From: an uncultured bacterium
GTDB lineage: Bacteria > Acidobacteriota > Aminicenantia > Aminicenantales > Saccharicenantaceae
Assembly: GCA_937920515.1 (NCBI GenBank)
Contig: CALEUG010000004.1
Coordinates: 248,001-312,000, forward strand
Direction: 5' to 3'
Length of the DNA: 64,000 bases
The notes below the pieces were generated by a model that saw nothing but the letters and a program-made list of their open reading frames with translations, had not been told where the DNA came from and ran no database searches. Each line of letters begins with the position of its first letter. Position 1 is the first letter of the stretch. The translations under genes and the position numbers were made by a program. Shown piece by piece: positions 1-64,000 of the stretch.

Positions 1-815
1 TCGCTGATGAAACCCGACCTGGCCTTGCGCAGGTCGACCTGGGCCTCGGCGCATAGCAGGCGCAGGGCCACCTGTTCCTTGGCCATTTCTATGGAAAAGA
101 ACCCGGCATAGTAATCGGTCCGCAACCCGACGTGCTGGCAGATGTTGAGGGCCAGGGCCGTCTTGCCCATGGAAGGCCGGGCCGCCACCACTACAAAGTC
201 TGCTGGATGGAAGCCTCCGGTCAGGTTATCCAGCTCGATAAAGCCGGTGGGAACGCCGGTCACTGCCTCCCGTCGCTCGGCCAGCTGCCTGATGGTCTCC
301 AGCATGTCGCCGGTTAGCGAACCGATGGGCACCAGGCCCGGCTTGATCTTTTCCTCGGCGATTTCCACGATGGCCTGCTGGGCCTCGCTGATAACCGTAT
401 CGGCATCGGTCTGCTGCTCGTAAGAGGTGTTGATTATTCGGGCCGAAGATAGTATCAACTTTCGCAGTAGAGATTTCTCTTTTATTATCTGGGCGTAGTA
501 TTCGATGTTCAGAGTCCGGGGTACCCCGTCCATGAGAGAAGCCAGGTAGGCCGCGCCGCCTATTTCTTCCAGTAATCCCCTTCTCTGCAGTTCTTCGCTC
601 AGGGTCAGCAGGTCTATTGGCTGGCCCCGGTCCATCAGGACCACCATGCCTTCCAGGATCTGGCGATGGGCATCACGGTAAAAATCCTCGGGGGCCAGCT
701 GGGAGAGGACAACATTCAGGTAGGCGTTATTTACCAGGACGCCACCCAGAACCGTTTTTTCCGCTTCCAGACTGTGGGGCGGGGTTTTTTTGAGAACGGT
801 TAAATCCAGTTCCAT
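1..815 (-). CDS. dnaB: Replicative DNA helicase DnaB (N-terminal part, cut by window edge)
   Basis: Replicative helicase that unwinds DNA ahead of the fork. About 271 codons are visible; the C-terminus lies beyond base 1. The N-terminal helical domain (about residues 10-110) is followed by the RecA-type ATPase core, with a Walker A segment ARPSMGKTA near residue 212 and SIEM, carrying the expected catalytic Glu, near 241. The ATG at 815 is preceded by GGGAAGAGAG about 5 bases upstream, which fixes the start. It is the last visible gene of the rpsF-rpsR-rplI-dnaB string, an order common in bacteria. A perfect hairpin sits in the gap before it. No intein is seen up to the edge. Confidence 0.96.
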   Translation of the reverse strand, partial: MELDLTVLKKTPPHSLEAEKTVLGGVLVNNAYLNVVLSQLAPEDFYRDAHRQILEGMVVLMDRGQPIDLLTLSEELQRRGLLEEIGGAAYLASLMDGVPRTLNIEYYAQIIKEKSLLRKLILSSARIINTSYEQQTDADTVISEAQQAIVEIAEEKIKPGLVPIGSLTGDMLETIRQLAERREAVTGVPTGFIELDNLTGGFHPADFVVVAARPSMGKTALALNICQHVGLRTDYYAGFFSIEMAKEQVALRLLCAEAQVDLRKARSGFIS

Positions 816-830
816 TGTATCTCTCTTCCC

Positions 831-861
831 GGAAGCATGCTGCTTCCAGTTTAATATTAAA
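831..861. repeat. Hairpin plus 12-bp palindrome between rplI and dnaB
   Basis: GGAAGCA (831-837) and TGCTTCC (841-847) form a perfect 7-bp stem with a 3-base loop. The adjoining TTTAATATTAAA (850-861) is a perfect 12-bp palindrome. No T-run follows on the minus strand, so this does not look like an intrinsic terminator. A processing site or regulatory element is possible. Confidence 0.5.
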
Positions 862-889
862 AGAGACGATTGTTAAGACCCTGCCGCTC

Positions 890-1372
890 TCAAGCTGTTG
901 GTTTTGCCTGGCCTTCCGGGGCTGGAACCTCTTCCCTGACCACGTTCACCTTTATTTCAGCCCGGTCCTCATGGTAGACCTTAATAGGAACTGAAAAGGT
1001 CCCAAGTCTCTTGATTGGCTCTTCCAGCACGATCTTTTTACGGTCTATGTCAAAACCCAGTCGGGACAGTTCTTCCTGGATATCAGCCGCCGAGACCGAA
1101 CCGAAAATGACATCCTTTTCGCTCGACTTGCGGACAAAGGTCAGGGTAACCTGGTTGAGCTGCCTGATCAGCTCCTGGTAGGTCATCCTTTCCTTTTCCA
1201 GTTTATTCCTCAGCGCCTTCTGCTGCATCTCCACGCTCTTCAGGTTGCCGGGCGTCACTTCCAGGGCCAGTTTCCGGGGAATAAGATAATTCCTGGCGAA
1301 ACCAGGGGCTACTTCCAGGATATCTCCTTTGCGTCCAACCTTTTCCACGTTTTCCAACAATATGATTTTCAT
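890..1372 (-). CDS. rplI: 50S ribosomal protein L9
   Basis: Binds 23S rRNA through its N-terminal domain. The 160-residue product opens with the typical L9 signature (MKIILLENVEKVGRKGD, then a NYLIPRKLA segment), followed by the long connecting helix rich in K/E (about residues 45-75) and the C-terminal RNA-binding domain. The family is usually close to 148 residues; the excess is a Pro/Glu/Ala-rich tail after about residue 148. It follows rpsR closely (18-base gap) in an S6-S18-L9-DnaB operon. Confidence 0.97.
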   Translation of the reverse strand: MKIILLENVEKVGRKGDILEVAPGFARNYLIPRKLALEVTPGNLKSVEMQQKALRNKLEKERMTYQELIRQLNQVTLTFVRKSSEKDVIFGSVSAADIQEELSRLGFDIDRKKIVLEEPIKRLGTFSVPIKVYHEDRAEIKVNVVREEVPAPEGQAKPTA

Positions 1373-1389
1373 CCCGAACCTCCTGGAAC

Positions 1390-1656
1390 TCAGTCTTCAA
1401 CGAAGGGTAGCAGAGCCATGATCCGGGCCCTCTTGATGGCCCTGGCCAGCTTTCTCTGGTGGTAGGCGCAGGTGCCGGTGATGCGACGGGGGGCGATCTT
1501 GCCACGGTCCGGTATGTACTTCCTTAAAATTTCCACAGCTTTGTAGTCTATGTCCCTGAGATTTCTCTCGCAGAACCGGCAGACTTTCTTCTTGGGCGGG
1601 AAAAATTTTCTGGATGGAGCTCGTTCTGTTTTTTCTCTTTCTTCTCTGTTGGCCAT
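1390..1656 (-). CDS. rpsR: 30S ribosomal protein S18, zinc-binding form
   Basis: Forms a heterodimer with S6 on the small-subunit platform. The 88-residue product has CRFC near residue 26 and TGTCAYHQR near residue 61, a Cys/Cys...Cys/His set consistent with the zinc-retaining form of S18. The N-terminus has a basic/acidic extension. It starts one base after the rpsF stop, so the two partners are probably translationally coupled. No ssb gene lies between S6 and S18, unlike the arrangement in many bacteria. Confidence 0.97.
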
Positions 1657-1657
1657 G

Positions 1658-2053
1658 TTACTTTACCTCCTCCTGGGCCGGGGTTTCGGTCTGAGTCTCG
1701 GCTCCAGCCGGTGCAGTCTCCACGGCCTCCACTGCTTTCACCTTTTTCTTGCCCTTGACCATATCTCTGGGGTCCTTCTTGATGGTGATGAAGCGCAGGA
1801 TGGCATCGGTTTGTTTGAATCTTCTCTCCAGCTCGGCCGGGATGCCCGGAGTACCTTCATAGGTAAAGAACACGTAGAGACCCTCGTTAAATCGCTTGAT
1901 GGGATAGGCCAGCTTTCTTTTGCCCCAGAGGTCCTTTTTAACCATCCGGCCATTTCTGGCCGAGATGACTTCAGTTAGCTGGTTGATCAGGGTTGAAGCT
2001 TCTTCTTCTGGCAGGTTGGGGGCGACAATAAACCCGGTTTCGTATTGATTCAT
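1658..2053 (-). CDS. rpsF: 30S ribosomal protein S6
   Basis: S6 partners S18 in the 30S platform. The first about 95 residues match the family ([15 protein letters not shown] near the start, [16 protein letters not shown] centrally). A further 35 or so residues form a Lys- then Glu/Thr/Ala-rich tail that looks disordered. The ATG at 2053 has a strong AAGGAGG 5 bases upstream; that site can be paired into a leader hairpin (2060-2105), which suggests autoregulation. Confidence 0.97.
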
Positions 2054-2059
2054 TTGTTC

Positions 2060-2143
2060 CTCCTTATGGATTCAAGCCCCGTCGCTATGGCAACGGAGCA
2101 AGGAGATGAATGCTTATTTTACAACATTCTGGCGAAAAATCAA
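2060..2143 (-). promoter_or_regulatory. rpsF promoter and structured leader able to mask the RBS
   Basis: On the minus strand TTGATT (2143-2138), a 16-base spacer and TAAAAT (2121-2116) form a sigma70-like promoter overlapping the end of pth. The leader contains a 10-bp hairpin (arms 2099-2090 and 2085-2076, loop CAUA, allowing G-U pairs) enclosed by CUCCUU (2105-2100) pairing with AAGGAG (2065-2060), the rpsF Shine-Dalgarno. S6:S18 leaders are known in other bacteria. The structure is seen in sequence; regulation is inferred. Confidence 0.5.
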
Positions 2144-2727
2144 TCCACGCCGGCTGGCTCCTTTTTCTTCCGGTTGAACAAGTTCATGGCCCGCGGCAGG
2201 TCACCCGCGATGATCATTTCCACCGCCCGGCAGGCCTGTACCAGCACCGGCTTAAGCTTTTCTCTTTCTTCCGGCGGGAATTCTTCAAGCACATACTCGG
2301 CTGCATCCCGACCTTCGGGTTTCGGCCCAATTCCCACCCGCACCCGGGGAAAATTCTGCGTGCCTATGGCCGCGATTATCGACTTCATGCCCTTGTGGCT
2401 GCCCGGACTGCCGCTGCCCCGCACCCGGATCTGCCCCAGGTCCAGGTCCAGGTCATCATAGACGACCACCAGGTTTTCCGGCTTTATCCGGTAGCCGGCC
2501 AGTAACGAGCCAACCGCCTGGCCGCTGAGGTTCATATAAGTCTGGGGCAGGGCCAGGACAACTGCGGCCCGTCCCCGTCTCGTTTCGGCCAGCCGGGAGC
2601 GATGAGCCCTGGTCTTGAGCTGCAGACCCCACTCTCTGGCCAGGCTCTGGACCACCAGGAAACCGGCATTATGCCTGGTCTGGCTGTACTCCAGCCCCGG
2701 GTTACCCAGACCGACCACCAGCCACAC
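2140..2727 (-). CDS. pth: Peptidyl-tRNA hydrolase
   Basis: Releases peptides from prematurely dissociated peptidyl-tRNAs so the tRNA can be recycled. The 195-residue product shows the family signature VVGLGNPGLEYSQTRHNAGF with the catalytic His, YMNLSGQAV, and VVYDDLDLDLG followed by GSHKGMKS. The start is GTG at 2727 with AAGGGG just upstream and only 3 bases after the rplY stop, so coupling is likely. The order prs-rplY-pth is shared with many Gram-negatives. Confidence 0.96.
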   Translation of the reverse strand: MWLVVGLGNPGLEYSQTRHNAGFLVVQSLAREWGLQLKTRAHRSRLAETRRGRAAVVLALPQTYMNLSGQAVGSLLAGYRIKPENLVVVYDDLDLDLGQIRVRGSGSPGSHKGMKSIIAAIGTQNFPRVRVGIGPKPEGRDAAEYVLEEFPPEEREKLKPVLVQACRAVEMIIAGDLPRAMNLFNRKKKEPAGVD

Positions 2728-2730
2728 TCA

Positions 2731-3402
2731 TCACCCCTTGGGTTCCTCTTCTTCCTCTTCCTCTTTTTTGCGTTCTTTCTTGATAACTTCCGGCTCTTTC
2801 ATCTCGGCGCCTTCGACCACCTCTTCGGCAGTGGCTGGTGCCGCTTCTTCGGCTATGCTGCTGATGACCACGATGGCAGCCTGGGGCTCGTGCAGAATTT
2901 TAATTCCGGCCGGAAGCTCCAGGTTCATAACCCTGAATGACTGGTGCAGATGCAGCTGGCTGATGTCAATCCTGATGGCTTCGGGAATTTCCCGCGGCAG
3001 ACATTCTATATCCAGTTCTCGCAGCAGGAAGTCAACCAGTCCGCCCTCCACCTTAACGCCGACCGGCTCGCCCACCAGCTCCACCGGGACGGAAACTCTG
3101 ACCGGCTTGTCCATCGATATCTGGATAAGGTCAACGTGCAACAGTTCATCGGTGACGGGATGAATCTGGACTTCCTTTATCATCACGTCCTTTTCTTCGG
3201 AGTCGTAGGCCACCCGAAAAATGGTGTTTTCTCCGGTCTCCGTTTTCAGGATTTCGATGATATCCTTCTTTTTCAGAGTCAGGGGCAGGCTGTCCATAGA
3301 CTCGCCATACAGGATGGCCGGGACCAGCCCCTGGCGCCTTAGCCGCCCGGAGGCATTCTTGCCCAGCTCGGTTCTCTTGTCCGCTTTAATCACCAGTGTC
3401 AT
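2731..3402 (-). CDS. rplY: 50S ribosomal protein L25/Ctc with acidic tail
   Basis: Binds 5S rRNA. At 223 residues this is the long L25/TL5/Ctc type: an N-terminal 5S-binding domain (LRRQGLVPAILYG near residue 22) and a C-terminal beta domain to about residue 190. It ends in a striking charged tail of Lys then about seven consecutive Glu. GAGGAAAG lies just before the ATG. It sits 11 bases after prs. Confidence 0.95.
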   Translation of the reverse strand: MTLVIKADKRTELGKNASGRLRRQGLVPAILYGESMDSLPLTLKKKDIIEILKTETGENTIFRVAYDSEEKDVMIKEVQIHPVTDELLHVDLIQISMDKPVRVSVPVELVGEPVGVKVEGGLVDFLLRELDIECLPREIPEAIRIDISQLHLHQSFRVMNLELPAGIKILHEPQAAIVVISSIAEEAAPATAEEVVEGAEMKEPEVIKKERKKEEEEEEEPKG

Positions 3403-3413
3403 ATCTTTCCTCC

Positions 3414-4343
3414 TCAGGTAAAAAGAGAGCTTACAGAACTACCCTCGTTTATTCTTCTTATGGCTTCGCCAAAAAGCTCGGCCACGGAGAGCATCTGGAA
3501 TCGGTCGCTGCGGCTGGCCTTTTCTTTCAGGGGAATGGTGTCGGTCACGAACACTTTTTCCAGGCCTGATTTCTCGATGCGTTCCACCGCCTCGCCGGAC
3601 AGAACGGGGTGGGTGCAGGCCGCAAAGATTCGACGGGCCCCCTCCCGCTTCAAAGCCTCCACCCCGAGGGTTAGCGTGCCGGCCGTATCAACCATGTCAT
3701 CGAATATCACCACGTCCTGACCCTTAACCTCGCCTATGACGTGAAGCACCTGGGCCACGTTTGGTGCCGGTCGTCTTTTGTCGATTATTGCCAGCCGGGC
3801 ATCCAGCCTCTTGGCAAACACTCTGGCCCGGCCGACCCCCCCGGCATCAGGGGAGACGATGGTCAGATTTTCCAGGTTGAGCGTCCTGATATGGCTGGCA
3901 ATGACCGGGGCAGCCATCAGGTTATCCACCGGAATGGAAAAGAAGCCCTGAATTTGCGGTGAATGCAGGTCCATGGTCAGCACCCGGTTGGCTCCTGCTG
4001 TTTCCAGCAGGTCGGCCATCAACCTGGCCGAAATTGGTACCCGTGGCCGATCTTTCCAGTCCTGCCTGGCATAGGCAAAGTAGGGGATGACCGCAGTGAT
4101 GCGTCCGGCCGATGCCCTCTTGAAAGCATCCAGCATCAGGAACAGTTCCATCAGGTGGAAATTGGCATCGGCACAACCGGATTGAATCACAAAAACATCC
4201 TCGCCCCGAACGTTTTCATCGATGTAAAAATGGATCTCGCCATCGGCAAACCTGTCGAGGACGCAACGGCCAAGTTCAATATTCAGATACCCGGCAATCC
4301 TCCGGGCCAGCTGCGGGTTGGAAGAGCCTGAAAATACTTTCAT
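3414..4343 (-). CDS. prs: Ribose-phosphate pyrophosphokinase (PRPP synthase)
   Basis: Makes PRPP from ribose 5-phosphate and ATP, for nucleotide, His, Trp and NAD synthesis. The 309-residue length is typical. Visible motifs are SGSSNPQLA at the N-terminus, FADGE, YFAYARQD, the VSPDAGG segment near residue 165 and the PRPP-binding loop VVIFDDMVDTAGTL near 213. GGAGAAGG precedes the ATG at 4343. The upstream neighbour is tRNA-Gln, so translation must start from RNA left after tRNA excision if they are co-transcribed. Confidence 0.97.
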   Translation of the reverse strand: MKVFSGSSNPQLARRIAGYLNIELGRCVLDRFADGEIHFYIDENVRGEDVFVIQSGCADANFHLMELFLMLDAFKRASAGRITAVIPYFAYARQDWKDRPRVPISARLMADLLETAGANRVLTMDLHSPQIQGFFSIPVDNLMAAPVIASHIRTLNLENLTIVSPDAGGVGRARVFAKRLDARLAIIDKRRPAPNVAQVLHVIGEVKGQDVVIFDDMVDTAGTLTLGVEALKREGARRIFAACTHPVLSGEAVERIEKSGLEKVFVTDTIPLKEKASRSDRFQMLSVAELFGEAIRRINEGSSVSSLFT

Positions 4344-4374
4344 GTTTTAATTCCTTCTCCGGGCATTGACAGAG

Positions 4375-4447
4375 CTGGGGCGGGAGGACTCGAACCTCCA
4401 GATGACGGATCCAAAGTCCGTTGCCTTACCAGTTTGGCTACGCCCCA
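4375..4447 (-). tRNA. tRNA-Gln (anticodon TTG)
   Basis: The minus strand folds into a cloverleaf. The acceptor is TGGGGCG/CGCCCCA with a G discriminator, the anticodon stem ACGGA/TCCGT carries loop CTTTGGA (anticodon TTG), and the T loop is TTCGAAC. The weak first pair (U1-A72) and G73 are normal for tRNA-Gln. CCA is not encoded. The 5' end overlaps the last 10 bases of ispE: the ispE stop TAG is tRNA bases 8-10. Confidence 0.95.
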
Positions 4448-5340
4448 GTGCTGATTTCTTGCCTGTACTGCTCTCGTCCTACAGTCTCTACCAGCCAAAC
4501 CTTATAATCTCTATAATCTCTATCTAATTTCCCGGCTGTCTGCCGGGCCAGGGACCAATCCTGGAACCAGCCAAAGACTGCCGAACCCGAGCCACAGAGC
4601 AAAGACAACTCGGCTCCGGCCGCCGCAAGTCCCTTTTTTATCTCAACCAGCTGAGGTTGTATCTTAAAAGCCGCCAGTTCTAAATCGTTTCTTAAATGCT
4701 TGAATAAAGAAAAGTTTCTATGCTCTAAAAACTGGATAATTTTACTTTCTTTGTCGGTTGAAGTCAAGAAGCCCTGCAGACGGTCAAACTCCCGGTAGGC
4801 CAGGGCCGTGGAAACCGGAAAGTCCGGGATGACCAGGACTACCCAGGCCGGCGGCAATTCCGGCACTTCCCGCAGTTCCTCCCCCTTCCCCGAGCCCAGG
4901 CAGAGCCCGCCATGAAGAAAAAACGGAACGTCGGCTCCGAGGCTGGCGGCCAGGGTATGCAATTTATCCAGTCCCAGGTTACAGCCCCAGAGGCGATTTA
5001 AGGCAAGCAGGGTTACGGCCGCATTGCTGCTGCCTCCGGCCAGCCCCCGCCCGGGCGGAATGTTTTTCTCCACGGTGATGTTGGCTCCAGCCTCAAGCCC
5101 GGTGGCCTGCCTCAGCAGGAACGCACTTCTGTATATGAGATTATTTTCATCCCAGGGAACATCGGACCGGTTTCCCGTCAGTTTGATCCGGTCATCAGGC
5201 CGTCGCTCGAAGGTCAACCGGTCTTTCAGGTTAACCGTCTGGAAAAGCGTGGTCAGTTGATGGTAACCATCTTCCCGGAGAGGGCCGACTTCCAGCCCCA
5301 GGTTTATCTTCGCCAGAGAACTTAAAGTTATTTTTTCCAT
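4438..5340 (-). CDS. ispE: 4-diphosphocytidyl-2-C-methyl-D-erythritol kinase
   Basis: GHMP-family kinase of the MEP isoprenoid pathway. About 300 residues, with AKINLGLEV at the N-terminus, the ATP loop PPGRGLAGGSSNAA near residue 90, and LCGSGSAVFG near the C-terminus. I place the start at the ATG at 5340, where family similarity begins; an in-frame ATG at 5361 would add seven residues inside the previous gene. It overlaps the lolB-like gene by 13 bases, and its stop codon lies inside tRNA-Gln. Confidence 0.95.
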   Translation of the reverse strand: MEKITLSSLAKINLGLEVGPLREDGYHQLTTLFQTVNLKDRLTFERRPDDRIKLTGNRSDVPWDENNLIYRSAFLLRQATGLEAGANITVEKNIPPGRGLAGGSSNAAVTLLALNRLWGCNLGLDKLHTLAASLGADVPFFLHGGLCLGSGKGEELREVPELPPAWVVLVIPDFPVSTALAYREFDRLQGFLTSTDKESKIIQFLEHRNFSLFKHLRNDLELAAFKIQPQLVEIKKGLAAAGAELSLLCGSGSAVFGWFQDWSLARQTAGKLDRDYRDYKVWLVETVGREQYRQEISTGA

Positions 5341-6044
5341 AGGCCAGACATCTCTTCCCATTCCAGCTTTCTAACTCCGGTCGGAAGATCCGGGTTGAAC
5401 AGCCGATCGTCCTGGTGCCGGTTAAAATGCATCCTCATCACTTTCATTATGACCTTATAATCCCCGGAAGAGAAATGGATAGTCCTGGGAATCAATCCGG
5501 GGGCAAAGCTTTCTTTAAGAGCAAAAAGCAGCCCGTCCCTCTGTCCACCCTTAACCTGGCCCTGGTGGTCAAGCTTCAGCTGCCAGCCGGCTTCGTCGGC
5601 CAGCCGGGCCCATAGGCCGGTCAGAATCCTGATCAACTCGGAAACCTTCAATTCCCGGCCAAAGATTCCGGAGGTCAGTACCCGGTCCTCTCCCTGCCAG
5701 TACACCTTTTCTGACGGCAGATAAATGGTGGCCAGGTTTCCCCTCAGCCAGACCACGGTTCTTAAACGACCAAAAGGGTCGAAAAGCTCCAGCCTGGCTT
5801 CATCCGTAAGGCGGCCATAGAATCCTGTGCGGAAGCGGAAAGCTCCGTCCGGTCCGCTGAGGTAAAAAGACCCCTCTCCTTGAAAGTTATGGATTTCGGA
5901 CGGCGGCACCAGGCTGACCGATCCTGTCCGGCAACCCGTGGCGGTCAGAGTACAGATAATGAATAAGATGAAGAGCACTCGTCCGGTAGAAAAATCTTTC
6001 CGCCGGCTACCCCTCTCCCTCCCGCCTCCCTGCGGCACCGCCAC
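5328..6044 (-). CDS. LolB-like outer-membrane lipoprotein (probable)
   Basis: A 238-residue predicted lipoprotein. A basic N-terminus and hydrophobic run (about residues 22-37) end in TATGC, a plausible lipobox with Cys near residue 38. The mature part is beta-rich (GEGSFYLSGPDGAFRFRTGFYG, RLELFDPFGR) and resembles the LolB/LolA-type fold. The strongest support is position: lolB-ispE-prs-rplY-pth is the gammaproteobacterial order. LolB inserts lipoproteins into the outer membrane. The GTG start at 6044 is uncertain; no ATG is available. I did not see a diagnostic LolB residue, so the function is inferred. Confidence 0.6.
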   Translation of the reverse strand: MAVPQGGGRERGSRRKDFSTGRVLFILFIICTLTATGCRTGSVSLVPPSEIHNFQGEGSFYLSGPDGAFRFRTGFYGRLTDEARLELFDPFGRLRTVVWLRGNLATIYLPSEKVYWQGEDRVLTSGIFGRELKVSELIRILTGLWARLADEAGWQLKLDHQGQVKGGQRDGLLFALKESFAPGLIPRTIHFSSGDYKVIMKVMRMHFNRHQDDRLFNPDLPTGVRKLEWEEMSGLWKK

Positions 6045-6065
6045 TCCTTCTGTCAGACCAACCGC

Positions 6066-6323
6066 TCAATCCAGCTTGAACCCGTAATCCTCAGTTTTGA
6101 GCTTCCTGGTCCGGTCAGACTGGTCGGCCGGGCCGGGTTTAGGCCCGGGTGTTCCCAGCTCAAATTTATAATCCCTGGAAACAGCTCTCATTTTTTTCTT
6201 GCGGTTTACCGGGTAAAAAGGGGATCTTATCCGTCGGCCAAAACAGGAAAGGTTGGGGTTGATTATCATCAGGATGATAAACAACCCGAAAATAACGAGA
6301 ATGGCATAAATTGTCCAGCTCAT
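6066..6323 (-). CDS. Small membrane protein with two DYxFxL motifs
   Basis: I do not recognise this 85-residue protein. It has one N-terminal transmembrane helix (about residues 4-22), then a basic stretch and a Pro/Gly-rich linker. Two similar short motifs, SRDYKFELG near residue 49 and TEDYGFKLD at the very C-terminus, look like a duplicated docking peptide. The ATG at 6323 has GGAAGG upstream, and the gene is first behind the promoter at 6341-6369, 21 bases before the lolB-like gene. An envelope role is only suggested by context. Confidence 0.65.
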   Translation of the reverse strand: MSWTIYAILVIFGLFIILMIINPNLSCFGRRIRSPFYPVNRKKKMRAVSRDYKFELGTPGPKPGPADQSDRTRKLKTEDYGFKLD

Positions 6324-6340
6324 ATTAGCCTTCCACTGTA

Positions 6341-6369
6341 ATTATAAGTTTAACCCGGCCGTTTAGCAA
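6341..6369 (-). promoter_or_regulatory. Promoter of the lolB-like/ispE/prs/rplY/pth operon
   Basis: Minus strand TTGCTA (6369-6364), a 17-base spacer and a perfect TATAAT (6346-6341) lie 17 bases before the ATG at 6323. GGAAGG lies between the -10 box and the start, so this is a conventional leader. Confidence 0.6.
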
Positions 6370-6385
6370 CCCATCCGACCGATAT

Positions 6386-7831
6386 TTATTCCTTGAAGAC
6401 AATGGCTTCAAATTTGAACAGGCCCCTGGAATTTCTCCAGGCGTCATCCGGCAACCCGGCCTTGCGGCAGAGTTCCCGGAGGAAAGTCTTCCGGTCCCAG
6501 CCCTGCTCGGTGGCCACCTGGGGCAGCAGCAACCCGCTTTTCTGTCCCTCTCTTATTACCAGGCCATCCCGGCCGACCTTGATTTCGGAAACATCCGATA
6601 CTGGCTGAAGCGGGCCGAGGACAGAAATCTCAATCTGCAGACCCGGGAGCTCGGCCTTCCTGAGAGGAGGAAAACGAGGGTCTTCGGTAGCCGCCAGAAC
6701 GGCTGCCTGGGCCACCGCCTGCCAGACTGGAAACAGAGGCTCGGCAAAACCGAGGCAGCCCCGAAGCTGATGATGTTGCTTCAGGGTGACAAAGGCCCCG
6801 GCTTTGGTTTCAAGCCCGGGAGAGACCGGCTGATAGGCCGGCATTTCACCGGTCTCCAGGTAGGTTTCAATAGTCCTTCGGGCCAGTGTCAGCAATTCTT
6901 TTTTCTCTTCTGGAGACAGGTTAAGTTTGGCCAGGGGGGATTCAAGATAGACGGCTGCCGATAGATAACCAACCACCCGGTCGTCCGGCCCGCCGGCCGC
7001 GGCCGAGTCGGCGTAGGACAGCACTTCTACCCGGGCCGACCCCACTTTTCTGGCGTAATGCAAGAGAGCGAGTACCGGGCCGCCGCCGCACATTATGTTT
7101 TCATGTCTTGCCACCTGGCGGCTGAGGGTATTCAGCTCGAAATTTTTTATCAGCTCAATCGTCTTCCGGTCTCGCTCGTTGGCCTGGGCCCGGTTAAGAA
7201 AATGCGACAGGTCGGTGGAGGCCACCACCAGGACTTTTTTACCCCTGGTGGCCCGGGCCAGTGCCCCGGCCAGGGCCTGAATCGTCCTGTCGGTCTGGCT
7301 GCCCATGACTACCGGCACGATTCTGGCACGAGGAAATACTTTCTGGATAAACGGCACCTGAACTTCTACCGAATGCTCGCGGTCATGGGCTTCCGGAATG
7401 TAACCGTAGCCAGAATGGCGGGCGAGTTCTCTGGCCAGGACTTCGTCCACCTCCGCCACTCCCAGCGGAGTTTCAAAGCCACCGCGGAGATAAATGGAGC
7501 AACCTTCGAAGGCCTGCTGGTGGGATGGACCGACGATTACCACGGAATCAACGACCAGGTCTCTTACCAGCCGATAACCGGCCGCAGCCACCCTGCCCGA
7601 ATAGACATAGCCAGCATGCGGGGCGATAAGGCCCACCACTTCGCCGGCAACAGGCCTGACCTCGGCCGAATCAAGCCAGGTCTCGAGCTGCCGGCTCAAC
7701 CGGGCCGGGTCGGACTCATAAAACTGGCCGGCCCAGACCGGTTCCCTGACTCCCTGTCCGCAGGCCGGCCAGGCCAGCCCTAAGAAGGCCAGCCAAAGAC
7801 AGATGGTCTCCAGACCTTTCTTTCGGTTCAT
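6386..7831 (-). CDS. Exported MEMO-AMMECR1 fusion protein
   Basis: About 481 residues joining two AmmeMemoRadiSam domains. After a signal peptide (start MNRKKG, hydrophobic run to about residue 25) comes a MEMO domain (about 28-300) with APHAGYVYSG, GPSHQ, HDREHSVEVQ, STDLSHF and CGGGP, the positions of the family's metal-site His/Cys residues. An AMMECR1 domain (about 305-481) has GAFVTL and LRGCLGF. The ATG at 7831 is chosen for its GGAGG 6 bases upstream; an upstream start would spoil the signal peptide. No radical-SAM partner lies nearby. The biochemical role of the family is unsettled, and export is unusual for it. Confidence 0.88.
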   Translation of the reverse strand: MNRKKGLETICLWLAFLGLAWPACGQGVREPVWAGQFYESDPARLSRQLETWLDSAEVRPVAGEVVGLIAPHAGYVYSGRVAAAGYRLVRDLVVDSVVIVGPSHQQAFEGCSIYLRGGFETPLGVAEVDEVLARELARHSGYGYIPEAHDREHSVEVQVPFIQKVFPRARIVPVVMGSQTDRTIQALAGALARATRGKKVLVVASTDLSHFLNRAQANERDRKTIELIKNFELNTLSRQVARHENIMCGGGPVLALLHYARKVGSARVEVLSYADSAAAGGPDDRVVGYLSAAVYLESPLAKLNLSPEEKKELLTLARRTIETYLETGEMPAYQPVSPGLETKAGAFVTLKQHHQLRGCLGFAEPLFPVWQAVAQAAVLAATEDPRFPPLRKAELPGLQIEISVLGPLQPVSDVSEIKVGRDGLVIREGQKSGLLLPQVATEQGWDRKTFLRELCRKAGLPDDAWRNSRGLFKFEAIVFKE

Positions 7832-7847
7832 TTCTGCCTCCAGTTCA

Positions 7848-7876
7848 ATTTTATGACTTTGGCCTCGCCGGGGCAA
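7848..7876 (-). promoter_or_regulatory. Promoter of the MEMO-AMMECR1 gene
   Basis: Minus strand TTGCCC (7876-7871), a 17-base spacer and TAAAAT (7853-7848) lie 16 bases before the ATG at 7831. GGAGG lies between -10 and start. The promoter is divergent from the small gene at 7985. Confidence 0.45.
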
Positions 7877-7900
7877 ATGCCCGCTAAACCAGGAGCGGGC
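7871..7900. repeat. Two mutually exclusive hairpins in a divergent intergenic region
   Basis: GCCCGCT (7879-7885) can pair with AGCGGGC (7894-7900), with an 8-base loop. GGGCA (7871-7875) can instead pair with TGCCC (7878-7882). They share bases, so only one forms at a time. They adjoin the -35 box of the MEMO gene. No T-run supports a terminator. Confidence 0.35.
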
Positions 7901-7984
7901 AATTTAAAAAAAATTGATAAAAACCGCCATCGGGAGGTTGACTTTCAGCAAAAAATATTGAAAAATTTATTTGAAGAGAGAACC

Positions 7985-8119
7985 ATGAAGAAATTCTTAA
8001 AGTTCATTCTGCTTTTCGCAGGAATTTTTTCCACCTTCCTGCTGGGCTTCCACTTCGGCAAGGAGAAAATCAAATCTCGCATCCCCAAGTTCCAGGACGA
8101 TTCTGACCGAATAGTCTAA
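7985..8119 (+). CDS. Small single-span membrane protein (44 aa)
   Basis: A short protein with a Lys-rich start (MKKFLKF), one hydrophobic helix (about residues 6-23) and a charged tail (FGKEKIKSRIPKF). GAAGAGAG lies 4 bases before the ATG. A possible promoter (TTGACT at 7938-7943, weak AAAAAT at 7961-7966) precedes it. I do not recognise the family. The clean RBS and the membrane-plus-charged-tail design support a real gene, but the length makes this uncertain. Confidence 0.5.
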   Translation: MKKFLKFILLFAGIFSTFLLGFHFGKEKIKSRIPKFQDDSDRIV

Positions 8120-8204
8120 GTCATTAAAAATTAACATAAGCCGGGGGGGTTAAGGGAGGTCGGGACTACTAATATTATTCTGGTTTGTTCCGGGCTCGGC
8201 CTCA

Positions 8205-8233
8205 TTACCATCGGTTCTTTTTTCTGCTATAAT
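8205..8233 (+). promoter_or_regulatory. Promoter of the FmdB-type zinc ribbon gene
   Basis: TTACCA (8205-8210), a 17-base spacer and a perfect TATAAT (8228-8233). The leader then runs about 40 bases to AAGGAG (8268-8273), 7 bases before the ATG at 8281. Confidence 0.55.
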
Positions 8234-8280
8234 ATTAAAACAATGCAATAAATTTTCTGACCGTAGCAAGGAGTCGGAAG

Positions 8281-8571
8281 ATGCCCCTGTACGAATACCG
8301 ATGCCAGCGGTGCCATAAAAAGTTTGAGGTCCTGCAAAAGATAAACGCCAGACCTCTGGATGTATGCCCTGAATGCGGCGGCAACCTGTGCCGGCTGGTT
8401 TCCAGCCCGGCCATTCAGTTTAAGGGCTCCGGCTGGTACATCACCGACTACGCCCAGAAGAATTCCCCGGCTGGAGGCAATGGCCAGAACGGGCGGCAAA
8501 AATCCGGCGGGGATAAGAAGCCGGTCGAAAAGCCTGCCGCCGAACCTGAGGGTCAGGCCCGGGACAAATAA
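8281..8571 (+). CDS. FmdB/CxxC_CxxC_SSSS-type zinc ribbon protein
   Basis: A 96-residue protein. It opens MPLYEYRC with Cys pairs at 8/11 (CQRC) and 29/32 (CPEC), the two knuckles of the FmdB-family zinc ribbon. The C-terminal half is a low-complexity Lys/Gly/Pro/Ala tail. These proteins are widespread and their function is not established; regulatory roles have been suggested from the founding member near formamidase/amidase genes. The next gene's promoter begins 3 bases after its stop. Confidence 0.85.
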   Translation: MPLYEYRCQRCHKKFEVLQKINARPLDVCPECGGNLCRLVSSPAIQFKGSGWYITDYAQKNSPAGGNGQNGRQKSGGDKKPVEKPAAEPEGQARDK

Positions 8572-8574
8572 ATT

Positions 8575-8603
8575 TTGACAACCCCCTGAGGCCAGCTTAG
8601 AAT
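8575..8603 (+). promoter_or_regulatory. Promoter abutting the glycosyltransferase start (leaderless)
   Basis: TTGACA (8575-8580), 17 bases, then TAGAAT (8598-8603), followed by only 7 bases before the ATG at 8611. Transcription starting 6-8 bases past the -10 box would begin at or next to the A of the ATG. No Shine-Dalgarno is present. Confidence 0.65.
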
Positions 8604-8610
8604 TAACCTT

Positions 8611-9615
8611 ATGAGAATCCTGGTTTACCTGCCCGGTACCCTGGGGGCCTCCCTGCTGGCTTTTCCCTGCTTGAAATCTCTGGAGGAAAATTTCCCGGCA
8701 GCCGAAATTGCCATCCTGCCACCGCCAGCTTACGCTGACTTTTTCCAGAACGTGAATCCCGGCTATCAGGTTATCCGCCTGCCAGATTTCAAGGACATAA
8801 CCGGGTTGAAGCGGGCCTCCTCGCGGCTAAAAAAAATGAACTTTGACCTGGGTTTGCTACTGGATGAATCGTTTGCCTCCGCCCTGCTTTTCTACCTGGC
8901 CAGGATTCCCCAGCGCTGGGGCTATGACCGCGAGGGTCGCGGTTTCATGCTGACCAAAAAGAGCCATCTCCGGGCCACCGACCCCCAGCTGCACCTGAAA
9001 CGTCATTACCTCCAGCTGCTGGACACCCTTGGCCTGAAAACCTCAGACCGGCCGCTGCGCCTCGGCCTTCCTGACAGCTACCGCCAGGAGGCGCTTCACC
9101 GTGTGAAGCAGGCCGGCCTGAACCCTGACCTTCCTGCCGTAGCCATACAATCAGGGTCGGGTTTCGGCCCGTCCAGAATCTGGCCGCTCAGCCGTCAGAG
9201 GGAGCTAATACAGCGGCTTCTGGACAGCAGGCTACAGGTGGTGCTGGTGGGTTCGAGGGCCAGCCAGGAGACCAACCGGGCTCTCCTGGAAGAGTTCGGT
9301 GGCCGGCTGGTGGATTTAAGCGGCCAGCTCAGCCTGGAAGAAACAGCCGGAGTCGTATCCGGAGTTAAGGTCTTCCTGGGCAACGACAGCGGGTTGACCC
9401 ATCTGGCCAACCTGCTGGGGACGCCGGTGGTGGGACTTTATGGCCCGACCGACCCTCATATCTCCGGCCCGTCCCAGCCGCCGGCAGTGGCTTTTCACAA
9501 ACCAGCTCCCTGTGCCCCCTGCAGTTACAGGTCCTGCCCTTATGACCATCGCTGCCTGAACAGCATCTCGGCCGGGGAAGTGTACGAGGTCATCTCTTCC
9601 TTTCTGGCCGGGTAG
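8611..9615 (+). CDS. Glycosyltransferase family 9 (heptosyltransferase-like)
   Basis: A 334-residue GT-B enzyme of the ADP-heptose:LPS heptosyltransferase family, which adds sugars to the LPS core on the inner face of the inner membrane. The N-terminal domain opens MRILVYLPGTLGASLLAFP. The C-terminal donor-binding domain has VAIQSGSGFGPSRIW near residue 175 and the family signature GNDSGLTHLANLLGTP near 260, then YGPTDP. A late cysteine cluster (CAPCSYRSCPYDHRC) is typical of WaaF/RfaF-like proteins. It is expressed from its own apparently leaderless promoter. The acceptor is not predictable. Confidence 0.88.
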   Translation: MRILVYLPGTLGASLLAFPCLKSLEENFPAAEIAILPPPAYADFFQNVNPGYQVIRLPDFKDITGLKRASSRLKKMNFDLGLLLDESFASALLFYLARIPQRWGYDREGRGFMLTKKSHLRATDPQLHLKRHYLQLLDTLGLKTSDRPLRLGLPDSYRQEALHRVKQAGLNPDLPAVAIQSGSGFGPSRIWPLSRQRELIQRLLDSRLQVVLVGSRASQETNRALLEEFGGRLVDLSGQLSLEETAGVVSGVKVFLGNDSGLTHLANLLGTPVVGLYGPTDPHISGPSQPPAVAFHKPAPCAPCSYRSCPYDHRCLNSISAGEVYEVISSFLAG

Positions 9616-9645
9616 GATTTTCAAGGACTCGCGGTTTCCGGGAAC

Positions 9646-11805
9646 ATGATTCGTTTTGATGACATAGTTGAAAAAATCCAGGGCCAGTATTCCGAAAAGG
9701 ACCTGCGTGTTCTTCAGAAAGCCTATGTTTTCGCCGCCCGGGCTCACAAGGGACAGATTCGCCGCTCGGGCGAGCCTTACCTCAGCCATCCGCTCGAAGT
9801 TACCAACATACTGGCCGAGATGAACCTGGACCTGACCACCCTGGTGGCCGGGCTCCTCCACGACGTCCTGGAAGACACCGAGGTCAGCCTAACCGAGATC
9901 CGGGAAAATTTTGGTCGGGAGGTGACAACCCTGGTAGAAGGCGTGACCAAGATCAGCCGGGTGGAGGATGCCTCGCCCGAGGAAACCCGGGCCGAAACCA
10001 TCAGAAAAATCATCCTGGCCATGACCGACGACCTGCGGATAATTTTTATAAAGCTGGCCGACCGCTGGCATAATCTCAAGACATTGCATTATCTGAGCGA
10101 GGACAAGCAGCGCCGCATTGCCCAGGAGACCCTGGAAATCTACGCTCCCATCGCCAACAGGCTGGGCATGGGCCGAATCCGGGCCGAGCTGGAAGACCTG
10201 TCCTTTCGCTACGTGGAACCAGACGAGTACTTCCGCATGGTAGCCCTGGTCGAACCCGAATTGAAAAAGGGAGAAAAAGAGCTAAAGAAACTGAAAAAGG
10301 TAATGGAACAGCTGCTCAAGGACAACGGCATCCCGGCCGAAATCCAGGTCCGCATCAAAAGGCTCTATAGCGTCTATTCCAAGATGAAGAAAAAGGGCAT
10401 AGACTTTGACCAGGTCTACGATTTTCTGGCCCTGCGGATCATAACCGACTCGGTGAAAAACTGCTACTCCGCCCTGGGCATCATCCATCAGCGCTGGCCG
10501 CACCTGCCACAGCGTTTCCGCGATTTTATCGCCATGCCCAAGCCCAACCTGTACCAATCGCTTCATACCACCATCATCACCGAAAATAAACAGACCTTTG
10601 AAATTCAAATCCGAACCCGGGAGATGCACGAGCTGGCTGAAAATGGAATTGCCGCCCACTGGAAATACAAGGAAGGAGTCCCCAGCGGCCTTGTCGGCGA
10701 AGACCAGAGGTTGCAGTGGTTGCGGGAAATCGCGGCCCTGTTCAGCGAACAGAAGAACCCCAGGGAATTTCTGAAAAACCTCAAGATAAACCTTATCCCG
10801 GAAGAGATATACACCTTTACACCGAAAGGCAAGGTCATCAACCTGCCGCCCGGAGCCACCGCCCTGGATTTCGCCTTCAAGATACACACGGAAATCGGGC
10901 TCCAGGCCAGGGAAGCCAGGATCAACGGCGAGACCATGCCGCTGCGCACTCAGCTCAAGACCGGAGACATCGTGGAGATAATTACCTCGCCCGACCGCAG
11001 TCCCCATCGCAGCTGGCTGAACTGGGTGACCACCGCTTCGGCCAGACAGCAAATCAAAAAATACCTTAACCTCAAGACCAGGAAAAAAGCCATAGAACTC
11101 GGCCGGAGACTCTGGGAGAAAGCAGCCAGGCAGTTCCAGCTGCCGGATGAACTGCGCTCGGAAGTCAACCTGCAGGAGCGGCTGGGGAGGGAATTAAAAC
11201 TGCGCCTCAACGGTCTGGAAGACTTTTACCTCCTGGCCGGTTTGGGCAAGATAGTCATCGATAAAAAATTCCTGGAGAGGCTGGTCGCGGGACGGGTGTC
11301 AGAAGAACCACATCGGCCTGGCCTGTTAAAAAAGATGGTGGCCAGAATATCCGGGCACGTTCCTTCCCAGGGCCTGGTAATCAAGAACCTGGACGAGCAG
11401 ATGATCACTCTGGCCCGCTGCTGCGCACCGATCAAGGGTGAACCAGCCGTCGGCTACCTGACGGCCGGAAGAGGACTGACCGTCCATGCCCAGCGCTGTT
11501 ACCTGGTCCAGAAGGAAATCCTGGACAGCCAGCGCCTGGTGGAAGTGACCTGGGACCCGGCTTTTCGGAGCAGCTTCAGGGCCAGGCTGCTCATAAAGGC
11601 CAAAGATTCACCCGGAGTACTGGCCCGGGTGGCCTCAGCCGTGGCCGAACTCAAAGGAAACATTTCGAGGGCGGAGGTCAGCACCAGTGGAGACGGGCGG
11701 GCCTGTATCTCCCTGGAAATTACAATTGAAGACCTCGGGCACCTGCTAAAAATTACTGAAAAGATAAGCCGCTTGAAAGAAATAGATTCTGTGGAACGGG
11801 GTTGA
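9646..11805 (+). CDS. rel: Bifunctional (p)ppGpp synthetase/hydrolase Rel
   Basis: Makes and degrades the stringent-response alarmone. The 719 residues hold all expected domains. HD hydrolase: SHPLEV, then AGLLHDVLEDT with H72/D73, and ADRWHNLKTL. Synthetase: RIKRLYSVYSKM, YQSLHTT and EIQIRTREMHELAENGIAAHW. TGS near residue 390 (IYTFTPKGKVINLPPGATALDFAF). A zinc/helical region (RCCAPIKGE) and a C-terminal ACT domain (about 645-719). Both catalytic motif sets look intact, so it is called bifunctional. It converges on rpmB with only 2 bases between stops. Confidence 0.96.
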   Translation: MIRFDDIVEKIQGQYSEKDLRVLQKAYVFAARAHKGQIRRSGEPYLSHPLEVTNILAEMNLDLTTLVAGLLHDVLEDTEVSLTEIRENFGREVTTLVEGVTKISRVEDASPEETRAETIRKIILAMTDDLRIIFIKLADRWHNLKTLHYLSEDKQRRIAQETLEIYAPIANRLGMGRIRAELEDLSFRYVEPDEYFRMVALVEPELKKGEKELKKLKKVMEQLLKDNGIPAEIQVRIKRLYSVYSKMKKKGIDFDQVYDFLALRIITDSVKNCYSALGIIHQRWPHLPQRFRDFIAMPKPNLYQSLHTTIITENKQTFEIQIRTREMHELAENGIAAHWKYKEGVPSGLVGEDQRLQWLREIAALFSEQKNPREFLKNLKINLIPEEIYTFTPKGKVINLPPGATALDFAFKIHTEIGLQAREARINGETMPLRTQLKTGDIVEIITSPDRSPHRSWLNWVTTASARQQIKKYLNLKTRKKAIELGRRLWEKAARQFQLPDELRSEVNLQERLGRELKLRLNGLEDFYLLAGLGKIVIDKKFLERLVAGRVSEEPHRPGLLKKMVARISGHVPSQGLVIKNLDEQMITLARCCAPIKGEPAVGYLTAGRGLTVHAQRCYLVQKEILDSQRLVEVTWDPAFRSSFRARLLIKAKDSPGVLARVASAVAELKGNISRAEVSTSGDGRACISLEITIEDLGHLLKITEKISRLKEIDSVERG

Positions 11806-11807
11806 CC

Positions 11808-11999
11808 TCAGACCGCTTTCTGCACCCGGCCTGAACGAAGACAGCGAGTGCAGACCCAGATAGTCCTGACCCCGGCTTCCGTTTTGGCCTTGACCCTCTG
11901 GAGGTTGGCACTCCATTTCTTGCGCGAAGCTTTGTTGGAGTGGCTGATACTGTGTCCGAAAATGGGTCCTTTATGACAGATATTACATTCTCTGGCCAT
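11808..11999 (-). CDS. rpmB: 50S ribosomal protein L28, zinc-binding form
   Basis: A 63-residue L28. CNIC at residues 5-8 and CTRC near residue 51 give the four-Cys zinc ribbon form; SHSNKASRKKWSANLQ is the core RNA-binding signature. It stands alone, convergent with rel, and has a candidate promoter at 12048-12076. Confidence 0.96.
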   Translation of the reverse strand: MARECNICHKGPIFGHSISHSNKASRKKWSANLQRVKAKTEAGVRTIWVCTRCLRSGRVQKAV

Positions 12000-12047
12000 G
12001 GTTTGGTCTCGCTTTCCTGAGATTTGTTTTCCTAAGAAAGATATATC

Positions 12048-12076
12048 TGTATAGCATAAAACAGGCCGGGGCGCAA
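12048..12076 (-). promoter_or_regulatory. Possible rpmB promoter
   Basis: Minus strand TTGCGC (12076-12071), 17 bases, TATACA (12053-12048). Both boxes are partial matches. The position, about 50 bases before rpmB and diverging from dnaA, is reasonable. Confidence 0.35.
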
Positions 12077-12214
12077 CTCGGACAGGGTAATTTTTGGGCG
12101 GAAATAGAGCGGGCCACCGGCCGGGTTAGCTTTTTTTTTGCCCGGCGCTGGGAGGTCCCCGGTTATTTAAGTAAGTTAGACCGAGGCACCGCAGCCGGGC
12201 CAGCAATTTCACTC

Positions 12215-12347
12215 TCAACAAAATAAAATTTTTGTTGAATTTTTACCTGCCTGGTGGTAATATTCTTTGCGTTTCCCCCCACCGTTATTGCCGGCGGGGG
12301 TGTTTTCCACAGTTGTGGAAATTTATGTGGAAATCTTTTGGCGCGTC
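12215..12347. other. Candidate chromosomal origin (oriC) and dnaA control region
   Basis: The 348-base gap before dnaA has four relevant elements. An AT-rich 24-bp inverted repeat has arms TCAACAAAA (12215-12223) and TTTTGTTGA (12230-12238). A dnaA promoter candidate is TTGAAT (12235-12240), 17 bases, TAATAT (12258-12263). DnaA-box-like sites follow: TTTTCCACA (12303-12311) and two copies of TGTGGAAAT (12314-12322, 12326-12334). The first two boxes form a perfect inverted pair separated by GT. Boxes differ from TTATCCACA by one or two bases. Bases 12077-12214 show only a G/C-rich stretch with a T9 run. Confidence 0.6.
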
Positions 12348-13679
12348 ATGAAGTTTGAAGATAAAGTTAATCCCTGGAACAGGATACTGGCGGAAGTCAA
12401 AAACCGGGTCGAGGGCCAGGCCTTCGAAACCTGGTTCGAACCCACCTCCTACATCGGAGAGGACGGCGAAACTCTATATATCAAGGTCCCGAATGCCTAC
12501 TTCAAGGACTGGCTGAGTTTCCATTATTCACGCCTGATTAACGAATGCTGCCAGGAATTGTTCAATAAAAGCTTCGATATCAAGTACATTTATGATGAGA
12601 CTCCGACTTCCTTTCTTCGCAATTCGCCGGATGAACGAAAGCTCCACCAGGCGGTGACCCAGGCGGCCAATCTCAATCCCAATTATACCTTTGAAAATTT
12701 CGTGGTGGGCAATTGCAACCAGTTCGCTCACGCCGCGGCCGTGGCTGTGGCTAAAAACCCGGCCAAATCCTATAATCCCCTCTACATTTATGGCGGAGCC
12801 GGCCTGGGAAAAACCCACCTCATGAACGCCATTGGCCACCAGATCATGCGCAGCAGCGCCAGAATCAAGGTCCTCTATGTTACCACCGAGCGCTTCATGA
12901 ACGAGCTTATAAACCACCTTCAGTATGGCAAGATCCTGGAGTTCAGGCAGAAATACCGGGCAGTAGACGTGCTCTTGATGGATGACATCCACTACATTTC
13001 CGGCCGGGAACGAACCAAGGAAGAATTTTTCCATACCTTTAACCATCTTTATGACAGCCAGAAGCAGATCGTCATTTCCAGCGACTGTCCGCCCAAGGAT
13101 ATCCCCCACCTGGAAGACCGTTTCCGCTCTCGTTTTGAGTGGGGCCTGATCGCCGACCTGCGTCCACCAGATATAGAAACCAGAATTGCCATCCTCAAGA
13201 AAAAAGCTGAATTGGAAGATATAATCCTGCCTGAACCGGTTGCCCTTTACATCGCCGATAAGGTTCACTCCAACATCAGGGAACTGGAGGGTTATCTACG
13301 CCGGGTTATTGCTTACGCTTCGCTTAAAGGATCAAGAATTGACCTGGAACTGGCCAAGGAAGCCTTGAAGGGCCTGCTCGATGCCTCAGCCAACGTCATC
13401 ACCGTGGAAAAAATACAGAAGGTGGTCTGCACCCAGTACAAAATCAAACCATCCGAGCTGAAGTCAAAAAACAACTCTCCCCGGGTCTCCTTCCCCAGGC
13501 AGGTGGCCATGTACCTGGCCAAAGAGCTGACCGACAATTCTCTTCCCGAAATCGGCAAGAAATTCGGCGGTAAGCATCATACCACCGTTTTGCACAGTAT
13601 AAGAAAAATAGAAAAATTAAGAGAGCACGACCAGGAATTCAACAGAGAAATCAACAACCTGATTCATCTCCTAAAATGA
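12348..13679 (+). CDS. dnaA: Chromosomal replication initiator DnaA
   Basis: ATP-dependent initiator that binds oriC and loads DnaB. About 443 residues. Domain I begins with NPWNRILAEVKNRVEGQAFETWF. The AAA+ domain has Walker A GGAGLGKTHL near residue 146, VLLMDDIHYISGRERTKEEFFHTFN (Walker B) and SDCPPKDIPHLEDRFRSRFEWG (box VII). The C-terminal helix-turn-helix has PRVSFPRQVAMYLAKELT and KFGGKHHTTVLHS, the DnaA-box-reading signature. I use the ATG at 12348; a TTG at 12267 would run translation through the DnaA boxes. Confidence 0.96.
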   Translation: MKFEDKVNPWNRILAEVKNRVEGQAFETWFEPTSYIGEDGETLYIKVPNAYFKDWLSFHYSRLINECCQELFNKSFDIKYIYDETPTSFLRNSPDERKLHQAVTQAANLNPNYTFENFVVGNCNQFAHAAAVAVAKNPAKSYNPLYIYGGAGLGKTHLMNAIGHQIMRSSARIKVLYVTTERFMNELINHLQYGKILEFRQKYRAVDVLLMDDIHYISGRERTKEEFFHTFNHLYDSQKQIVISSDCPPKDIPHLEDRFRSRFEWGLIADLRPPDIETRIAILKKKAELEDIILPEPVALYIADKVHSNIRELEGYLRRVIAYASLKGSRIDLELAKEALKGLLDASANVITVEKIQKVVCTQYKIKPSELKSKNNSPRVSFPRQVAMYLAKELTDNSLPEIGKKFGGKHHTTVLHSIRKIEKLREHDQEFNREINNLIHLLK

Positions 13680-13793
13680 TGAAATCAATTAAGAAGGGCA
13701 GGTTTTTACACATACTAACCGTGCTTTCTTATTTTTTTATTGCCTTTTTATAATTTTTAATTATATTATTGACGTTAAAGAAAGGTGGAAAAA
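13680..13793 (+). promoter_or_regulatory. AT-rich dnaA-dnaN spacer with dnaN promoter
   Basis: A strongly AT-rich 110-base spacer. TATAAT (13749-13754) is a good -10 box, with a weak TTCTTA (13726-13731) 17 bases before it. AAGAAAGGTGG lies 5 bases before the dnaN ATG. TTTTTACACA near 13703 is a poor DnaA-box match. The spacer could also serve as a DNA unwinding element. Confidence 0.45.
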
Positions 13794-14891
13794 ATGAAGT
13801 TCTCGGCCACTAAAAACAACATTATTAATGAATTAGGATTGTTACAGGGCATTGTGGAAAAAAGAACAACCATGCCCATCCTGTCCAACGTTCTGGTGAA
13901 GGCGGGTAAGGGAAGTGTGGAATTGATGGGAACGGACCTGGAGGTGGGCCTCAAGACCAGTTTTGAGGCTGAGGTCCGGCAGGAAGGAGAGGCTGCGGTT
14001 AATGGGAAGAAGTTGTTCGATTTTATAAAGTTGCTTCCAGATGACCGAAACATAGAGTTCGTAAAAAAGGAAGAGCACCTGATGGTGAGGTCTGGCGAGA
14101 GTGAGATAAAGGTTCTGACCGCGCCGGAAGAGGACTTTCCGGCCATTCAGGATTCGAGCTTTGAAAGGGGTATTTCCTGGGATGTTTCCGAGTTCAAGGA
14201 AATGATAGATTGTGTGCTGTATGCCATTACCCAGGAGCAGCGTTATTACCTTAATGGTGCACTGCTGTCGATAAAAAATAACCAGCTGGAGCTGGTCAGC
14301 ACCGACGGTCATCGCCTGTCTTACACCAGGAGAGAATTTGAGGATTTAAGAGTCGAGAAAGAAGTCAACCAGATCATATCAAAAAAAACTCTTAACGAGC
14401 TTAAAAAGTTTGATGACGAGAAAGTGGAATTTGATTTTGATGATAACAGCCTGTTTTTCCGGGTGAAGAACCGGGTGTTGATTAGCCGCATGATTGAAAG
14501 TAAGTTCCCCAACTACCAGGCGGTCATGCCCAGGGATAACCCTAATATTTTGAATGTGGAGAGAGAGGTTCTGGTGACGGCCATCAAGCGGGTTTCCATC
14601 CTGTCCTCAGAAAAGTCCAGGGGGATCAAGTTTGACCTGAAGCCGGGCGAGCTCAAGCTCTTTTCCTCTAACCCGGAGTTCGGGGAAGCCAGGGATAAGC
14701 TAACCGTGGATTACCAGGGTAAGGAGATGGAGATAGGTTTTAATTCCCAGTACCTGCTTGACTTTTTAAGCACGGTCTCCTCGGACCGGGTAATTTTTGA
14801 AATAAAAGACGAAAACAGCGCCGTGTTGATCAAACCCGAAGCCGAGTCCAGAGGGGTTTACCTCTACGTACTGATGCCCATGAAAATCTGA
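13794..14891 (+). CDS. dnaN: DNA polymerase III sliding clamp (beta subunit)
   Basis: Forms the ring that tethers replicative polymerase to DNA. About 365 residues with three repeated clamp domains. Visible landmarks are KRTTMPILSNVLVKA in domain 1, SVELMGTDLEVGLK, LVSTDGHRLSYTR in domain 2, ILSSEKSRGIKFDL in domain 3 and the C-terminal YVLMPMKI. The ATG at 13794 has GAAAGGTGG upstream; a GTG at 13785 adds three unneeded residues. Its stop is 3 bases from the end of the opposing hydrogenase protease gene. Confidence 0.97.
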   Translation: MKFSATKNNIINELGLLQGIVEKRTTMPILSNVLVKAGKGSVELMGTDLEVGLKTSFEAEVRQEGEAAVNGKKLFDFIKLLPDDRNIEFVKKEEHLMVRSGESEIKVLTAPEEDFPAIQDSSFERGISWDVSEFKEMIDCVLYAITQEQRYYLNGALLSIKNNQLELVSTDGHRLSYTRREFEDLRVEKEVNQIISKKTLNELKKFDDEKVEFDFDDNSLFFRVKNRVLISRMIESKFPNYQAVMPRDNPNILNVEREVLVTAIKRVSILSSEKSRGIKFDLKPGELKLFSSNPEFGEARDKLTVDYQGKEMEIGFNSQYLLDFLSTVSSDRVIFEIKDENSAVLIKPEAESRGVYLYVLMPMKI

Positions 14892-14894
14892 GTA

Positions 14895-15398
14895 TCAGCG
14901 AGAGGCGCCGACAGCCAGGCTGGCTATGTATTCAGCCACCTGTCGGCAGGCTTCTTTGACCGCGGGGGACACCGGATGTCCGAAGTCCAGCAGCGGTGGC
15001 TGAATCCCGATGAAATAAATGTGGCAGGCCGAGTCGGCAGTAAGCTTTTCCAGCAGCTGGTAGAATTCGCTGCTTATTTTTTTCTTTTTTCTCCGCCCGG
15101 GCTCCAGCCTGGTGGCCAGAATGTGGCCCGGCTGGTGGCCGGTATCCAGGGCGTCAATAATTATAAGGTGAGAGGGCTTGAGTCGCTTTATCCTTCGGTT
15201 GTAAGAATCGATTAGCTCATAGAGCCGGAGGACTTTGGCTCTAACTTTCTGGCGCCGGCTCAGCCGGCGGTCAAGAAGGCTGGCCACCAGCAGCCCGGCC
15301 GCGTCGTCTGTTTTCAGGGTGTTACCCCTGCCCAGGACCAGCGGCCGGTCTATGCCCCGCAGTTCTTTTTTCAGAAATTCAACCCCGCGGTCAGGCAT
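14895..15398 (-). CDS. [NiFe] hydrogenase maturation protease, HycI type
   Basis: A 167-residue endopeptidase that removes the C-terminal tail of the hydrogenase large subunit after nickel insertion. Seen are LGRGNTLKTDDAAGLLVA near residue 22 (the GN...DD metal-site motif), IIIDALDTG near 80 and FIGIQPPLLDFGHPVSPAV near 130, matching HycI-like group 4 proteases. GGGAAGGG precedes the ATG. It is the last gene of the operon whose large subunit (16833-18035) has a HycE-like tail, its likely substrate. It is convergent with dnaN. Confidence 0.88.
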   Translation of the reverse strand: MPDRGVEFLKKELRGIDRPLVLGRGNTLKTDDAAGLLVASLLDRRLSRRQKVRAKVLRLYELIDSYNRRIKRLKPSHLIIIDALDTGHQPGHILATRLEPGRRKKKKISSEFYQLLEKLTADSACHIYFIGIQPPLLDFGHPVSPAVKEACRQVAEYIASLAVGASR

Positions 15399-15478
15399 TA
15401 GCCCTTCCCCCTCCCGCCATCAGCCTTTGATAAATTTAATACAGGCCTGAAAGCAGATCAAACCGGTGGGGCTTTGAC

Positions 15479-15877
15479 CTAAGAAGTCTTGGGTTCGGCT
15501 TTGGGCTTGACCACCGCCCGGACGTATTCCCATTCCATCTTCAGGTTGTGACGGTCGTAGTCAGAGATTTCAAACCGGGTGTCCATCAGCATGGCCTCGG
15601 TCGGACAGGAATCCACGCACTGGGCGCAGTGGATGCAGCGGTCGTTGTGGATGACCATTCTGAACCTTTTTTCGGCTTCGTTGGTGGCCGTTATTTCTAT
15701 GGCCTCAGCCGGGCAGTCGCGCTCGCAGGCCCGGCAGACAATGCACAGCTCGGGGCGGAGGTAGGGTGAGCCCCGGAAATCCCTGGGCACTTCCAGCTTC
15801 TGTAACGGGTAGTCGACAGTGGCTGGTTTCTTAAACAGGTGGCGGAGAAGTTCGGGGATAAACACGCCTATCTTCAT
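15479..15877 (-). CDS. NuoI/HyfH-like two-cluster ferredoxin subunit
   Basis: A 132-residue peripheral subunit carrying two [4Fe-4S] clusters that pass electrons towards the small subunit. Ligands C45/C48/C51/C55 (CIVCRACERDCP) and C81/C84/C87/C91 (CIHCAQCVDSCP) are complete. The N-terminal amphipathic segment (IPELLRHLFKKPATVDYP) resembles the membrane-contacting helix of NuoI. The start overlaps the NuoH-like stop by 4 bases (ATGA). The Lys-rich C-terminus ends the complex; the maturation protease follows after an 80-base gap. Confidence 0.93.
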   Translation of the reverse strand: MKIGVFIPELLRHLFKKPATVDYPLQKLEVPRDFRGSPYLRPELCIVCRACERDCPAEAIEITATNEAEKRFRMVIHNDRCIHCAQCVDSCPTEAMLMDTRFEISDYDRHNLKMEWEYVRAVVKPKAEPKTS

Positions 15878-16845
15878 GAGATCAACCCCTTTACCAGGAT
15901 GACGATTAAAAGTTGCAGGATGGCCAGCGGGGCCAGGTATTTCCAGGCAAAACTCACAACCTGGTCCACCCTGATTCTGGAAGTGGTGGCCCGGATTAAT
16001 GATAAAAAGAATATCACGAACAGTGTCTTGATGATGAAATTCAGCAACCCCAGGAAAACCCCTCCCGGAAAGCCACCGAGAAAAACGGTGGCCAGAAGTC
16101 CGGCTGCCACCACCATCTCGGCATCCATCATCAGGCGGAACAGGGCCAGTTTCTTGCCGGAGTATTCGGTAAAAGTGCCGCCGACAATTTCGGTCTCGGC
16201 GTGGGGGATGTCGAAGGGTGTTCTTTCCAGCTTGGCCTGGACGCAGATCAGGGCAACGATAAAACCCAGCAGGTTAACCAGGGCCAGAGCAGGCTTTTGC
16301 CGGTAGAAGGCGGCAATTTCAGCCAGGCGCCAGGAGTCAGCCAGCACGGCCGGGCTCAGTACCGACAGAAAGAGAGGAACTTCGTAGCCGAAGAGCATGG
16401 TCAGGACCCGGGCTCCTCCTATAGTGGAAAACAGGTTGGTGGAAGACCAGCCGGCCAGGAAGAAGATGAACGTGGGCAGGCTCAACAGGTAGAGGACCAC
16501 AATCAGGTCGCCGTTGAAGGAAATAGCTGAAGGCTGGTCCAGGCTGTAATTCCAGACGGGTAGCAGCAGCATGGCCGTAAAGACTATGGCCAGGCCGACC
16601 GCCGGCAGGACGGAGAACATTTTCCGGTCGGCTCTATCCGGCACGATGTCCTCCTTGGCCATGAGCTTGATGAAGTCGGCAATCGGCTGCAGCAACCCGA
16701 AGCGGCCGGTGTGGGTCGGTCCCATCCGGTTCTGAAGGCGGGCGTAGAGCTTGCGGTCGTACCACTCGACGAAGGTGGAGTAAAGGAACAAGAAGAGCAG
16801 ACCGGGATAGATGACGAGATAGATCAGAGTCTTCACAGTGGCCAT
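15874..16845 (-). CDS. NuoH/HyfC-like membrane subunit
   Basis: A 323-residue polytopic protein (about eight helices) that links the redox arm to the ion-pumping arm. Family signatures seen are VEWYDRKLYARLQNRMGPTHTGRFGLLQPIADFIKL in the first loop (given here as separate segments WYDRKLYARLQNRMGP and GLLQPIADFIK), and ERTPFDIPHAETEIVGG followed by TEYSG. The acidic residues in these loops are those lining the quinone-site/E-channel in complex I. It overlaps the large subunit gene by 13 bases. Confidence 0.94.
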   Translation of the reverse strand: MATVKTLIYLVIYPGLLFLFLYSTFVEWYDRKLYARLQNRMGPTHTGRFGLLQPIADFIKLMAKEDIVPDRADRKMFSVLPAVGLAIVFTAMLLLPVWNYSLDQPSAISFNGDLIVVLYLLSLPTFIFFLAGWSSTNLFSTIGGARVLTMLFGYEVPLFLSVLSPAVLADSWRLAEIAAFYRQKPALALVNLLGFIVALICVQAKLERTPFDIPHAETEIVGGTFTEYSGKKLALFRLMMDAEMVVAAGLLATVFLGGFPGGVFLGLLNFIIKTLFVIFFLSLIRATTSRIRVDQVVSFAWKYLAPLAILQLLIVILVKGLIS

Positions 16846-18035
16846 TCTGCTTCCCTCTTTCTTGCTTTCCCAGCCGAAACTTTAAGGCTGAGGGTTTTTA
16901 AGGAGTTCATGGAGATTATTTTTTCCTGTCCGCTCCGGGCATCGACCAGAGACACCGCCCGCTCGGCACAGCAGATGCAGGGGTCGATGGCCGCGAAAAT
17001 CAGCGGGACGTCGGCGATGAAGCCGTTCTTGAGCATCTTGATGGTGGCCGCATAGTTGCCCAGGGTCGGGGCCCGGACTTTTAGCCGCTCTGGCTTATCT
17101 GTGCCATTACTCTTGATGTAATGTATGTTCTCTCCGCGGGGCGCCTCGTAGCGGCTGACCACCTCGTTGGGCTTGGCCCGGCGAGGGGCCCGGACGGCCA
17201 CCGGTCCGGACGGCAGGTTTTTCAGAAGATATTCGATTATGTTATAGCACTGGAAAAGTTCTTTGATTCTAACCACCGTCCGGCCCAGGACATCGCAGGT
17301 GTCGGCGGTGCAGACTTCAAAGGGGACCTCATCGTAGACGGCGTAAGGGTCATCTTTGCGGACATCCATAGGCACGCCGGAAGCCCGGAGCGTGGGGCCC
17401 ACGGCGCACAGGGCGATGGCGTCTTCCCTGGATAAATAGCCCACGCCGGCCAGCCTGGCCACGAAGCTCGGTTCATTTGTCCCCAGATGTTGGTAGTACT
17501 CGCTGCGCTGGCGGAGTATGGCCAGGGAATCGAGAATGTGCTTGACCTGCTGTTCGTCCAGGTCCCGCCGAACGCCGCCGATGGTGTTGATGCCATAATG
17601 CACCCGGTTGCCGCAGATAATTTCCAGGATGTCCATGACGATTTCGCGGTCGCGCCAGGTGTACATGAAAAAGCTGTCAAAACCGGCTTCGTGCCCGGCC
17701 ACACCCAGCCAGAGCAGGTGGCTGTGGATTCTTTCCAGCTCGGCCACCAGAGTTCGGATGTAAAGGCCGCGTTTGGGCGGTTCCAGCTCCATCAGTTTCT
17801 CCACCCCCTGGACGTAGCAGGTGGTGTGGGAGTGGGAGCAGATGCCGCAGATGCGCTCGGTCAGGTAGATATTCTGAATCCAGGTCTTCTGCTCGGCCAG
17901 CTTTTCCAGTCCCCGGTGATTGTAGCCGAGGCGGATGTCGGCGTCGCGAATTATTTCTCCCTCCACGGTCATGCGCAGACTGATGGGCTCTTTCAGCGCC
18001 GGGTGTTGCGGCCCTATGGGTATCTGAAATCTCAT
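16833..18035 (-). CDS. Group 4 [NiFe] hydrogenase large subunit (NuoD/HycE-like)
   Basis: The catalytic subunit, 400 residues. Unlike NuoD it keeps both nickel-binding motifs: RICGICSHSH (C63, C66) and DPCICCAER (C353, C356). After AER comes a 41-residue tail starting AVSLVDARSGQEK, much like the tail cleaved from E. coli HycE. An active NiFe site is therefore predicted, making H2 from reduced ferredoxin or the reverse. GPQHPALKEP at the N-terminus and LGYNHRGLEK are shared with NuoD. It overlaps the NuoC-like stop by 4 bases. The exact group 4 subgroup needs a phylogeny. Confidence 0.93.
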   Translation of the reverse strand: MRFQIPIGPQHPALKEPISLRMTVEGEIIRDADIRLGYNHRGLEKLAEQKTWIQNIYLTERICGICSHSHTTCYVQGVEKLMELEPPKRGLYIRTLVAELERIHSHLLWLGVAGHEAGFDSFFMYTWRDREIVMDILEIICGNRVHYGINTIGGVRRDLDEQQVKHILDSLAILRQRSEYYQHLGTNEPSFVARLAGVGYLSREDAIALCAVGPTLRASGVPMDVRKDDPYAVYDEVPFEVCTADTCDVLGRTVVRIKELFQCYNIIEYLLKNLPSGPVAVRAPRRAKPNEVVSRYEAPRGENIHYIKSNGTDKPERLKVRAPTLGNYAATIKMLKNGFIADVPLIFAAIDPCICCAERAVSLVDARSGQEKIISMNSLKTLSLKVSAGKARKREAEWPL

Positions 18036-18505
18036 TTCTTACCTCCAGGAATGACCTCAGGCGGTCTTTCATACTTCCAGTCCTTGCGCAGCGGATAATT
18101 GCCGGCCGGCCAGCCGTCGGGCAGCAGCAGCGGGCGGGTATCGGGAATATTCTGGACGACAATCCCGAACATATCCTGCAGTTCCCGCTCGTAAAGTATG
18201 GCTCCGGGGATGAGCTCGCAGATACTGGGAAGGAGGGGGTTGTCCCGCGGTATCTCTGTTCGGATGTTGACGCAGGTAAAGTTGTTGGCAAAGTGGTAAA
18301 GGACTTCGAAGGCCTGTCCCAGGTCCACCCCGCTGATGGTGGCCAGGTGGGTAAAACCCATCTCGTTTTTGAGCCAGCCGACTGCGGCCAGCAGGTCGTC
18401 AACCTTAACCCTGATAAAAATGCGCCGCGGGGCCGGGTTGGTAATCTCCACCACTCGATCACCCAGACTGGCTTTGGCTTTATCCATCAAGATCTGGTCG
18501 CTCAT
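18032..18505 (-). CDS. NuoC-like 30-kDa subunit
   Basis: A 157-residue peripheral-arm subunit. The signature YERELQDMFGI (residues 105-114) and the downstream LLLPDGWPAGNYPLRKDW are diagnostic of the NuoC/HycE N-terminal family. It scaffolds the large subunit and carries no cofactor. In hydrogenase 3/4 this domain is fused to the large subunit; here it is separate, as in complex I and Mbh-type enzymes. Confidence 0.93.
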   Translation of the reverse strand: MSDQILMDKAKASLGDRVVEITNPAPRRIFIRVKVDDLLAAVGWLKNEMGFTHLATISGVDLGQAFEVLYHFANNFTCVNIRTEIPRDNPLLPSICELIPGAILYERELQDMFGIVVQNIPDTRPLLLPDGWPAGNYPLRKDWKYERPPEVIPGGKK

Positions 18506-18512
18506 TTTGACC

Positions 18513-18938
18513 TCATCCCTTCAGTTTATTCAGGAGCTTAACCACCCCGTCGATAACGGCATCGGGGCGCACCGGGCAGCCGGGTACGTAGACGTCCACC
18601 GGAATGACCTGGTCAATCCCGCCCAGCACGTTGTAAGCGCCGCGGTAGACGCAGCCGGACATGGCGCAGGCCCCGACGGCGATGACGAACTTGGGGTCCG
18701 GCGTCTGCTCGTAGATCCGGATCAACCGGTCTTTCATCTGCCTGGTGGCCGGGCCGGTGCAGACAATGACATCGGCATGCCGCGGCGTGGCCTTGAGCAG
18801 TATGCCGAATCGCTCGACGTCGAACCGAGGGGTAAGGGCGGCCACGACTTCAATGTCGCAGGCGTTGCAGGCCCCGGTATTCAGGTGAAGAATCCAGGGC
18901 GATTTCAGCCGGGACCAGTTAGTCAGTTTGGTCAGCAT
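18513..18938 (-). CDS. NuoB-like hydrogenase small subunit
   Basis: A 141-residue subunit holding the proximal [4Fe-4S] cluster beside the NiFe site. Likely ligands are C24 and C27 in GACNACDIE (the CxxC pattern of group 4 hydrogenases rather than the tandem CC of NuoB), C91 in VGACAMSGC, and C121 in VPGCPVRP. No Tat signal, as expected for a cytoplasm-facing group 4 enzyme. Its gene lies 2 bases after the NuoA-like stop. Confidence 0.94.
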   Translation of the reverse strand: MLTKLTNWSRLKSPWILHLNTGACNACDIEVVAALTPRFDVERFGILLKATPRHADVIVCTGPATRQMKDRLIRIYEQTPDPKFVIAVGACAMSGCVYRGAYNVLGGIDQVIPVDVYVPGCPVRPDAVIDGVVKLLNKLKG

Positions 18939-18939
18939 G

Positions 18940-19272
18940 TTAATCCCTCGTAATCAGGGCCAGAATGGCCAGAAATATCAGGGCCAGATATATTATACCC
19001 AAATATACTATTTTTCCGATCGGAATAGTGGCAATTACCAGGGCGGCCACGTGCATGATGGTGAAAAACAGGGCAAAGACGTAGAATAGCCGGTAGCCGA
19101 ACTGTACCTTGACTCCCGGGATATCCTCACCGCAGGCGTAGGTGGTGAGCTTGCCGGGGGTGCGGTTCAGCCCGGGGGCCATGGCCCGACCCAGGACATA
19201 GAGCAGGCCGGCCACGGCCAGGAAGAAAAAGAAGGCCACCGGCGGAGACAGTAAAAATTGCAGTCCATTCAT
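18940..19272 (-). CDS. NuoA-like membrane subunit
   Basis: A 110-residue protein with three predicted helices. The loop YACGEDIPGVKVQFGYRLFY matches the conserved first loop of NuoA (usually YECG), which sits near the redox/membrane junction of complex I. Most group 4 hydrogenases lack a recognisable NuoA, so its presence beside an intact NiFe site is notable. The gene lies between the NuoK-like and NuoB-like genes, nearly without gaps. Confidence 0.88.
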   Translation of the reverse strand: MNGLQFLLSPPVAFFFFLAVAGLLYVLGRAMAPGLNRTPGKLTTYACGEDIPGVKVQFGYRLFYVFALFFTIMHVAALVIATIPIGKIVYLGIIYLALIFLAILALITRD

Positions 19273-19275
19273 GGC

Positions 19276-19584
19276 TTATCCCTTCAGTTTTGAAAGTAAG
19301 CGGACATCCAGGCTCCTGTTCTTCTTGTAGATATTGATGATAAGGGCCAGGGCGGCGGCCACCAGGGCCACCTCCACCACGATGTAGGTTATGGCCAGGC
19401 TCTGGGCCAGCAGGATGTTATTTTTGACCGCGCCTGTGGCCACGATGGCCAGACTGACTCCCTTGCTGATTATTTCCACCGCGATGAACAGCCTGATCAG
19501 GTTGCGCATGGTGAGCAGGCAGTACAGGCCGATAAAGACCAGCAGGGCGGCAAAGAAAAGATACAGAAACCACAGATTACTCAT
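19276..19584 (-). CDS. NuoK/MrpC-like membrane subunit
   Basis: About 102 residues and three helices. MRNLIRLFIAVEIISKGVSLA contains the helix-2 Glu typical of NuoK/MnhC, and the following helix has a second acidic residue in YIVVEVALVAAALAL. These acids take part in ion translocation. I start at the ATG at 19584 (MSNLWF), overlapping the NuoJ-like gene by 8 bases; a longer upstream frame is mostly the other gene's sequence. Confidence 0.9.
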   Translation of the reverse strand: MSNLWFLYLFFAALLVFIGLYCLLTMRNLIRLFIAVEIISKGVSLAIVATGAVKNNILLAQSLAITYIVVEVALVAAALALIINIYKKNRSLDVRLLSKLKG

Positions 19585-20065
19585 CTCTGTCTTCTTCCTT
19601 TTTCCGGAATAGGGCCAGAACGGCCAGCACCCCGGCCAGGATGACTCCGACCTGGGCCACCAGGTCAAAGGTCCTCTGTTTCCAGAGAACCTGGCCGAAG
19701 GTCCCGGTTTCCGGTCCGGAGGGCAGGGCCGGGATCTTCTGCAGCAGCGACTTCATCACCAGTCCATCAATGACCAGGAACAGGATCAGGAAGACCGGAA
19801 AGGCCAGCTTGACCAGCCGGGCCTCAGTTACCTCGTCCCCTTTCTTGGTCAGGGCAATGGTCAGAATGAACAGAACGGTAATCAGACCGGCCACCACCGA
19901 GATCTCAAAGACGCCAGCATAAGGGGCAGCCAGCCTGAAGAAAATTATACCCAGCAACAGGCTGGCCACGGCCAGCGACAGGGCGGCTTTAATCAGGTCT
20001 TTCAGCAGAATGGCCAGTACGGAGAAGATAACCAGGCCGCAGAGCAGAATTATTTGTATTACCAT
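19577..20065 (-). CDS. NuoJ/MbhE-like membrane subunit
   Basis: A 162-residue polytopic protein with about five helices. The region LAAPYAGVFEISVVAGLITVLFI corresponds to the NuoJ helix-3 region (here split as PYAGVFEISVVAG and LITVLFILTIAL). It belongs to the E-channel module joining the redox arm to the antiporters. It ends in a charged cytoplasmic tail. The start lies 1 base after the upstream NuoM/N-like stop. Confidence 0.85.
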   Translation of the reverse strand: MVIQIILLCGLVIFSVLAILLKDLIKAALSLAVASLLLGIIFFRLAAPYAGVFEISVVAGLITVLFILTIALTKKGDEVTEARLVKLAFPVFLILFLVIDGLVMKSLLQKIPALPSGPETGTFGQVLWKQRTFDLVAQVGVILAGVLAVLALFRKKEEDRDE

Positions 20066-20066
20066 A

Positions 20067-21545
20067 TCACAATCCCCACATCAGAACCTGCTGGATTCCC
20101 CGGGCCAGGGCCTCGGCCGCCGGAGAAATCCAGGTCTTGAAAATTGGAGTAAAGAAAATGCCGGCCAGGACACAGACCAGGGCCAGCACCACGTTGGCCG
20201 CCGACATCCAGAAAGGAGCTTCCCTGACCTGAAGCCATTTTTCAGCCACCCTGCCGAAAAAGGCCTGGCGCTGGATCAGCAGGTAATACCAGAGGGTCAG
20301 GATACTGGCCAGGATGGCTACCAGGGCATAGCCGAATTCCCTGGCCTGGACAAGAGCCATGATTATGATCAGCTTGCTCCAGAACCCGGCCAGCGGCGGC
20401 ACTCCGGCAATGGACAGGGCGCCCACCAGGTTGGTCCCAGCCGTAACCGGAACCATTTTACCCAGTCCGCCCAGCTCTTCCAGGTTCCGGGTCCCGGTGA
20501 TGTGCTGGATGGAGCCGGAATTCAAGAACAGCAATCCCTTGGCCACGGCGTGGTTGAACAGGTGAAACAGCGCCCCGGCAATACCGAGGGGGGTACCAAG
20601 GGCCAGGCCCAGCACAATATAGCCGACCTGGCTGATGGAAGAGTAGGCCAGCATTCTCTTGATGTCCTTTTGACCGAGGGCCAGCAGAGCGGCCACCACC
20701 ATGGAGATGGTGCCCAGTGCCATAAGCAGCCGGGATAGGGCCGGGGTGATCCCGATGACGCTGTAAACAATTCTGAACAGGGCATAGATGCCGGAAACCT
20801 TGATCAGCAGGCCCGACAGCATGGCAGAAATCGGAGCCGGGGCCGAAGGATGGGCGTCGGGCAACCAGGCATGGAAAGGCACCAGGGCGGCTTTCAGGCC
20901 AAAGCCCATGATGAAGAAAGCCACACAGACTCCCAGCACCAGCCTGGCCTCCAGGTCCTGCAGGCCCTGAGCCACGGCCTGGAAATTAAGGCTGCCCGTC
21001 ATCCCGAAAATCACGGTGATGCTGAGCAGGGCGAAAGCCGAGGCCACCACCGACAGCATCAGATACTTGAAGGAAGCTTCCAGCTCGTCGTAGCCCAGGC
21101 CAAAGGCCACCAGGGCGTAAGATGCCACGGCCGCCACTTCCAGGAAGAGGTAAACAGAGAAAAGGTCAGGGACCAGAACCAGGCCGTTCATGCCGGCAAT
21201 CATCACCAGGAACAGAGCATAGAACGTCGACTTGTGCCCGTAATGTTCCAGGTAGTCAATGGAAAAGAGCGAGATACACAGGCTGACCAGTGAGATGGTA
21301 AAAAGCATGAACAGGTTGAAAGCGTCCAGGGCCACCTGCAGGTTGACCTTTTCCCCCAGCCAGTGCAGGTTCTGGACGATGAAGCCCTGGTTAAAGACGG
21401 GCTTGACCAGCAGAATGGAGTTGAACACCAGGAAAGCCAGAGCGGCGTTGGTCAGAACATCGGGCAGCAATTTTTTTGAAAATTTTCCAATCAGAGGCAG
21501 AAAGGCAGCAACCAGTAAAGGCATGACAATGAATGAAAAAACCAC
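20067..21545 (-). CDS. NuoM/NuoN/MrpD-like antiporter subunit
   Basis: A 492-residue, about 14-helix ion-pumping subunit. Seen are an acidic TM5-type site (YLFLEVAAVASYALVAFG), ALVPFHAWLPDAHPSAPAPISAMLSG with the TM7/8 Lys/His region, and FHLFNHAVAKGLLFLNSG. The start is probably GTG at 21545, with GGAGG 4 bases upstream. It is the third antiporter-like subunit in transcription order. Confidence 0.92.
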   Translation of the reverse strand: MVFSFIVMPLLVAAFLPLIGKFSKKLLPDVLTNAALAFLVFNSILLVKPVFNQGFIVQNLHWLGEKVNLQVALDAFNLFMLFTISLVSLCISLFSIDYLEHYGHKSTFYALFLVMIAGMNGLVLVPDLFSVYLFLEVAAVASYALVAFGLGYDELEASFKYLMLSVVASAFALLSITVIFGMTGSLNFQAVAQGLQDLEARLVLGVCVAFFIMGFGLKAALVPFHAWLPDAHPSAPAPISAMLSGLLIKVSGIYALFRIVYSVIGITPALSRLLMALGTISMVVAALLALGQKDIKRMLAYSSISQVGYIVLGLALGTPLGIAGALFHLFNHAVAKGLLFLNSGSIQHITGTRNLEELGGLGKMVPVTAGTNLVGALSIAGVPPLAGFWSKLIIIMALVQAREFGYALVAILASILTLWYYLLIQRQAFFGRVAEKWLQVREAPFWMSAANVVLALVCVLAGIFFTPIFKTWISPAAEALARGIQQVLMWGL

Positions 21546-21558
21546 CGCTCCTCCTCTA

Positions 21559-23427
21559 TTATTTTAATAACTGAAGTATTATCCAGACGACGACCACCAG
21601 GCCGCCGACGGTCCAGGCCAGGTAATTGGCATACTGGCCGTTATGGGCTTTCTGCAGCAGGCCGGTAAAGGTCCGGCCGACGGCAGTAACAACCTTTTCG
21701 TAAACATAATCAACCGGCCGGTCGATGAACCGGAACAGCAGCCGTGATAGCCACTGCAGGAATTTCACACCCTGCTCGTAGAGGTCAAAGAACCGGGCCT
21801 CTGACAGGTCATATAGCTTGTGCAGCACCGGCAGGTTGTGAATCGGCTCGGAAGCCAGATAGGCCTTTTTGCCGCTCCTGTTCCAGCCGTAAAAATGAAT
21901 GCCCAGGGCGATGATCAGGCAAAGGATGGAAACCCCGGCCACCGGGTTGAACAGGTCAAGGGCGTGGGAGGTGAAATCCAGATGTTCGGCCGCTTCGGCT
22001 TTCCCGTGCAGAATTGGCTGGATGAAATGCTGCAGCGGTAGCTTGTTGTACACTCCAAAGGTGATGCACAGGGCGGCCAGGATGAGAATCGGCAGGACAA
22101 TCGGGGCTTCGCTTTCCCTGGTTTTAGGGACCTCGGTTGAGCGAGGGCCTAAAAAGACCGAATGTCCGGCCTTGAGGAAAGAGGCGAAAGTAAAGATGGC
22201 TCCCACCCAGGCGGCAATGGCGAATATCGGGTAGCCCGTTTCCAGGGCCCCGTGGAAAACCATTTCCTTGGAAACGAAGCCGTTCAGAGGCCAGACACCG
22301 GAGATGGCCAGGGCGCAGACCGCAAAGCCGGCAGCCGTCCAGGGCATTTCCCGGGCCAGCCCGCCGAGTTTCTTAAGTTCGGTGGTGCCGGTGCGATGTT
22401 CAACAGATCCCGAGCTCAGGAACAACCCGCACTTGTACATGGCGTGGTTGATCATGTGGAAGATGCCGCCGGCTATACCTATCGGAATGGCCGTGCCCAC
22501 GCCCAGCACCATGTAACCCACCTGGCTGACGGCATGGAAAGAAAGCAGCTTCTTGAAGTCTTTCTGAATAAGGGCCATGAAAACGGCAAAGACTATGGTG
22601 GCCGCGCCGATTATCATCAGCAGGATGGACAGCCCGCTACCCACCTTCAGCTCAAAGAAATCCAGGGTGATTCTGGCCAGCAGGTAAATGCCCAGGAGTT
22701 TCTCGAAGGAAGCCGGCATGAAAGCCATGAAGCTCACCGGGGCATCAAGGGCGGCGTCGGGAATCCAGGTGTGGAAGGGCATGGCCCCGGCCTTGCCGAT
22801 AGCCCCGATCATCATCAGGACGAAGGCAGCCAAGGTGAGGCCGTGGGGCTCAACCTGAATTTTGTCCATGGTCAGGGTGCCGGTGGATGCCCAGAGCAGG
22901 CCGATTCCCAGGATCATGGCAAAATCGCAGAAACCGCCGATGAGCAGCGACTTGACGGCTGTCCGGTGGGAGGTCGGCTTTAAGCCCAGGGTGACCAGGG
23001 CGTAGGTGGTTATCAGCAGCGCTTCCCAGAAAAATACCAGCAGGACGAAATTGTTGGCCAGAACCGCCCCGTTGGAGAAGGCGGCCGCCAGAAAGACATA
23101 TCCGAAGTATTCCCGGGCACGCGGGTGGTTTTTCATTTTGACCGCGGAATAAAGGCAGATCAGAAACAGGAAGCCGCTCAGGGCCAGCAGGATGAAGGCC
23201 GAGAAGTGGTAGAGCCTGAGGTCAAAATTGATGCCCGGACCGAGCCAGTCCGAAACCAGGGACAGGTTTCTCCGGGCAAAGAGTACGAAGCCGAGATACA
23301 GAAGGGCGCCCGCGCTCATCACGGAAAGAATTTCCCTGGCGTACCTGATCCGCGACGGGATTAGCAGCAGAACTACCGCCACCGCTGCTGGAAACAGAAT
23401 GGGCCATAATAAAGTTGTTGGACTCAT
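21559..23427 (-). CDS. NuoL/HyfB-like antiporter subunit with C-terminal extension
   Basis: About 622 residues. The core (about 1-460) has LLVFFWEALLITTYALVTLGL, AGAMPFHTWIPDAALDAPVSFMA and FHMINHAMYKCGLFLSSG, the proton-channel landmarks. The extra 150 residues contain amphipathic segments (PVLHKLYDLSEARFFDLYEQG) before a last helix, resembling the lateral helix of NuoL. The ATG at 23427 has GGTGG upstream and overlaps the previous stop as ATGA; GTG at 23436 is an alternative. Confidence 0.92.
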   Translation of the reverse strand: MSPTTLLWPILFPAAVAVVLLLIPSRIRYAREILSVMSAGALLYLGFVLFARRNLSLVSDWLGPGINFDLRLYHFSAFILLALSGFLFLICLYSAVKMKNHPRAREYFGYVFLAAAFSNGAVLANNFVLLVFFWEALLITTYALVTLGLKPTSHRTAVKSLLIGGFCDFAMILGIGLLWASTGTLTMDKIQVEPHGLTLAAFVLMMIGAIGKAGAMPFHTWIPDAALDAPVSFMAFMPASFEKLLGIYLLARITLDFFELKVGSGLSILLMIIGAATIVFAVFMALIQKDFKKLLSFHAVSQVGYMVLGVGTAIPIGIAGGIFHMINHAMYKCGLFLSSGSVEHRTGTTELKKLGGLAREMPWTAAGFAVCALAISGVWPLNGFVSKEMVFHGALETGYPIFAIAAWVGAIFTFASFLKAGHSVFLGPRSTEVPKTRESEAPIVLPILILAALCITFGVYNKLPLQHFIQPILHGKAEAAEHLDFTSHALDLFNPVAGVSILCLIIALGIHFYGWNRSGKKAYLASEPIHNLPVLHKLYDLSEARFFDLYEQGVKFLQWLSRLLFRFIDRPVDYVYEKVVTAVGRTFTGLLQKAHNGQYANYLAWTVGGLVVVVWIILQLLK

Positions 23428-24854
23428 CTTAGCCACCAGCTGATATGAGTTGTTGCCATCTGGACAAGTTTCATCGGGTAGGACACCAGCAGCCCGGCCA
23501 GCACCGACAGTACAGCCAGTGTGGCCACCACCCCGACCATCGAAGGAGTCTTCTCCGGTGCCGGGATTTTGGGTTCACTTAGGAAAACCAGGGCGAATAC
23601 CCGGAGCAGGTAGAACATGGTCAGCACCGCGGTGAACAAAGCCAGGGCTGCCACCCAGACCTGGTCAGCCTGGACCGTGCCCATTATGACCAGGAGCTTG
23701 GAGAAGAAACCGCCCAGAGGCGGCAGTCCGATGACAGAAAAAGCGCATATCAGGAATGAAATAGCCGTGATGGGCATGGTCTTGATCAGCCCGCCCATCT
23801 CTCTTATGTCACGTTTATGCGTGGCATGGATCACTATGCCGGCACAAAGGAATAAGCCGGCCTTGGCCAGTCCGTGCATCAGGATGAACAGCAGAGAGCC
23901 GGAGATGGCCGTGGGCGTGGCCACGCTCAGGCCCAGGAAAATATAGCCGATCTGGCTGACCGTGGAATAAGCCAGGATCCTTTTTAAGTCATTCTCGACA
24001 GTGGCTGCGCCGGCGGCCACCAGGCTGGACAGAACGGCCAGGATTATTATGGCCTGCTGCCAGTCGGGCGGAATCTTGAAGGTATAGAGGAACAGCCTGG
24101 CATAAGCATAAACGCCGATTTTGACCAGGACGGCCGCGTGCAGCAGGGCGGTAACCGTGGTCGGGGCCACGCCGGCGTCCGGCAGCCAGGTATGCAGCGG
24201 TACCGTGGCTGACTTGGAGAACATGCCGAACAGGATCAGCAGGACAGCGGTGCCGGAGATGGCCACTCCGCGCATATCCACCAGGTTGAAGGTGCCGGTC
24301 TGCCCGTAGATGAGTATGAAGCCCAGCAGCATGACCACTGCTCCGCCAAAGGTAACCAGGAAGGCTTTGTCGGCCTTGAGGATGTAATCCTTTTGCCGGT
24401 AAAAGCCTATGAGCCGCCAGCAGGCGATGGCGATTATTTCCCAGAACAGGTACATGAAGACCAGGTTGCTGGAGAATACCAGCCCCATCATCGAGCCGAT
24501 GAACAGGACCACCATCAGGTAGTATTCATTCTGGTGGTCTTCGTGGTGGATGTAGCCGAGCGAGTAGACGATGATCAGGAACCCGATGAACGAGGAGACA
24601 ATGGCCATGAAGACGGACAGGGGGTCGATGACCAAAACGAAATCCAGACCCAGGGCCAGGCTTCTGGACCAGATGACCTCACCGCCCTGCATGGCCCGGG
24701 GAATCAGGGTCAGGGAGAGAACAGCGGTAATGGCTCCCAGCAGGACCGACCAGGCGGAACGGAGGCGGGGCGAGATGGCTCCGGCCAGAGGCACAAGCAA
24801 CGAACCCAAAATCGGAATAAAAATGGTAAGGAGGGTGATGGTTTCTACTTTCAT
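23424..24854 (-). CDS. NuoN/MrpD-like antiporter subunit, first gene of hydrogenase operon
   Basis: A 476-residue, about 14-helix subunit. FMYLFWEIIAIACWRLIGF contains the essential TM5 Glu, SATVPLHTWLPDAGVAPTTVTALLHAAVLVKIG (split at LHTWLPDAGVAPTTV / ALLHAAVLVKIG) the central Lys/His region, and LFILMHGLAKAGLFLCAG the later half-channel. No Shine-Dalgarno precedes the ATG at 24854. Instead a near-consensus promoter ends 9 bases before it, predicting a leaderless mRNA. Confidence 0.92.
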   Translation of the reverse strand: MKVETITLLTIFIPILGSLLVPLAGAISPRLRSAWSVLLGAITAVLSLTLIPRAMQGGEVIWSRSLALGLDFVLVIDPLSVFMAIVSSFIGFLIIVYSLGYIHHEDHQNEYYLMVVLFIGSMMGLVFSSNLVFMYLFWEIIAIACWRLIGFYRQKDYILKADKAFLVTFGGAVVMLLGFILIYGQTGTFNLVDMRGVAISGTAVLLILFGMFSKSATVPLHTWLPDAGVAPTTVTALLHAAVLVKIGVYAYARLFLYTFKIPPDWQQAIIILAVLSSLVAAGAATVENDLKRILAYSTVSQIGYIFLGLSVATPTAISGSLLFILMHGLAKAGLFLCAGIVIHATHKRDIREMGGLIKTMPITAISFLICAFSVIGLPPLGGFFSKLLVIMGTVQADQVWVAALALFTAVLTMFYLLRVFALVFLSEPKIPAPEKTPSMVGVVATLAVLSVLAGLLVSYPMKLVQMATTHISWWLR

Positions 24855-24863
24855 GAGTTATTG

Positions 24864-24893
24864 AGTATATTAAAATAAAAAACTTATTGTCAA
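24864..24893 (-). promoter_or_regulatory. Hydrogenase operon promoter (leaderless)
   Basis: Minus strand TTGACA (24893-24888), an 18-base AT-rich spacer and TATACT (24869-24864). Only 9 bases separate the -10 box from the ATG at 24854, so the transcript should begin at about -3 to +1. The bases up to 25035 are AT-rich and hold the divergent promoter of the GNAT-like gene. Confidence 0.7.
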
Positions 24894-24982
24894 GAATTTA
24901 GCACAAGAAATTCACAAAAAATTAAGATGTTTTTTCACAGGCAGTGTGGAGCTTTTTTCATGAGGCCGGGCAAAAAATTTAT

Positions 24983-25012
24983 TTACTTTTTTCCCACAAA
25001 ATCTGGTACAAT
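24983..25012 (+). promoter_or_regulatory. Promoter of the GNAT-like gene
   Basis: TACAAT (25007-25012) is a good -10 box. The -35 is weak (TTACTT at 24983-24988, 18-base spacer). AAGGA lies between it and the ATG at 25036, so this is a conventional leader. Confidence 0.4.
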
Positions 25013-25035
25013 CCTGTGTCAGAAGGAAAACAGCC

Positions 25036-26163
25036 ATGAGCGTTAACCTGATCGAAGTCAAAACCAAGCCCCAGCTTAAAACCTTTATTTACCTGCCCGA
25101 AAAATTGCATAAGGATCAGCCCAACTGGGTGCACCCCATCTACATGGATGAGTGGGCCTATTTCAACCCCAGAAAGAACAAGGCTTTCAGTTATTCCGAT
25201 ACGCTGCTCCTGCTGGCCGAGGAAGATGGCCAGGTGGTAGGCCGGGTTATGGGCATCATCAACCACCGTTACAACCAGGTCCGCAACGAGAAAACTGCCC
25301 GCTTCGGTTATCTGGAAAGCATCCAGGACCAGGCCGTGGTGCATGCCCTGCTGTCGCGGGTCGAGCAATGGGCCAGGGAGAAAGGCATGACCAGAATCAT
25401 CGGGCCCTACGGCTTTTCCGACCAGGACCCGGAGGGCTTTCTGATTAAGGGCTTTGAGAACCGGGCCACCATCGCTACCTATTACAATTTCGAATGGCTG
25501 CCTGAGATGGTGGAAAAAGAAGGCTACAGCAAAGACATTGACTATTTTGTATATAAGATAGACGTGCCGAAAGAAATCCCGGAAGTCTATACCCGGATTG
25601 CAGAACGGATATTGAAAAAAGGGAACTTTAAGATCCTGGAATTCAATAAAAGAAAGGAAATAAAACCCTGGATCAGGCCCATTCTGTCGCTGATGAACGA
25701 GACCTATGTGGAGAGTAATATCTACGGCTATGCTCCCCTGGATGAAAAAGAGATGGACGACCTGGCCAGGAAATACATGCCAGTTCTCGACCCCAGGTTC
25801 ATCAAAGGCGTCCTGAAGGACGGGCAGGTGGTGGCCTTCATAGTGGCCATCCCGGACATGACCGCTGGTATTAAGAAAGCACGGGGGAGACTGTTCCCGT
25901 TTGGTTTCATCCACATCCTGAGGGCTCAGAAGAAGACCAGGCAGCTGGACCTGCTGCTGGGAGCCATCAAGAAAGAGTACAGGGGAATGGGCCTCGATGC
26001 CCTGATGGGTATGGCCATGCTGAACTCGGCCCGGAAGGCTGGCATTGAGATCATAGATACCCACCACGAGATGGAGGCCAACGTCAGGGTCCGGTCGGAG
26101 ATGGAAAGGCTGGGCGGCAAAATTTATAAGGTCTACCGGGTGTACCAGAAAGCCCTGGTTTGA
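25036..26163 (+). CDS. GNAT-like acyltransferase family protein of unknown substrate
   Basis: A 375-residue protein. The N-terminal half has TLLLLAEEDGQVVGRVMGIINHRYN and RFGYLESIQD, a GNAT-like beta-strand/turn pattern, and a central IIGPYGFSDQDPEGFLIKGF. The C-terminal half repeats the theme (KEYRGMGLDALMGMAML, reminiscent of the acetyl-CoA loop RGxG/A). Members are usually annotated N-acetyltransferase without known substrate. The SD AAGGA supports the ATG at 25036. It diverges from the hydrogenase operon; no functional link is shown. Confidence 0.7.
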   Translation: MSVNLIEVKTKPQLKTFIYLPEKLHKDQPNWVHPIYMDEWAYFNPRKNKAFSYSDTLLLLAEEDGQVVGRVMGIINHRYNQVRNEKTARFGYLESIQDQAVVHALLSRVEQWAREKGMTRIIGPYGFSDQDPEGFLIKGFENRATIATYYNFEWLPEMVEKEGYSKDIDYFVYKIDVPKEIPEVYTRIAERILKKGNFKILEFNKRKEIKPWIRPILSLMNETYVESNIYGYAPLDEKEMDDLARKYMPVLDPRFIKGVLKDGQVVAFIVAIPDMTAGIKKARGRLFPFGFIHILRAQKKTRQLDLLLGAIKKEYRGMGLDALMGMAMLNSARKAGIEIIDTHHEMEANVRVRSEMERLGGKIYKVYRVYQKALV

Positions 26164-26181
26164 GGCCCTGCCCCGCTCGGG

Positions 26182-28905
26182 CTACTTGACCTCGGCCCAG
26201 TTGCGGCCCCAGCCCAAACGCACCCTGAGCGGGACTTTCAAGGCACAGATGGTTTCCATGCTGTCCCGGACCAGGGGCTCCACCGTGGCCCGTTCGTTTT
26301 CGGGGACCTCCAACACCAGCTCGTCGTGAACCTGGAGTATCATCCTGGTGTTCAGTCCCCGGGTTTTCAGTTCCCTGTATATTTTCACCATGGCCAGCTT
26401 GATGATATCGGCGGCCGAACCCTGGATCGGGGTGTTCAGGGCCATCCGGCGACCGGCCTGGAAGATGTTGTTGTCGGAGCTTTTCAATTCGGGAATCTGG
26501 CGCTGACGGCCGAAGAGCGTCTCGGCGTAGCCTCTTTCCCGGGCCCGTTCCACCACCAGGTCCAGGTATTCTTTGACCTTTTTATGTTCATCAAAGTAAC
26601 GGTCGATGAATTTCTGGGCCTCGGAGGTTGAGGTTTCCAGTTCTCTGGCCAGGGAAAAAGGGGATGTCCCGTATATAATGCTGAAGTTAATGATTTTAGC
26701 CCGTCGCCGCATTTCTTCGGGGAAAAGCTCGAAGGCCGGCCCGAACACCTGCCGGGCTGTTTCGCTGTGGACGTCCCGATCGCTGCGGAAAGTTTTGAGA
26801 AGCAGCGGATCTTCTGAAAGGTGGGCGAGCAGCCTGAGCTCTATCTGGGAATAGTCGGCCGAGAGAAAAAGGTGCCCTTCTTCCGGGATGAAGGCCTGGC
26901 GTATTCTTTTCCCCATCTCGCCCCGGGCCGGTATATTCTGCAGGTTGGGGTCAGAGGAGGATAAGCGGCCGGTGGCTGTCACGGTCTGGTTGTATGAGGT
27001 GTGAACCCTGCCTGTTTCCGGGTTGACCAGCTCGGTTAGGGCGTCGGTATAGGTAGACTTGAGCTTGGCCAGCTGTCGATACTCCAGGACTGCCCCGGCC
27101 AGTGGATGCAACGGAGCCAGCTCTTCCAGAATTTCGGTGGCAGTAGAAAGCCCTCTGGTGATCCGGGTCTTCTTGCCGGACGGTAGGTTCAACTTATAGA
27201 ACAAAACCTGGCTGAGCTGTCGGGGCGAGTTGATGTTGAATTCCTGCCCGGCCATTTCGAAAATCTGCTTTTCCAGGCGTCGGAGCTGACCCTCAAGTTC
27301 GGCTCCCATCTCCCTCAGAAGCTTAAGGTCCAGCCGGACCCCGGCCATCTCCATCTCGGCCAGCACCTCGATTAAGGGGAGCTCCATTTCCCGGTATAAC
27401 CAGTCCAGCTTCCGCTCTTCGATTTTTGGCCAGAGAACCCGACTGAGGCTCAGAGCCAGGTGGGCATCCTGGCAGGCATACTCGGCTGCCCGGTCCACGG
27501 GGACCTGGTCCATGGTCAGCTTTTTATTGCCCTTGCCCACCAGGCTGTCGAAAGGAATCTTGGCTTCCTGCAGGTAATGGGCTGCCAGCCTGTCAAGGTT
27601 ATGCTTGCCCCAGTTTGGTTCCAGGAGATAGGACAGAACCATGGTGTCAAGATGGATGCCCCGCAGCTCGATACCTTCTCTTTTCAAGACGATGTAGTCA
27701 TACTTGATATTCTGGCCAATCTTTTTTAGACCCGGATTTTCGAGCAGAGGCTTCAATTCCTGGAGCACATATCCGGCTGGCAGTTGGGCCGGGGCCAGAG
27801 GATAGCGGTGTCGCAGGGGGATGTAGCAGGCGGCGCCAGGTTTAAGCGAAAACGATAGTCCTACCAGCCTGGCCCTGGTTGGAAAGATGCTGGTGGTTTC
27901 GGTATCAAGGGCCACCTCTCCGGCCTCCCCGAGGGCGCGAAGGAACTTCTGGAAAGCCTCCCTGTCCAGGATGGACTCAAAGCTCCGCCCGGTGCTTTCC
28001 TTTTTATTTAAATACCGGGGGATAAAGCTGGTGAATTCCAGCTCGCGATAGAGCTCGAGCAGGGTTTCCCGGTCAGGTTCCTGCGGCTTGAAGCTCTCCA
28101 GGTTAAGTTCCAGGTCAAGATGGTCTTCCACCAGGACCAGCTTCCGGCTCAGTTCCAGTCGGTCAAGGTTGTTCTTCAGGCTTTCCCGGACCCTGGGATT
28201 CTTAACACCTTCCAGGTTGGCCACGAGGTTGTCCAGCGAACCAAACTCCCGGATCAGGTTCTTGGCCGTTTTTTCCCCCACGCCCGGGACGCCCGGAATG
28301 TTGTCGGAAGCGTCTCCCCATAGGGCCAGGACATCAGCCACCAGCCCGGCCGTGACTCCGAAGTATTCCTCAACCGTTTTGCTCTCTTTATCCTTGAGTA
28401 CAGCCCGGCACTCCGGTTCCAGGCTCTGGTCAAAAAGGTATAAATTGCGAGCGGGGTTGTAAATGACCACCCGGGGGCCGAGCACCTGGAGCAGGTCTTT
28501 GTCAGTGGTAACGATTATGGTGCAGACCTTTTGCTCCGCAGCCAGCCGGGCCAGGGTGGCCAGGACATCGTCGGCTTCGTAATCAGAATATTCAAAGAGA
28601 GGGATGCGCCTGGCGGCGATTATCTTTTTAAGGACCGGGACCTGGACCACCAGGTCCCGGGGCATCGGACGACGGCCGGCCTTGTATTCCCTGTAAGTCT
28701 GATGCCGCAGGGTTGGGGCGCCGGTGTCAAACACCACCCCCAGGTACTCCGGGCTCTCTTCCTCGATTATCTTATTCAGGGTATTGATAAAACCGTAAAT
28801 GGCGTTGGTGGGAAACCCGGCCGAGTTGGCCAGCTTCTGGATGGCGTAATAGGAGCGATACAGAAGGGAGTTGCCATCGATCAGGAAAAGCCTTCCGGGT
28901 GTCAT
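26182..28905 (-). CDS. polA: DNA polymerase I
   Basis: Repair and Okazaki-fragment polymerase, 907 residues, all three domains present. 5'-nuclease: FLIDGNSLLYRSYYAI at the N-terminus, TDKDLLQVL and GDASDNIPGVPGVGEKTA. 3'-5' exonuclease: VALDTETTS near residue 345 keeps the catalytic D/E pair, with DTMVLSYLLEP and YACQDAHLAL following, so proofreading is probably active. Polymerase: SADYSQIELRLLAHLS, RRAKIINFSIIYG (O helix) and LQVHDELVLEVP. Its ATG overlaps the upstream small gene's stop (ATGA). Confidence 0.97.
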   Translation of the reverse strand: MTPGRLFLIDGNSLLYRSYYAIQKLANSAGFPTNAIYGFINTLNKIIEEESPEYLGVVFDTGAPTLRHQTYREYKAGRRPMPRDLVVQVPVLKKIIAARRIPLFEYSDYEADDVLATLARLAAEQKVCTIIVTTDKDLLQVLGPRVVIYNPARNLYLFDQSLEPECRAVLKDKESKTVEEYFGVTAGLVADVLALWGDASDNIPGVPGVGEKTAKNLIREFGSLDNLVANLEGVKNPRVRESLKNNLDRLELSRKLVLVEDHLDLELNLESFKPQEPDRETLLELYRELEFTSFIPRYLNKKESTGRSFESILDREAFQKFLRALGEAGEVALDTETTSIFPTRARLVGLSFSLKPGAACYIPLRHRYPLAPAQLPAGYVLQELKPLLENPGLKKIGQNIKYDYIVLKREGIELRGIHLDTMVLSYLLEPNWGKHNLDRLAAHYLQEAKIPFDSLVGKGNKKLTMDQVPVDRAAEYACQDAHLALSLSRVLWPKIEERKLDWLYREMELPLIEVLAEMEMAGVRLDLKLLREMGAELEGQLRRLEKQIFEMAGQEFNINSPRQLSQVLFYKLNLPSGKKTRITRGLSTATEILEELAPLHPLAGAVLEYRQLAKLKSTYTDALTELVNPETGRVHTSYNQTVTATGRLSSSDPNLQNIPARGEMGKRIRQAFIPEEGHLFLSADYSQIELRLLAHLSEDPLLLKTFRSDRDVHSETARQVFGPAFELFPEEMRRRAKIINFSIIYGTSPFSLARELETSTSEAQKFIDRYFDEHKKVKEYLDLVVERARERGYAETLFGRQRQIPELKSSDNNIFQAGRRMALNTPIQGSAADIIKLAMVKIYRELKTRGLNTRMILQVHDELVLEVPENERATVEPLVRDSMETICALKVPLRVRLGWGRNWAEVK

Positions 28906-29159
28906 TCGAGAAACTTATCGTACTTTCCTTCGACGATTTCGTCCAGCACGTCGGCGTGGAGTTCTTCCACCAGTTTCTGGATGATTTTCTGGAGGTTGGG
29001 GTCATTGAGATGGGCCGAGTAGGACGACCGCCTGGAAGAAATGACCCGGCCGGCCAGGTAGATCAGGGATTCCACGTAGTTAAAAGCCGGGCCCTTGTCC
29101 TGGGTTTGAACCATAATGGTGTGGCCTCTGTATTCAATTGTGGTATTGTATCCTTCCAT
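28902..29159 (-). CDS. Conserved-looking 85-aa protein coupled to polA
   Basis: I do not recognise this small acidic protein. It starts with a compact beta-type segment (YNTTIEYRGHTIMVQTQDKG), then VESLIYLAGRVISSRRSSYS and a helical, Leu/Glu-rich half (LQKIIQKLVEELHADVLDEI). It has no membrane segment or Cys motif. It is the first gene behind a TATAAT promoter (29182-29209) and overlaps polA by 4 bases, implying coupled translation. Whether it interacts with polymerase I is unknown. Confidence 0.75.
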   Translation of the reverse strand: MEGYNTTIEYRGHTIMVQTQDKGPAFNYVESLIYLAGRVISSRRSSYSAHLNDPNLQKIIQKLVEELHADVLDEIVEGKYDKFLE

Positions 29160-29181
29160 CCTCGGCCTGCCTTTAAGTCTG

Positions 29182-29209
29182 ATTATACTCTAATTAATCC
29201 CGTCTGCAA
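29182..29209 (-). promoter_or_regulatory. Promoter of the small gene-polA operon
   Basis: Minus strand TTGCAG (29209-29204), a 16-base spacer and a perfect TATAAT (29187-29182), 22 bases before the ATG at 29159. It is back-to-back with the promoter at 29234-29261. Confidence 0.5.
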
Positions 29210-29233
29210 GAGATAAAACGGGCCTGGCTTTGG

Positions 29234-29261
29234 TTGACAACCCGGTCCAAGCTGGTATAAT
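29234..29261 (+). promoter_or_regulatory. Consensus promoter of the DUF177-rpmF-fatty acid operon
   Basis: Perfect TTGACA (29234-29239) and perfect TATAAT (29256-29261), with a 16-base spacer. The ATG is 24 bases downstream with AAGGA in between. This is the closest match to the sigma70 consensus in the window, in keeping with a strongly expressed housekeeping operon. Confidence 0.75.
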
Positions 29262-29285
29262 ACTTGGTCATAAAAGGATTAAGCC

Positions 29286-29804
29286 ATGGTGATCGATGTC
29301 AACGAGATTCCCCGCGAGGGACTTCACATCGACCAGGATTTTGACTTCATCAGTCTGGACCTGGTGGAGGAAGACGCCGTTTTCCTCCAGCCGACCCATG
29401 CCGAGGTGGAAGTCAAGAAGGTTGGAAGCGATGTTCAGGTCAGGGGCCGGATCAATACCAGGCTGAGTTTCGTCTGCAGCCGCTGCCTCAGGCCCTTTGA
29501 ATACTGCGTTGATTCCATGTTTGACCTGGTCTACCTGCCGGAAGAGCTGGACGAAATGAAGGAAGAACTGGGAGAAGAAGACCTGGACCGCTTTTTCTAT
29601 TACCACCAGCAGCTTAACCTGAGGGACGTAATTCTGGAGCAATTGAACCTGAGCTTTCCTCTCCGCCCACTGTGCTCGGAAGATTGCGAGGGCATCTGCC
29701 CGGTTTGCGGGGAACTCATAAACCAGGGACAGTGTTCCTGTCAGGTCCACGATTCCGACCCCAGACTGGAAAAATTAAAATCTTTTATGAGAGATAAGAA
29801 GTAA
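29286..29804 (+). CDS. DUF177/YceD family protein
   Basis: A 172-residue protein linked to 23S rRNA/large-subunit accumulation in other bacteria. It has CSRCLRPF near residue 59 and a second Cys set, LCSEDCEGICPVCGE, near 137, the usual YceD zinc-type pattern. An acidic stretch lies between. It is directly followed by rpmF (start abutting the stop), the widely conserved yceD-rpmF-plsX-fab order. Confidence 0.9.
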   Translation: MVIDVNEIPREGLHIDQDFDFISLDLVEEDAVFLQPTHAEVEVKKVGSDVQVRGRINTRLSFVCSRCLRPFEYCVDSMFDLVYLPEELDEMKEELGEEDLDRFFYYHQQLNLRDVILEQLNLSFPLRPLCSEDCEGICPVCGELINQGQCSCQVHDSDPRLEKLKSFMRDKK

Positions 29805-29987
29805 ATGCCAAACCCAAAGAGAAGACATTCACATTCCAGGAAAGGCAAGAGAAGGTCCCATGACCACCTGACTCTGCCCTCTTTCTCGCTCTGCCCGAAC
29901 TGCGGCAGCCCCAAGTTGCCCCACCGGGCCTGCCCGGAATGCGGTTATTATAAGGGACGGCAGGTCATCGAGGGTCAGGAACAGTAG
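29805..29987 (+). CDS. rpmF: 50S ribosomal protein L32, zinc-binding form
   Basis: A 60-residue L32. It starts MPNPKRRHSHSRKGKRR and has CPNCG near residue 30 and CPECGYYKGR near 43, the four-Cys form. The ATG follows the DUF177 stop directly. Confidence 0.97.
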   Translation: MPNPKRRHSHSRKGKRRSHDHLTLPSFSLCPNCGSPKLPHRACPECGYYKGRQVIEGQEQ

Positions 29988-30001
29988 GGCAAATTAAGAC
30001 T

Positions 30002-31015
30002 ATGAGAGTCGCAGTCGATGCGATGGGGGGCGATTATGCCCCTAAAGAAATAGTAGCAGGCACCGTCGCTGCAGCCGAAGAGCTGGGCATCGAGGTATTT
30101 CTGGTTGGTGCAGAAAAGATTATCAAAAAGGAACTTAACAGCTTTCGTCTGAAAGGTCGGCGAATCACCCTGGTCGATGCCCCGGAATCTATTGCGATGG
30201 ATGAAGATTTATTATCTCTTCGGCACAAGCGCCATTCCTCAATTCTGGTAGGTACAGAATTAGTAAAAAACGGCCTGGCCCAGGCCTTCGTCTCTATGGG
30301 GAACACAGCGGCAATTACCTATGTTTCTAAAAGAGTGCTGGGCAATATTGAAGGCATAGATAAACCGGCTCTGGCTCTGCTCATCCCGACTATGAAAGGC
30401 GTTTCCCTGCTTATCGATGTTGGGGCCAGTGCCAATTGTCAGGCTCATCATCTGGTTCAATTTGCTCTGATGGGCTCGATATTTATGGAAACAGCTCTAC
30501 ACCGGAAAAATCCCACGGTGGCTCTTATGAGCATTGGCGAGGAAAAAAGCAAGGGCAACGCCCTGACGATTGAAACCTACAGAAGGCTCCAGAAGTCGCC
30601 GCTTAATTTCATTGGCAATGTGGAGGGTAAGGATCTTTTTAAAGGGGCGGCGGAGGTGATAGTCAGTGATGGCTTTACCGGGAATATTGCCTTGAAAGTT
30701 TCTGAAGGGGTAATAGAAACGATGCTGGCGATGGCCAGGAAGGAGATAGCCGGAAACTTCCTGGCCAAGATCGGTTTCTTGTTTTTAAGACGCCAGTTGA
30801 AAAAAATTTATAAAAAGATAGACTATTCTGAGTATGGCGGTGCCCATTTACTGGGGGTGAAAGGGATTTGTATAATTGGGCATGGTCGTTCTAGCAGGAA
30901 AGCGGTGAAAAATGCCATCAGGCTTGGCCAGAAAATCGCGCATCAGAAGCTTCAGGAAAGGCTTCAAGAAAGATTGCAAATGTTGAGGCGAGCCTGCCAG
31001 GAGGCAAAAGTATGA
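30002..31015 (+). CDS. plsX: Phosphate acyltransferase PlsX
   Basis: Converts acyl-ACP to acyl-phosphate for phospholipid synthesis. 337 residues. VAVDAMGGDYAP at the N-terminus, LIDVGASANCQAHHLVQFALMG centrally and EVIVSDGFTGNIALK are the family landmarks. The usual SAGNTGA loop reads SMGNTAA here, and GEExxKGN reads GEEKSKGN. The gene is visibly more AT-rich than its neighbours (about 47-48 % G+C in two 60-base samples against about 63 % in fabG). It overlaps fabG by 4 bases. Confidence 0.95.
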   Translation: MRVAVDAMGGDYAPKEIVAGTVAAAEELGIEVFLVGAEKIIKKELNSFRLKGRRITLVDAPESIAMDEDLLSLRHKRHSSILVGTELVKNGLAQAFVSMGNTAAITYVSKRVLGNIEGIDKPALALLIPTMKGVSLLIDVGASANCQAHHLVQFALMGSIFMETALHRKNPTVALMSIGEEKSKGNALTIETYRRLQKSPLNFIGNVEGKDLFKGAAEVIVSDGFTGNIALKVSEGVIETMLAMARKEIAGNFLAKIGFLFLRRQLKKIYKKIDYSEYGGAHLLGVKGICIIGHGRSSRKAVKNAIRLGQKIAHQKLQERLQERLQMLRRACQEAKV

Positions 31016-31752
31016 TTTTTAAGGACAGAGTATCATTGGTGACGGGGGCTTCCCAGGGCATAGGAGAAGCCATTGCCGAAGAGCTCGGCCGCGAAGGGGC
31101 CACCGTGGTCCTGGTGGATATCCAGAAAGACAAGCTGGAGCAGGTGGCGGCCAGGCTGGCTGGACTGGGCATCAAAGCCCTGCCTTATGAAGCCGACGTG
31201 ACCGATTCCGCCCGGGCGGCCCAGGTGGTGGACGAAGTGGTAGGCTCACTGGGCAGGCTTGACCACCTTGTCAACAATGCTGGCATCACCCGCGATTCCC
31301 TGCTCTTGAGGATGAAAGAAGAAGACTGGGACCTGGTGCTACGGGTCAACCTGAAGGGCGCTTTTAATTTTTCCCGGGCAGCCCTGAAACCGATGTTTAG
31401 CGCCAGGTATGGCCGCATCGTAAATATCGCCTCGGTCGTCGGACTGATGGGGAACTTCGGACAGACCAATTATGCCGCCTCCAAGGCCGGGTTGATAGGC
31501 TTGGCCAAATCTCTGGCCCGGGAAGTGGCCGCACGGGGGATTACGGTTAATTGCGTGGCCCCGGGGTACATTGCCACTCCTATGACTGAGAAATTACCCG
31601 AAGAGGTAAAAAAAGGATTTCTTGATATAATTCCGATGAAAAGGTTTGGCCTGCCGGAGGAAGTAGCCCGGGCGGTGAAGTTCCTGTGCTCGGAGGAGGC
31701 TGCCTACATCACCGGCCAGGTTATCAATGTCAACGGCGGAATGTACATGTAA
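31012..31752 (+). CDS. fabG: 3-oxoacyl-ACP reductase FabG
   Basis: NADPH-dependent SDR reducing 3-ketoacyl-ACP in fatty-acid elongation. 246 residues: TGASQGIGEAIAEELG cofactor loop near residue 10, NNAGITRDSL near 87, catalytic Ser in IASVVGLMG and the YAASK pair near 155, and the C-terminal GQVINVNGGMYM. ATGA overlap with plsX; acpP follows. Confidence 0.96.
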   Translation: MIFKDRVSLVTGASQGIGEAIAEELGREGATVVLVDIQKDKLEQVAARLAGLGIKALPYEADVTDSARAAQVVDEVVGSLGRLDHLVNNAGITRDSLLLRMKEEDWDLVLRVNLKGAFNFSRAALKPMFSARYGRIVNIASVVGLMGNFGQTNYAASKAGLIGLAKSLAREVAARGITVNCVAPGYIATPMTEKLPEEVKKGFLDIIPMKRFGLPEEVARAVKFLCSEEAAYITGQVINVNGGMYM

Positions 31753-31780
31753 TAATTAAAAAATTAATGGGAGGTAAAAC

Positions 31781-32029
31781 ATGGAGAGAGAAGAACTCTT
31801 AAAGAAGGTCAAAAGCATTGTGGCAGACAAGCTGAATATTGGCGAAGAGCAGATTACCGAAAATGCTTCCTTCACCCAGGACCTGGGTGCCGACTCTCTG
31901 GATACCGTCGAGCTGGTCATGGCCCTGGAGGATGAGTTCGGCCTGAACATTCCTGACGAAGAAGCCGAGAAGCTGAACACCGTGGGTAAAGCCCTGGATT
32001 ATATCCTGGAGCATTACAAGGGGAAGTAA
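31781..32029 (+). CDS. acpP: Acyl carrier protein
   Basis: An 82-residue acidic carrier protein. The phosphopantetheine site is Ser in [19 protein letters not shown] near residue 40. GGGAGG lies upstream of the ATG. It sits between fabG and fabF as in many bacteria. Confidence 0.97.
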
Positions 32030-32088
32030 GGGATCCCCTGGCTCCGTTATTGTTTCAACCCGGAAATTTTTTTGTGAATTCTACAGAC

Positions 32089-33330
32089 ATGCCAGAAAGA
32101 AGAGTGGTGATTACCGGACTGGGGCTGGTAACGCCCTTGGGCCTGGGAGTGGAGCCAAACTGGCAGGCCATCCTGGCCGGGCGCTCAGCCATCAGCCAGA
32201 TTACTCGCTTTGACCCGTCTCGCTTCCCGACCCGGATCGCCGGGGAAATCAAGAATTTTGACGTCCAGCAGTTTGTCGACAGGAAGGAAGCCCGCAAGAT
32301 GGACCTGTTCGTCCAGTATGCCATCGCCGCGGCTGAACTGGCAGTTCAGGATTCGGGAATTGACCCCACCCTGCTGGCCGGAGAGCGAACCGGAGTGTAT
32401 GTAGGCTCAGGAATTGGCGGCATCGGTTCCATCGAGGAAACCCACCGGATCCTCCTGGAAAAAGGTCCGGAGCGGGTGTCGCCTTTCTTTATAATCCAGA
32501 CCATCATTAACGAGGCTCCCGGGCATATCTCCATCCGCTACCGGGCCAGCGGCCCCAACATGGCCAATGCTACCGCCTGCAGCACCGGGGCCCACGCTAT
32601 CGGTGAGGCCTTCCGCCTGATTCAGCTGGGTGTGGCCGACCGGATGATAGCCGGCGGGGCCGAAGCCCCCATAACTCCGCTGAGCCTGGCCGGCTTCTGC
32701 AACATGAAAGCCCTGTCGGAGAGAAACGAAGAGCCGGAAAAAGCCTGCCGGCCTTTTGATGCCCGGCGGGATGGTTTCGTCATGAGCGAGGGAGCCGGAA
32801 TTGTCCTGCTGGAGGAGCTGGAATCAGCCCTCAAGCGTGGAGCCAGGATTTACGCCGAAGTCCTGGGCTACGGCCTTAATAGCGATGCCTACCATGTGAC
32901 TGCTCCCAGCCCGGACGGCGACGGAGCAGCGAGGGTGATGAGGATGGCTCTGGCAGACGGGCGGGTCAGCCCGGAGGATGTTCAGTACTTAAATGCTCAC
33001 GGTACTTCCACCCAGTACAACGATAAGACCGAAACGCTGGCCGTGAAGAAGGTTTTCGGGGAGCGGGCGAAAAAAATTGGCGTGAGTTCCACCAAGTCGA
33101 TGACCGGTCACCTGCTGGGAGCTGCCGGTGGAGTGGAAACGGCCATTACCGCCCTGGCCCTTTTCCACCAGGTTATGCCGCCGACCATAAATTATGAATT
33201 CCCCGACCCGGAATGCGACCTGGATTATGTGCCCAACACCGCCCGGCCAGCGGAAATAATTCATGCCCTGACCAACTCTTTTGGTTTTGGTGGCACCAAC
33301 GCCTGCCTGCTGCTAAAAAAGTTCGAATGA
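32089..33330 (+). CDS. fabF: 3-oxoacyl-ACP synthase II FabF
   Basis: Condensing enzyme of fatty-acid elongation, about 413 residues. The catalytic triad is visible: Cys in [14 protein letters not shown] near residue 166, His in [11 protein letters not shown] near 305 and His in [13 protein letters not shown] near 341. [11 protein letters not shown] ends the protein. I use the ATG at 32089 ([10 protein letters not shown]), since an upstream TTG at 32050 adds 13 unlike residues. The SD is weak, so translation may depend on acpP. Confidence 0.96.
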
Positions 33331-33500
33331 AGCCGTAATCAGGATGGGCGGAGGAAAAAAGCACCGGGATTGCTGCTGGAGTTGAATGGTTTAGAGCGTC
33401 CCGCCAGTTGCCCGAAAGCCGGTAACTAAATAATTTTCTGGACCTTAGAAGGCGCTGGTTTATGGTATCCAGCTTTTCTGACTGGTGAAGAGCTGAAGCT

Positions 33501-35102
33501 TCAGGTCTTTAACTCATCCTGCTCTTCAAACACCGGCAGCACCAGCTGGTTGTGAGAGGAGCGCTGTTCTCCGACGCTGCTGACCCTTATTGCCGGCAGG
33601 TCCTGGACCACGCATTTATTCTCGCATATTCCACAGCCGATGCAGGCATCAACGTTGACGAAGGGGGCCAGGTTGGTGGCCAGCACGCCTTCCGGAGTCA
33701 GAGTGTCAACTTTTATAAGCTGGATGGCCTTGGGGGAAACCGGGCAGTGTTCTTCGCAGACTATGCAGGGCTTGCCCAGGGCATAAGGCAGGCAGCGGTT
33801 CTTGTCCACCCAGGCCGTTCCGATTTTAACCGTAACCTTTTCCTCCACGGTCAGCTCCCGGATAGCCCCGGTCGGGCAGACCTGGGTGCAGAGGGAGCAA
33901 TAGTATTCACAGTAGCCTATCCTCGGGACCAGCACTGGAGTCCAGACTCCTTCCGGGCCGGCTTCGGTGAGCGCCGGGTGCAGGGCGTTGGTCGGACAGA
34001 CTTTCATACATTCCCCGCACTTGACGCAACGGCTTAAGAATTCAGGTTCGGCCAGAGCACCGGGCGGCCTGATCAGGGCCGGGCTGGGGCGCCGGCGGAG
34101 CGGGCTTATCTTGAAAATCGGGGCCAGGACCAGGCCGGTGATTGAGGTCAAAAGCACCCGTCGACGATCGAGGTTCACCCCCTTCATTTTCTCTGCTTGC
34201 CATCTTAAAGGAAAGGAAATAGCGGCTGTCGGGCAAATGGCAGCGCAGGTTTCGCAATAGATACACTCCGGGCTGCGCCACTCCCCCACCGGGTAAGGCC
34301 GGGCGTTGGTCTGACAGTGGATGGAACAAAGGTGGCAGTTGATGCACTTATCCGGGTCTATCTTCAGCTTGAAGAGGTTGAAACGCGAAAAAATTGCCAG
34401 CAAGGCTCCGGCCGGGCAGAGATAGCGGCACCAGAACCTTTCTTTCCGGGTGTTGAGCAGAACAGCTAATAAGAAAAATACACCAATCAACAGGGCGTTC
34501 TGGAAAATACCGTTGAGGGCCAGGTTGCCGGCGGTTTGACTGATGGCCTGGCCGAGACTCTTCAGCCCGAGCCCGTAAGCCAGGTTGCCCGACTGGGCCA
34601 GCCCAAGATTGAGAAGCGGGGAAATGAACACGGCGAAGGAACGGTACAGGAAGGAGAGGGGGTCGAGGTATCCGACCAGGTTAAGCGACAGCAGGGTGGC
34701 GGCCAGAACTACAAACAGGATCAGGTATTTCGGGGCAAGGCTGGCCTCGTCGTCCCTGGCCGGTTTCAGCAGCCTGGTCTTCTTAAATATAAAGGAAAAG
34801 AATTGATGAACGGCTCCCAGTGGACACAACCACCCGCAGACAAATCGTCCAAAGAGCAGGGTGGCAGCCACAGTAATCAGCGACAGCAGCAGGGCAGCAA
34901 AGATGGCTCTGGAGGCTATGGATGTGGCCAGGAGCAGAAGCGGATCAAAATGGAAGAAGCGCTCGACCGTGATTTTCAGGTAGTCCTCACCGGGATAGTG
35001 AGTCTGCAGGAACAATACGAAAAATAAAAGAAAAAAGCCTGCTTGAGTCAGGATTCGCAGGCGCTGCAGCCAGAAATACTTCTTAGACCGCTCTCTTTTC
35101 AA
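33501..35102 (-). CDS. Membrane polyferredoxin (NapH/NapG-like fusion)
   Basis: About 533 residues. The N-terminal NapH-like part has several helices and FVCGWLCPLGAVHQFF. Then come CINCHLCSIHC and CIYCETCAAICP, a second hydrophobic segment preceded by DRRR, and a NapG-like part with CVKCGECMKVCP, CEYYCSLCTQVCP, CIVCEEHCP and CIGCGICENKC: about six [4Fe-4S] sites. Probably it moves electrons across or along the membrane to a periplasmic partner. The likely start is TTG at 35102 (GGAG upstream); TTG at 35123 is an alternative. It overlaps the DUF362 gene. Confidence 0.85.
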   Translation of the reverse strand: MKRERSKKYFWLQRLRILTQAGFFLLFFVLFLQTHYPGEDYLKITVERFFHFDPLLLLATSIASRAIFAALLLSLITVAATLLFGRFVCGWLCPLGAVHQFFSFIFKKTRLLKPARDDEASLAPKYLILFVVLAATLLSLNLVGYLDPLSFLYRSFAVFISPLLNLGLAQSGNLAYGLGLKSLGQAISQTAGNLALNGIFQNALLIGVFFLLAVLLNTRKERFWCRYLCPAGALLAIFSRFNLFKLKIDPDKCINCHLCSIHCQTNARPYPVGEWRSPECIYCETCAAICPTAAISFPLRWQAEKMKGVNLDRRRVLLTSITGLVLAPIFKISPLRRRPSPALIRPPGALAEPEFLSRCVKCGECMKVCPTNALHPALTEAGPEGVWTPVLVPRIGYCEYYCSLCTQVCPTGAIRELTVEEKVTVKIGTAWVDKNRCLPYALGKPCIVCEEHCPVSPKAIQLIKVDTLTPEGVLATNLAPFVNVDACIGCGICENKCVVQDLPAIRVSSVGEQRSSHNQLVLPVFEEQDELKT

Positions 35103-35967
35103 TTCTGACTTTCTCCAGTTCAAATTTACCCAGTCCCCGGTTCTGGGCCAGTCTCAGGAAAGCCAGTTCCTGGGGCTTGATCTCAAAAAAAGTCGCACCA
35201 TAGGCATCCACGGCTACCGGGTCGACTCCGGCCACCACCGTTTTCTGCAGCCTGGTATCGGACACCCGGCCTCCCTGCGGTCCGTTGCGGAAGAGAACCC
35301 GGTAGGCATCGAGGACAGTCAGGGCCGGCTTGAAGAAGGCTCCGAGGTCTACCACGGCCTGGTCAATTTTCTGGTGCAGCTGGTTTCGGTTGCCTCCGAT
35401 GGCTCCCAGCCAGTTTTTGAGGCCGAGGGTTACCCGGGACAGGCTGTGGACCTTGGCCACCGGAACATTGATGAGTTTATCGGCTTCAACAAAGTCCTGA
35501 AAGACTTCCCATTCCTTCAGCCATTCGCCCTTAATTGTCATTTTTTTCAGGCGCTGTTCGTCGGTGAACAGGACCTTAGCCCCGGCGGACCGGGCCGCCT
35601 CCTGAATTCCGGAGCGGGCATAGCAGCGCTTGGGCTGATTGATGGTGTGGTCCATCACGATGACTTCCTTTGCTCCCGCTTCCAATGCCATGGCCACCAG
35701 AGCGGCCACCACTTCCGGGTTGGTGCAGGCGGCCATTTCCGGGGTTCGGTCCCAGCCGATGTTGGGCTTGACAAGAACTTTGTCTCCGCGGCTGATGAAC
35801 CTGGACATCCCGCCCAGGACCTTGATGGCTTCCCGGGTAATGGCGGCCGGAGATTCGCCTTCCACCACGGCCAGCTCAGGGACGGAAGGTTGAGCCAGAA
35901 CGCCGGGTGGAAGTTTAAGAACCAGGCCGCCGACAATCAGGTTTTTGAGAAAGTCTCGTCTTTCCAT
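35083..35967 (-). CDS. Tat-exported DUF362 protein
   Basis: A 294-residue DUF362 protein. The N-terminus MERRDFLKNLIVGGLVL is a clear twin-arginine signal, so it should be exported folded, often a sign of a cofactor. The body has VLVKPNIGW, EVIVMDHTI, LINVPVAKVHSLSRVTLGLKN and GVDPVAVDAYGA, typical of the family. DUF362 proteins commonly occur with ferredoxin domains; here the partner is the overlapping polyferredoxin gene downstream. The function is unknown. It starts 3 bases after the amidase stop. Confidence 0.85.
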   Translation of the reverse strand: MERRDFLKNLIVGGLVLKLPPGVLAQPSVPELAVVEGESPAAITREAIKVLGGMSRFISRGDKVLVKPNIGWDRTPEMAACTNPEVVAALVAMALEAGAKEVIVMDHTINQPKRCYARSGIQEAARSAGAKVLFTDEQRLKKMTIKGEWLKEWEVFQDFVEADKLINVPVAKVHSLSRVTLGLKNWLGAIGGNRNQLHQKIDQAVVDLGAFFKPALTVLDAYRVLFRNGPQGGRVSDTRLQKTVVAGVDPVAVDAYGATFFEIKPQELAFLRLAQNRGLGKFELEKVRIEKRAV

Positions 35968-35970
35968 AGT

Positions 35971-37266
35971 TTAACCTTTTCCAAGGGATTTAACATATTC
36001 CATGATACCACGAAACAGCCCGGTGGCTACAGCTTCCCGGTAAGTTTCCGTCTTGAGGGCGGCTTCTTCCTTCGAATTGGAAAGGTGAGAAACCTCCACC
36101 AGGACGGCCGGCATTTCGCTGCCTATCAACACCCAGAAAGGACCGCCTTTAACTCCCAGGTCGTCCCGCGGGCCAAAGTTGTGCTTCAGGTGTTGCAGCA
36201 GGTTGCGGTGGATTTTTTCGGCCAGGTCGCGCGACTCCTCGTATTTTGAGTTCTTGATTATTTTATCCACGATCATTTTGATTTCCCGGATGTTCTTGGT
36301 AGAAGAGGCGTTTTCCCTGGCCGCCAGTTCGTTGACCGCCGGGTCCGGGCTGAAATTCAGGTAGAATGTTTCGACACCGGTTCGGTTTTTCCTGGGGCTG
36401 GAGTTCAGGTGGATGGAGATGAACAGGTCGGCCCCTTTCTGGTTGGCGAAAGCGGTGCGTTTTTCCAGGGGCAGGGTAAGGTCGCCATCCCGGGTCAGGA
36501 AGACTTCAAACTTGCCCTGGGTTTCCAGCATGTTCTTGAGCCGCCTGGCCAGGTCCAGGGCTACATCTTTTTCTTTGAGTCCGGTAGGACTGATGCAGCC
36601 GGGGTCGCTGCCGCCGTGACCGGGGTCCAAAACTATTCTTTTTACTCCCAGGCCGAGCTGCCTGACCAGTGAATAACCACTGCCGGCGGGAGAGGGAGTC
36701 CGGGGTGATGTATCCTGAGCCCCGGCAGTTTCTCCAGCAGGGCGGGAGCCCGAAGCCGGAGGTTTGGACGGGGTAGCTGAGGCTCCGGGGGTCTGGTTGG
36801 CTGGCCGGTCAGGTTGAGCCGCGATGGGAGGATTAGAAACAGGCGACTTGCTCTCCCGCTGGTAAATATCCAGCACCAGCCGGAGAGGGTTTTTTAAGTA
36901 ATAAATTTTTTCAGCTTTTTTGGCTCCCGGCACCAATTCTACAGAAAGCCGCACCGTGGACGGGTTTTTTTGAGCCAGGCGGATTGCCTTAACACATGGC
37001 GAATTAACCTGGTGAGAGGTGCCATGCAGACCGGGCTGGAGATGTGCCTGGAAAATGTCCAGGTAGAGTCTTTCCGGGTCTTTCAGTTCGGCCGAGTAGA
37101 ATTCGCGGATTTTTTCCAGTTCCAGGACTATTCGGAAAAATTCCGGATGCTGGTGGTAACGCAGGCTTAAGACCCCGGCCCTCGGGTCCGGTTGCTGGCC
37201 GGAAGAGAAAGCGAGGAGAATCAGGAATAAGATCGGGCCCCAGACCGGCTGCAGTTTTCTTAACAT
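35971..37266 (-). CDS. N-acetylmuramoyl-L-alanine amidase (AmiA/B/C type)
   Basis: A periplasmic cell-wall hydrolase of about 431 residues. A signal peptide is followed by an AMIN-like beta domain (about 30-145), a Pro/Ser/Thr-rich linker (about 150-215) and a zinc Amidase_3 domain: IVLDPGHGGSDPG (His ligand) near 230, a DVAL-D Glu/Asp region, FISIHLNSSP near 300 and VLVEVSHLSN near 385 with the catalytic Glu. The first ATG at 37266 is used. A weak promoter (TTGCTG-17-GATAAA) ends 9 bases upstream, possibly another leaderless start. Confidence 0.93.
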   Translation of the reverse strand: MLRKLQPVWGPILFLILLAFSSGQQPDPRAGVLSLRYHQHPEFFRIVLELEKIREFYSAELKDPERLYLDIFQAHLQPGLHGTSHQVNSPCVKAIRLAQKNPSTVRLSVELVPGAKKAEKIYYLKNPLRLVLDIYQRESKSPVSNPPIAAQPDRPANQTPGASATPSKPPASGSRPAGETAGAQDTSPRTPSPAGSGYSLVRQLGLGVKRIVLDPGHGGSDPGCISPTGLKEKDVALDLARRLKNMLETQGKFEVFLTRDGDLTLPLEKRTAFANQKGADLFISIHLNSSPRKNRTGVETFYLNFSPDPAVNELAARENASSTKNIREIKMIVDKIIKNSKYEESRDLAEKIHRNLLQHLKHNFGPRDDLGVKGGPFWVLIGSEMPAVLVEVSHLSNSKEEAALKTETYREAVATGLFRGIMEYVKSLGKG

Positions 37267-37334
37267 CAAAATCTTTTTATCTTCAATACAGTAAATACCA
37301 GCAAGCCGGTTTTAAATCAACCGCCAGGAGAACC

Positions 37335-38540
37335 TCAGGCCCCAAACTTCTTGAGCTTCAGGGCACAGGCCAGCATCAGCGGCATGGCCTGGAGCGAGGG
37401 GAACCGACCGAGGCTGCCCCGGCCACAGTCTCTTTCTGTAAACCGGCTGACCTCATCAGCCTGAGCCCGGTCCGACACCAGGACGAAGGGATTGGGGTGC
37501 CAGGAATGTGATTTAAGCACGGACGGCGTCGAGTGGTCGGAGGTGATGACCAGGACGTCGGGCTTGAGCTGCCAGAGGCGCGGGATGAACCGGTCAATGT
37601 CTTCGATGGCCTTGACCTTGTCCTCGTACCGTCCGTCTTCGCCGGCCGAATCTGTTTTTTTGTAATGGAGATAAAAGAAGTTATAACGGTCGTAGTTTTT
37701 TTCCAGTACGTTGAAGATGTCTTCTGTGGCCGGTCCGACCTCCAGCACTTCCATACCGAGCAACCTGGTCAGACCACGGTACATCGGGTAGTTAGCGATA
37801 GAGGCTGGCCTGACCTGGTAGAGGTCGGCCATCGAAGGCAGGTTGGAGGGGAACTTGGAAAATCCCCGGAGGAGAGCGTAGTTAGCCTTAAATTCGCCGG
37901 CCAGAACTTTTTTAAGTTCTTCCAGGAACCCGTTGATGATGACGGCGGTGAATTCCGCCTCGGGCACCAGGGCCTTAGCCGGAACGGCCGGCCGGCCCTC
38001 TTTCTGGGGGTCGGCATCGGTCAGGGCGTCTGATAAACCGGGACCTGATAGCCTGAGAACAAACCGGTGTTCTTTGCCCGGGAACAGGTTGACCCGGATC
38101 CCATTGATCTCCGGGATCTTCTGGTTTATGAGCTCACAGAGTTTCTGATTCTCTTCGGTGGAAATGCGCCCGGCCCTACGGTCTACAACCAGGTCATCCC
38201 GAAAGGTGGCAAAGTTGCCCCGGGCTACAACGTCTTCCCGGCCGACTTCTACCCCGCTGCCCATGGCTTCCAGGATACCCCGACCCAGTAGATAACGCGT
38301 CGGGTCGTATCCGAAAAGGGCCAGGTGGGCCGGGCCCGAACCAGGGGTGATACCCATCAGGATAGGGTCGGTCAGTCCGCAGACGCCCCGCCTGGCGGTT
38401 TCGTCCAGGTTGGGTTTACGGGCTGCTTCCAGCTCGGTCAGGCCGTTGACCGGAAGGCCACCCAGGCCGTCCATGACCAGCAGGATTATTTTGCTATCTG
38501 TGGGTTGGGCTAATTCTCTGGCTAAATCTTCCCAGTTCAT
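37335..38540 (-). CDS. apgM: Archaeal-type 2,3-BPG-independent phosphoglycerate mutase
   Basis: Interconverts 3- and 2-phosphoglycerate. 401 residues of the alkaline-phosphatase superfamily. ILLVMDGLGGLP near residue 20 has the metal-binding Asp, GITPGSGPAHLALFGYDP near 64 the catalytic Ser, and VLVITSDHSTPSVLKSHSWHPNPF near 340 the C-terminal metal site (split here as ITSDHSTPS and SHSWHPNP). This is the aPGAM family, common in archaea and in some bacteria. It has a promoter with a 9-base gap to the ATG and an operator-like palindrome. Confidence 0.95.
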   Translation of the reverse strand: MNWEDLARELAQPTDSKIILLVMDGLGGLPVNGLTELEAARKPNLDETARRGVCGLTDPILMGITPGSGPAHLALFGYDPTRYLLGRGILEAMGSGVEVGREDVVARGNFATFRDDLVVDRRAGRISTEENQKLCELINQKIPEINGIRVNLFPGKEHRFVLRLSGPGLSDALTDADPQKEGRPAVPAKALVPEAEFTAVIINGFLEELKKVLAGEFKANYALLRGFSKFPSNLPSMADLYQVRPASIANYPMYRGLTRLLGMEVLEVGPATEDIFNVLEKNYDRYNFFYLHYKKTDSAGEDGRYEDKVKAIEDIDRFIPRLWQLKPDVLVITSDHSTPSVLKSHSWHPNPFVLVSDRAQADEVSRFTERDCGRGSLGRFPSLQAMPLMLACALKLKKFGA

Positions 38541-38549
38541 AACGCAATT

Positions 38550-38589
38550 ATTATATGGGACACGACAGTTTTAATCAACAGTCTGTTGA
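38550..38589 (-). promoter_or_regulatory. apgM promoter (leaderless) with operator-like palindrome
   Basis: Minus strand TTGATT (38578-38573), 17 bases, perfect TATAAT (38555-38550), then 9 bases to the ATG at 38540. TCAACAG (38575-38581) and CTGTTGA (38583-38589) form a 15-bp palindrome covering part of the -35 box, a typical repressor position. Confidence 0.6.
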
Positions 38590-38756
38590 CTCCTGAAGCC
38601 GGTTATGGCTTTTTAGAGGGTAAAAATATAAAATGTATCCGTCAGGTCAGCGAGTTTGAACTGGTCAATCCCGGCTGGTGCAGTTCGGGGTTAAAACCAG
38701 GAGAAGACTTCAAAACCGGGTAACTGACCGGGCTTTAATCCACGGGGAGGATAGCC

Positions 38757-39164
38757 ATGCTGGATACGCTCAGGAAAATCAAAAGGTTTTTTGTATCGGT
38801 ATTGATCATCTTGATGACAGTGGTGATCTTTCTATCAATCGTGGAGCTGGCCTATGTTATCGTCAGGGATATTATCTCGCCCCCGGTTCTGTTGCTTGAC
38901 ATCAAGGAACTGCTGGAAGTTTTTGGATTGATAATGCTGGTGGTGATCGGAATAGAGCTGATTGAAACGGTTATGAAAACTTACCTGGTAGAAGGCGTGG
39001 ACCATGTCCGGGTGGTGTTGTCCGTGGCCCTTATTGCCATAGCCAGGAAAGTTATCATCCTGGACCTGCATGAGGTTTCCAGCCTGAGCCTGATGGGAGT
39101 CGGGGTAATTATTCTGGCCCTGGCTTTCGGCTACTTTTTTGTGGGCCGGGTAAATAAAGACTGA
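38757..39164 (+). CDS. psiE: PsiE-family membrane protein
   Basis: A 135-residue protein with four predicted helices, matching the phosphate-starvation-inducible PsiE family: VVIFLSIVELAYVIVRDI, GLIMLVVIGIELIETVMKTYL and VALIAIARKVIILD are characteristic. The molecular role is unknown. GGGGAGG lies 6 bases before the ATG. It stands alone between apgM and the sigma-factor operon; no Pho box was recognised. Confidence 0.85.
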   Translation: MLDTLRKIKRFFVSVLIILMTVVIFLSIVELAYVIVRDIISPPVLLLDIKELLEVFGLIMLVVIGIELIETVMKTYLVEGVDHVRVVLSVALIAIARKVIILDLHEVSSLSLMGVGVIILALAFGYFFVGRVNKD

Positions 39165-39210
39165 AAATCAGCAAACCGGACCAGTCTTCCGTCCCGGGTT
39201 CAGGCGGGGG

Positions 39211-39250
39211 CAACTTTCTACTTTTACAATAGTTAGGTAAAATGATAATT
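39211..39250 (+). promoter_or_regulatory. Possible promoter of the sigma/MacAB operon
   Basis: CAACTTT (39211-39217) followed 17 bases after its AAC by GTTA (39232-39235) resembles ECF-type -35/-10 elements, which would allow autoregulation. A housekeeping reading, TTTACA (39223-39228) with GATAAT (39244-39249), has a short 15-base spacer. I cannot decide between them. Confidence 0.3.
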
Positions 39251-39314
39251 CCGCAAAGGAAGAAGTAAGCGACAGCCTCGTCTAAGGGATTGAGGCTAAA
39301 GAAGTGAGTATTGG

Positions 39315-39887
39315 ATGGACGAAAACCAGGCTGTCAGACTGGCCCAGCAGGGAGACCAGGAGGCTTTTTCCATGCTGGTGAAAGCCTACCAGAATCGGGT
39401 CTTCGGACTGGCCGTCAACGTGGTTCACAACCGCGAGACCGCCGACGACCTGGCCCAGGAGATATTCCTGAAGGCCTATCTCTCCCTTTCGAAATTCAGG
39501 TTTGAATCGGAGTTTGGCACCTGGCTTTACCAGATTGCCATCAATCACATCCGGGATTACCTCAGGAAGCATAAAAAGGAGAAAAATGAACTGAGACTGG
39601 AAGACATCCCGGAACCCGGTTTGCCGGAAAAGGAGGCCTCCCTGCAGCTGGCCGAACAGCAGGAGGCCGAAAGGCGCAAGAAGCTACTGCGTCAGAAACT
39701 GGAAGAAATGCCGGATAAATATCGTCTAATATTATCCTTGAGAGACATCCAGGGTCTGAGTTATGAGGAAATAGGGAAGATATTGAAAATATCGCCGGGG
39801 ACGGTTGATTCCCGGCTGCACCGGGCAAGAAGGCTTTTAAGAAAAAAATTGGCTCCCTTTCTGAGCCAGGGAGGAGGACGACCATGA
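39315..39887 (+). CDS. ECF sigma factor (RpoE-like)
   Basis: A 190-residue sigma factor. Region 2 (about 10-85) includes YQNRVFGLAVNVVHNRETADDLAQEIFLKAYLSLSKF (seen as NRETADDLAQEIFLKAY) and FGTWLYQIAINHIRDYLRK. Region 4 (about 125-180) has LPDKYR-like MPDKYRLILSLRDIQGLSYEEIGKILKIS (as GLSYEEIGKILKISPGTV) and SRLHRARRLLRKKL. It overlaps the anti-sigma gene by 4 bases, the usual stoichiometric arrangement. It heads an operon of sensor and efflux genes, its probable regulon. Confidence 0.93.
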   Translation: MDENQAVRLAQQGDQEAFSMLVKAYQNRVFGLAVNVVHNRETADDLAQEIFLKAYLSLSKFRFESEFGTWLYQIAINHIRDYLRKHKKEKNELRLEDIPEPGLPEKEASLQLAEQQEAERRKKLLRQKLEEMPDKYRLILSLRDIQGLSYEEIGKILKISPGTVDSRLHRARRLLRKKLAPFLSQGGGRP

Positions 39888-40381
39888 ATTGTCATCGGGC
39901 CGAGAAATTGATTTCCCGGCTGGTGGACGGCCGGCTGGAAGCCGGAACCGCCGCCAGGCTGGAAGAACATCTCCGGGTCTGTCCTGCCTGCGCTCAATTG
40001 CTGGCTGATTACCGGCAGATGAAATCCATGATGTCAGAGCTGCTACTTCCGGAAACTGAGCCTCTTCCCTATTTTGAGCAGAGACTCAGGGCCAGGCTCC
40101 AGTCCGAAAACAAGCCTTCTCTCTGGGCTGTGGTGGAAAGATGGTATGCCGCGGCTGTGCCGGTTTTCCTGGTGGTGGCCATGGTCCTGGTGGGCATTCT
40201 GTTCCTGGCCCAGCCGGCTGAAATTCAGCTGAGTCAATCTGAGTTGCTCCTGTTCCAGGGACAGAGCCCCCTCAACGAAACCAGGCCCATTTTTGATGCC
40301 CAGAGACCGGAGGACCGGCAGCTGCAACTGCTTTTTGCCGGCCTGGACAGCCAGGAAGTTGTCAGGAGAGGCAAACAATGA
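39884..40381 (+). CDS. Zinc-finger anti-sigma factor
   Basis: A 165-residue membrane-anchored anti-sigma. The N-terminal zf-HC2/ZAS domain has C3-H4 and H29xxxC33xxC36 (EEHLRVCPACAQLL), a helical linker, one transmembrane helix (about 90-108, VPVFLVVAMVLVGILFLA) and a short periplasmic tail. It overlaps the sigma gene and the Spy-like gene by 4 bases each, so all three should be made in fixed ratio. Confidence 0.9.
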   Translation: MNCHRAEKLISRLVDGRLEAGTAARLEEHLRVCPACAQLLADYRQMKSMMSELLLPETEPLPYFEQRLRARLQSENKPSLWAVVERWYAAAVPVFLVVAMVLVGILFLAQPAEIQLSQSELLLFQGQSPLNETRPIFDAQRPEDRQLQLLFAGLDSQEVVRRGKQ

Positions 40382-40815
40382 ACAATAAGTATAAGCTCTG
40401 GGTGACACTGTCGCTCATAGCCGTGTTTATTCTGGGTGTGGCCGTGGGCGTTTTCGGAGACAGGTGGTGTCTGGAAAAGAAGAAGCCGGTGCCCAAGCAG
40501 AGACAGGAACCCTTTCCCACCCTGGAGGTGATCTCTAAGGAGCTGCAGCTCACCCCTGAACAGGAAGAGAAAATACGGGAAGTCTTCAAGCGCAGCGAGG
40601 AAAGGTTTCAGGCTTTCAGGAAAGACGTCCATGCCCGCCTGACCGAACTGCGTGAACAGCTCAAGACCGAGATGGACGAGGTGTTCACCCCGGAACAGGA
40701 AAAGAAAATGCAGGAGTTAATGGATAGATACATGCGCCAGCGCAGAAGGGCTACTCCCGAGCGGCGTAATGATACATCACCGACTCCCCCGGAAAAGGAG
40801 AAAAAAGGAGAATGA
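40378..40815 (+). CDS. Spy/CpxP/CnrX-like periplasmic sensor protein
   Basis: A 145-residue protein anchored by one N-terminal helix (about 8-27). The periplasmic part is all helical with two LTxEQ-type motifs: LQLTPEQEEKIREVF near residue 58 and VFTPEQEKKMQELMDRY near 102, the Spy/CpxP (LTxxQ) hallmark. Such proteins sense misfolded envelope proteins or metals and can act on anti-sigma factors (CnrX). A Cys lies at residue 31, near the membrane boundary. The C-terminus is Pro/Lys-rich. Position between the anti-sigma and macA supports a sensor role. Confidence 0.8.
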   Translation: MNNKYKLWVTLSLIAVFILGVAVGVFGDRWCLEKKKPVPKQRQEPFPTLEVISKELQLTPEQEEKIREVFKRSEERFQAFRKDVHARLTELREQLKTEMDEVFTPEQEKKMQELMDRYMRQRRRATPERRNDTSPTPPEKEKKGE

Positions 40816-40817
40816 CG

Positions 40818-42182
40818 ATGAAGAAAAAGACTGGAATCATCAGCCTGGTCGTTGTGGTTATCATAGCCGTGGTTCTTGGGTTCACCCTGTTCAAGAAGAA
40901 TTCCAATAATAAACCCAAGTACCGGCTGGATAAGGTTACCCGCGGCGATATCGAAGCCGTGGTCACCGCCACCGGCACTCTGAACCCGGTGGTTCTGGTT
41001 GAAGTTGGCAGCCAGGTTTCTGGAAAGATTGAAAAAATCTACGTTGATTTTAATTCCAGAGTAAAAAAGGGCGATATTCTGGCTGAACTGGATCAGTCCC
41101 AGCTAAAAGCCAAAATTGAGCAGAATGAATCCAACTACCAGAGTGCTCTGGCTTCTCTGGAGAGGGCCAAGATTGCCCTGGAAATCGCCCGGAAAAAATA
41201 TGAAAGAGCGCTCAGTCTGTTTGAGAAAAACCTGATTTCTTTTGAAGAAAAAGAACAGGCTGAAGCTAATTACCTTCAGGCCAAGTCTGACCTGATTTCA
41301 CAACAGGCGCGCACCGAGCAGGCCAGGTCCCAGCTGGAAGCCAGCAAGGTCGACCTGAGTTACGCCATAATCCGTTCCCCTATTGATGGCGTGGTTATCT
41401 CCAGAAACATCAACGTCGGGCAGACCGTGGCTGCCAGCTTCCAGGCTCCCAAGCTCTTTGAAATTGCCAACGACCTGACCAAGATGGAAGTTGAATGCTT
41501 GGTGGACGAGGCCGACGTGGGCAAGGTCAGAGAGGGCCAGAAGGTAAAGTTTACGGTCGAGTCCTACCCGAATGAAACTTTTAACGGCGTGGTGCGCCAG
41601 GTCCGCTACTCCGCCCAGACGGTGCAGAACGTGGTCAGCTACTCGGCCATCATCGACGTCGACAATTCCAGCCTGAAGCTCCTGCCGGGCATGACTGCCA
41701 CCTGTTCCATAATTGTCGGCGAGGCCAAAAACGTTTTGCGAGTGCCCAACGCTGCCCTGCGGTTTACGCCCAACCTTTCAGCCGAAGAACTTCAGAAGAT
41801 CATGAGGGCGGCCTTTGAAGAAATGGCGGTCCGGCGCCAGCAAACTGGCGGGGAAGCCGCGCCCGGCAGCGGCCAGGCCGGCCAGAGAATGTTCGACCCG
41901 AGCCAGATGGGCCAGAGGGCTGGAATGGGTGGCGGCCAGGCCGGCCAGAGCGGCCAGCGTCGCCAGCCTTCCCGGGTCTGGATGCTGGACGGGAAAGGTA
42001 ATCTTAAGGTGGTTTTTGTGCGGACCGGTGTCAGCGATAATTCCTTTACAGAAATAAAGAGCGATAACCTTAAAGAGGGAGACGAAGTTATTGTTGGGCT
42101 GATAACTGCCACCGGTTCCAGCAGCCGGACCACCCAGCAGGGGCCTCCCGGCGGGAGCTTTTTCATGATGCCGCGAAGGTAA
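40818..42182 (+). CDS. MacA-like efflux periplasmic adaptor
   Basis: A membrane-fusion protein of about 454 residues. N-terminal anchor (about 6-24), biotinyl-lipoyl-like half (VEVGSQVSGKIEKIYVDFNSRVKKGDIL), a coiled-coil hairpin (about 90-175), the second lipoyl half (IIRSPIDGVVISRNINVGQTVAA) and beta-barrel domains. A Gly/Gln-rich insert (about residues 342-385), partly encoded by a 19-bp direct repeat, interrupts the C-terminal membrane-proximal domain. The ATG at 40818 is preferred, with GGAG 7 bases upstream; an ATG at 40812 lies too close. It should bridge the MacB-like transporter and TolC. Confidence 0.92.
   Translation: MKKKTGIISLVVVVIIAVVLGFTLFKKNSNNKPKYRLDKVTRGDIEAVVTATGTLNPVVLVEVGSQVSGKIEKIYVDFNSRVKKGDILAELDQSQLKAKIEQNESNYQSALASLERAKIALEIARKKYERALSLFEKNLISFEEKEQAEANYLQAKSDLISQQARTEQARSQLEASKVDLSYAIIRSPIDGVVISRNINVGQTVAASFQAPKLFEIANDLTKMEVECLVDEADVGKVREGQKVKFTVESYPNETFNGVVRQVRYSAQTVQNVVSYSAIIDVDNSSLKLLPGMTATCSIIVGEAKNVLRVPNAALRFTPNLSAEELQKIMRAAFEEMAVRRQQTGGEAAPGSGQAGQRMFDPSQMGQRAGMGGGQAGQSGQRRQPSRVWMLDGKGNLKVVFVRTGVSDNSFTEIKSDNLKEGDEVIVGLITATGSSSRTTQQGPPGGSFFMMPRR
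41869..41950 (+). repeat. 19-bp direct repeat in the Gly/Gln-rich part of macA-like gene
   Basis: The same 19 bases, beginning GCGGCCAGGCC, occur at 41869-41887 and 41932-41950, encoding GQAGQ-type peptide in the same frame. The pair suggests expansion by slippage or recombination. Confidence 0.8.
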
Positions 42183-42199
42183 CAAAAACAGGTTTTGAC

Positions 42200-42925
42200 A
42201 TGAGCGATAAGATTATCAGACTCGAAAACATCGTCAGGATATACCAGATTGGCGAAAGCCAGGTCCAGGCCCTGCGGGGCATAACCTACAGCGTCAACTA
42301 TTCCGAATTCCTGGCCATCATGGGACCTTCCGGTTCGGGGAAATCCACCCTGATGAGTATCCTGGGTTTGCTCGACCGTCCGACTTCCGGGCAATATTTC
42401 CTGGAAGGGATGGATGTCTCCAGGCTTAGCCGCGATGAGATGGCCGCCATCCGCAACCGGAAGATAGGTTTCGTTTTTCAGAATTTTAACCTTCTCAGCC
42501 GGACCACCGCCCTGGAAAACGTGGAGCTGCCGATGATCTATTCTCACATCAGCAGCAGGGAAGCCAGGGAAAAAGCCATGAAAGCCCTGGCCTCGGTGGG
42601 ACTCAAGGGCTGGGAGCACCACCGGACCAACCAGCTTTCCGGCGGGCAGATGCAGCGAGTGGCCATCGCCCGGGCCCTGGTCAACGACCCCACTTTGATT
42701 CTGGCCGATGAGCCTACGGGGAACCTTGATTCCAGGACCGGAGCCGAAATAATGGATATCTTCTGCCGGTTGAACCAGGAAAGAAACATTACCCTCATTA
42801 TGGTGACCCACGACCCGGTCATCGCTTCCTACGCCAAGCGACGCCTGTACCTGAAAGACGGGCAGATAGTTGGCGAGGAAGTCGCCCCGGGAGCCTGCGA
42901 CCGGGCTCCGGCCAGTGGAGGATGA
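42200..42925 (+). CDS. MacB/LolD-type ABC transporter ATPase
   Basis: A 241-residue ATPase that powers the adjacent permease. Walker A GPSGSGKST near residue 46, Q-loop in VFQNFNLLSRTT, signature LSGGQMQRVAIARAL near 147, Walker B ILADEPTGNLDS near 170 and H-loop in VTHDPVIAS. In E. coli MacB the ATPase and permease are one chain; here they are split as in MacB-like/YvrO-type systems. Confidence 0.95.
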   Translation: MSDKIIRLENIVRIYQIGESQVQALRGITYSVNYSEFLAIMGPSGSGKSTLMSILGLLDRPTSGQYFLEGMDVSRLSRDEMAAIRNRKIGFVFQNFNLLSRTTALENVELPMIYSHISSREAREKAMKALASVGLKGWEHHRTNQLSGGQMQRVAIARALVNDPTLILADEPTGNLDSRTGAEIMDIFCRLNQERNITLIMVTHDPVIASYAKRRLYLKDGQIVGEEVAPGACDRAPASGG

Positions 42926-42926
42926 C

Positions 42927-44153
42927 ATGAAAATTTTAAGAATATTAAGAGTATCGATGAGGGCTCTGGCCCGGAATAAAATGCGCTCCTTCCTGACCAT
43001 TCTGGGAATCATCATCGGAGTGGCCGCGGTTATCGCCATGGTCAGCATCGGAGAGGGTGCCAAGAAAGGCATAGAGGAAAGGTTCGCCTCCATGGGCACC
43101 AACCTGCTCTTCGTTTATCCGGGAAGCAGGAGCATCAGGGGCGTGCAGTCGGGATTCGGCGGCTTCACCAACCTCAAGCCGGACGATGCCAAAGCCATTG
43201 AGGAGCGTTGTGACGCGGTGAAAGCCACTTCTCCTTCTATCAGCACCAGGGCCCAGGTGGTCTACGCCAACAAGAACTGGAATACGCAGATCCAGGGTAC
43301 CGGGGAAAAATTCCCGGAAATCAGGAACTGGAAAGTTGTGGAAGGCGTCTATTTCGACGAATCCCATGTAGCCGCGGCGGCCAAAGTCTGCGTTCTGGGC
43401 AGCCTGGTAAGGCAGAACCTGTTCGAGGACGAAGATCCGGTCGGCAAGACCATCAGAATAAATAAAATTCCCTTTACGGTAATCGGCGTTCTGGAAAGCA
43501 AGGGCGAGCAGGGTGGTTTTTTCAACCGCGATGACATGATTGCTGCGCCTTACACCACGGTCATGCGTCGGTTGAGGGGCGTGGATTACATAAACTCAAT
43601 AGATGTGGCCGCCGTCTCGGCCGACAGGACCGGGGAGGCCCAGAGGCAGATTGAAGAGTTGATGAGGGAAAGGCACCGCATTGCGCCAGGGGCCGAGGAT
43701 GATTTCCAGGTGAGGAATATCGCCGACGTGGCTGAAAGCGCGGCCGAGTCCACCAAGATCATGACCATCCTGCTGGGCTCGATTGCCGGTATATCCCTGA
43801 TAGTGGGCGGCATTGGAATCATGAATATCATGCTGGTTTCGGTAACAGAGCGCATCCGGGAGATAGGAGTTCGCCTGGCCGTCGGAGCCCGCGAAAGAGA
43901 TATCCTGCTGCAGTTTCTGATTGAGGCTGTGGTGCTCAGCGTAACCGGAGGAGTGATTGGCATCATCGTCGGAGTGGGCGCATCCAGGTTGATGAAGTAC
44001 ATCTCGCTTTTTGCCAACATCAACACCATCGTCACCCCCGAGTCCATCATGCTGGCTTTCTTCTTCGCGGCTTCGGTTGGCATTTTCTTCGGATATTACC
44101 CGGCCAGGAAGGCTTCCAAGCTCGACCCGATAGAAGCCCTGCGCTACGAGTAA
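42927..44153 (+). CDS. MacB-type FtsX-family permease
   Basis: About 408 residues: TM1 after a cytoplasmic start (ALARNKMRSFLTILGIIIGVAAVIAMVSIG), a large periplasmic MacB_PCD domain (about 50-270), then three helices with GGIGIMNIMLVSVTERIREIGVRLAVGA and the C-terminal YYPARKASKLDPIEALRYE (all family hallmarks). The ATG at 42927 directly follows the ATPase stop, with GGAGG upstream. With MacA and TolC it would form a tripartite pump or mechanotransmission system for peptides, glycolipids or lipoproteins; the substrate is unknown. Confidence 0.94.
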   Translation: MKILRILRVSMRALARNKMRSFLTILGIIIGVAAVIAMVSIGEGAKKGIEERFASMGTNLLFVYPGSRSIRGVQSGFGGFTNLKPDDAKAIEERCDAVKATSPSISTRAQVVYANKNWNTQIQGTGEKFPEIRNWKVVEGVYFDESHVAAAAKVCVLGSLVRQNLFEDEDPVGKTIRINKIPFTVIGVLESKGEQGGFFNRDDMIAAPYTTVMRRLRGVDYINSIDVAAVSADRTGEAQRQIEELMRERHRIAPGAEDDFQVRNIADVAESAAESTKIMTILLGSIAGISLIVGGIGIMNIMLVSVTERIREIGVRLAVGARERDILLQFLIEAVVLSVTGGVIGIIVGVGASRLMKYISLFANINTIVTPESIMLAFFFAASVGIFFGYYPARKASKLDPIEALRYE

Positions 44154-44208
44154 TCCGGGGAGCCGGACAGGAAAGTAAAATGTTTAACACAGATGACTGG
44201 AGGTCAAC

Positions 44209-45780
44209 ATGAATAAGAGAGCCAGGAGCCTGAGTTTAATCTTGATAGCCATTTTCCTGGTAAGTGCCGGCCTGCAGGCCCAGGAAGAAAAGGTGCTGAG
44301 ATTGACCCTGGAAGAATGCATAGTCAGGACGATGAAGAATAACCTGTCGGTAGCCATCCAGGAACTCAGTCCCGAGCTGGCCGCGGCCAGCCTGTCTAAG
44401 GCCAGAGAAAAATATTATCCGACGCTGTCCTTTAATTTTAACCAGAGAGAGACCAACAGCGCTTCCTATTCCTGGCTGGAGGCGGCCGAAAGCACCCAGA
44501 CCAAGTACAACTCGGTCTCGGGCAGCCTGTCCCAGACTATCCCCTTCGGCGGCAGCTTCAATATCAGTCTGGATTCCTATAAGAACGACACAACTCAGCG
44601 ATTCCAGACCATCAATCCTCGTTACGGCAGCACCCTCCGCTTTGATTTTACCCAGCCCCTGCTGCAGAATTTTGGCTACAACATCAGCCGGAAGGAAATC
44701 ATAATTGCCCGAAACAGCCTGGAAATTTCTCAGGCCCAGCTGGAAAAGGCCCTGATGGATACGATTTATTCGGTGGAACAGGCGTACTGGGCCCTGTCTT
44801 ATGCCATAGATACCCTGGAAGTCAGGCGACAGTCTCTGAAGCTGGCCCGGGAACTTCTGGAGAAAAATAAAAGGTCGGTGGAAATCGGCACCCTGGCCCC
44901 GATTGAAATCCTGAGCGCCCAGTCAGAAGTGGCCACCAGGGAAGCCGACATCATCCAGGCCGAACTGGCCGTAAAAAATGCCGAGGACCAGCTCCGGGTC
45001 CTGATGAACATGAGCCAGGAAGAGGAAAAACAGTATACAGCCATAATTCCCGTTGATAAGCCCCGGTTTGAACAGAAGGCCATCTCGCTCGAAGAGGCCC
45101 TGGCTATTGCTCTGGCTAACCGGCCCGACCTGAGGAGTTCACAGGTCGAGATAAGAAACCAGCAGTTCAATCTGTCAGTTGCCAAAAATCAGGTGCTGCC
45201 GCAGTTAAATCTCAACGCTTCTTACTGGAGCCCGGGCATTTCGGGTGACCGGCTTATTTATCAGAATAACAATCCCCTGACCGGGGTGGTCATAGGCGTA
45301 ATTCCTGGACCCCGGAGCGATTCGATTAAAGATGCCCTTAACTTTAAGTACCAGAACTGGTCCATTGGCCTTAGCCTGAACATTCCGCTGAGCAACGTGG
45401 TGTCCAGGGCCAGCCTGGCCCAGGCCAGGATCAACCTGGAACAGGCCATGCTGAGTTTGAAACAGAAAGAACAGCAGGCTCTTCTTGAAATCAAAACTGC
45501 TCTGCGGGACGTTGAAGCCAACCTGAAAAGAGTCCAGGCCTACCGGGTGGCCCGGGAGCTGCAGGAGCAGAAACTGGCGGCCGAAGAGGAAAAGTTGAAG
45601 GTCGGGCAGAGCACCAACTACACCGTGCTGATGTACCAGAGGGACCTGGCCAACGCCAGGGCTACGGAACTCAAGTCCATCATCGATTACAACATTTCCC
45701 TGGCCAACCTGGAAAGGGCCCTTGGTTTGAGCCTTAAGAACCGCAACATGAAGCTAATTGATTTTACCCTCCTGGATTGA
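44209..45780 (+). CDS. TolC-family outer-membrane efflux protein
   Basis: A 523-residue outer-membrane factor with a signal peptide (to about residue 24, ending LQAQEE). Two helical-hairpin repeats are visible, around residues 160-260 (QLEKALMDTIYSVEQAYWALSYAI) and 400-500 (SLAQARINLEQAMLSLKQKEQQALLEI, as ARINLEQAMLSLKQ). GGAGG lies before the ATG. It completes the MacAB tripartite system. Its TGA overlaps the likely TTG start of the next gene. Confidence 0.93.
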   Translation: MNKRARSLSLILIAIFLVSAGLQAQEEKVLRLTLEECIVRTMKNNLSVAIQELSPELAAASLSKAREKYYPTLSFNFNQRETNSASYSWLEAAESTQTKYNSVSGSLSQTIPFGGSFNISLDSYKNDTTQRFQTINPRYGSTLRFDFTQPLLQNFGYNISRKEIIIARNSLEISQAQLEKALMDTIYSVEQAYWALSYAIDTLEVRRQSLKLARELLEKNKRSVEIGTLAPIEILSAQSEVATREADIIQAELAVKNAEDQLRVLMNMSQEEEKQYTAIIPVDKPRFEQKAISLEEALAIALANRPDLRSSQVEIRNQQFNLSVAKNQVLPQLNLNASYWSPGISGDRLIYQNNNPLTGVVIGVIPGPRSDSIKDALNFKYQNWSIGLSLNIPLSNVVSRASLAQARINLEQAMLSLKQKEQQALLEIKTALRDVEANLKRVQAYRVARELQEQKLAAEEEKLKVGQSTNYTVLMYQRDLANARATELKSIIDYNISLANLERALGLSLKNRNMKLIDFTLLD

Positions 45781-47987
45781 AAGCAGGCCAAAACCCCTTG
45801 AGACAGGGAAGATATCTGCCCGGTCTTTTCGTGCTGAACATTCTTATTCTGTTTGCGGTCGTCTACCCGGCTTTCAGCCTCCAGAAAGAGCAGGCGGTGC
45901 AGCCGGGGTTTATGCCCGGAGCTCCCCGAATTGATGGGGAGCTGGGCAATCCTGAGTGGGAGGCGGCTGCCGTCATCACCGATTTCGTCCAGTACGAACC
46001 ACAGGAAGGCGCGGCTCCCACGGAAAAGACCACCGTTTACCTGGGCTATGATAGGCATAATCTCTACATCGCTTTTGATTGCCACGATTCCCGTCCGGAA
46101 GCCATTCGCTGCACCCTGTGCCAGAGAGACAGGGTCCAGGGAGACGATGCAGTCTATGTCTACCTGGACACATTTAACGACCGACGCCGGGCTTTCGTTT
46201 TTGTGGCCAATCCCCGCGGGGTGCAGGTCGACGGAATCTACGTGGAAGCCAATCCCCGCCGCCACCGCGGCCGGGCCGAGAGCTTCGACCGGATAGACCG
46301 CAACTGGAACGGCTATTTCCAGTCGGCAGCCAGAATTACCGACCGCGGCTATGTGGTAGAAATGGCCATTCCCTTCAAAAGCCTGAGGTTTCCCAACAAG
46401 AATGTTCAGACCTGGGGACTGATCCTTCGCCGGCAGATTCCACGTAAAAACGAAGACCTGTACTGGCCGGCGCGCTCCCGTGCCATCAACGGGCTGCTGG
46501 TCCAGGCCGGTCAGTTGAGCCTGAACCAGAGCCTGGTGCGTGGCAAGAACCTGGAGCTGATGCCGACAGTGGTGGGCAGCAAGGCCCTGGGCCAGGAATT
46601 CCAGCCGGAGATAGGGGCCAATATCAAGTACGGCATCACTTCAGATCTAACCGCCGACCTGGCCCTCAATCCCGATTTCAGCCAGATTGAAGCCGACATT
46701 CCCCAGAACGAGGTCAACCAGCGCTACCCGCTGTATTATCCCGAAAAAAGACCATTCTTCCTGGAAGGCAAGGATATCTTTGATACACCGTTTGAATTAC
46801 TTTATTCGCGAAAGATAGTCTCTCCGGTCTGGGCCGCCAAGTTAACAGGAAAAATAAAAAACACCAGCTTCGGGGTGATGTCAGCCCTGGATGACCGGCC
46901 GGCCGGGATAGAAATACCGGGCGCTTCCCCGCTGGATGTAAACTCATCCTACCGTTCACTGAACAGCGTTCTGCGCCTGCGGCAGGACCTCTATTCAGAG
47001 TCCTACCTCGGCTTTATCGCCTCCGGCAAAGAAATGGGAATGACCGGCTCTTCGATTTTTTCAGATTACAATCGCCTGGCCGCTATTGACGGACAATTCA
47101 AAATTTCTCAGACCAACCGGCTGGCCTTTCAACTGGCCGGGTCCCTCAGCCGGGTGGAAGAAATCAAGACCGTTATGGCCCCGGCCTGGCATTTCGGTTT
47201 TAACCACCAGGACCGGCATCTTAACTATTCCCTGGACTGGTTCAGCATCCATCCCGAATTTGAGGCCGGGCTCGGCTTTCTTCGCCGCAAGGATATTCAT
47301 TCTCTAAATGCCCGGGCCGGGTATGCCTTTCTTCCCGGGAATGACTACATAATCTCTGTTACCCCGTCAATCTCCTACCGCCGGGTTTATGACTACAGCT
47401 GGGTTTTGACCGACGAGGATATGGACCTGTCGCTCATGGTCAGCGGCTGGCGGCAGACGTTTATATTTATGAACTACAGCAACACCTTCGAAAAATACAA
47501 CGGGGTCGACCTCAAGCCCAGGCAATTCCGGTTCACGGTTTTTTCGGCCCCGCTGGGGTGGCTGAGTGGTCGGATTTCTGGCCGCACCGGCAGCTCCATT
47601 TACTATGACGAACTGCCCTACCTCGGATTCAGTAATTCACTGGAAGGAGAGATAAATTTCCGTCCGGTGCAGAATCTGGTGGCCTCCCTCAGGCTGGAAG
47701 ACCTTAATTTTTACGAATACCGGGGTGGTCCTAAAGTCTACCGGGTAACCATTTTGAGCCAGAGGATTAATTTCCAGTTTAACCGGGGGTTGTTTCTGAG
47801 AGCGATTACTGATTACGACAGTTATTACAAGAAAATATACCTGAGCGGTCTTCTGGGCTACGAGCTAAACCCGGGCACCTGCTTTTATCTCGGTATGGAG
47901 GACCACCGGAAACGACTTGGATCCGACCGCTACCAGTTGACCGGGCGGTATTATTTCATCAAGTTCTCCTACTGGTGGAGGGTTTGA
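45777..47987 (+). CDS. DUF5916 protein: carbohydrate-binding-like domain plus beta-barrel
   Basis: A 736-residue outer-membrane protein. After a signal peptide comes a CBM9/DOMON-like domain (about 45-210; IDGELGNPEWEAAAVITDF, YLGYDRHNLYIAF, VYVYLDTFNDRRRAFVF). Then comes DUF5916 sequence with NPDFSQIEADIPQNEVNQRYPLYYPEKRPFFLEG (seen as NPDFSQIEAD and YYPEKRPFFLEG) and alternating beta strands to a terminal aromatic residue. The probable start is TTG at 45777, overlapping the TolC stop (TTGA); no SD is clear. The function is unknown; co-transcription with an efflux system suggests an envelope role. Confidence 0.85.
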   Translation: MKAGQNPLRQGRYLPGLFVLNILILFAVVYPAFSLQKEQAVQPGFMPGAPRIDGELGNPEWEAAAVITDFVQYEPQEGAAPTEKTTVYLGYDRHNLYIAFDCHDSRPEAIRCTLCQRDRVQGDDAVYVYLDTFNDRRRAFVFVANPRGVQVDGIYVEANPRRHRGRAESFDRIDRNWNGYFQSAARITDRGYVVEMAIPFKSLRFPNKNVQTWGLILRRQIPRKNEDLYWPARSRAINGLLVQAGQLSLNQSLVRGKNLELMPTVVGSKALGQEFQPEIGANIKYGITSDLTADLALNPDFSQIEADIPQNEVNQRYPLYYPEKRPFFLEGKDIFDTPFELLYSRKIVSPVWAAKLTGKIKNTSFGVMSALDDRPAGIEIPGASPLDVNSSYRSLNSVLRLRQDLYSESYLGFIASGKEMGMTGSSIFSDYNRLAAIDGQFKISQTNRLAFQLAGSLSRVEEIKTVMAPAWHFGFNHQDRHLNYSLDWFSIHPEFEAGLGFLRRKDIHSLNARAGYAFLPGNDYIISVTPSISYRRVYDYSWVLTDEDMDLSLMVSGWRQTFIFMNYSNTFEKYNGVDLKPRQFRFTVFSAPLGWLSGRISGRTGSSIYYDELPYLGFSNSLEGEINFRPVQNLVASLRLEDLNFYEYRGGPKVYRVTILSQRINFQFNRGLFLRAITDYDSYYKKIYLSGLLGYELNPGTCFYLGMEDHRKRLGSDRYQLTGRYYFIKFSYWWRV

Positions 47988-48067
47988 ATAAGCCAGCCGG
48001 GGGCCCGGTTGAACCCGACTGTTAGCCATTTCATAAAGAGCTCCCGAAACCCCACTTCCCGGGCTGA

Positions 48068-48087
48068 TCAGGCCTGGACAGGCCTGA
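48068..48087. terminator. Possible bidirectional hairpin between convergent genes
   Basis: TCAGGCCT (48068-48075), loop GGAC, AGGCCTGA (48080-48087): a perfect 8-bp stem in the 227-base gap between the DUF5916 gene and cusA-like gene. No good T-run follows (only TTTT after 10 bases), so termination is uncertain. A second long-range pair, CCACGGG (48137-48143) and CCCGTGG (48186-48192), encloses an ATGC/GCAT stem. Confidence 0.4.
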
Positions 48088-48214
48088 ACCAAATAGCTTT
48101 TACTGTTCTGATTGCCAGAAGCTCCGGCCTGCCAGGCCACGGGTTGCAGAACGCTTCGGATGCCGGGACGGTAGCATTGCCAGGTCCCGTGGTTTGCCTT
48201 CATAAGCTTGAGTT

Positions 48215-51200
48215 TTATCCGTTTGTATCCTGATTTTTCTCCTTAATCCCGCAGGTCCAGCGGAATAGGACCGGTAGAAGGAGCAGGGTCAGGAAGGTTG
48301 AAGTTATCAATCCCCCGACCACCACCGTGGCCAGCGGTCTTTGCACTTCCGACCCGGGTCCCTGGGCGAAAAGCAGCGGCAGTAATCCCAGCAGGGTGGT
48401 CAGCGCAGTCATAAGAACCGGCCGCAACCTCTTGCCCGCCGCCTGGATTATGGCCTCGTCGAACGGGAAGCAGTTGTTCCTGGTCAGCTGCTGGAAATAA
48501 CTGACCAGAACGACACCGTTGAGCACGGCGATGCCCAGGAGGGCGATAAAGCCGACTGAGGCCGGAACCGAAAGATAGAGTCCGGAAAACCACAGTGAGA
48601 AAACACCGCCAATAAGGGCAAAGGGCAGGGTCAGCAGCACCAGCAGGGCCAGCTTGAAAGAATCGAAGGTTGAAAACAGGAGGAAAAATATCAGGAGCAG
48701 GGTGACCGGCACGATTATGGCCAGGCGGCGCATGGCTCGCTGCTGGTTTTCAAACTGTCCTCCCCATTCCAGGCGGTAACCCGGCGGCAGGCTTACCTGT
48801 CGGCTGATTCTTTCTCTGGCTTCGGCCACAAAGCGGCCGAGGTCCCGCCCGCTGATGTTGACCTCAAGTCCTATCCTTCTAAACCCGGCTTCCCGGCTGA
48901 TCTGGGCAGGTCCTTCCACTTCCTGGATTCGGGCCAGTTGCCCGAGCGGCAGGCGGTAACCACCCGGAGTATCGACCAGCAGGTTCCGCAATTGTTCTGC
49001 CGAGCGGCGCAGGTTCTCCGGGTACTTTATAACCACGTCAAAGGCGCGCTCTCCTTCGTACATCCTGGCCACGGCTTTGCCTGCGGAAGCGGTTTCCACC
49101 AGGGTCAACACTTCTGAGGCCCGGAGGCCGTGCCGCTGAAGGGCCAACCGGTCCAGGTCCACCAACAGGTAAGGCTGGCCGGAAATGGTTTCCACCACCA
49201 GATCTGAGGTACCTCGGATTTCTCTGACCACGGAGGCGATTTCAGCCGCTTTTGCCCTTAAAATCTCCAGGTCTTCGCCGAAAAGCTTGATTATGAGCTG
49301 GGCCCTGGTGCCGGCTACCAGTTCGTCGATGCGGCAGGCGATGGGCTGACTGAATGAAAAAGATATCCCGGGAATGTCTGCAATAGCCTGGCGCATTTTT
49401 TCGGTTAGCTCTTCCCTGGTCCTGGCGGAAGTCCACTCCCGCCGCGGCCGGAGCGAGCCGACAAAACCGGTTTTTTCCACTCCCCTGGCTTCCAGGGCTA
49501 TGCCGGTTTGCCCGGTTCGCGAAACGATGGTTTCCAGCTCGGGGAACTGTTTCAGCCTTCTCTCCACTTCACGGGTGATATCAAGCGCTCTGGTCAGCGA
49601 AATTCCAGGCAGCATCTGTATATCCATATCGAAGGCCCCTTCATCCATGATAGGTATGAACTCCCGTCCCAGCGAGGGAATGAGCCACAGGCTGGCCGCC
49701 AGCAGAAAGACCATCAAGCCAGTCACTACCCAGCCGCGCCGCAGCGACCAGCGCAGCATGGAAGCATAGATCTTGTTAAGAGATCGCATAAACCTGTCCT
49801 GGCGGTCACGGGGTACTCTCAGAATCAGAAAGGCCAGGCCAGGTATTATGATAAGCGATATTATCAAAGAGCAGATGATGGCTATGGACAGCGTTATGGC
49901 CAGCGGCGAGAACATCTTGCCCTCTATACCCTGAAGGCTCAGAAGAGGGATAAAGGTCAGGGCGATGATCATTTCCCCGAAGATGCTCGGCTTTCTCACC
50001 TCCAGCACGGCCCTGAGGAAGGTGGACAGGTCTTTTTTCCTGGTTTCGGTAAGATGGCGCTGGATGTTTTCCACCTGAATGATGGCCGCGTCTATTATCA
50101 TGCCGATGGAGATGGCCAGCCCGCCCAGCGACATCAGGTTGGCGGTCAGCCCCGCCTGTTTCATGACTACAAAGGTCAGTAGAACCGCTAAGGGAAGAGA
50201 CAGCACAACCACCAGCGAGCCGCGAAAGCTTCGGAGGAAAACGAAGATGACCAGGATGACCAGCAAAGCACCCAGCAGAAGCGCTTCCTCTATGGTCCGG
50301 ACACTTTTCTCAACTATGTCCGTCCGCTTGTAGAAAGGAACTATCTTCAGTCCGGCCGGAAGGAGGCCGCTGCTGTTTATTTCTCTTACTTTCTCTTCCA
50401 CCCGGCGAGTTACCATCCGGCTGTTTTCACCTTTGAGCATAAGGACTATGCCGCCCACCGCCTCTTTTTCCCCGTTGATGAGGGCCGCTCCCTGCCGGAT
50501 GGCAAAGCCGGGCTCAACGCTGGCTACGTCCTGGATAAGAACGGGAATCCCCCTGTCGGCCCTTATCACCGAGCGCTTGATGTCTTCCAGGTCGTTAAAA
50601 AGCCCGGTGCCCCGGACTATAAACTGTTGCTGCCCCCTTTCGATTATATTGCCGCCGACGTTCAGGTTGCTGTTCTTGACCGCTTCCACCACCTGGGCCA
50701 GGGACAGGTCATACCGGAGGAGCCGGCCGGGGTCGACCTTGATCAGGTATTGTTTGATGTACCCGCCGAAAGAGTTGACGTCAATAACTCCCGGCACGCT
50801 TTTCAGGACCGGAGTAATCACCCAGTCCTGGATGGTCCGGAGCTCGGTTAGATAAGAAATCCAGTCTTCGTCTGCCCCGGGTTCATTTCCTTCAATTGTA
50901 TATTGAAAGATTTCTCCCATGGCCGTGGCCACCGGGCCGAGGCTGATTTCCACACCGTCCGGCATCTTTTCCCTGGCTTCGGACAGGCGTTCGAACACCT
51001 GCTGTCTGGCAAAATAAATATCGGTCCGGTCCTCAAAGACTGCGGTGATGACCGAAAGCCCGGCTCTTGAAACTGACCGCAGCTGGGTCAGCCCGGGTAG
51101 ACCGCGCAGGGTAATTTCCAGGGGAAAGGTGACAAACTTTTCTATTTCGAAAGGTGAATAACCAGGAGCGTAGGAGAGGATTTCCACCTGGACGCTGGTG

Positions 51201-51325
51201 ACATCGGGGAAGGCATCGATCGGCAGCCGGAGAAAGGAATAAATGCCCGCGGCAATAATCAGCAGGATCAGGATTATGACCAGCAAACGCTCCCGGAGTG
51301 AGAAGTTGATAACCCGGTCAATCAT
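48215..51325 (-). CDS. Heavy-metal RND efflux pump (CusA/CzcA family)
   Basis: About 1036 residues, inner-membrane proton-driven metal pump with 12 helices and two periplasmic loops. RLPIDAFPDVTSVQVEI near residue 35 is the HME-RND signature. The TM4 motif reads SIGMIIDAAIIQVEN with a single Asp, as in Cu/Ag exporters such as CusA, rather than the DFG...DGA pair of CzcA; this favours monovalent metal but is not proof. I start at the ATG at 51325 (GGGAGG upstream), overlapping the cusB-like gene by 8 bases. Confidence 0.94.
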   Translation of the reverse strand: MIDRVINFSLRERLLVIILILLIIAAGIYSFLRLPIDAFPDVTSVQVEILSYAPGYSPFEIEKFVTFPLEITLRGLPGLTQLRSVSRAGLSVITAVFEDRTDIYFARQQVFERLSEAREKMPDGVEISLGPVATAMGEIFQYTIEGNEPGADEDWISYLTELRTIQDWVITPVLKSVPGVIDVNSFGGYIKQYLIKVDPGRLLRYDLSLAQVVEAVKNSNLNVGGNIIERGQQQFIVRGTGLFNDLEDIKRSVIRADRGIPVLIQDVASVEPGFAIRQGAALINGEKEAVGGIVLMLKGENSRMVTRRVEEKVREINSSGLLPAGLKIVPFYKRTDIVEKSVRTIEEALLLGALLVILVIFVFLRSFRGSLVVVLSLPLAVLLTFVVMKQAGLTANLMSLGGLAISIGMIIDAAIIQVENIQRHLTETRKKDLSTFLRAVLEVRKPSIFGEMIIALTFIPLLSLQGIEGKMFSPLAITLSIAIICSLIISLIIIPGLAFLILRVPRDRQDRFMRSLNKIYASMLRWSLRRGWVVTGLMVFLLAASLWLIPSLGREFIPIMDEGAFDMDIQMLPGISLTRALDITREVERRLKQFPELETIVSRTGQTGIALEARGVEKTGFVGSLRPRREWTSARTREELTEKMRQAIADIPGISFSFSQPIACRIDELVAGTRAQLIIKLFGEDLEILRAKAAEIASVVREIRGTSDLVVETISGQPYLLVDLDRLALQRHGLRASEVLTLVETASAGKAVARMYEGERAFDVVIKYPENLRRSAEQLRNLLVDTPGGYRLPLGQLARIQEVEGPAQISREAGFRRIGLEVNISGRDLGRFVAEARERISRQVSLPPGYRLEWGGQFENQQRAMRRLAIIVPVTLLLIFFLLFSTFDSFKLALLVLLTLPFALIGGVFSLWFSGLYLSVPASVGFIALLGIAVLNGVVLVSYFQQLTRNNCFPFDEAIIQAAGKRLRPVLMTALTTLLGLLPLLFAQGPGSEVQRPLATVVVGGLITSTFLTLLLLPVLFRWTCGIKEKNQDTNG

Positions 51326-52460
51326 GGCGATGGCCTCCCTCTCCAAGAGTGTGTTTGAGCAGCTCTGCCTTCAGCATGAAAGCCCCGGCCGCAACGTAAT
51401 CGTCCCCTGGGTTCAGGCCGGAAACCACGGGCAGCCAGCCACCAACCGGAGAACCGGTCTGGATAGTCTGCGGGCGGTAGATGCCTGGGCCTTCCGGCAC
51501 GAAGACCGTCTTCTGGCCGTTGACCTCAACCACTGCCTCTTCGGGCACAGCCAGCACCCGCTGTTCAGAAAGTTTAAGGGCCAGGTCAACGTACATGCCT
51601 GGCTTGAGCCGTCCCGACGGGTTGGCTGTTTCCACCCGGACCTTAAGAGTTCGGGAAGACGTATCCAGGGCCGGAGAGATGAAGGTCACCTGCCCCTGAA
51701 ATTCCAGACCAGGATAGGCGCTGCTCCTGATGACTGCAGCCTGTCCGATTGTTAACAAACCCAGGTCTTTCTCCTGCACCCGGCCTTCAACCCAGAGCCG
51801 CTCGTAGGAGGCAATCTCCATCAGGGCAGCCCCGGTTTCCAGAGAATCGCCCGGGAAAACGGCAGTGGACACCACCTGGCCGTCAGCCGGGCTGGTCACA
51901 TCATACAGGGTCATTCCTCTTTCAGGCCGGGCCAGCCGGTCGAGGTCTTGATCGGTCAAACCAAGTATCCGCAGCTTGTCCCTGGCCGAAACGACAACCG
52001 CCCGGGCAGCTTCCTGGTCAGGTGAATTAATTTTCTCCAGTCGGGCCAGCCGGTCGGCTGCCAGCCGGAGCTCGGTCAGGCTTTCCAGGTAGGGCAGGCT
52101 GAATAACCTGGCCACCACCTGGCCCTTCCTGACCCTGTCTCCTTCGTAGACCAGCAATTCCTCCACCCGACCCGACACCCTGGTGGTCAGGCGGTAAAAG
52201 GCCCGTGGATTAAGAACAACCTCGGCCGGGACCAGCAGCTCGGGCACTATGGACTGCGAGCCTAACCTGGCCACCTTGATCCCGGCCAGGCGCTCGGCCT
52301 CGGCGGTTAACACCACGTGTTCGTGCTGATGTCCTTCCTCTTCGGCCGCAACGGAGGAGGGCCGGATAGAAGAAGGTCGGTCGCAACCGTTATGAGTAAA
52401 CGCAGTTACCAGCAGGAGGACGATGACGATTGTTCGGGCAAAAATACTCTTACAGGACAT
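51318..52460 (-). CDS. CusB-like RND periplasmic adaptor (lipoprotein?)
   Basis: About 380 residues. A hydrophobic N-terminus ends in THNGC, a possible but atypical lipobox. His-rich GHQHEHV follows near residue 47, and the protein ends GEGGHRHD; both could bind metal. Lipoyl halves (RVSGRVEELLVYEGDRVRKGQVVARL and YDVTSPADGQVVSTAVFPGDSLE, split at VEELLVYEGDRVRKG / SPADGQVVSTAVFPG) and a beta-barrel follow. Start at the ATG at 52460 with GGGAG 7 bases upstream; longer frames add unlike sequence. Confidence 0.92.
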   Translation of the reverse strand: MSCKSIFARTIVIVLLLVTAFTHNGCDRPSSIRPSSVAAEEEGHQHEHVVLTAEAERLAGIKVARLGSQSIVPELLVPAEVVLNPRAFYRLTTRVSGRVEELLVYEGDRVRKGQVVARLFSLPYLESLTELRLAADRLARLEKINSPDQEAARAVVVSARDKLRILGLTDQDLDRLARPERGMTLYDVTSPADGQVVSTAVFPGDSLETGAALMEIASYERLWVEGRVQEKDLGLLTIGQAAVIRSSAYPGLEFQGQVTFISPALDTSSRTLKVRVETANPSGRLKPGMYVDLALKLSEQRVLAVPEEAVVEVNGQKTVFVPEGPGIYRPQTIQTGSPVGGWLPVVSGLNPGDDYVAAGAFMLKAELLKHTLGEGGHRHD

Positions 52461-52491
52461 GGTTATTCTCCCTGGCAAGAAAAATTCTCTT

Positions 52492-53718
52492 CTATTCATA
52501 GTCTTCCCCGGCTGCTTCAAATTCAGCCAGGGCTGCCTGGCACAGGTAAATAGCCCGGTAATATTCCAGGCGGACCAGGCTTAAGCTGCGGTAGAGGTCA
52601 AGCAGGCTGAGCGAATCAAGCTTTCCCAGACTGTAGTCCTGCAGGGCTTTTTCCAGCTCAGCCCCGGAATCCTGAAGCAGGCTTTCTTCAAAGATTTTTA
52701 TCTGTTCCCGGCTCTGGGCGATTTCGGCCGCAGCCTGACGGGTCCGGCTTTCGAAAAAGCTTTCTGCGGCCCGGATTTCAAAGCCGGCTTTTTGCCTTTC
52801 AGCTTCAGCCACCATTTTTTCGCCGGCCAGCCGTTTCCGGGAAAAGAGAGGATAGCTCAGACCGAGACTGAAACCGGTTGCCCCCGGTTTTTTGCTCGGG
52901 GAGAAAAGTCCGAGGGAAAAATCGGGCAGGCGGTTCCGGTCAGCCAGTCTGACCAGGAGTTCGGCCCTGTCCCGGCGCAAGCGGGCCAGCCTCAGGGTCG
53001 GGCTGAGTTCTTTCTTCCGGGCCAGCGCTTCCTCCAGTGTCCAGTCGTCAGGAGCGGGTTCAAAGCCTGAGGTTAACAGCAGCTCCTGGTTTACTTTCAA
53101 ACCCAGAAGCCGGCTCAACTCCTGCCGGCTGAGGGTCAGCTCTTTCCTGGCCTCGAGCAGGTCGTTCCGGGTGCGGGCCGTTTCCAGCCTTACCCTGATA
53201 ATATCACTGTATGGTACGGCCGAGAGAGCATAACGGGAAATGGCGTTTTTCTGAATTTCTTCCAGTAGCTCAAGGTTTTTTAACAGGATTTCCACAGTTT
53301 TTTGCTGTAAGAGGCTGCGGTAGTAAGCTTTCCTGACCTCTGAAGCCAGTCTCAACCTTGCCCTCTCCAGTTTAAGGACAGCTTCTTCCTCGGCTGCCCG
53401 GCCTGCCCGGGCCCGCAGTTTGAGTTTACCCGGGAAAGGGATCGCCTGGACCAACCCCAGGCTGGTCTCCTGTTCGACCGTGCCGGCGCCCGGAATATTC
53501 AATCCGGCCACTTCCAGCCCTATTTCGGCCTCGGGCAGGGCCGAGTCTATCCGGGTCTGACCCCTGGCCGCTTCAATATCACCGGCCAGGGCCAGAAGCG
53601 CCGGGTTCTGACGGAAGGCCAGTTCGACGGCCTGGTCCACTGAAAGCGGGAGGACAGGAAGCGCCTGGTCCTGAGCCACCGGTGAAAGTATGAGTAAAAA
53701 CAGCATGATAAATGACAT
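52492..53718 (-). CDS. CusC/TolC-family outer-membrane channel
   Basis: About 408 residues with a signal peptide (MSFIMLFLLILSPVAQ). LSVDQAVELAFRQNPALLALAGDIEAARG near the N-terminus and the second repeat (ALARKKELSPTLRLARLRRD) are typical outer-membrane factor halves. GGAGG lies 5 bases before the ATG at 53718; a GTG directly before it is less well spaced. It is the outer part of the metal pump and is expressed ahead of cusB and cusA. Confidence 0.92.
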   Translation of the reverse strand: MSFIMLFLLILSPVAQDQALPVLPLSVDQAVELAFRQNPALLALAGDIEAARGQTRIDSALPEAEIGLEVAGLNIPGAGTVEQETSLGLVQAIPFPGKLKLRARAGRAAEEEAVLKLERARLRLASEVRKAYYRSLLQQKTVEILLKNLELLEEIQKNAISRYALSAVPYSDIIRVRLETARTRNDLLEARKELTLSRQELSRLLGLKVNQELLLTSGFEPAPDDWTLEEALARKKELSPTLRLARLRRDRAELLVRLADRNRLPDFSLGLFSPSKKPGATGFSLGLSYPLFSRKRLAGEKMVAEAERQKAGFEIRAAESFFESRTRQAAAEIAQSREQIKIFEESLLQDSGAELEKALQDYSLGKLDSLSLLDLYRSLSLVRLEYYRAIYLCQAALAEFEAAGEDYE

Positions 53719-53761
53719 CACTACCTCCGGATTAAAAGATGATGAAGATAGTAATAGAGAT

Positions 53762-54028
53762 TTAATCAGGCGGGTGAAAGATGGAAGGCGTAAAGTCTGA
53801 AGGGCAGAAGTCTATAACCTGAAGAAATATTTTTCCGGAACTATCGGAAGACAGCGGGACCAGGTCCTGGCTGCTGCCGCCGCGGGCCTTGAAATAATGG
53901 TGAACAGGGTTGACCAGCTGGTGCAGTTCTTCGTGGCAGATAAAATCATGGAGGATGATGTGGCCCAGGTTTATGAGTAAGAAAATCACCAGGGCATAGA
54001 ATAAAAAACGGCTACAGGTCAGGCTCAT
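53762..54028 (-). CDS. Small Cys/His-containing membrane-anchored protein, cus operon leader gene
   Basis: About 88 residues, not recognised with confidence. One helix (about 7-24) is followed by a segment dense in potential metal ligands: HIILHDFICHEELHQLVNPVHHYF. The rest is Ser/Pro/Phe-rich and exported in prediction. It is the first gene of the cusCBA-like operon, 43 bases before cusC, with a promoter ending 8 bases before its ATG. A periplasmic metal-binding or sensing role is a reasonable guess; it recalls small copper-associated proteins such as DUF2946. Confidence 0.7.
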   Translation of the reverse strand: MSLTCSRFLFYALVIFLLINLGHIILHDFICHEELHQLVNPVHHYFKARGGSSQDLVPLSSDSSGKIFLQVIDFCPSDFTPSIFHPPD

Positions 54029-54036
54029 CGCCCTCA

Positions 54037-54065
54037 ATTCTATGGATGGGCACGGGAAAAGTCAA
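54037..54065 (-). promoter_or_regulatory. cus-type operon promoter (leaderless)
   Basis: Minus strand TTGACT (54065-54060), 17 bases, TAGAAT (54042-54037), then 8 bases to the ATG at 54028. The spacer is normal, not the 19-20 bases of MerR/CueR-controlled promoters. Confidence 0.65.
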
Positions 54066-54330
54066 GTGCTGCATGGCGAACATTTATCCAGGAAACAAAA
54101 AAGGCCTTGAAAGCGAGAGGGAAACCTTCTGGCGTTTAATATCTTAAGAAAAGGAGACAGAACATCATGGATGGTTTACCGGGGACTATTTCCGGCTGGC
54201 ACAAATAAAGCGATTTGTATAAAAAAGAGGCCTTAAAAGTAAAAGGGCCGGATTAAAAAGGAGAGAGTCTCTCCCGCTGTCCCCGGGCTGAGTCTCATGT
54301 CCGGCGCTTCGCGGTCTGCAAATTTTGTGG
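54066..54330. other. Intergenic region between cus-type operon and hfq-like gene
   Basis: The stretch holds a 13-codon ORF with a good SD (54167-54208). Two similar A-rich blocks with GGCCTT lie at about 54096-54113 and 54221-54239. A GGAGAGA/TCTCTCC inverted repeat sits at 54259-54273. No longer gene, tRNA or known RNA family was recognised. Confidence 0.5.
54167..54208 (+). CDS. Possible 13-residue micro-ORF
   Basis: ATG (54167-54169) is preceded by AAGGAG (54151-54156) with a 10-base gap. It encodes MDGLPGTISGWHK and stops at TAA. It lies about 190 bases before hfq, but the recognised hfq promoter is downstream of it. A good SD on such a short frame may be chance. Confidence 0.25.
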   Translation: MDGLPGTISGWHK

Positions 54331-54359
54331 TTGCAATTTTTTTATTCAGGTGTTAATAT
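54331..54359 (+). promoter_or_regulatory. Promoter of the hfq-like-pdxA operon
   Basis: TTGCAA (54331-54336), 17 bases, TAATAT (54354-54359), 38 bases before the ATG at 54398. GAGGG lies 5 bases before the start. Confidence 0.45.
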
Positions 54360-54397
54360 CTAAACAAATATTCTCTTCTATCGTAGTGAGGGTGCTG

Positions 54398-54754
54398 ATG
54401 CAAAGAAAACTAATCCGGCCAGACCTTTCCGAAGTCAAGGAAAAAATTACCAGGGAGGCCAAGGAAAAGGAAGCGGCCAAGAAGAAGATGACTCCCCCGA
54501 CCGACACCCACGCCGAAAATTATTATTTCCTGAAGCAGATGAATAAAAGGACTCCAATGGCCGTGGTCATGGCTGACGGGGAACGGGTGGAGGGTTACAT
54601 CGAATGGTACGACCGCAATTGCTTCAAGCTCAACCGGGAAGGTGCTCCTAACCTTTTAATTTATAAGCGCCAGGTGAAATACCTTTACAAGCTGGAGCAG
54701 GAAGGCAAGCAGCCGGAAGCGGGAGAGAACAATAATTCCAGAAAAACCAGATGA
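54398..54754 (+). CDS. hfq: Hfq-like Sm-fold RNA-binding protein with N-terminal extension
   Basis: About 118 residues. The Sm domain (about 38-100) matches Hfq: YYFLKQMNKRTPMAVVMADGERVEGYIEWYD (seen as FLKQMNKRTPMAVVMADG and VEGYIEWYDRNCFKL, the Sm1 region) and LLIYKRQVKYLYKL (Sm2; Hfq usually YKHAIS). Unlike classical Hfq, a 35-residue Lys/Glu-rich extension comes first. It probably binds sRNA/mRNA as a hexamer. Start at the ATG at 54398 (GAGGG upstream) rather than GTG at 54350. It overlaps pdxA by 4 bases. Confidence 0.78.
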   Translation: MQRKLIRPDLSEVKEKITREAKEKEAAKKKMTPPTDTHAENYYFLKQMNKRTPMAVVMADGERVEGYIEWYDRNCFKLNREGAPNLLIYKRQVKYLYKLEQEGKQPEAGENNNSRKTR

Positions 54755-55722
54755 GGGCTCCGGTTATAGGCCTGACCCTGGGTGACCCGGCCGGTGTCGG
54801 TCCTGAAATAATTCTGCGCACCCTGAAGGAAGTTTCCAGCCTGCCCGAAGCCAGGTTTGTAATTTTTGGCCAGAAGAAAATACTGGAAGACTGGTGCCGG
54901 CACCTGGACCTGTCTCCGGACCTGCTGCTGACGGCCCTGGCCACGGGCAATATTGAGCTGAAGGAAACCGGCGAGCCCCTGGTAAGTGTTAAGCCTGGCT
55001 CCCCTACTGCTGCCGGGGGCCTTGCTTCCTTTGATTTTTTCCGCGAGGCAGTGGAGGCAGCGGTTAGGGGTGAGGTTCAGGCCCTGGTCACGGCTCCCAT
55101 TTCCAAGGAGGGCTGGTACAGGGCCGGAATAAAATACCTGGGACACACGGAATTTCTGGAATCTCTTTTTCCCGGAGCCATCATGACCTTCTGGTCCAGG
55201 CGGCTTAGACTGGCCCTGTTCACCCACCATCTTCCTATAAGGGAGGCGATCAGCCGGGTTCGCCGGCAGGCCCTGGCCTCTTTCTTCAGGACACTGGGAC
55301 GACAACTGTCCCGCTGGAACCTGGGAGCAGAAGAATTGCTGGTCTGCGGCCTTAACCCTCATGCCGGCGAGAACGGAACCCTGGGACTGGAAGAAATCCA
55401 GGAAATCGTCCCGGCCATGACTGAAGTCAGGTCCGAAGGGTTAAAACTCTCCGGTCCTTTCCCGGCCGATACCATTTTTCTTAAAGCCCTGGACCGGCCT
55501 GAAAGGCTGGTGGTTGCTCTCTACCACGACCAGGCCCTGATTGCCTTCAAGTTACTGTCTTTTGAGCAGGGGGTAAACCTGACGCTGGGCCTGCCTTTTG
55601 TCCGGACTTCCCCGGACCACGGGACCGCCTTTGACCTGGCCGGCAAGGGCCTGGCCAGTCTGGAGAGTTTCAGGGAAGCTCTTTGGCTGGCCTGGAAGCT
55701 GGCCAGCGGTCAGCCCGCATAA
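54751..55722 (+). CDS. pdxA: 4-hydroxythreonine-4-phosphate dehydrogenase PdxA
   Basis: NAD-dependent enzyme of pyridoxal 5'-phosphate synthesis (DXP-dependent route). 323 residues: LTLGDPAGVGPEI at the N-terminus, APISKEG near 113, GHTEFLESLF with a metal His, HHLPIREAI, CGLNPHAGENGTLGLEE near 205 and ALYHDQALIAFKLL near 254, then TSPDHGTAFDLAGKG. The ATG overlaps the hfq-like stop (ATGA). It ends base-to-base with smpB. Confidence 0.95.
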   Translation: MRAPVIGLTLGDPAGVGPEIILRTLKEVSSLPEARFVIFGQKKILEDWCRHLDLSPDLLLTALATGNIELKETGEPLVSVKPGSPTAAGGLASFDFFREAVEAAVRGEVQALVTAPISKEGWYRAGIKYLGHTEFLESLFPGAIMTFWSRRLRLALFTHHLPIREAISRVRRQALASFFRTLGRQLSRWNLGAEELLVCGLNPHAGENGTLGLEEIQEIVPAMTEVRSEGLKLSGPFPADTIFLKALDRPERLVVALYHDQALIAFKLLSFEQGVNLTLGLPFVRTSPDHGTAFDLAGKGLASLESFREALWLAWKLASGQPA

Positions 55723-56175
55723 TCAGCGCAGACGTTTTTTCAGCTCGGCCCTTATTTCCCGTTCGACATCCCGTTTTTTGATGGTCTCGCGTTTCTCGAA
55801 AGTTTTTTTGCCGCGGGCCAGGGCCAGTTCTATCTTTACCAGTCCCCTGTCATTTAAGTAGACCCTGGTCGGGATCAGGGTCAGCCCTCGTTCCTGGACC
55901 TTTCCGGCCAGCCTTTTTAACTCCCGGCGGTGGAGCAAAAGTTTCCTGGGCCTGGTCGGCTCGTGGTTAAAAACATTGGCCGCGTGGTAGGGGCTGATGT
56001 TGCAATCTATCAGAAACAGCTCTTCACCCTGGAAATCAGCATAGCTTTCTTTAAGGCTGATTCTACCCTCCCGTATTGACTTGACCTCGCTCCCGGTCAG
56101 GGCCAGGCCGGCCTCCATGGTCTCCAGGATTTCGTAGTTATGATGGGCGTTCTTGTTGGTGGCCACGACTTTCAT
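55723..56175 (-). CDS. smpB: SsrA-binding protein SmpB
   Basis: Partner of tmRNA in trans-translation. 150 residues: NKNAHHNYEILETMEAGLALTGSEVKSIR (as NAHHNYEILETMEAG and LTGSEVKSIREG) and NVFNHEPTRPRKLLLHRREL are diagnostic, with a basic C-terminal tail. No tmRNA gene was seen nearby. It overlaps the corC-like gene by 4 bases. Confidence 0.96.
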   Translation of the reverse strand: MKVVATNKNAHHNYEILETMEAGLALTGSEVKSIREGRISLKESYADFQGEELFLIDCNISPYHAANVFNHEPTRPRKLLLHRRELKRLAGKVQERGLTLIPTRVYLNDRGLVKIELALARGKKTFEKRETIKKRDVEREIRAELKKRLR

Positions 56176-57440
56176 TTTTCCTGCCCTTCTGTCTTGCCTG
56201 GTAACAGCCTGACGCGGATCTGGCTGAGATGACGGCGGCTCATTTTCTCTACGGTGAATTGCAGGGAGTTAATGGTTATGGAATCTTTTTCCAGCGGCAG
56301 GTGCCCGTAGTGATAAAGAAAAAGCCCGGCCAGGGTGGTGTAATCCTTTTTCTCCGGGATGCCCAGGTTCAGCGTCTCGTTTATTTCTTTGATCGGAACG
56401 GTTCCCTTGATAAGGTATTCGTTTTCCCCGACCTTCTGGTACCAGTCTTCAGCCTGGCGGTCGTACTCGTCGCGGATGTCCCCGACGATCTCTTCCATTA
56501 TATCTTCCATGGTAACGATGCCCTCAAAGCTGCCGAATTCATCCACCACCAGGGCCAGATGGGCAGCTTTTTCCTGCATCTGGAGCAGGACCTGTTCAAT
56601 ACTGGCCAGTTCCGGGACGAACAGCGGCCGGCGCAGGAGCTGGCCCAGGTTGAACTCACCCTGAGACCGTATCACGGGTAATATGTCCTTCGCGTGGACA
56701 ATTCCTTCGATGTTATCGGTGGTTTTACTGAAGACAGGATAACGGGAGTAGCCGCTTTCCTGGATAATCCTCAGGACTTCAGACAGGGTAGAATTTATTT
56801 CCAGGGCCCGGACCTGGTTGCGGGGCACCATTATTTCTTTAATCGGTCGCCGGCTGAGGTCGAGCACCCCGGCCAGCATTTTCCTTCTGAAGCGGGATAA
56901 ACCGCGGGCCCCGGAGCTGATGACGAGCTTGATTTCTTCCTCGCTCAGGTGGCGGGAGGCGGGGAAGCGACCGCGCTCCTCGCGCGGCAGGAACAGGCCG
57001 GTAAGAAGAGAAAAAAGCCAGGTTAACGGGTAGAAGAAATAATAGAGAAGCCTAACCGGATGAATAAAAAGGCTGGTGGCCCGGACAGGGCGGTAGGCGG
57101 CAATCGTCTTGGGGGTGATTTCGCCGAATACCAGTATCAGAATGGTGGTGGTCAGGGTGGCCAGGACCACGGCCTGACTGGGGTCTGAGGACAGCCTGAC
57201 AAATATTGAAGTGGCGATGGAGGCTGCGGCCGCATTGACCAGGGTATTACCTATTAATATGGTGGACAGAAGTTCACTCAGCCTGGCCAGCATTTTTCTG
57301 GTGAGCCGGGCCCGTCCCGAGCCCTTCCTTTCCAGGTTCTCCAGGGTGTATGGATTGACCGAGAGGAAAGCTGTTTCGGAAGAAGAAAAAAAAGCGCTCA
57401 ACACCAGGAATAACAGGAACAGGCCTATTTGAGTCAGCAT
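56172..57440 (-). CDS. CNNM/CorC-type membrane protein (DUF21-CBS-CorC_HlyC)
   Basis: A 422-residue hemolysin C-like protein implicated in Mg2+/Co2+ efflux. An N-terminal DUF21 domain of three to four helices (about 1-185; SAFFSSSETAFLSVNPYTLENL, VNAAAASIATSIF) is followed by two CBS motifs (about 205-325; EIMVPRNQVRAL, HLALVVDEFGSFEGIVTMEDIMEEIVGDI) and a C-terminal CorC_HlyC domain. It lies 10 bases after carD, in a carD-corC-smpB operon. Confidence 0.92.
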   Translation of the reverse strand: MLTQIGLFLLFLVLSAFFSSSETAFLSVNPYTLENLERKGSGRARLTRKMLARLSELLSTILIGNTLVNAAAASIATSIFVRLSSDPSQAVVLATLTTTILILVFGEITPKTIAAYRPVRATSLFIHPVRLLYYFFYPLTWLFSLLTGLFLPREERGRFPASRHLSEEEIKLVISSGARGLSRFRRKMLAGVLDLSRRPIKEIMVPRNQVRALEINSTLSEVLRIIQESGYSRYPVFSKTTDNIEGIVHAKDILPVIRSQGEFNLGQLLRRPLFVPELASIEQVLLQMQEKAAHLALVVDEFGSFEGIVTMEDIMEEIVGDIRDEYDRQAEDWYQKVGENEYLIKGTVPIKEINETLNLGIPEKKDYTTLAGLFLYHYGHLPLEKDSITINSLQFTVEKMSRRHLSQIRVRLLPGKTEGQEK

Positions 57441-57450
57441 CGGAGACAGT

Positions 57451-57969
57451 TTATGAGAGGGGCCCCGACTTCAGATCCTTGCGGCACCCGGCCAGGCACT
57501 GGTCCAGCTTAGCGCTGATTTTACCGGGGGGGAGGCCGGAGGAAGCAGCCAGCTCGCAGATTATCAGCTCCCGCGATTTTTCCAGCATCTTTTTCTCACG
57601 GAATGATAACGGCTTGTTCTGGCTGAGCAGGAAAAGCATCTTGTAGACCTGAGCAATATCTTCCAGCTGGCCGGATTTCATCAGGTCGAAATTCTCCTTG
57701 TAGCGGTCCTTCCAGTCGGCGCTGATGTCCACCGAGCATTTTCTCAGGTACTGGAAGAATTTGTTGACGTTCTTCGGGGAGACCGGCCTTCTCAGCCCGA
57801 TTTCGGCGGCGGAATTACTGGGTATGACCACGAGGGTATTGTTGACGGCCAGGCGGATGTAAAAGGTGCGAACACACTGTCCGTTGTAGGTCTCTTCCTG
57901 GATATCTTCTATTACTCCCAGGCCCTGAGCCGGATAGATAACCTTGTCACCTATTTTGAGAGAATGCAT
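57451..57969 (-). CDS. carD: CarD-family transcription regulator
   Basis: RNA polymerase-binding factor that stabilises open complexes, notably at rRNA promoters. About 172 residues: a Tudor-like N-terminal domain (KIGDKVIYPAQGLGVIEDI near residue 4, TLVVIPSNSAAEIGLRRPV near 60) and a helical DNA-contacting domain (DWKDRYKENFDLMKSGQLEDIAQVY, as RYKENFDLMKSGQLEDIA). The ATG at 57969 fits the family start. No SD; the promoter ends 9 bases upstream. A longer upstream frame has unrelated residues. Confidence 0.93.
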   Translation of the reverse strand: MHSLKIGDKVIYPAQGLGVIEDIQEETYNGQCVRTFYIRLAVNNTLVVIPSNSAAEIGLRRPVSPKNVNKFFQYLRKCSVDISADWKDRYKENFDLMKSGQLEDIAQVYKMLFLLSQNKPLSFREKKMLEKSRELIICELAASSGLPPGKISAKLDQCLAGCRKDLKSGPLS

Positions 57970-57978
57970 TTCCCATAA

Positions 57979-58007
57979 ATTATAGTCTATCCTGTTTTTA
58001 TAGTCAA
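57979..58007 (-). promoter_or_regulatory. carD promoter (leaderless) with direct repeats
   Basis: Minus strand TTGACT (58007-58002), 17 bases, perfect TATAAT (57984-57979), then 9 bases to the ATG. GACTATAA occurs twice, 18 bases apart (58005-57998 and 57987-57980), overlapping the -35 and -10 boxes. Confidence 0.65.
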
Positions 58008-58099
58008 ACCGGCCTTCAAGGCATTCAGGACCGGCTAAGGCAGCAGGGTGGATTAGGGGCGGGGCCGAACCCGGTAAAAAATTCAAGCCGCGGTAGCAC

Positions 58100-58129
58100 T
58101 TGACAGAACTGCTTGTCTTCGTTTAAGAT
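58100..58129 (+). promoter_or_regulatory. rpmH operon promoter
   Basis: Perfect TTGACA (58100-58105), 18 bases, TAAGAT (58124-58129), 30 bases before the rpmH ATG. GAGAG lies upstream of the start. It diverges from carD. Confidence 0.55.
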
Positions 58130-58159
58130 ACAAGCTTAATCTGGTAGAGAGTGCCGACA

Positions 58160-58294
58160 ATGAAGAGAACTTTTCAGCCGAATAACCGGAGAAGGAAAAA
58201 AACACATGGCTTTCTGGTCCGGATGAGCACCAGGGGTGGCCGGAAAGTTATTAAAAACAGAAGGGCCAAGGGTCGCCAGAAGCTTTCCGTTTGA
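58160..58294 (+). CDS. rpmH: 50S ribosomal protein L34
   Basis: A 44-residue basic protein: [30 protein letters not shown] is the L34 signature (as [17 protein letters not shown] and [19 protein letters not shown]). Its TGA overlaps the rnpA ATG (TGATG). It heads the rpmH-rnpA-yidD-yidC-jag operon. Confidence 0.97.
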
Positions 58295-58635
58295 TGGATG
58301 AGCGCCTGAGACCTGTCGAGAGAATCCGCAGGAAAAAGGATTTTATTGAGTTATACAGGAAGGGCCAGCGGCTGAGAGGCAGGTATTTCCATCTGGTGTT
58401 TCGGCCAAACGGGCTGGAATATTCGAGGATGGCGGTAGTTGTCAGCCGGAAAATAGGAAAAGCCACTGTCCGGAACCGACTGAAAAGACTTTTCCGGGAG
58501 CTTTTCCGGAGAAATAAGAATTTGCTTCCCGGCCCTTTGGACCTGATCTTTATTGCTCAGAAGGACGCCGGCCAGCGGAACCGGGAAGAGATGACCGCCG
58601 ATTTCAAAGCGGTCCTGCAGAAACTGGCTCTATGA
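58294..58635 (+). CDS. rnpA: Ribonuclease P protein component
   Basis: Protein cofactor of RNase P, which matures tRNA 5' ends. About 113 residues, with YRKGQRLRGRYFHLVF and the RNR box GKATVRNRLKRLFRELFRR near residue 55. The ATG at 58294 shares a base with the rpmH stop; a TTG one codon earlier lies inside rpmH. The RNase P RNA gene is not in the window. Confidence 0.95.
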   Translation: MDERLRPVERIRRKKDFIELYRKGQRLRGRYFHLVFRPNGLEYSRMAVVVSRKIGKATVRNRLKRLFRELFRRNKNLLPGPLDLIFIAQKDAGQRNREEMTADFKAVLQKLAL

Positions 58636-58662
58636 GCCTGGCTTAGAAAGACGGAGCTTCGG

Positions 58663-58872
58663 ATGAAATATATTGCCCTCGGGCTGATCAGAGCCTACCA
58701 GCTTCTGATTTCCCCGCTTCTCGGTCATAACTGCCGCTTCTACCCCACCTGCTCGGAATACACTTACGGGGCCATCAAGAAATATGGCTTCCTGAAAGGC
58801 GGCTGGCTCGGAGGCAAGAGGCTCTTGAGATGCCACCCCCTCCATCCGGGAGGCATTGACCCCATACCTTAA
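58663..58872 (+). CDS. yidD: Membrane protein insertion efficiency factor YidD
   Basis: A 69-residue protein: [27 protein letters not shown] (as [11 protein letters not shown] and [10 protein letters not shown]) and [24 protein letters not shown] are the full family signature, with its three conserved cysteines. It lies between rnpA and yidC as in most bacteria. Confidence 0.96.
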
Positions 58873-58881
58873 GAGGAGATT

Positions 58882-60585
58882 ATGGAAAAAAGACTGATAC
58901 TGGCCATTTTTCTGTCGTTCTTGATTCTGTTTCTTTATCAGCTGCTGTTCTTAAAGCCTGATAAACAGGTCCGGCCTGCCCCCCAGCAGACGGCGTTAGC
59001 AGAAAGAGAGACCGCCGGGAGCGAGCCCGAAAAAACTGGAGCAACACCGCCTCTGGTTGCAAGCCGGGAAACCGCAGTCCCGGCCGGGATGGTGTCGGCC
59101 GAGCGGGAAGAGACCGTAACGGTGGAGACCCCGCTTTATGAAGCCACCTGGAGTAACCGCGGGGCCGTGCTCAGGAGCTGGAAATTAAAGAACCATCTCA
59201 AAAAATTGCCCGGTCGGCAAGACCCTACCCGGGAACCACTTGACCTGATCCCGGAAACTGCAGCCCGGCTGGGGCTCTATCCTTTAGCTCTGAAACTTGA
59301 CGACCCGGTCCTGACCGAAAGGGTCAACGGGGCCCTGTACAGGTTTGAAGGCGACAACCTGAAGCTCAACCCGGGCCAGACGGCCAGCCTGGTATTTGAG
59401 TATTCCGATGGGAATACCGTGAGAATCCGGAAGCAGTTCACCTTCAACGGGCGGGACTATAATTTCGGGATAAAAATCAGCCTGGAGGTGGAAGGAAAAG
59501 AACTGGACCCGTTAATCCTCTGGGGGCCGGGCATCGGTTCGCTGAGCCCGGAAGAAATCCAGGAGAAGTTCAGCGCCAGCCGCGGAGCAGCCTTCCTGGT
59601 CAACCGAGACCGGAAAATCTTCCGGCTGCAGGAGAAGAAGATAACCCTGGAAAACGAGGCCGTCCGCTACCCGGGTCTGGACTGGGCCGCCTACGAGGAA
59701 AACTACTTTGCAGTTATCTTTCTGCTGGACCCGTCCTCGAGCCAGGCCATGGTTTTCAAGAAGGAAGAGAGCGAGGAACAGCCCGACGGGAAAATCGCCG
59801 TCGTCCCCTATTTCTACTTAGCGGTAAGCCATCCCCGGGAGGTCTTTCTCGGGCCAAAGGAATACGACCGGCTTAAAGCCTACGGTCATCAGACCAAGAA
59901 GATAATAAATTTTGGTTTCTTCGGCGGCATTGCCGAATTGCTGCTGGTGGCTACCAGGTATTTTTATAACCTGGTCGGCAACTGGGGCCTGGCCATAATC
60001 ATCATGACCCTCATCATCAAGATAATTTTCTTTCCCCTTACTTACAGCTCGACCAAATCCATGGCCAGGATGGCTGAAATCCAGCCCAAGATTAAGGCCC
60101 TGCGGGCCAAGTACAAAAGGGCCAGGCAGGACATGGAGCAACGGCGGCAGATGAACGAAGAGTTGATGCGTCTTTACAAGGAACACGGCATCAACCCGGC
60201 GGGCGGCTGTTTGCCCCTGCTGATACAACTGCCGGTCTTCTGGGGTTTCTTCCGGATGCTGGTGGTGGCGGTGGAATTCCGCCACAGCCCGTTCGTCTTC
60301 TGGATAAAAGACCTCTCGGTCAGGGATCCCTATTATGTAACACCGATTCTGATGGGCGTGACCCAGTTCATCACCCAGAAGATGACACCTTCCACGGCCG
60401 ACCCTGCCCAGCAGAAGATTATGCTGCTGATGCCTTTTATCTTCACCATTTTCTTCATGAATTTTCAGGCCGGCCTGGTCCTTTACTGGTTGACCAATAA
60501 TGTTCTGCAAATAGCTCAGCAGGCCATCATGAACCGGATGATGGCCCGCAAGAGGGAGTCCGATGGAAAAAGAAGAAAGAAATAA
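58882..60585 (+). CDS. yidC: Membrane protein insertase YidC
   Basis: Inserts and folds inner-membrane proteins. 567 residues, the long Gram-negative type: TM1 (about 4-24), a large periplasmic beta domain (about 70-345), then the five-helix core with YFYNLVGNWGLAIIIMTLIIKIIFFPLTY (as YNLVGNWGLAIIIMTLI), a cytoplasmic coiled hairpin, and NPAGGCLPLLIQLPVFWGFFRML. GAGGAG lies before the ATG. It overlaps jag by 23 bases. Confidence 0.96.
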   Translation: MEKRLILAIFLSFLILFLYQLLFLKPDKQVRPAPQQTALAERETAGSEPEKTGATPPLVASRETAVPAGMVSAEREETVTVETPLYEATWSNRGAVLRSWKLKNHLKKLPGRQDPTREPLDLIPETAARLGLYPLALKLDDPVLTERVNGALYRFEGDNLKLNPGQTASLVFEYSDGNTVRIRKQFTFNGRDYNFGIKISLEVEGKELDPLILWGPGIGSLSPEEIQEKFSASRGAAFLVNRDRKIFRLQEKKITLENEAVRYPGLDWAAYEENYFAVIFLLDPSSSQAMVFKKEESEEQPDGKIAVVPYFYLAVSHPREVFLGPKEYDRLKAYGHQTKKIINFGFFGGIAELLLVATRYFYNLVGNWGLAIIIMTLIIKIIFFPLTYSSTKSMARMAEIQPKIKALRAKYKRARQDMEQRRQMNEELMRLYKEHGINPAGGCLPLLIQLPVFWGFFRMLVVAVEFRHSPFVFWIKDLSVRDPYYVTPILMGVTQFITQKMTPSTADPAQQKIMLLMPFIFTIFFMNFQAGLVLYWLTNNVLQIAQQAIMNRMMARKRESDGKRRKK

Positions 60586-61240
60586 TCAGCCCAGTTACAA
60601 CCAAGTCATTGAAAAACAAGAATTTAAAGGGAGAAGCCTGGAAGATGCCCTGAGCCTGGCCGAGCATGTGCTTAAGGTCCCCCGCGATAGGTTTAACTAT
60701 GAAATAGTGACCGAAAAAACCAAGCTTTTCGGCCTGAAGAATAAAGAAATAGTCATCCGGGCCTGGCTCAAGAACGATGGCGAGTCCGGAGCGGTGGAGG
60801 TTTTCCTCAAGAACCTGATGAAGGTTTTCCCGCTGGAACTCACCTACCAGGTTAAGAAACGAGACCAGATGATTTATGTCGTCTTTGACGGCGAGGACCG
60901 CAAGCTTCTGCTCAAAAATGATGGAGCTCTGTTGCTGGCCATCCAGCACGTGCTGAACAAGATTTCCAACCAGAAGGTACAGGCTGACTGTGAATTCTTC
61001 CGCCGCCGGAAGGAGAAACAACTAAAAGAATATGCCCAGGAAGTAGCCCGGAAGGTCAAGGAAACCGGCCAGGAAGAGATTCTTGATTTCATGAATCCTT
61101 ACGAAAGGCGTATCATCCACATTGCCGTTAACCAGGTTCCCGGCCTGACCACGGAGAGCCTGGGCGAAGGTTTCCTGAAAAAAGTAAGAGTTTATCCTGT
61201 AACCGACGACAGCCAGAAAAATAAGATAGAACAGGAATGA
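60563..61240 (+). CDS. jag: RNA-binding protein Jag (KhpB)
   Basis: 225 residues with three domains. Jag_N (about 18-65): FKGRSLEDALSLAEHVL and KLFGLKNKEIVIRA. A KH domain (about 85-150): GEDRKLLLKNDGALLLAIQHVLNKI (as LLLKNDGALLLAIQHVL). An R3H domain (about 155-215) with NPYERRIIHIAV. It probably binds RNA and influences division or envelope genes. It starts within the end of yidC. Confidence 0.93.
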   Translation: MEKEERNNQPSYNQVIEKQEFKGRSLEDALSLAEHVLKVPRDRFNYEIVTEKTKLFGLKNKEIVIRAWLKNDGESGAVEVFLKNLMKVFPLELTYQVKKRDQMIYVVFDGEDRKLLLKNDGALLLAIQHVLNKISNQKVQADCEFFRRRKEKQLKEYAQEVARKVKETGQEEILDFMNPYERRIIHIAVNQVPGLTTESLGEGFLKKVRVYPVTDDSQKNKIEQE

Positions 61241-61264
61241 GGGCGAACTGCTTTCCTGTTGCGG

Positions 61265-61293
61265 TTTACTAACTTCATCTCTGCTATTAAAAT
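61265..61293 (+). promoter_or_regulatory. mnmE promoter (leaderless)
   Basis: TTTACT (61265-61270), 17 bases, TAAAAT (61288-61293), then 6 bases to the ATG at 61300. No Shine-Dalgarno is visible. This is the weakest of the six abutting promoters. Confidence 0.5.
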
Positions 61294-61299
61294 TAGAAT

Positions 61300-62676
61300 A
61301 TGAACCAGACTCTGGAAGATACCATAATCGCAGTTTCCACTCCGGCCGGGCACGGGGGCATCGGAATCGTCAGGTTGAGCGGACCGGATGCTGTGGGTAT
61401 TGCCAGAAGAATTTTTTCATTAAAAGAACCGGAACCGGTCATTCCGGACAGGAAGATGTGCTTCGGGTACCTTCTGGACGCCGAATCAAGGGAAACTCTG
61501 GATGCCGGTTATCTCTGCTATTTCCCCGCGCCCCATTCCTACACCCGCGAGGAGACGGTCGAAATTCATCTCCATGGCTCTCCAGTATTGCTGAACGAAG
61601 CCGTCCGCCTGGGAATAAAAGCCGGGGCCAGGCTGGCCCATCCCGGCGAATTCACCTTTCGGGCCTACCTCAACGGTCGGATTGACATCATCCAGGCCGA
61701 AGCCATAAACGACCTGATCCGGGCCTGCTCTCTGGACCAGGCGCGGATTTCTTTCAAGCAGATGGAAGGAAGCCTGTCCAGGAAAATTGCCGGAATCAGG
61801 GAGAAAATTATAGAGTTGCTAACACTGGTGGAGACCAGTCTGGAGTTTCCGGATGAAGAGGTGGAAATAAGCACTGGACAGATAAAAACGGTCCTGCTCA
61901 AATTAATCGGCGAGCTCGGTCACCTATCCCGAAGTTACGAACAGGGCCGGGCCCTGCTGGAAGGTCTGACCGTGGCCATCCTGGGGAAGACCAACGTCGG
62001 AAAATCGACCCTGTTTAACGCCCTGCTGGAGGAGGAAAGAGCCATCGTCACCCCCTACCCCGGGACCACCCGTGACTTTATAAGGGAAAATGTCCGGGTT
62101 GACGGAGTTCTGATCAAACTGGTGGACATGGCCGGATTTGGTCAGTCCAGCCACCCGGCGGAAGAAGAAGGAATCACCCGCGGGCAAAAACTGGCTGAAA
62201 AAGCCGATGGGCTCCTGATCGTTCTGGATTCTTCCAGAGAAGAGAGCCCTGAAGATTTTCAGCTCCTCAAGAGATTCTGGAATAAGAAGAAGCTACTGGT
62301 TTTTAATAAGTCGGACCTCGAACCGGCTATCAACCGCCAGAACATCCTTGATTCCATGCCAGGGGTGGACTGGGTTGAAGTTTCGGCCCTGACCGGGAAG
62401 AACCTGGACCGGCTCAGAAAGATGATGCTTGACACCTTTGCCCCCCGACTTGAAAGGCAGGAAGAAATAATCCTCCATGAGAGGCAGAAAGTTCTGGTTG
62501 AAAATATCAAGAGCAGCCTGGAGAACGGTTTGGAATTGCTGGATGAAGGCAGTGGAGAAGAGCTGGTGGCTGAAGCCATAAGGGAAGCTCTTCCTGCCAT
62601 CGGACAGCTTACAGGTGAAATAAAGAGCCAGGAAGTGCTGGACCAGATTTTCAGTCGCTTCTGTATAGGAAAATGA
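61300..62676 (+). CDS. mnmE: tRNA modification GTPase MnmE
   Basis: With MnmG it makes the 5-carboxymethylaminomethyl group on U34 of certain tRNAs. 458 residues: N-terminal folate-binding domain ([22 protein letters not shown]), helical domain, and an inserted G domain with [15 protein letters not shown] near 228, TRDFIRE, LVDMAGF and NKSD. The C-terminus is FCIGK, the catalytic CxGK motif. It overlaps mnmG by 4 bases. Confidence 0.96.
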
Positions 62677-64000
62677 GCCGGGAACAATTTGCCGAAGAAT
62701 ACGAGGTGGTGGTGGTCGGGGCCGGGCATGCCGGCTGCGAAGCGGCAGCTGCCGCGGCCCGGATGGGGGCCTCAACCTGCCTTATAACCATTCACCTGGA
62801 AACCATCGCCCAGATGTCCTGCAACCCGGCCATCGGCGGGCTGGCCAAGGGCCACCTGGTCAGGGAAATTGATGCCCTGGGCGGCCTGATGGGCCTGCTG
62901 GCTGACGAAACCGGCATCCATTTCCGCCTGTTGAACAGAAGCCGGGGTGGTGCCGTCCAGGGCCCGCGAGCCCAGTGCGACAAGGCTTCCTACCGCCTGA
63001 CCATGAAAAAGTGGCTGGAAGAAACCAAAAACCTGAGAATACTCCAGGCCGTCGTAACCCGTTTGATATTCGATGGAGACAGGATAAAAGGAGTAATCTG
63101 CCAGGACGGGACAAAAATAAAGGCCGGGGCAGTCGTCCTCACGCCGGGGACTTTCCTTAACGGACTCATTCATATAGGGCTCAACAGCTACCCGGCCGGC
63201 CGGGCTAATGAACCGCCGGCAGCAGAGCTGGCCCAATCATTAAGAGAGTGCGGGTTTAAGGTCCTGCGGCTAAAAACCGGCACCCCCATGCGCCTTGACA
63301 AAAACAGCATAGACTGGGAGAAATTCAGGCCGCAACCCGGAGATGAAGACCCCGTGCCTTTTTCCTTGAGGACCGCAAAACCTCTTAAGAACCTGGTTGT
63401 CTGCTATGTTGGCTACACCAACGAGAAGACCCACCAGGTTATCAGAAAGAATCTTGATAAATCTCCCCTTTACAGCGGAAAAATTAAAGGCATCGGTCCC
63501 AGGTACTGTCCTTCGATTGAAGACAAGGTGGTGAAATTTCCCCACCACCCGCGCCACCAGTTTTTTCTGGAGCCGGAGGGCCTGAACACCACGGAAATTT
63601 ATGTCAACGGGTTGTCTTCCAGCCTTCCGTATGAAGTCCAGAAAGAGATATTGCGGAGCATTCCCGGGCTGGACCAGGCCAGGATCCTGAGGCCGGCTTA
63701 TGGTATTGAATACGATGCTGTTTCCCCGACCGAGCTGAAGCTCGGCCTGGAAACTAAAAGATTTAAGAATCTGTTCCTGGCCGGTCAGATAAACGGGACT
63801 TCAGGATACGAGGAAGCTGCGGCCCAGGGGCTGGTGGCCGGGGTCAACGCCGTCCTGAATCTCAGGGGCCAGCCGCCGTTTATCCTGGGAAGGCACGAGG
63901 CTTACATCGGGGTACTGATCGACGACCTGATCTCTCTCGGAGTGGATGAGCCTTACCGGCTTTTTACTTCCCGGGCTGAATACCGACTCAATTTACGGAT
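62673..64000 (+). CDS. mnmG: tRNA uridine-5-carboxymethylaminomethyl enzyme MnmG (cut by window edge)
   Basis: FAD-dependent partner of MnmE. 442 codons are visible and the frame stays open to base 64000. [14 protein letters not shown] near residue 12 binds [26 protein letters not shown] (as [17 protein letters not shown]) and [11 protein letters not shown] follow; [29 protein letters not shown] and SRAEYRL complete the family pattern. The ATG overlaps the mnmE stop (ATGA). Confidence 0.96.

Follow-up and report, generated by a model that had tools for sequence, protein, structure and literature searches.

Twelve genes in the window, the whole stretch of 64,000 nucleotides that was analysed, encode a complex that all sequence criteria tested here identify as a [NiFe] hydrogenase. 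The complex is probably (about 0.8, judging from sequence) an energy-converting ferredoxin:proton oxidoreductase, which would form H2 from reduced ferredoxin and pump ions. What is new is a bacterial branch with its own gene order; a similar parts list has been described in archaea. The genome belongs to a Ca. Saccharicenans-like member of the Aminicenantes.

The gene set, gene order, ligands, maturation genes and clade were read directly from the DNA. As the earlier note had described, the twelve genes lie on the same strand with almost no gaps and encode the subunits that it named. All are on the minus strand, from 24854 to 14895, in the order three antiporters, J, K, A, B, C, D, H, I and protease (Table 1). 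Intergenic gaps ranged from -13 to +13 nt (counted with the K start at the ATG at 19584), except for 80 nt ahead of the protease gene. Subunits J, K, A, B, C, D, H and I, one antiporter and the protease were matched by Pfam, and the remaining two antiporters by NCBIfam. The same 11-subunit order, which the earlier note had proposed to look for in relatives, was kept in 35/37 loci long enough to show it, and this recurrence excludes chance assembly. The antiporters, J and K stand before A in 35/37 loci with room for them, and A-B-C-D-H-I follows the nuo order. NuoEFG genes were absent from the cluster, as claimed. The gapless operon contained no Mrp B/E/F/G-like extra genes, and none of its 12 genes was of the types of the Mbh Na+ module MbhABCF or MbhI.

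Table 1. Genes of the hydrogenase cluster, with positions in the window and main profile scores.
Feature	Position	Strand	Details
Antiporter-like subunit 1, NuoL-like without C-terminal lateral helix	23424..24854	-	476 aa; NuoL PRK06590 332.7 bits, NuoN TIGR01770 208.8
Antiporter-like subunit 2, NuoL-kind C-terminal extension	21559..23436	-	625 aa; MrpD 180, MbhH 172, NuoL 153 bits
Antiporter-like subunit 3, MrpD/MbhH-like	20067..21545	-	492 aa; PRK08376 344 bits, NuoM 246, NuoN 242
NuoJ-like subunit, MbhD match too	19577..20065	-	162 aa; Oxidored_q3 39.4 bits, MbhD 31.1
NuoK-like subunit	19276..19584	-	102 aa from ATG at 19584; Oxidored_q2 67.5 bits
NuoA-like subunit, free-standing	18940..19272	-	110 aa, three predicted helices; PF00507
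NuoB/MbhJ-like small subunit	18513..18938	-	141 aa; C24-N-A-C27; MbhJ 172 bits, chloroplast NdhK 136
NuoC-like subunit	18032..18505	-	157 aa; Complex1_30kDa 107 bits
Large [NiFe] subunit, NuoD/MbhL-like	16833..18035	-	400 aa; C63 C66 C353 C356; C-terminal tail beyond R359
NuoH-like membrane anchor	15874..16845	-	323 aa; Nqo8 181, E. coli NuoH 147, MbhM 93, HycD 73 bits
NuoI-like two-[4Fe-4S] ferredoxin subunit	15479..15877	-	132 aa; Pfam + NCBIfam
Hydrogenase maturation protease	14895..15398	-	167 aa; PF01750 32.3 bits, cut-off 23; TIGR00072 67.4 over 47.45

All four NiFe ligands that had been predicted in D (C63, C66, C353 and C356) were kept, and they were invariant in 14/14 aligned D proteins. 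The L1 motif CGICSHSH was present in 26/26 extracted target and sister D rows, while the L2 motif read DPCICCAER in target rows and DPC[FY]SCTDR in sister rows; both cysteine motifs of D are those of group 4 [NiFe] enzymes. Residue E16, also invariant in the 14 proteins, aligned to MbhL E21, a proton-shuttle residue according to passages on MBH, and the solved MbhL chain stops at the residue aligned to D R359. The hydrogenase-type CNAC motif of B was confirmed as C24-N-A-C27 with the cysteine spacing of MbhJ. Its proximal-cluster cysteines are two residues apart, as available parts of PMC7684303 describe for group 4 small subunits. HypA-F, which were to be sought elsewhere in the genome, were found there (HypB and HypE were recognised by domain and neighbours), and these together with the C-terminal protease make up the maturation genes of a group 4 [NiFe] hydrogenase. 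The protease had been called HycI-type; it is a hydrogenase protease by PF01750 and the superfamily model TIGR00072, but the HycI label did not hold (equivalog TIGR00142, 66.7 bits against a cut-off of 119.1). D shares 31-38% identity with NuoD-like proteins and has a Complex1_49kDa domain, features that would also suit a non-hydrogenase relative of the Ehr, Mbx/MBS or Nuo type with lost NiFe chemistry. With the four ligands and E16 kept across the clade, the linked protease, the C-terminal tail of D and HypA-F all against it, this reading is highly improbable. Ehr and MBS (Mbx) proteins are defined by absence of the NiFe ligands, which D has, and complex I (Nuo) by NuoEFG and loss of these ligands, neither of which applies to the cluster. 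A complex I remnant was ruled out by the ligands, the protease and the Hyp genes.

Profile comparisons indicated that A is a genuine, though divergent, NuoA. In the HMM search that the earlier note had suggested, the window protein was marginal on its own, at the edge of the PF00507 cut-off (23.5 bits against 23.3; 23.2 in a six-frame search), and membership was clear at the family level, with 18/20 members matching at E<=0.01. All 23 of the 23 PDB sequences matched by the A-family profile at E<=1 were NuoA/ND3 chains. A was found in 33/396 Acidobacteriota genomes, all 33 within the 35 having the cluster's D subunit. A chance match was ruled out by the family profile, the PDB matches and this co-occurrence. 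Of the FDVE motif of NuoA, A has neither the D nor the E. Its single-chain model was weak (pLDDT 67, pTM 0.39) with three predicted helices, and a fold search with this model gave no significant match (best E 2.3, 6hum_C). The statement that a recognisable NuoA is missing from group 4 enzymes was only half right. ND3-like elements are fused into MbsH' and HycC (in formate hydrogenlyase, as the HycC C-terminus) and occur in MbhI as the TM1-2 loop, according to parts of PMC9474812 and PMC7684303; the unusual feature is a separate three-helix NuoA, not a NuoA-like element per se. In the latter source, as far as available, NuoA TM2-3 sets the complex I docking site.

The "complete complex I membrane arm" of the earlier note stood as a parts list, which is complex I-like with three antiporters, but failed as a one-to-one match to NuoN, NuoL and NuoM. 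Strict identities of this kind were unsupported by the antiporter tree, which gave many long-branch warnings and from which four partial rows had been removed beforehand; in it, two of the three antiporters grouped with those of another hydrogenase type, not with NuoM/NuoN. The first antiporter, previously taken as NuoN-like, scored best with NuoL (Table 1) and grouped with it in the tree at an SH-aLRT of only 81. Its pump residues Glu/Lys/Lys were kept in 9/9, and over the aligned antiporters these residues were found in 46/47, 47/47 and 47/47, respectively. The model of antiporter 2 had a helix at 552-598, where pLDDT was only 37-58, and its top fold-search matches were 8e9i_L NuoL and 7qru_A MrpA. 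K keeps E36 of NuoK, and no glutamate of K aligns with E72. H scored higher with the complex I anchors Nqo8 and NuoH than with MbhM or HycD.

Trees of D and B, as the earlier note had proposed, and of H and the concatenated subunits placed the target clade next to Nuo and apart from the other sampled group 4 hydrogenases, in a sample without archaeal Hfo, Fpo and Mbx and groups 4f, 4h and 4i. Support for the key split was 95/89 in the concatenated tree and 91/84 (D), 94/90 (B) and 87/87 (H) in the single-gene trees. A single clade of Nuo with the Butyrivibrio Ech row was not rejected (p-AU 0.22), the groups of the AU test having been picked after tree inspection. In the H tree, this Ech row stood outside the other hydrogenases and the sister rows did not form one group. 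For the D tree, 48 rows were built and three near-duplicates removed (L002 among the dropped rows); the rows comprised 15 target-type loci and the window, out of 49 relatives and the extra copy L133. Before the H tree, L143, a duplicate from E. coli, and L129, a partial row, were taken out. In the concatenation, H of L129 was nominally gaps but filled by length, and Mbh was entered without H. Any reading of the clade as an intermediate between hydrogenases and complex I hinges on the root and on the sequences of Hfo and Fpo.

The arm of MBH, MBS and FHL is turned 180 degrees relative to that of complex I, according to parts of PMC9474812. From the separate three-helix NuoA and the NuoH-like anchor, we predict a complex I-type orientation for the present complex. 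Mbh of Pyrococcus furiosus (group 4d) resembles it in its ferredoxin-type donor subunit, and D and B scored best with MbhL/MbhJ, higher than with Nuo. Because of these scores and the grouping of two antiporters with another hydrogenase type, an Mbh-like complex may be considered, in which the NuoA-like protein would dock like the MbhI loop on an arm turned as in MBH/FHL; antiporters 2 and 3 and J are likewise Mrp/Mbh-like. We think this arrangement unlikely, given the separate A, the NuoH-like H, the lack of room for Mrp-type extra genes in the operon and a branch separate from Mbh in the D, B and concatenated trees; the cluster further differs from Mbh in its three antiporters and in being without the Na+ module. 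Formate hydrogenlyase (Hyc/Hyf) shares the NiFe ligands, cleavable tail and protease, but lacks a separate NuoA and has one or more fused antiporters, a C-D fusion and a turned arm, and formed a separate clade in all trees.

We infer the activity, direction, ion, stoichiometry and arm orientation of the ferredoxin:proton oxidoreductase as follows. HypA-F would build the NiFe cofactor and the linked protease would cut D after about R359. Oxidation of 2-oxoacids would yield reduced ferredoxin, the electron donor of I. The [4Fe-4S] clusters carried by I and B would relay the electrons to D, whose [NiFe] site would reduce protons to H2. Energy would travel through the D/A/H loop region and the charged axis of J, K and H to the three antiporter-like subunits, which may expel H+ or Na+ from the cell. 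The redox module would be seated on the membrane arm in the orientation of complex I.

The origin of complex I from hydrogenases is an old question. The cluster and Nuo have in common the A, B, C, D, H, I order, three antiporters, a free-standing NuoA and a NuoH-like anchor, whereas the NiFe ligands, missing NuoEFG, inexact antiporters and quinone-site residues of Nqo4 that are not kept set the cluster apart. D likely fits HydDB group 4g by description, as a ferredoxin-type membrane hydrogenase. In available parts of the sources, this group is loosely clustered and uncharacterised (PMC5037454), Mrp-linked in Omnitrophota MAGs (PMC8542988), and a mixed bag of gene sets with no activity data for any enzyme (PMC7886697). 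The combination of NiFe site and NuoA, implied to be new, has already been published: Hfo of Bathyarchaeia is an Fpo-like 11-subunit [NiFe] hydrogenase (Loh, Herve and Brune 2021, PMC7886697, in part), which rules out complete novelty. By that description, the cluster shares with Hfo the same 11 subunits as Fpo/Nuo, the NiFe motifs, the absence of NuoEFG/FpoFO and a proposed ferredoxin link. Hfo is archaeal and reported in Fpo/Nuo order (same source, in part), whereas the bacterial cluster departs from this organisation with its antiporter-J-K block ahead of A and, in the window, a protease gene after it. Possibly, though this is only tentative, no living hydrogenases are more closely related to complex I than the NuoA-bearing bacterial ones together with archaeal Hfo, and their redox module already docks as in complex I, by way of a separate NuoA and a NuoH-like anchor. 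If so, the turn of the membrane arm would have preceded NiFe site loss and NuoEFG gain, and it would be feasible to purify such a hydrogenase, complex I arm included, and to observe it pumping. The bacterial branch may help to trace the path from a hydrogenase to complex I. Its separate NuoA, NuoH-like anchor and three pumps would make it possible to test directly whether docking of the complex I kind and coupling to three pumps work when protons, and not quinone, are reduced.

Kadnikov et al. reportedly described Ca. Saccharicenans, and these relatives are described as sugar and protein fermenters. The host genome has a HoxH/HoxF-like hydrogenase cluster (L123) and three POR places. Only two D-like genes, both with NiFe motifs, and one NuoA-like gene were found in it, and for this reason the hydrogenase may be a main ion pump of subsurface fermenters. 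The complex might instead run mainly in reverse, with the ion gradient driving ferredoxin reduction with H2, as parts of PMC7886697 propose for Hfo in acetogenic Bathyarchaeia; the parts list is the same as that of Hfo, and Bathy-6 MAGs have a Hox-like cluster as well. The fermentative relatives and the reduced ferredoxin available from POR argue against reverse running, which we consider quite improbable. A pattern scan of viral contigs gave 52 matches, none a relative. The bacterial gene set was found in Acidobacteriota and Omnitrophota, with the D subunit type in 35/396 Acidobacteriota genomes, and the hydrogenase is widespread among anaerobic Aminicenantes, being present in 18 of the 19 same-genus genomes, including its own.

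The gene cluster described in the earlier note, a [NiFe] hydrogenase built on a complete complex I membrane arm, was confirmed by its layout, domain content and conservation. Intergenic gaps ranged from -13 to +13 nt, except for 80 nt ahead of the protease gene. The encoded enzyme is very probably a member of the complex I superfamily: a hydrogenase that pumps ions, is linked to ferredoxin and has NuoA as a separate subunit. The operon is flanked by dnaA/dnaN and by the polA side, and 34 of the 61 loci surveyed likewise contain a dnaN-like match.

Positions of the operon, its neighbors and other loci (L, loci from genome-collection scans)
Feature	Position	Strand	Remarks
hydrogenase operon	24854 -> 14895	minus	order: antiporter 1, 2, 3, J, K, A, B, C, D, H, I, protease
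dnaN	13785-14891	plus	downstream of operon; name by reading
dnaA	12267-13679	plus	downstream of operon; name by reading
dnaA/dnaN flank	12267-14891
gene at 25036	25036	plus	upstream of operon
polA	26182		upstream of operon; name by reading
polA-side flank	25036-28905
second group 4 hydrogenase	L058:7988-18071		own genome, G000:C4:103987-114070
HydB/NuoF-like gene	L124:7054-8550		own genome
ATP synthase c subunits, V/A-type and F-type	L125:5740-6342, L126:5855-6211		own genome
target-type B, C, D, I, protease	L019:9089-12289		same contig as L133, G021:C119
H-B-C-D-I cluster	L042:15537-18600		Omnitrophota

The predicted NiFe ligands of the large subunit D survived alignment, the L1 and L2 cysteines being invariant in 14/14 proteins. 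The L2 motif was DPCICCAER in target rows (the window-type operon family), whereas it was DPC[FY]SCTDR in sister rows (a related NuoA-bearing hydrogenase clade). E16 of D aligned with E21 of MbhL, from the group 4d hydrogenase (Mbh) of Pyrococcus furiosus; passages of two papers describe E21 as the key proton-reduction residue (PMC7684303) and as the proton shuttle (PMC11228991). The spacing of the B cysteines matches that in Mbh; in complex I these residues are adjacent. Among the hypABCDEF maturation genes, HypC, HypD and HypF had matches above their cut-offs in the window's own genome and HypA had a family match; HypB and HypE are probably encoded, judging from domain content and neighboring genes.

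Profile searches argue firmly for NuoA membership of the A family, while window A alone borders the Pfam cut-off (PF00507, 23.5 bits in one search and 23.2 in another; cut-off 23.3). PF00507 was matched at E<=0.01 by 18/20 family members, and an A profile searched against PDB returned 23 sequences at E<=1, all NuoA/ND3. Run on 39 control stretches, this profile recovered A from 18/18 target and sister loci, 16 of which had contributed to the profile, and NuoA from 5/6 Nuo loci (E 3e-6 to 2e-3); the 14 loci with other group 4 hydrogenases gave no hit at E<=10. The NuoD-type family occurred in 11 of 14 control genomes, nine of which also had PF00507; the other two were Methanocaldococcus jannaschii and Thermotoga maritima. 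Most A proteins conserve the loop motif Y-x-C-G-E (the Cys is absent in L028 and L042), and the NuoA FDVE motif is substituted, mostly by MHVA. A low-confidence single-chain model predicted helices at 10-31, 60-82 and 89-108. The earlier statement that group 4 enzymes lack a recognizable NuoA held only in part. Sections of published work describe HycC residues 500-608 as ND3-like, with a similar fusion in MbsH' (PMC9474812), and TM1-2 of MbhI as bearing the same loop as NuoA, with TM2-3 of NuoA positioning the redox module elsewhere on the arm (PMC7684303). A separate three-helix NuoA is the complex I state.

By score, the operon is a mosaic. Of the matches compared, H scored highest with Nqo8 (181 bits; E. 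coli NuoH 147, MbhM 93, HycD 73), D with MbhL (288; HycE 282, Nqo4 208), B with MbhJ (172; chloroplast NdhK 136, Nqo6 114) and antiporter 2 with MrpD (180; MbhH 172, mycobacterial NuoL 153), and antiporter 3 and J were Mrp/Mbh-like. Equivalents of NuoL E144, K229 and K399 were conserved in 46/47, 47/47 and 47/47 aligned antiporters, the sole exception (E144) being antiporter 2 of L025.

In the D tree (48 rows, Nuo outgroup), NuoA-bearing hydrogenases formed one group (91/86) and all remaining sampled hydrogenases another (91/84). The corresponding supports were 97/78 and 94/90 for B (40 rows), and 97/97 and 95/89 for the B+D+H concatenation (40 rows). The H tree (39 rows) grouped the other hydrogenases at 87/87 with the Butyrivibrio Ech row outside, and gave target and sister rows no supported union. 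AU tests, with groups chosen after the tree was seen, rejected the union of Nuo with Mbh/Ech/Coo (p 0.022) and with rows of the formate hydrogenlyase type (p 0.0058), but not with the Butyrivibrio Ech row (p 0.22). A quickly built tree of the antiporters (78 rows), which gave many long-branch warnings, grouped antiporter 1 with NuoL (81). In it, antiporters 2 and 3 fell with the antiporters of L102 and L105, both hydrogenases lacking A.

The enzyme is predicted to work like Hfo, the archaeal Fpo-like 11-subunit [NiFe] hydrogenase (PMC7886697). It was not filed as Hfo because the gene order differs and Hfo was compared by description, not sequence. The kind of enzyme is already known, and the bacterial variant is new. 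Among the papers listed by the literature searches, whose coverage leaves out many subscription papers, none described the bacterial operon. Published passages report Mrp-linked 4g hydrogenases from Omnitrophota MAGs (PMC8542988) and mention group 4 enzymes of Acidobacteriota or Aminicenantes in passing (PMC11245096, PMC10766756). The operon is well suited to testing in which order the steps toward complex I took place.

A search of the genome collection with D gave 53 loci. L001-L049 were 66-97% identical to window D and labelled mostly Ca. Saccharicenans, Aminicenantes or Acidobacteria, with four Omnitrophota loci (L042, L044, L046, L049); L050-L053 were Cupriavidus Nuo-type (32%). L038, labelled Vermiphilus, holds the operon and clusters with Omnitrophota, possibly as a mis-binned contig. 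Relatives shared the 11-subunit order: among 61 loci surveyed (L001-L049, L091-L101, L133), 37 had room for the whole operon, and antiporter x3-J-K-A-B-C-D-H-I was kept in 35, including Omnitrophota L042 and L044. A window-protease match immediately followed I in 24/38 full-order loci, short loci counted. The two loci with room that depart from the order, L019 and L133, are a single contig; L019 has no adjacent H, A or antiporters and is possibly a soluble, membrane-free version, and its genome also carries a complete sister-type operon (L091). D of target type or sister clade occurred in 35/396 Acidobacteriota genomes (448-844 bits; hand count; G358 partial) and A in 33, every one among those 35; in the other two (G138, G122) contigs stop short of the A position. 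Two contigs of one MAG (RBG_16_66_30; L034, L048) each carry a target-type operon, L048 with two consecutive antiporter-1 matches, and in L042 a second, distinct hydrogenase cluster lies immediately downstream.

The window's own genome assembly (2,556,867 bases) is 91.7% complete, so gene absences are not proof. No NuoEFG was seen adjoining a membrane arm in this incomplete assembly. PF01512 occurred in three places: a HoxF-like fusion within a NiFe hydrogenase cluster, a HydB-like gene and a split HydB-like pair; the HydB/NuoF-like gene at L124 reads as two open frames. The only two NuoD-like genes, window D and a C-D fusion, both have NiFe motifs. The fusion belongs to the second group 4 hydrogenase (molybdopterin oxidoreductase, iron-sulfur protein, flavin reductase-like protein, antiporter, C-D fusion, H, B), which resembles the 'enigmatic' Saganbacteria cluster as described in part of PMC6349859. 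Three POR places were found, and two ATP synthase regions, one V/A-type and one F-type by reading. The c-subunit stretches LPGTQGIYGF and IETLVIY are reminiscent of Na+-binding motifs.
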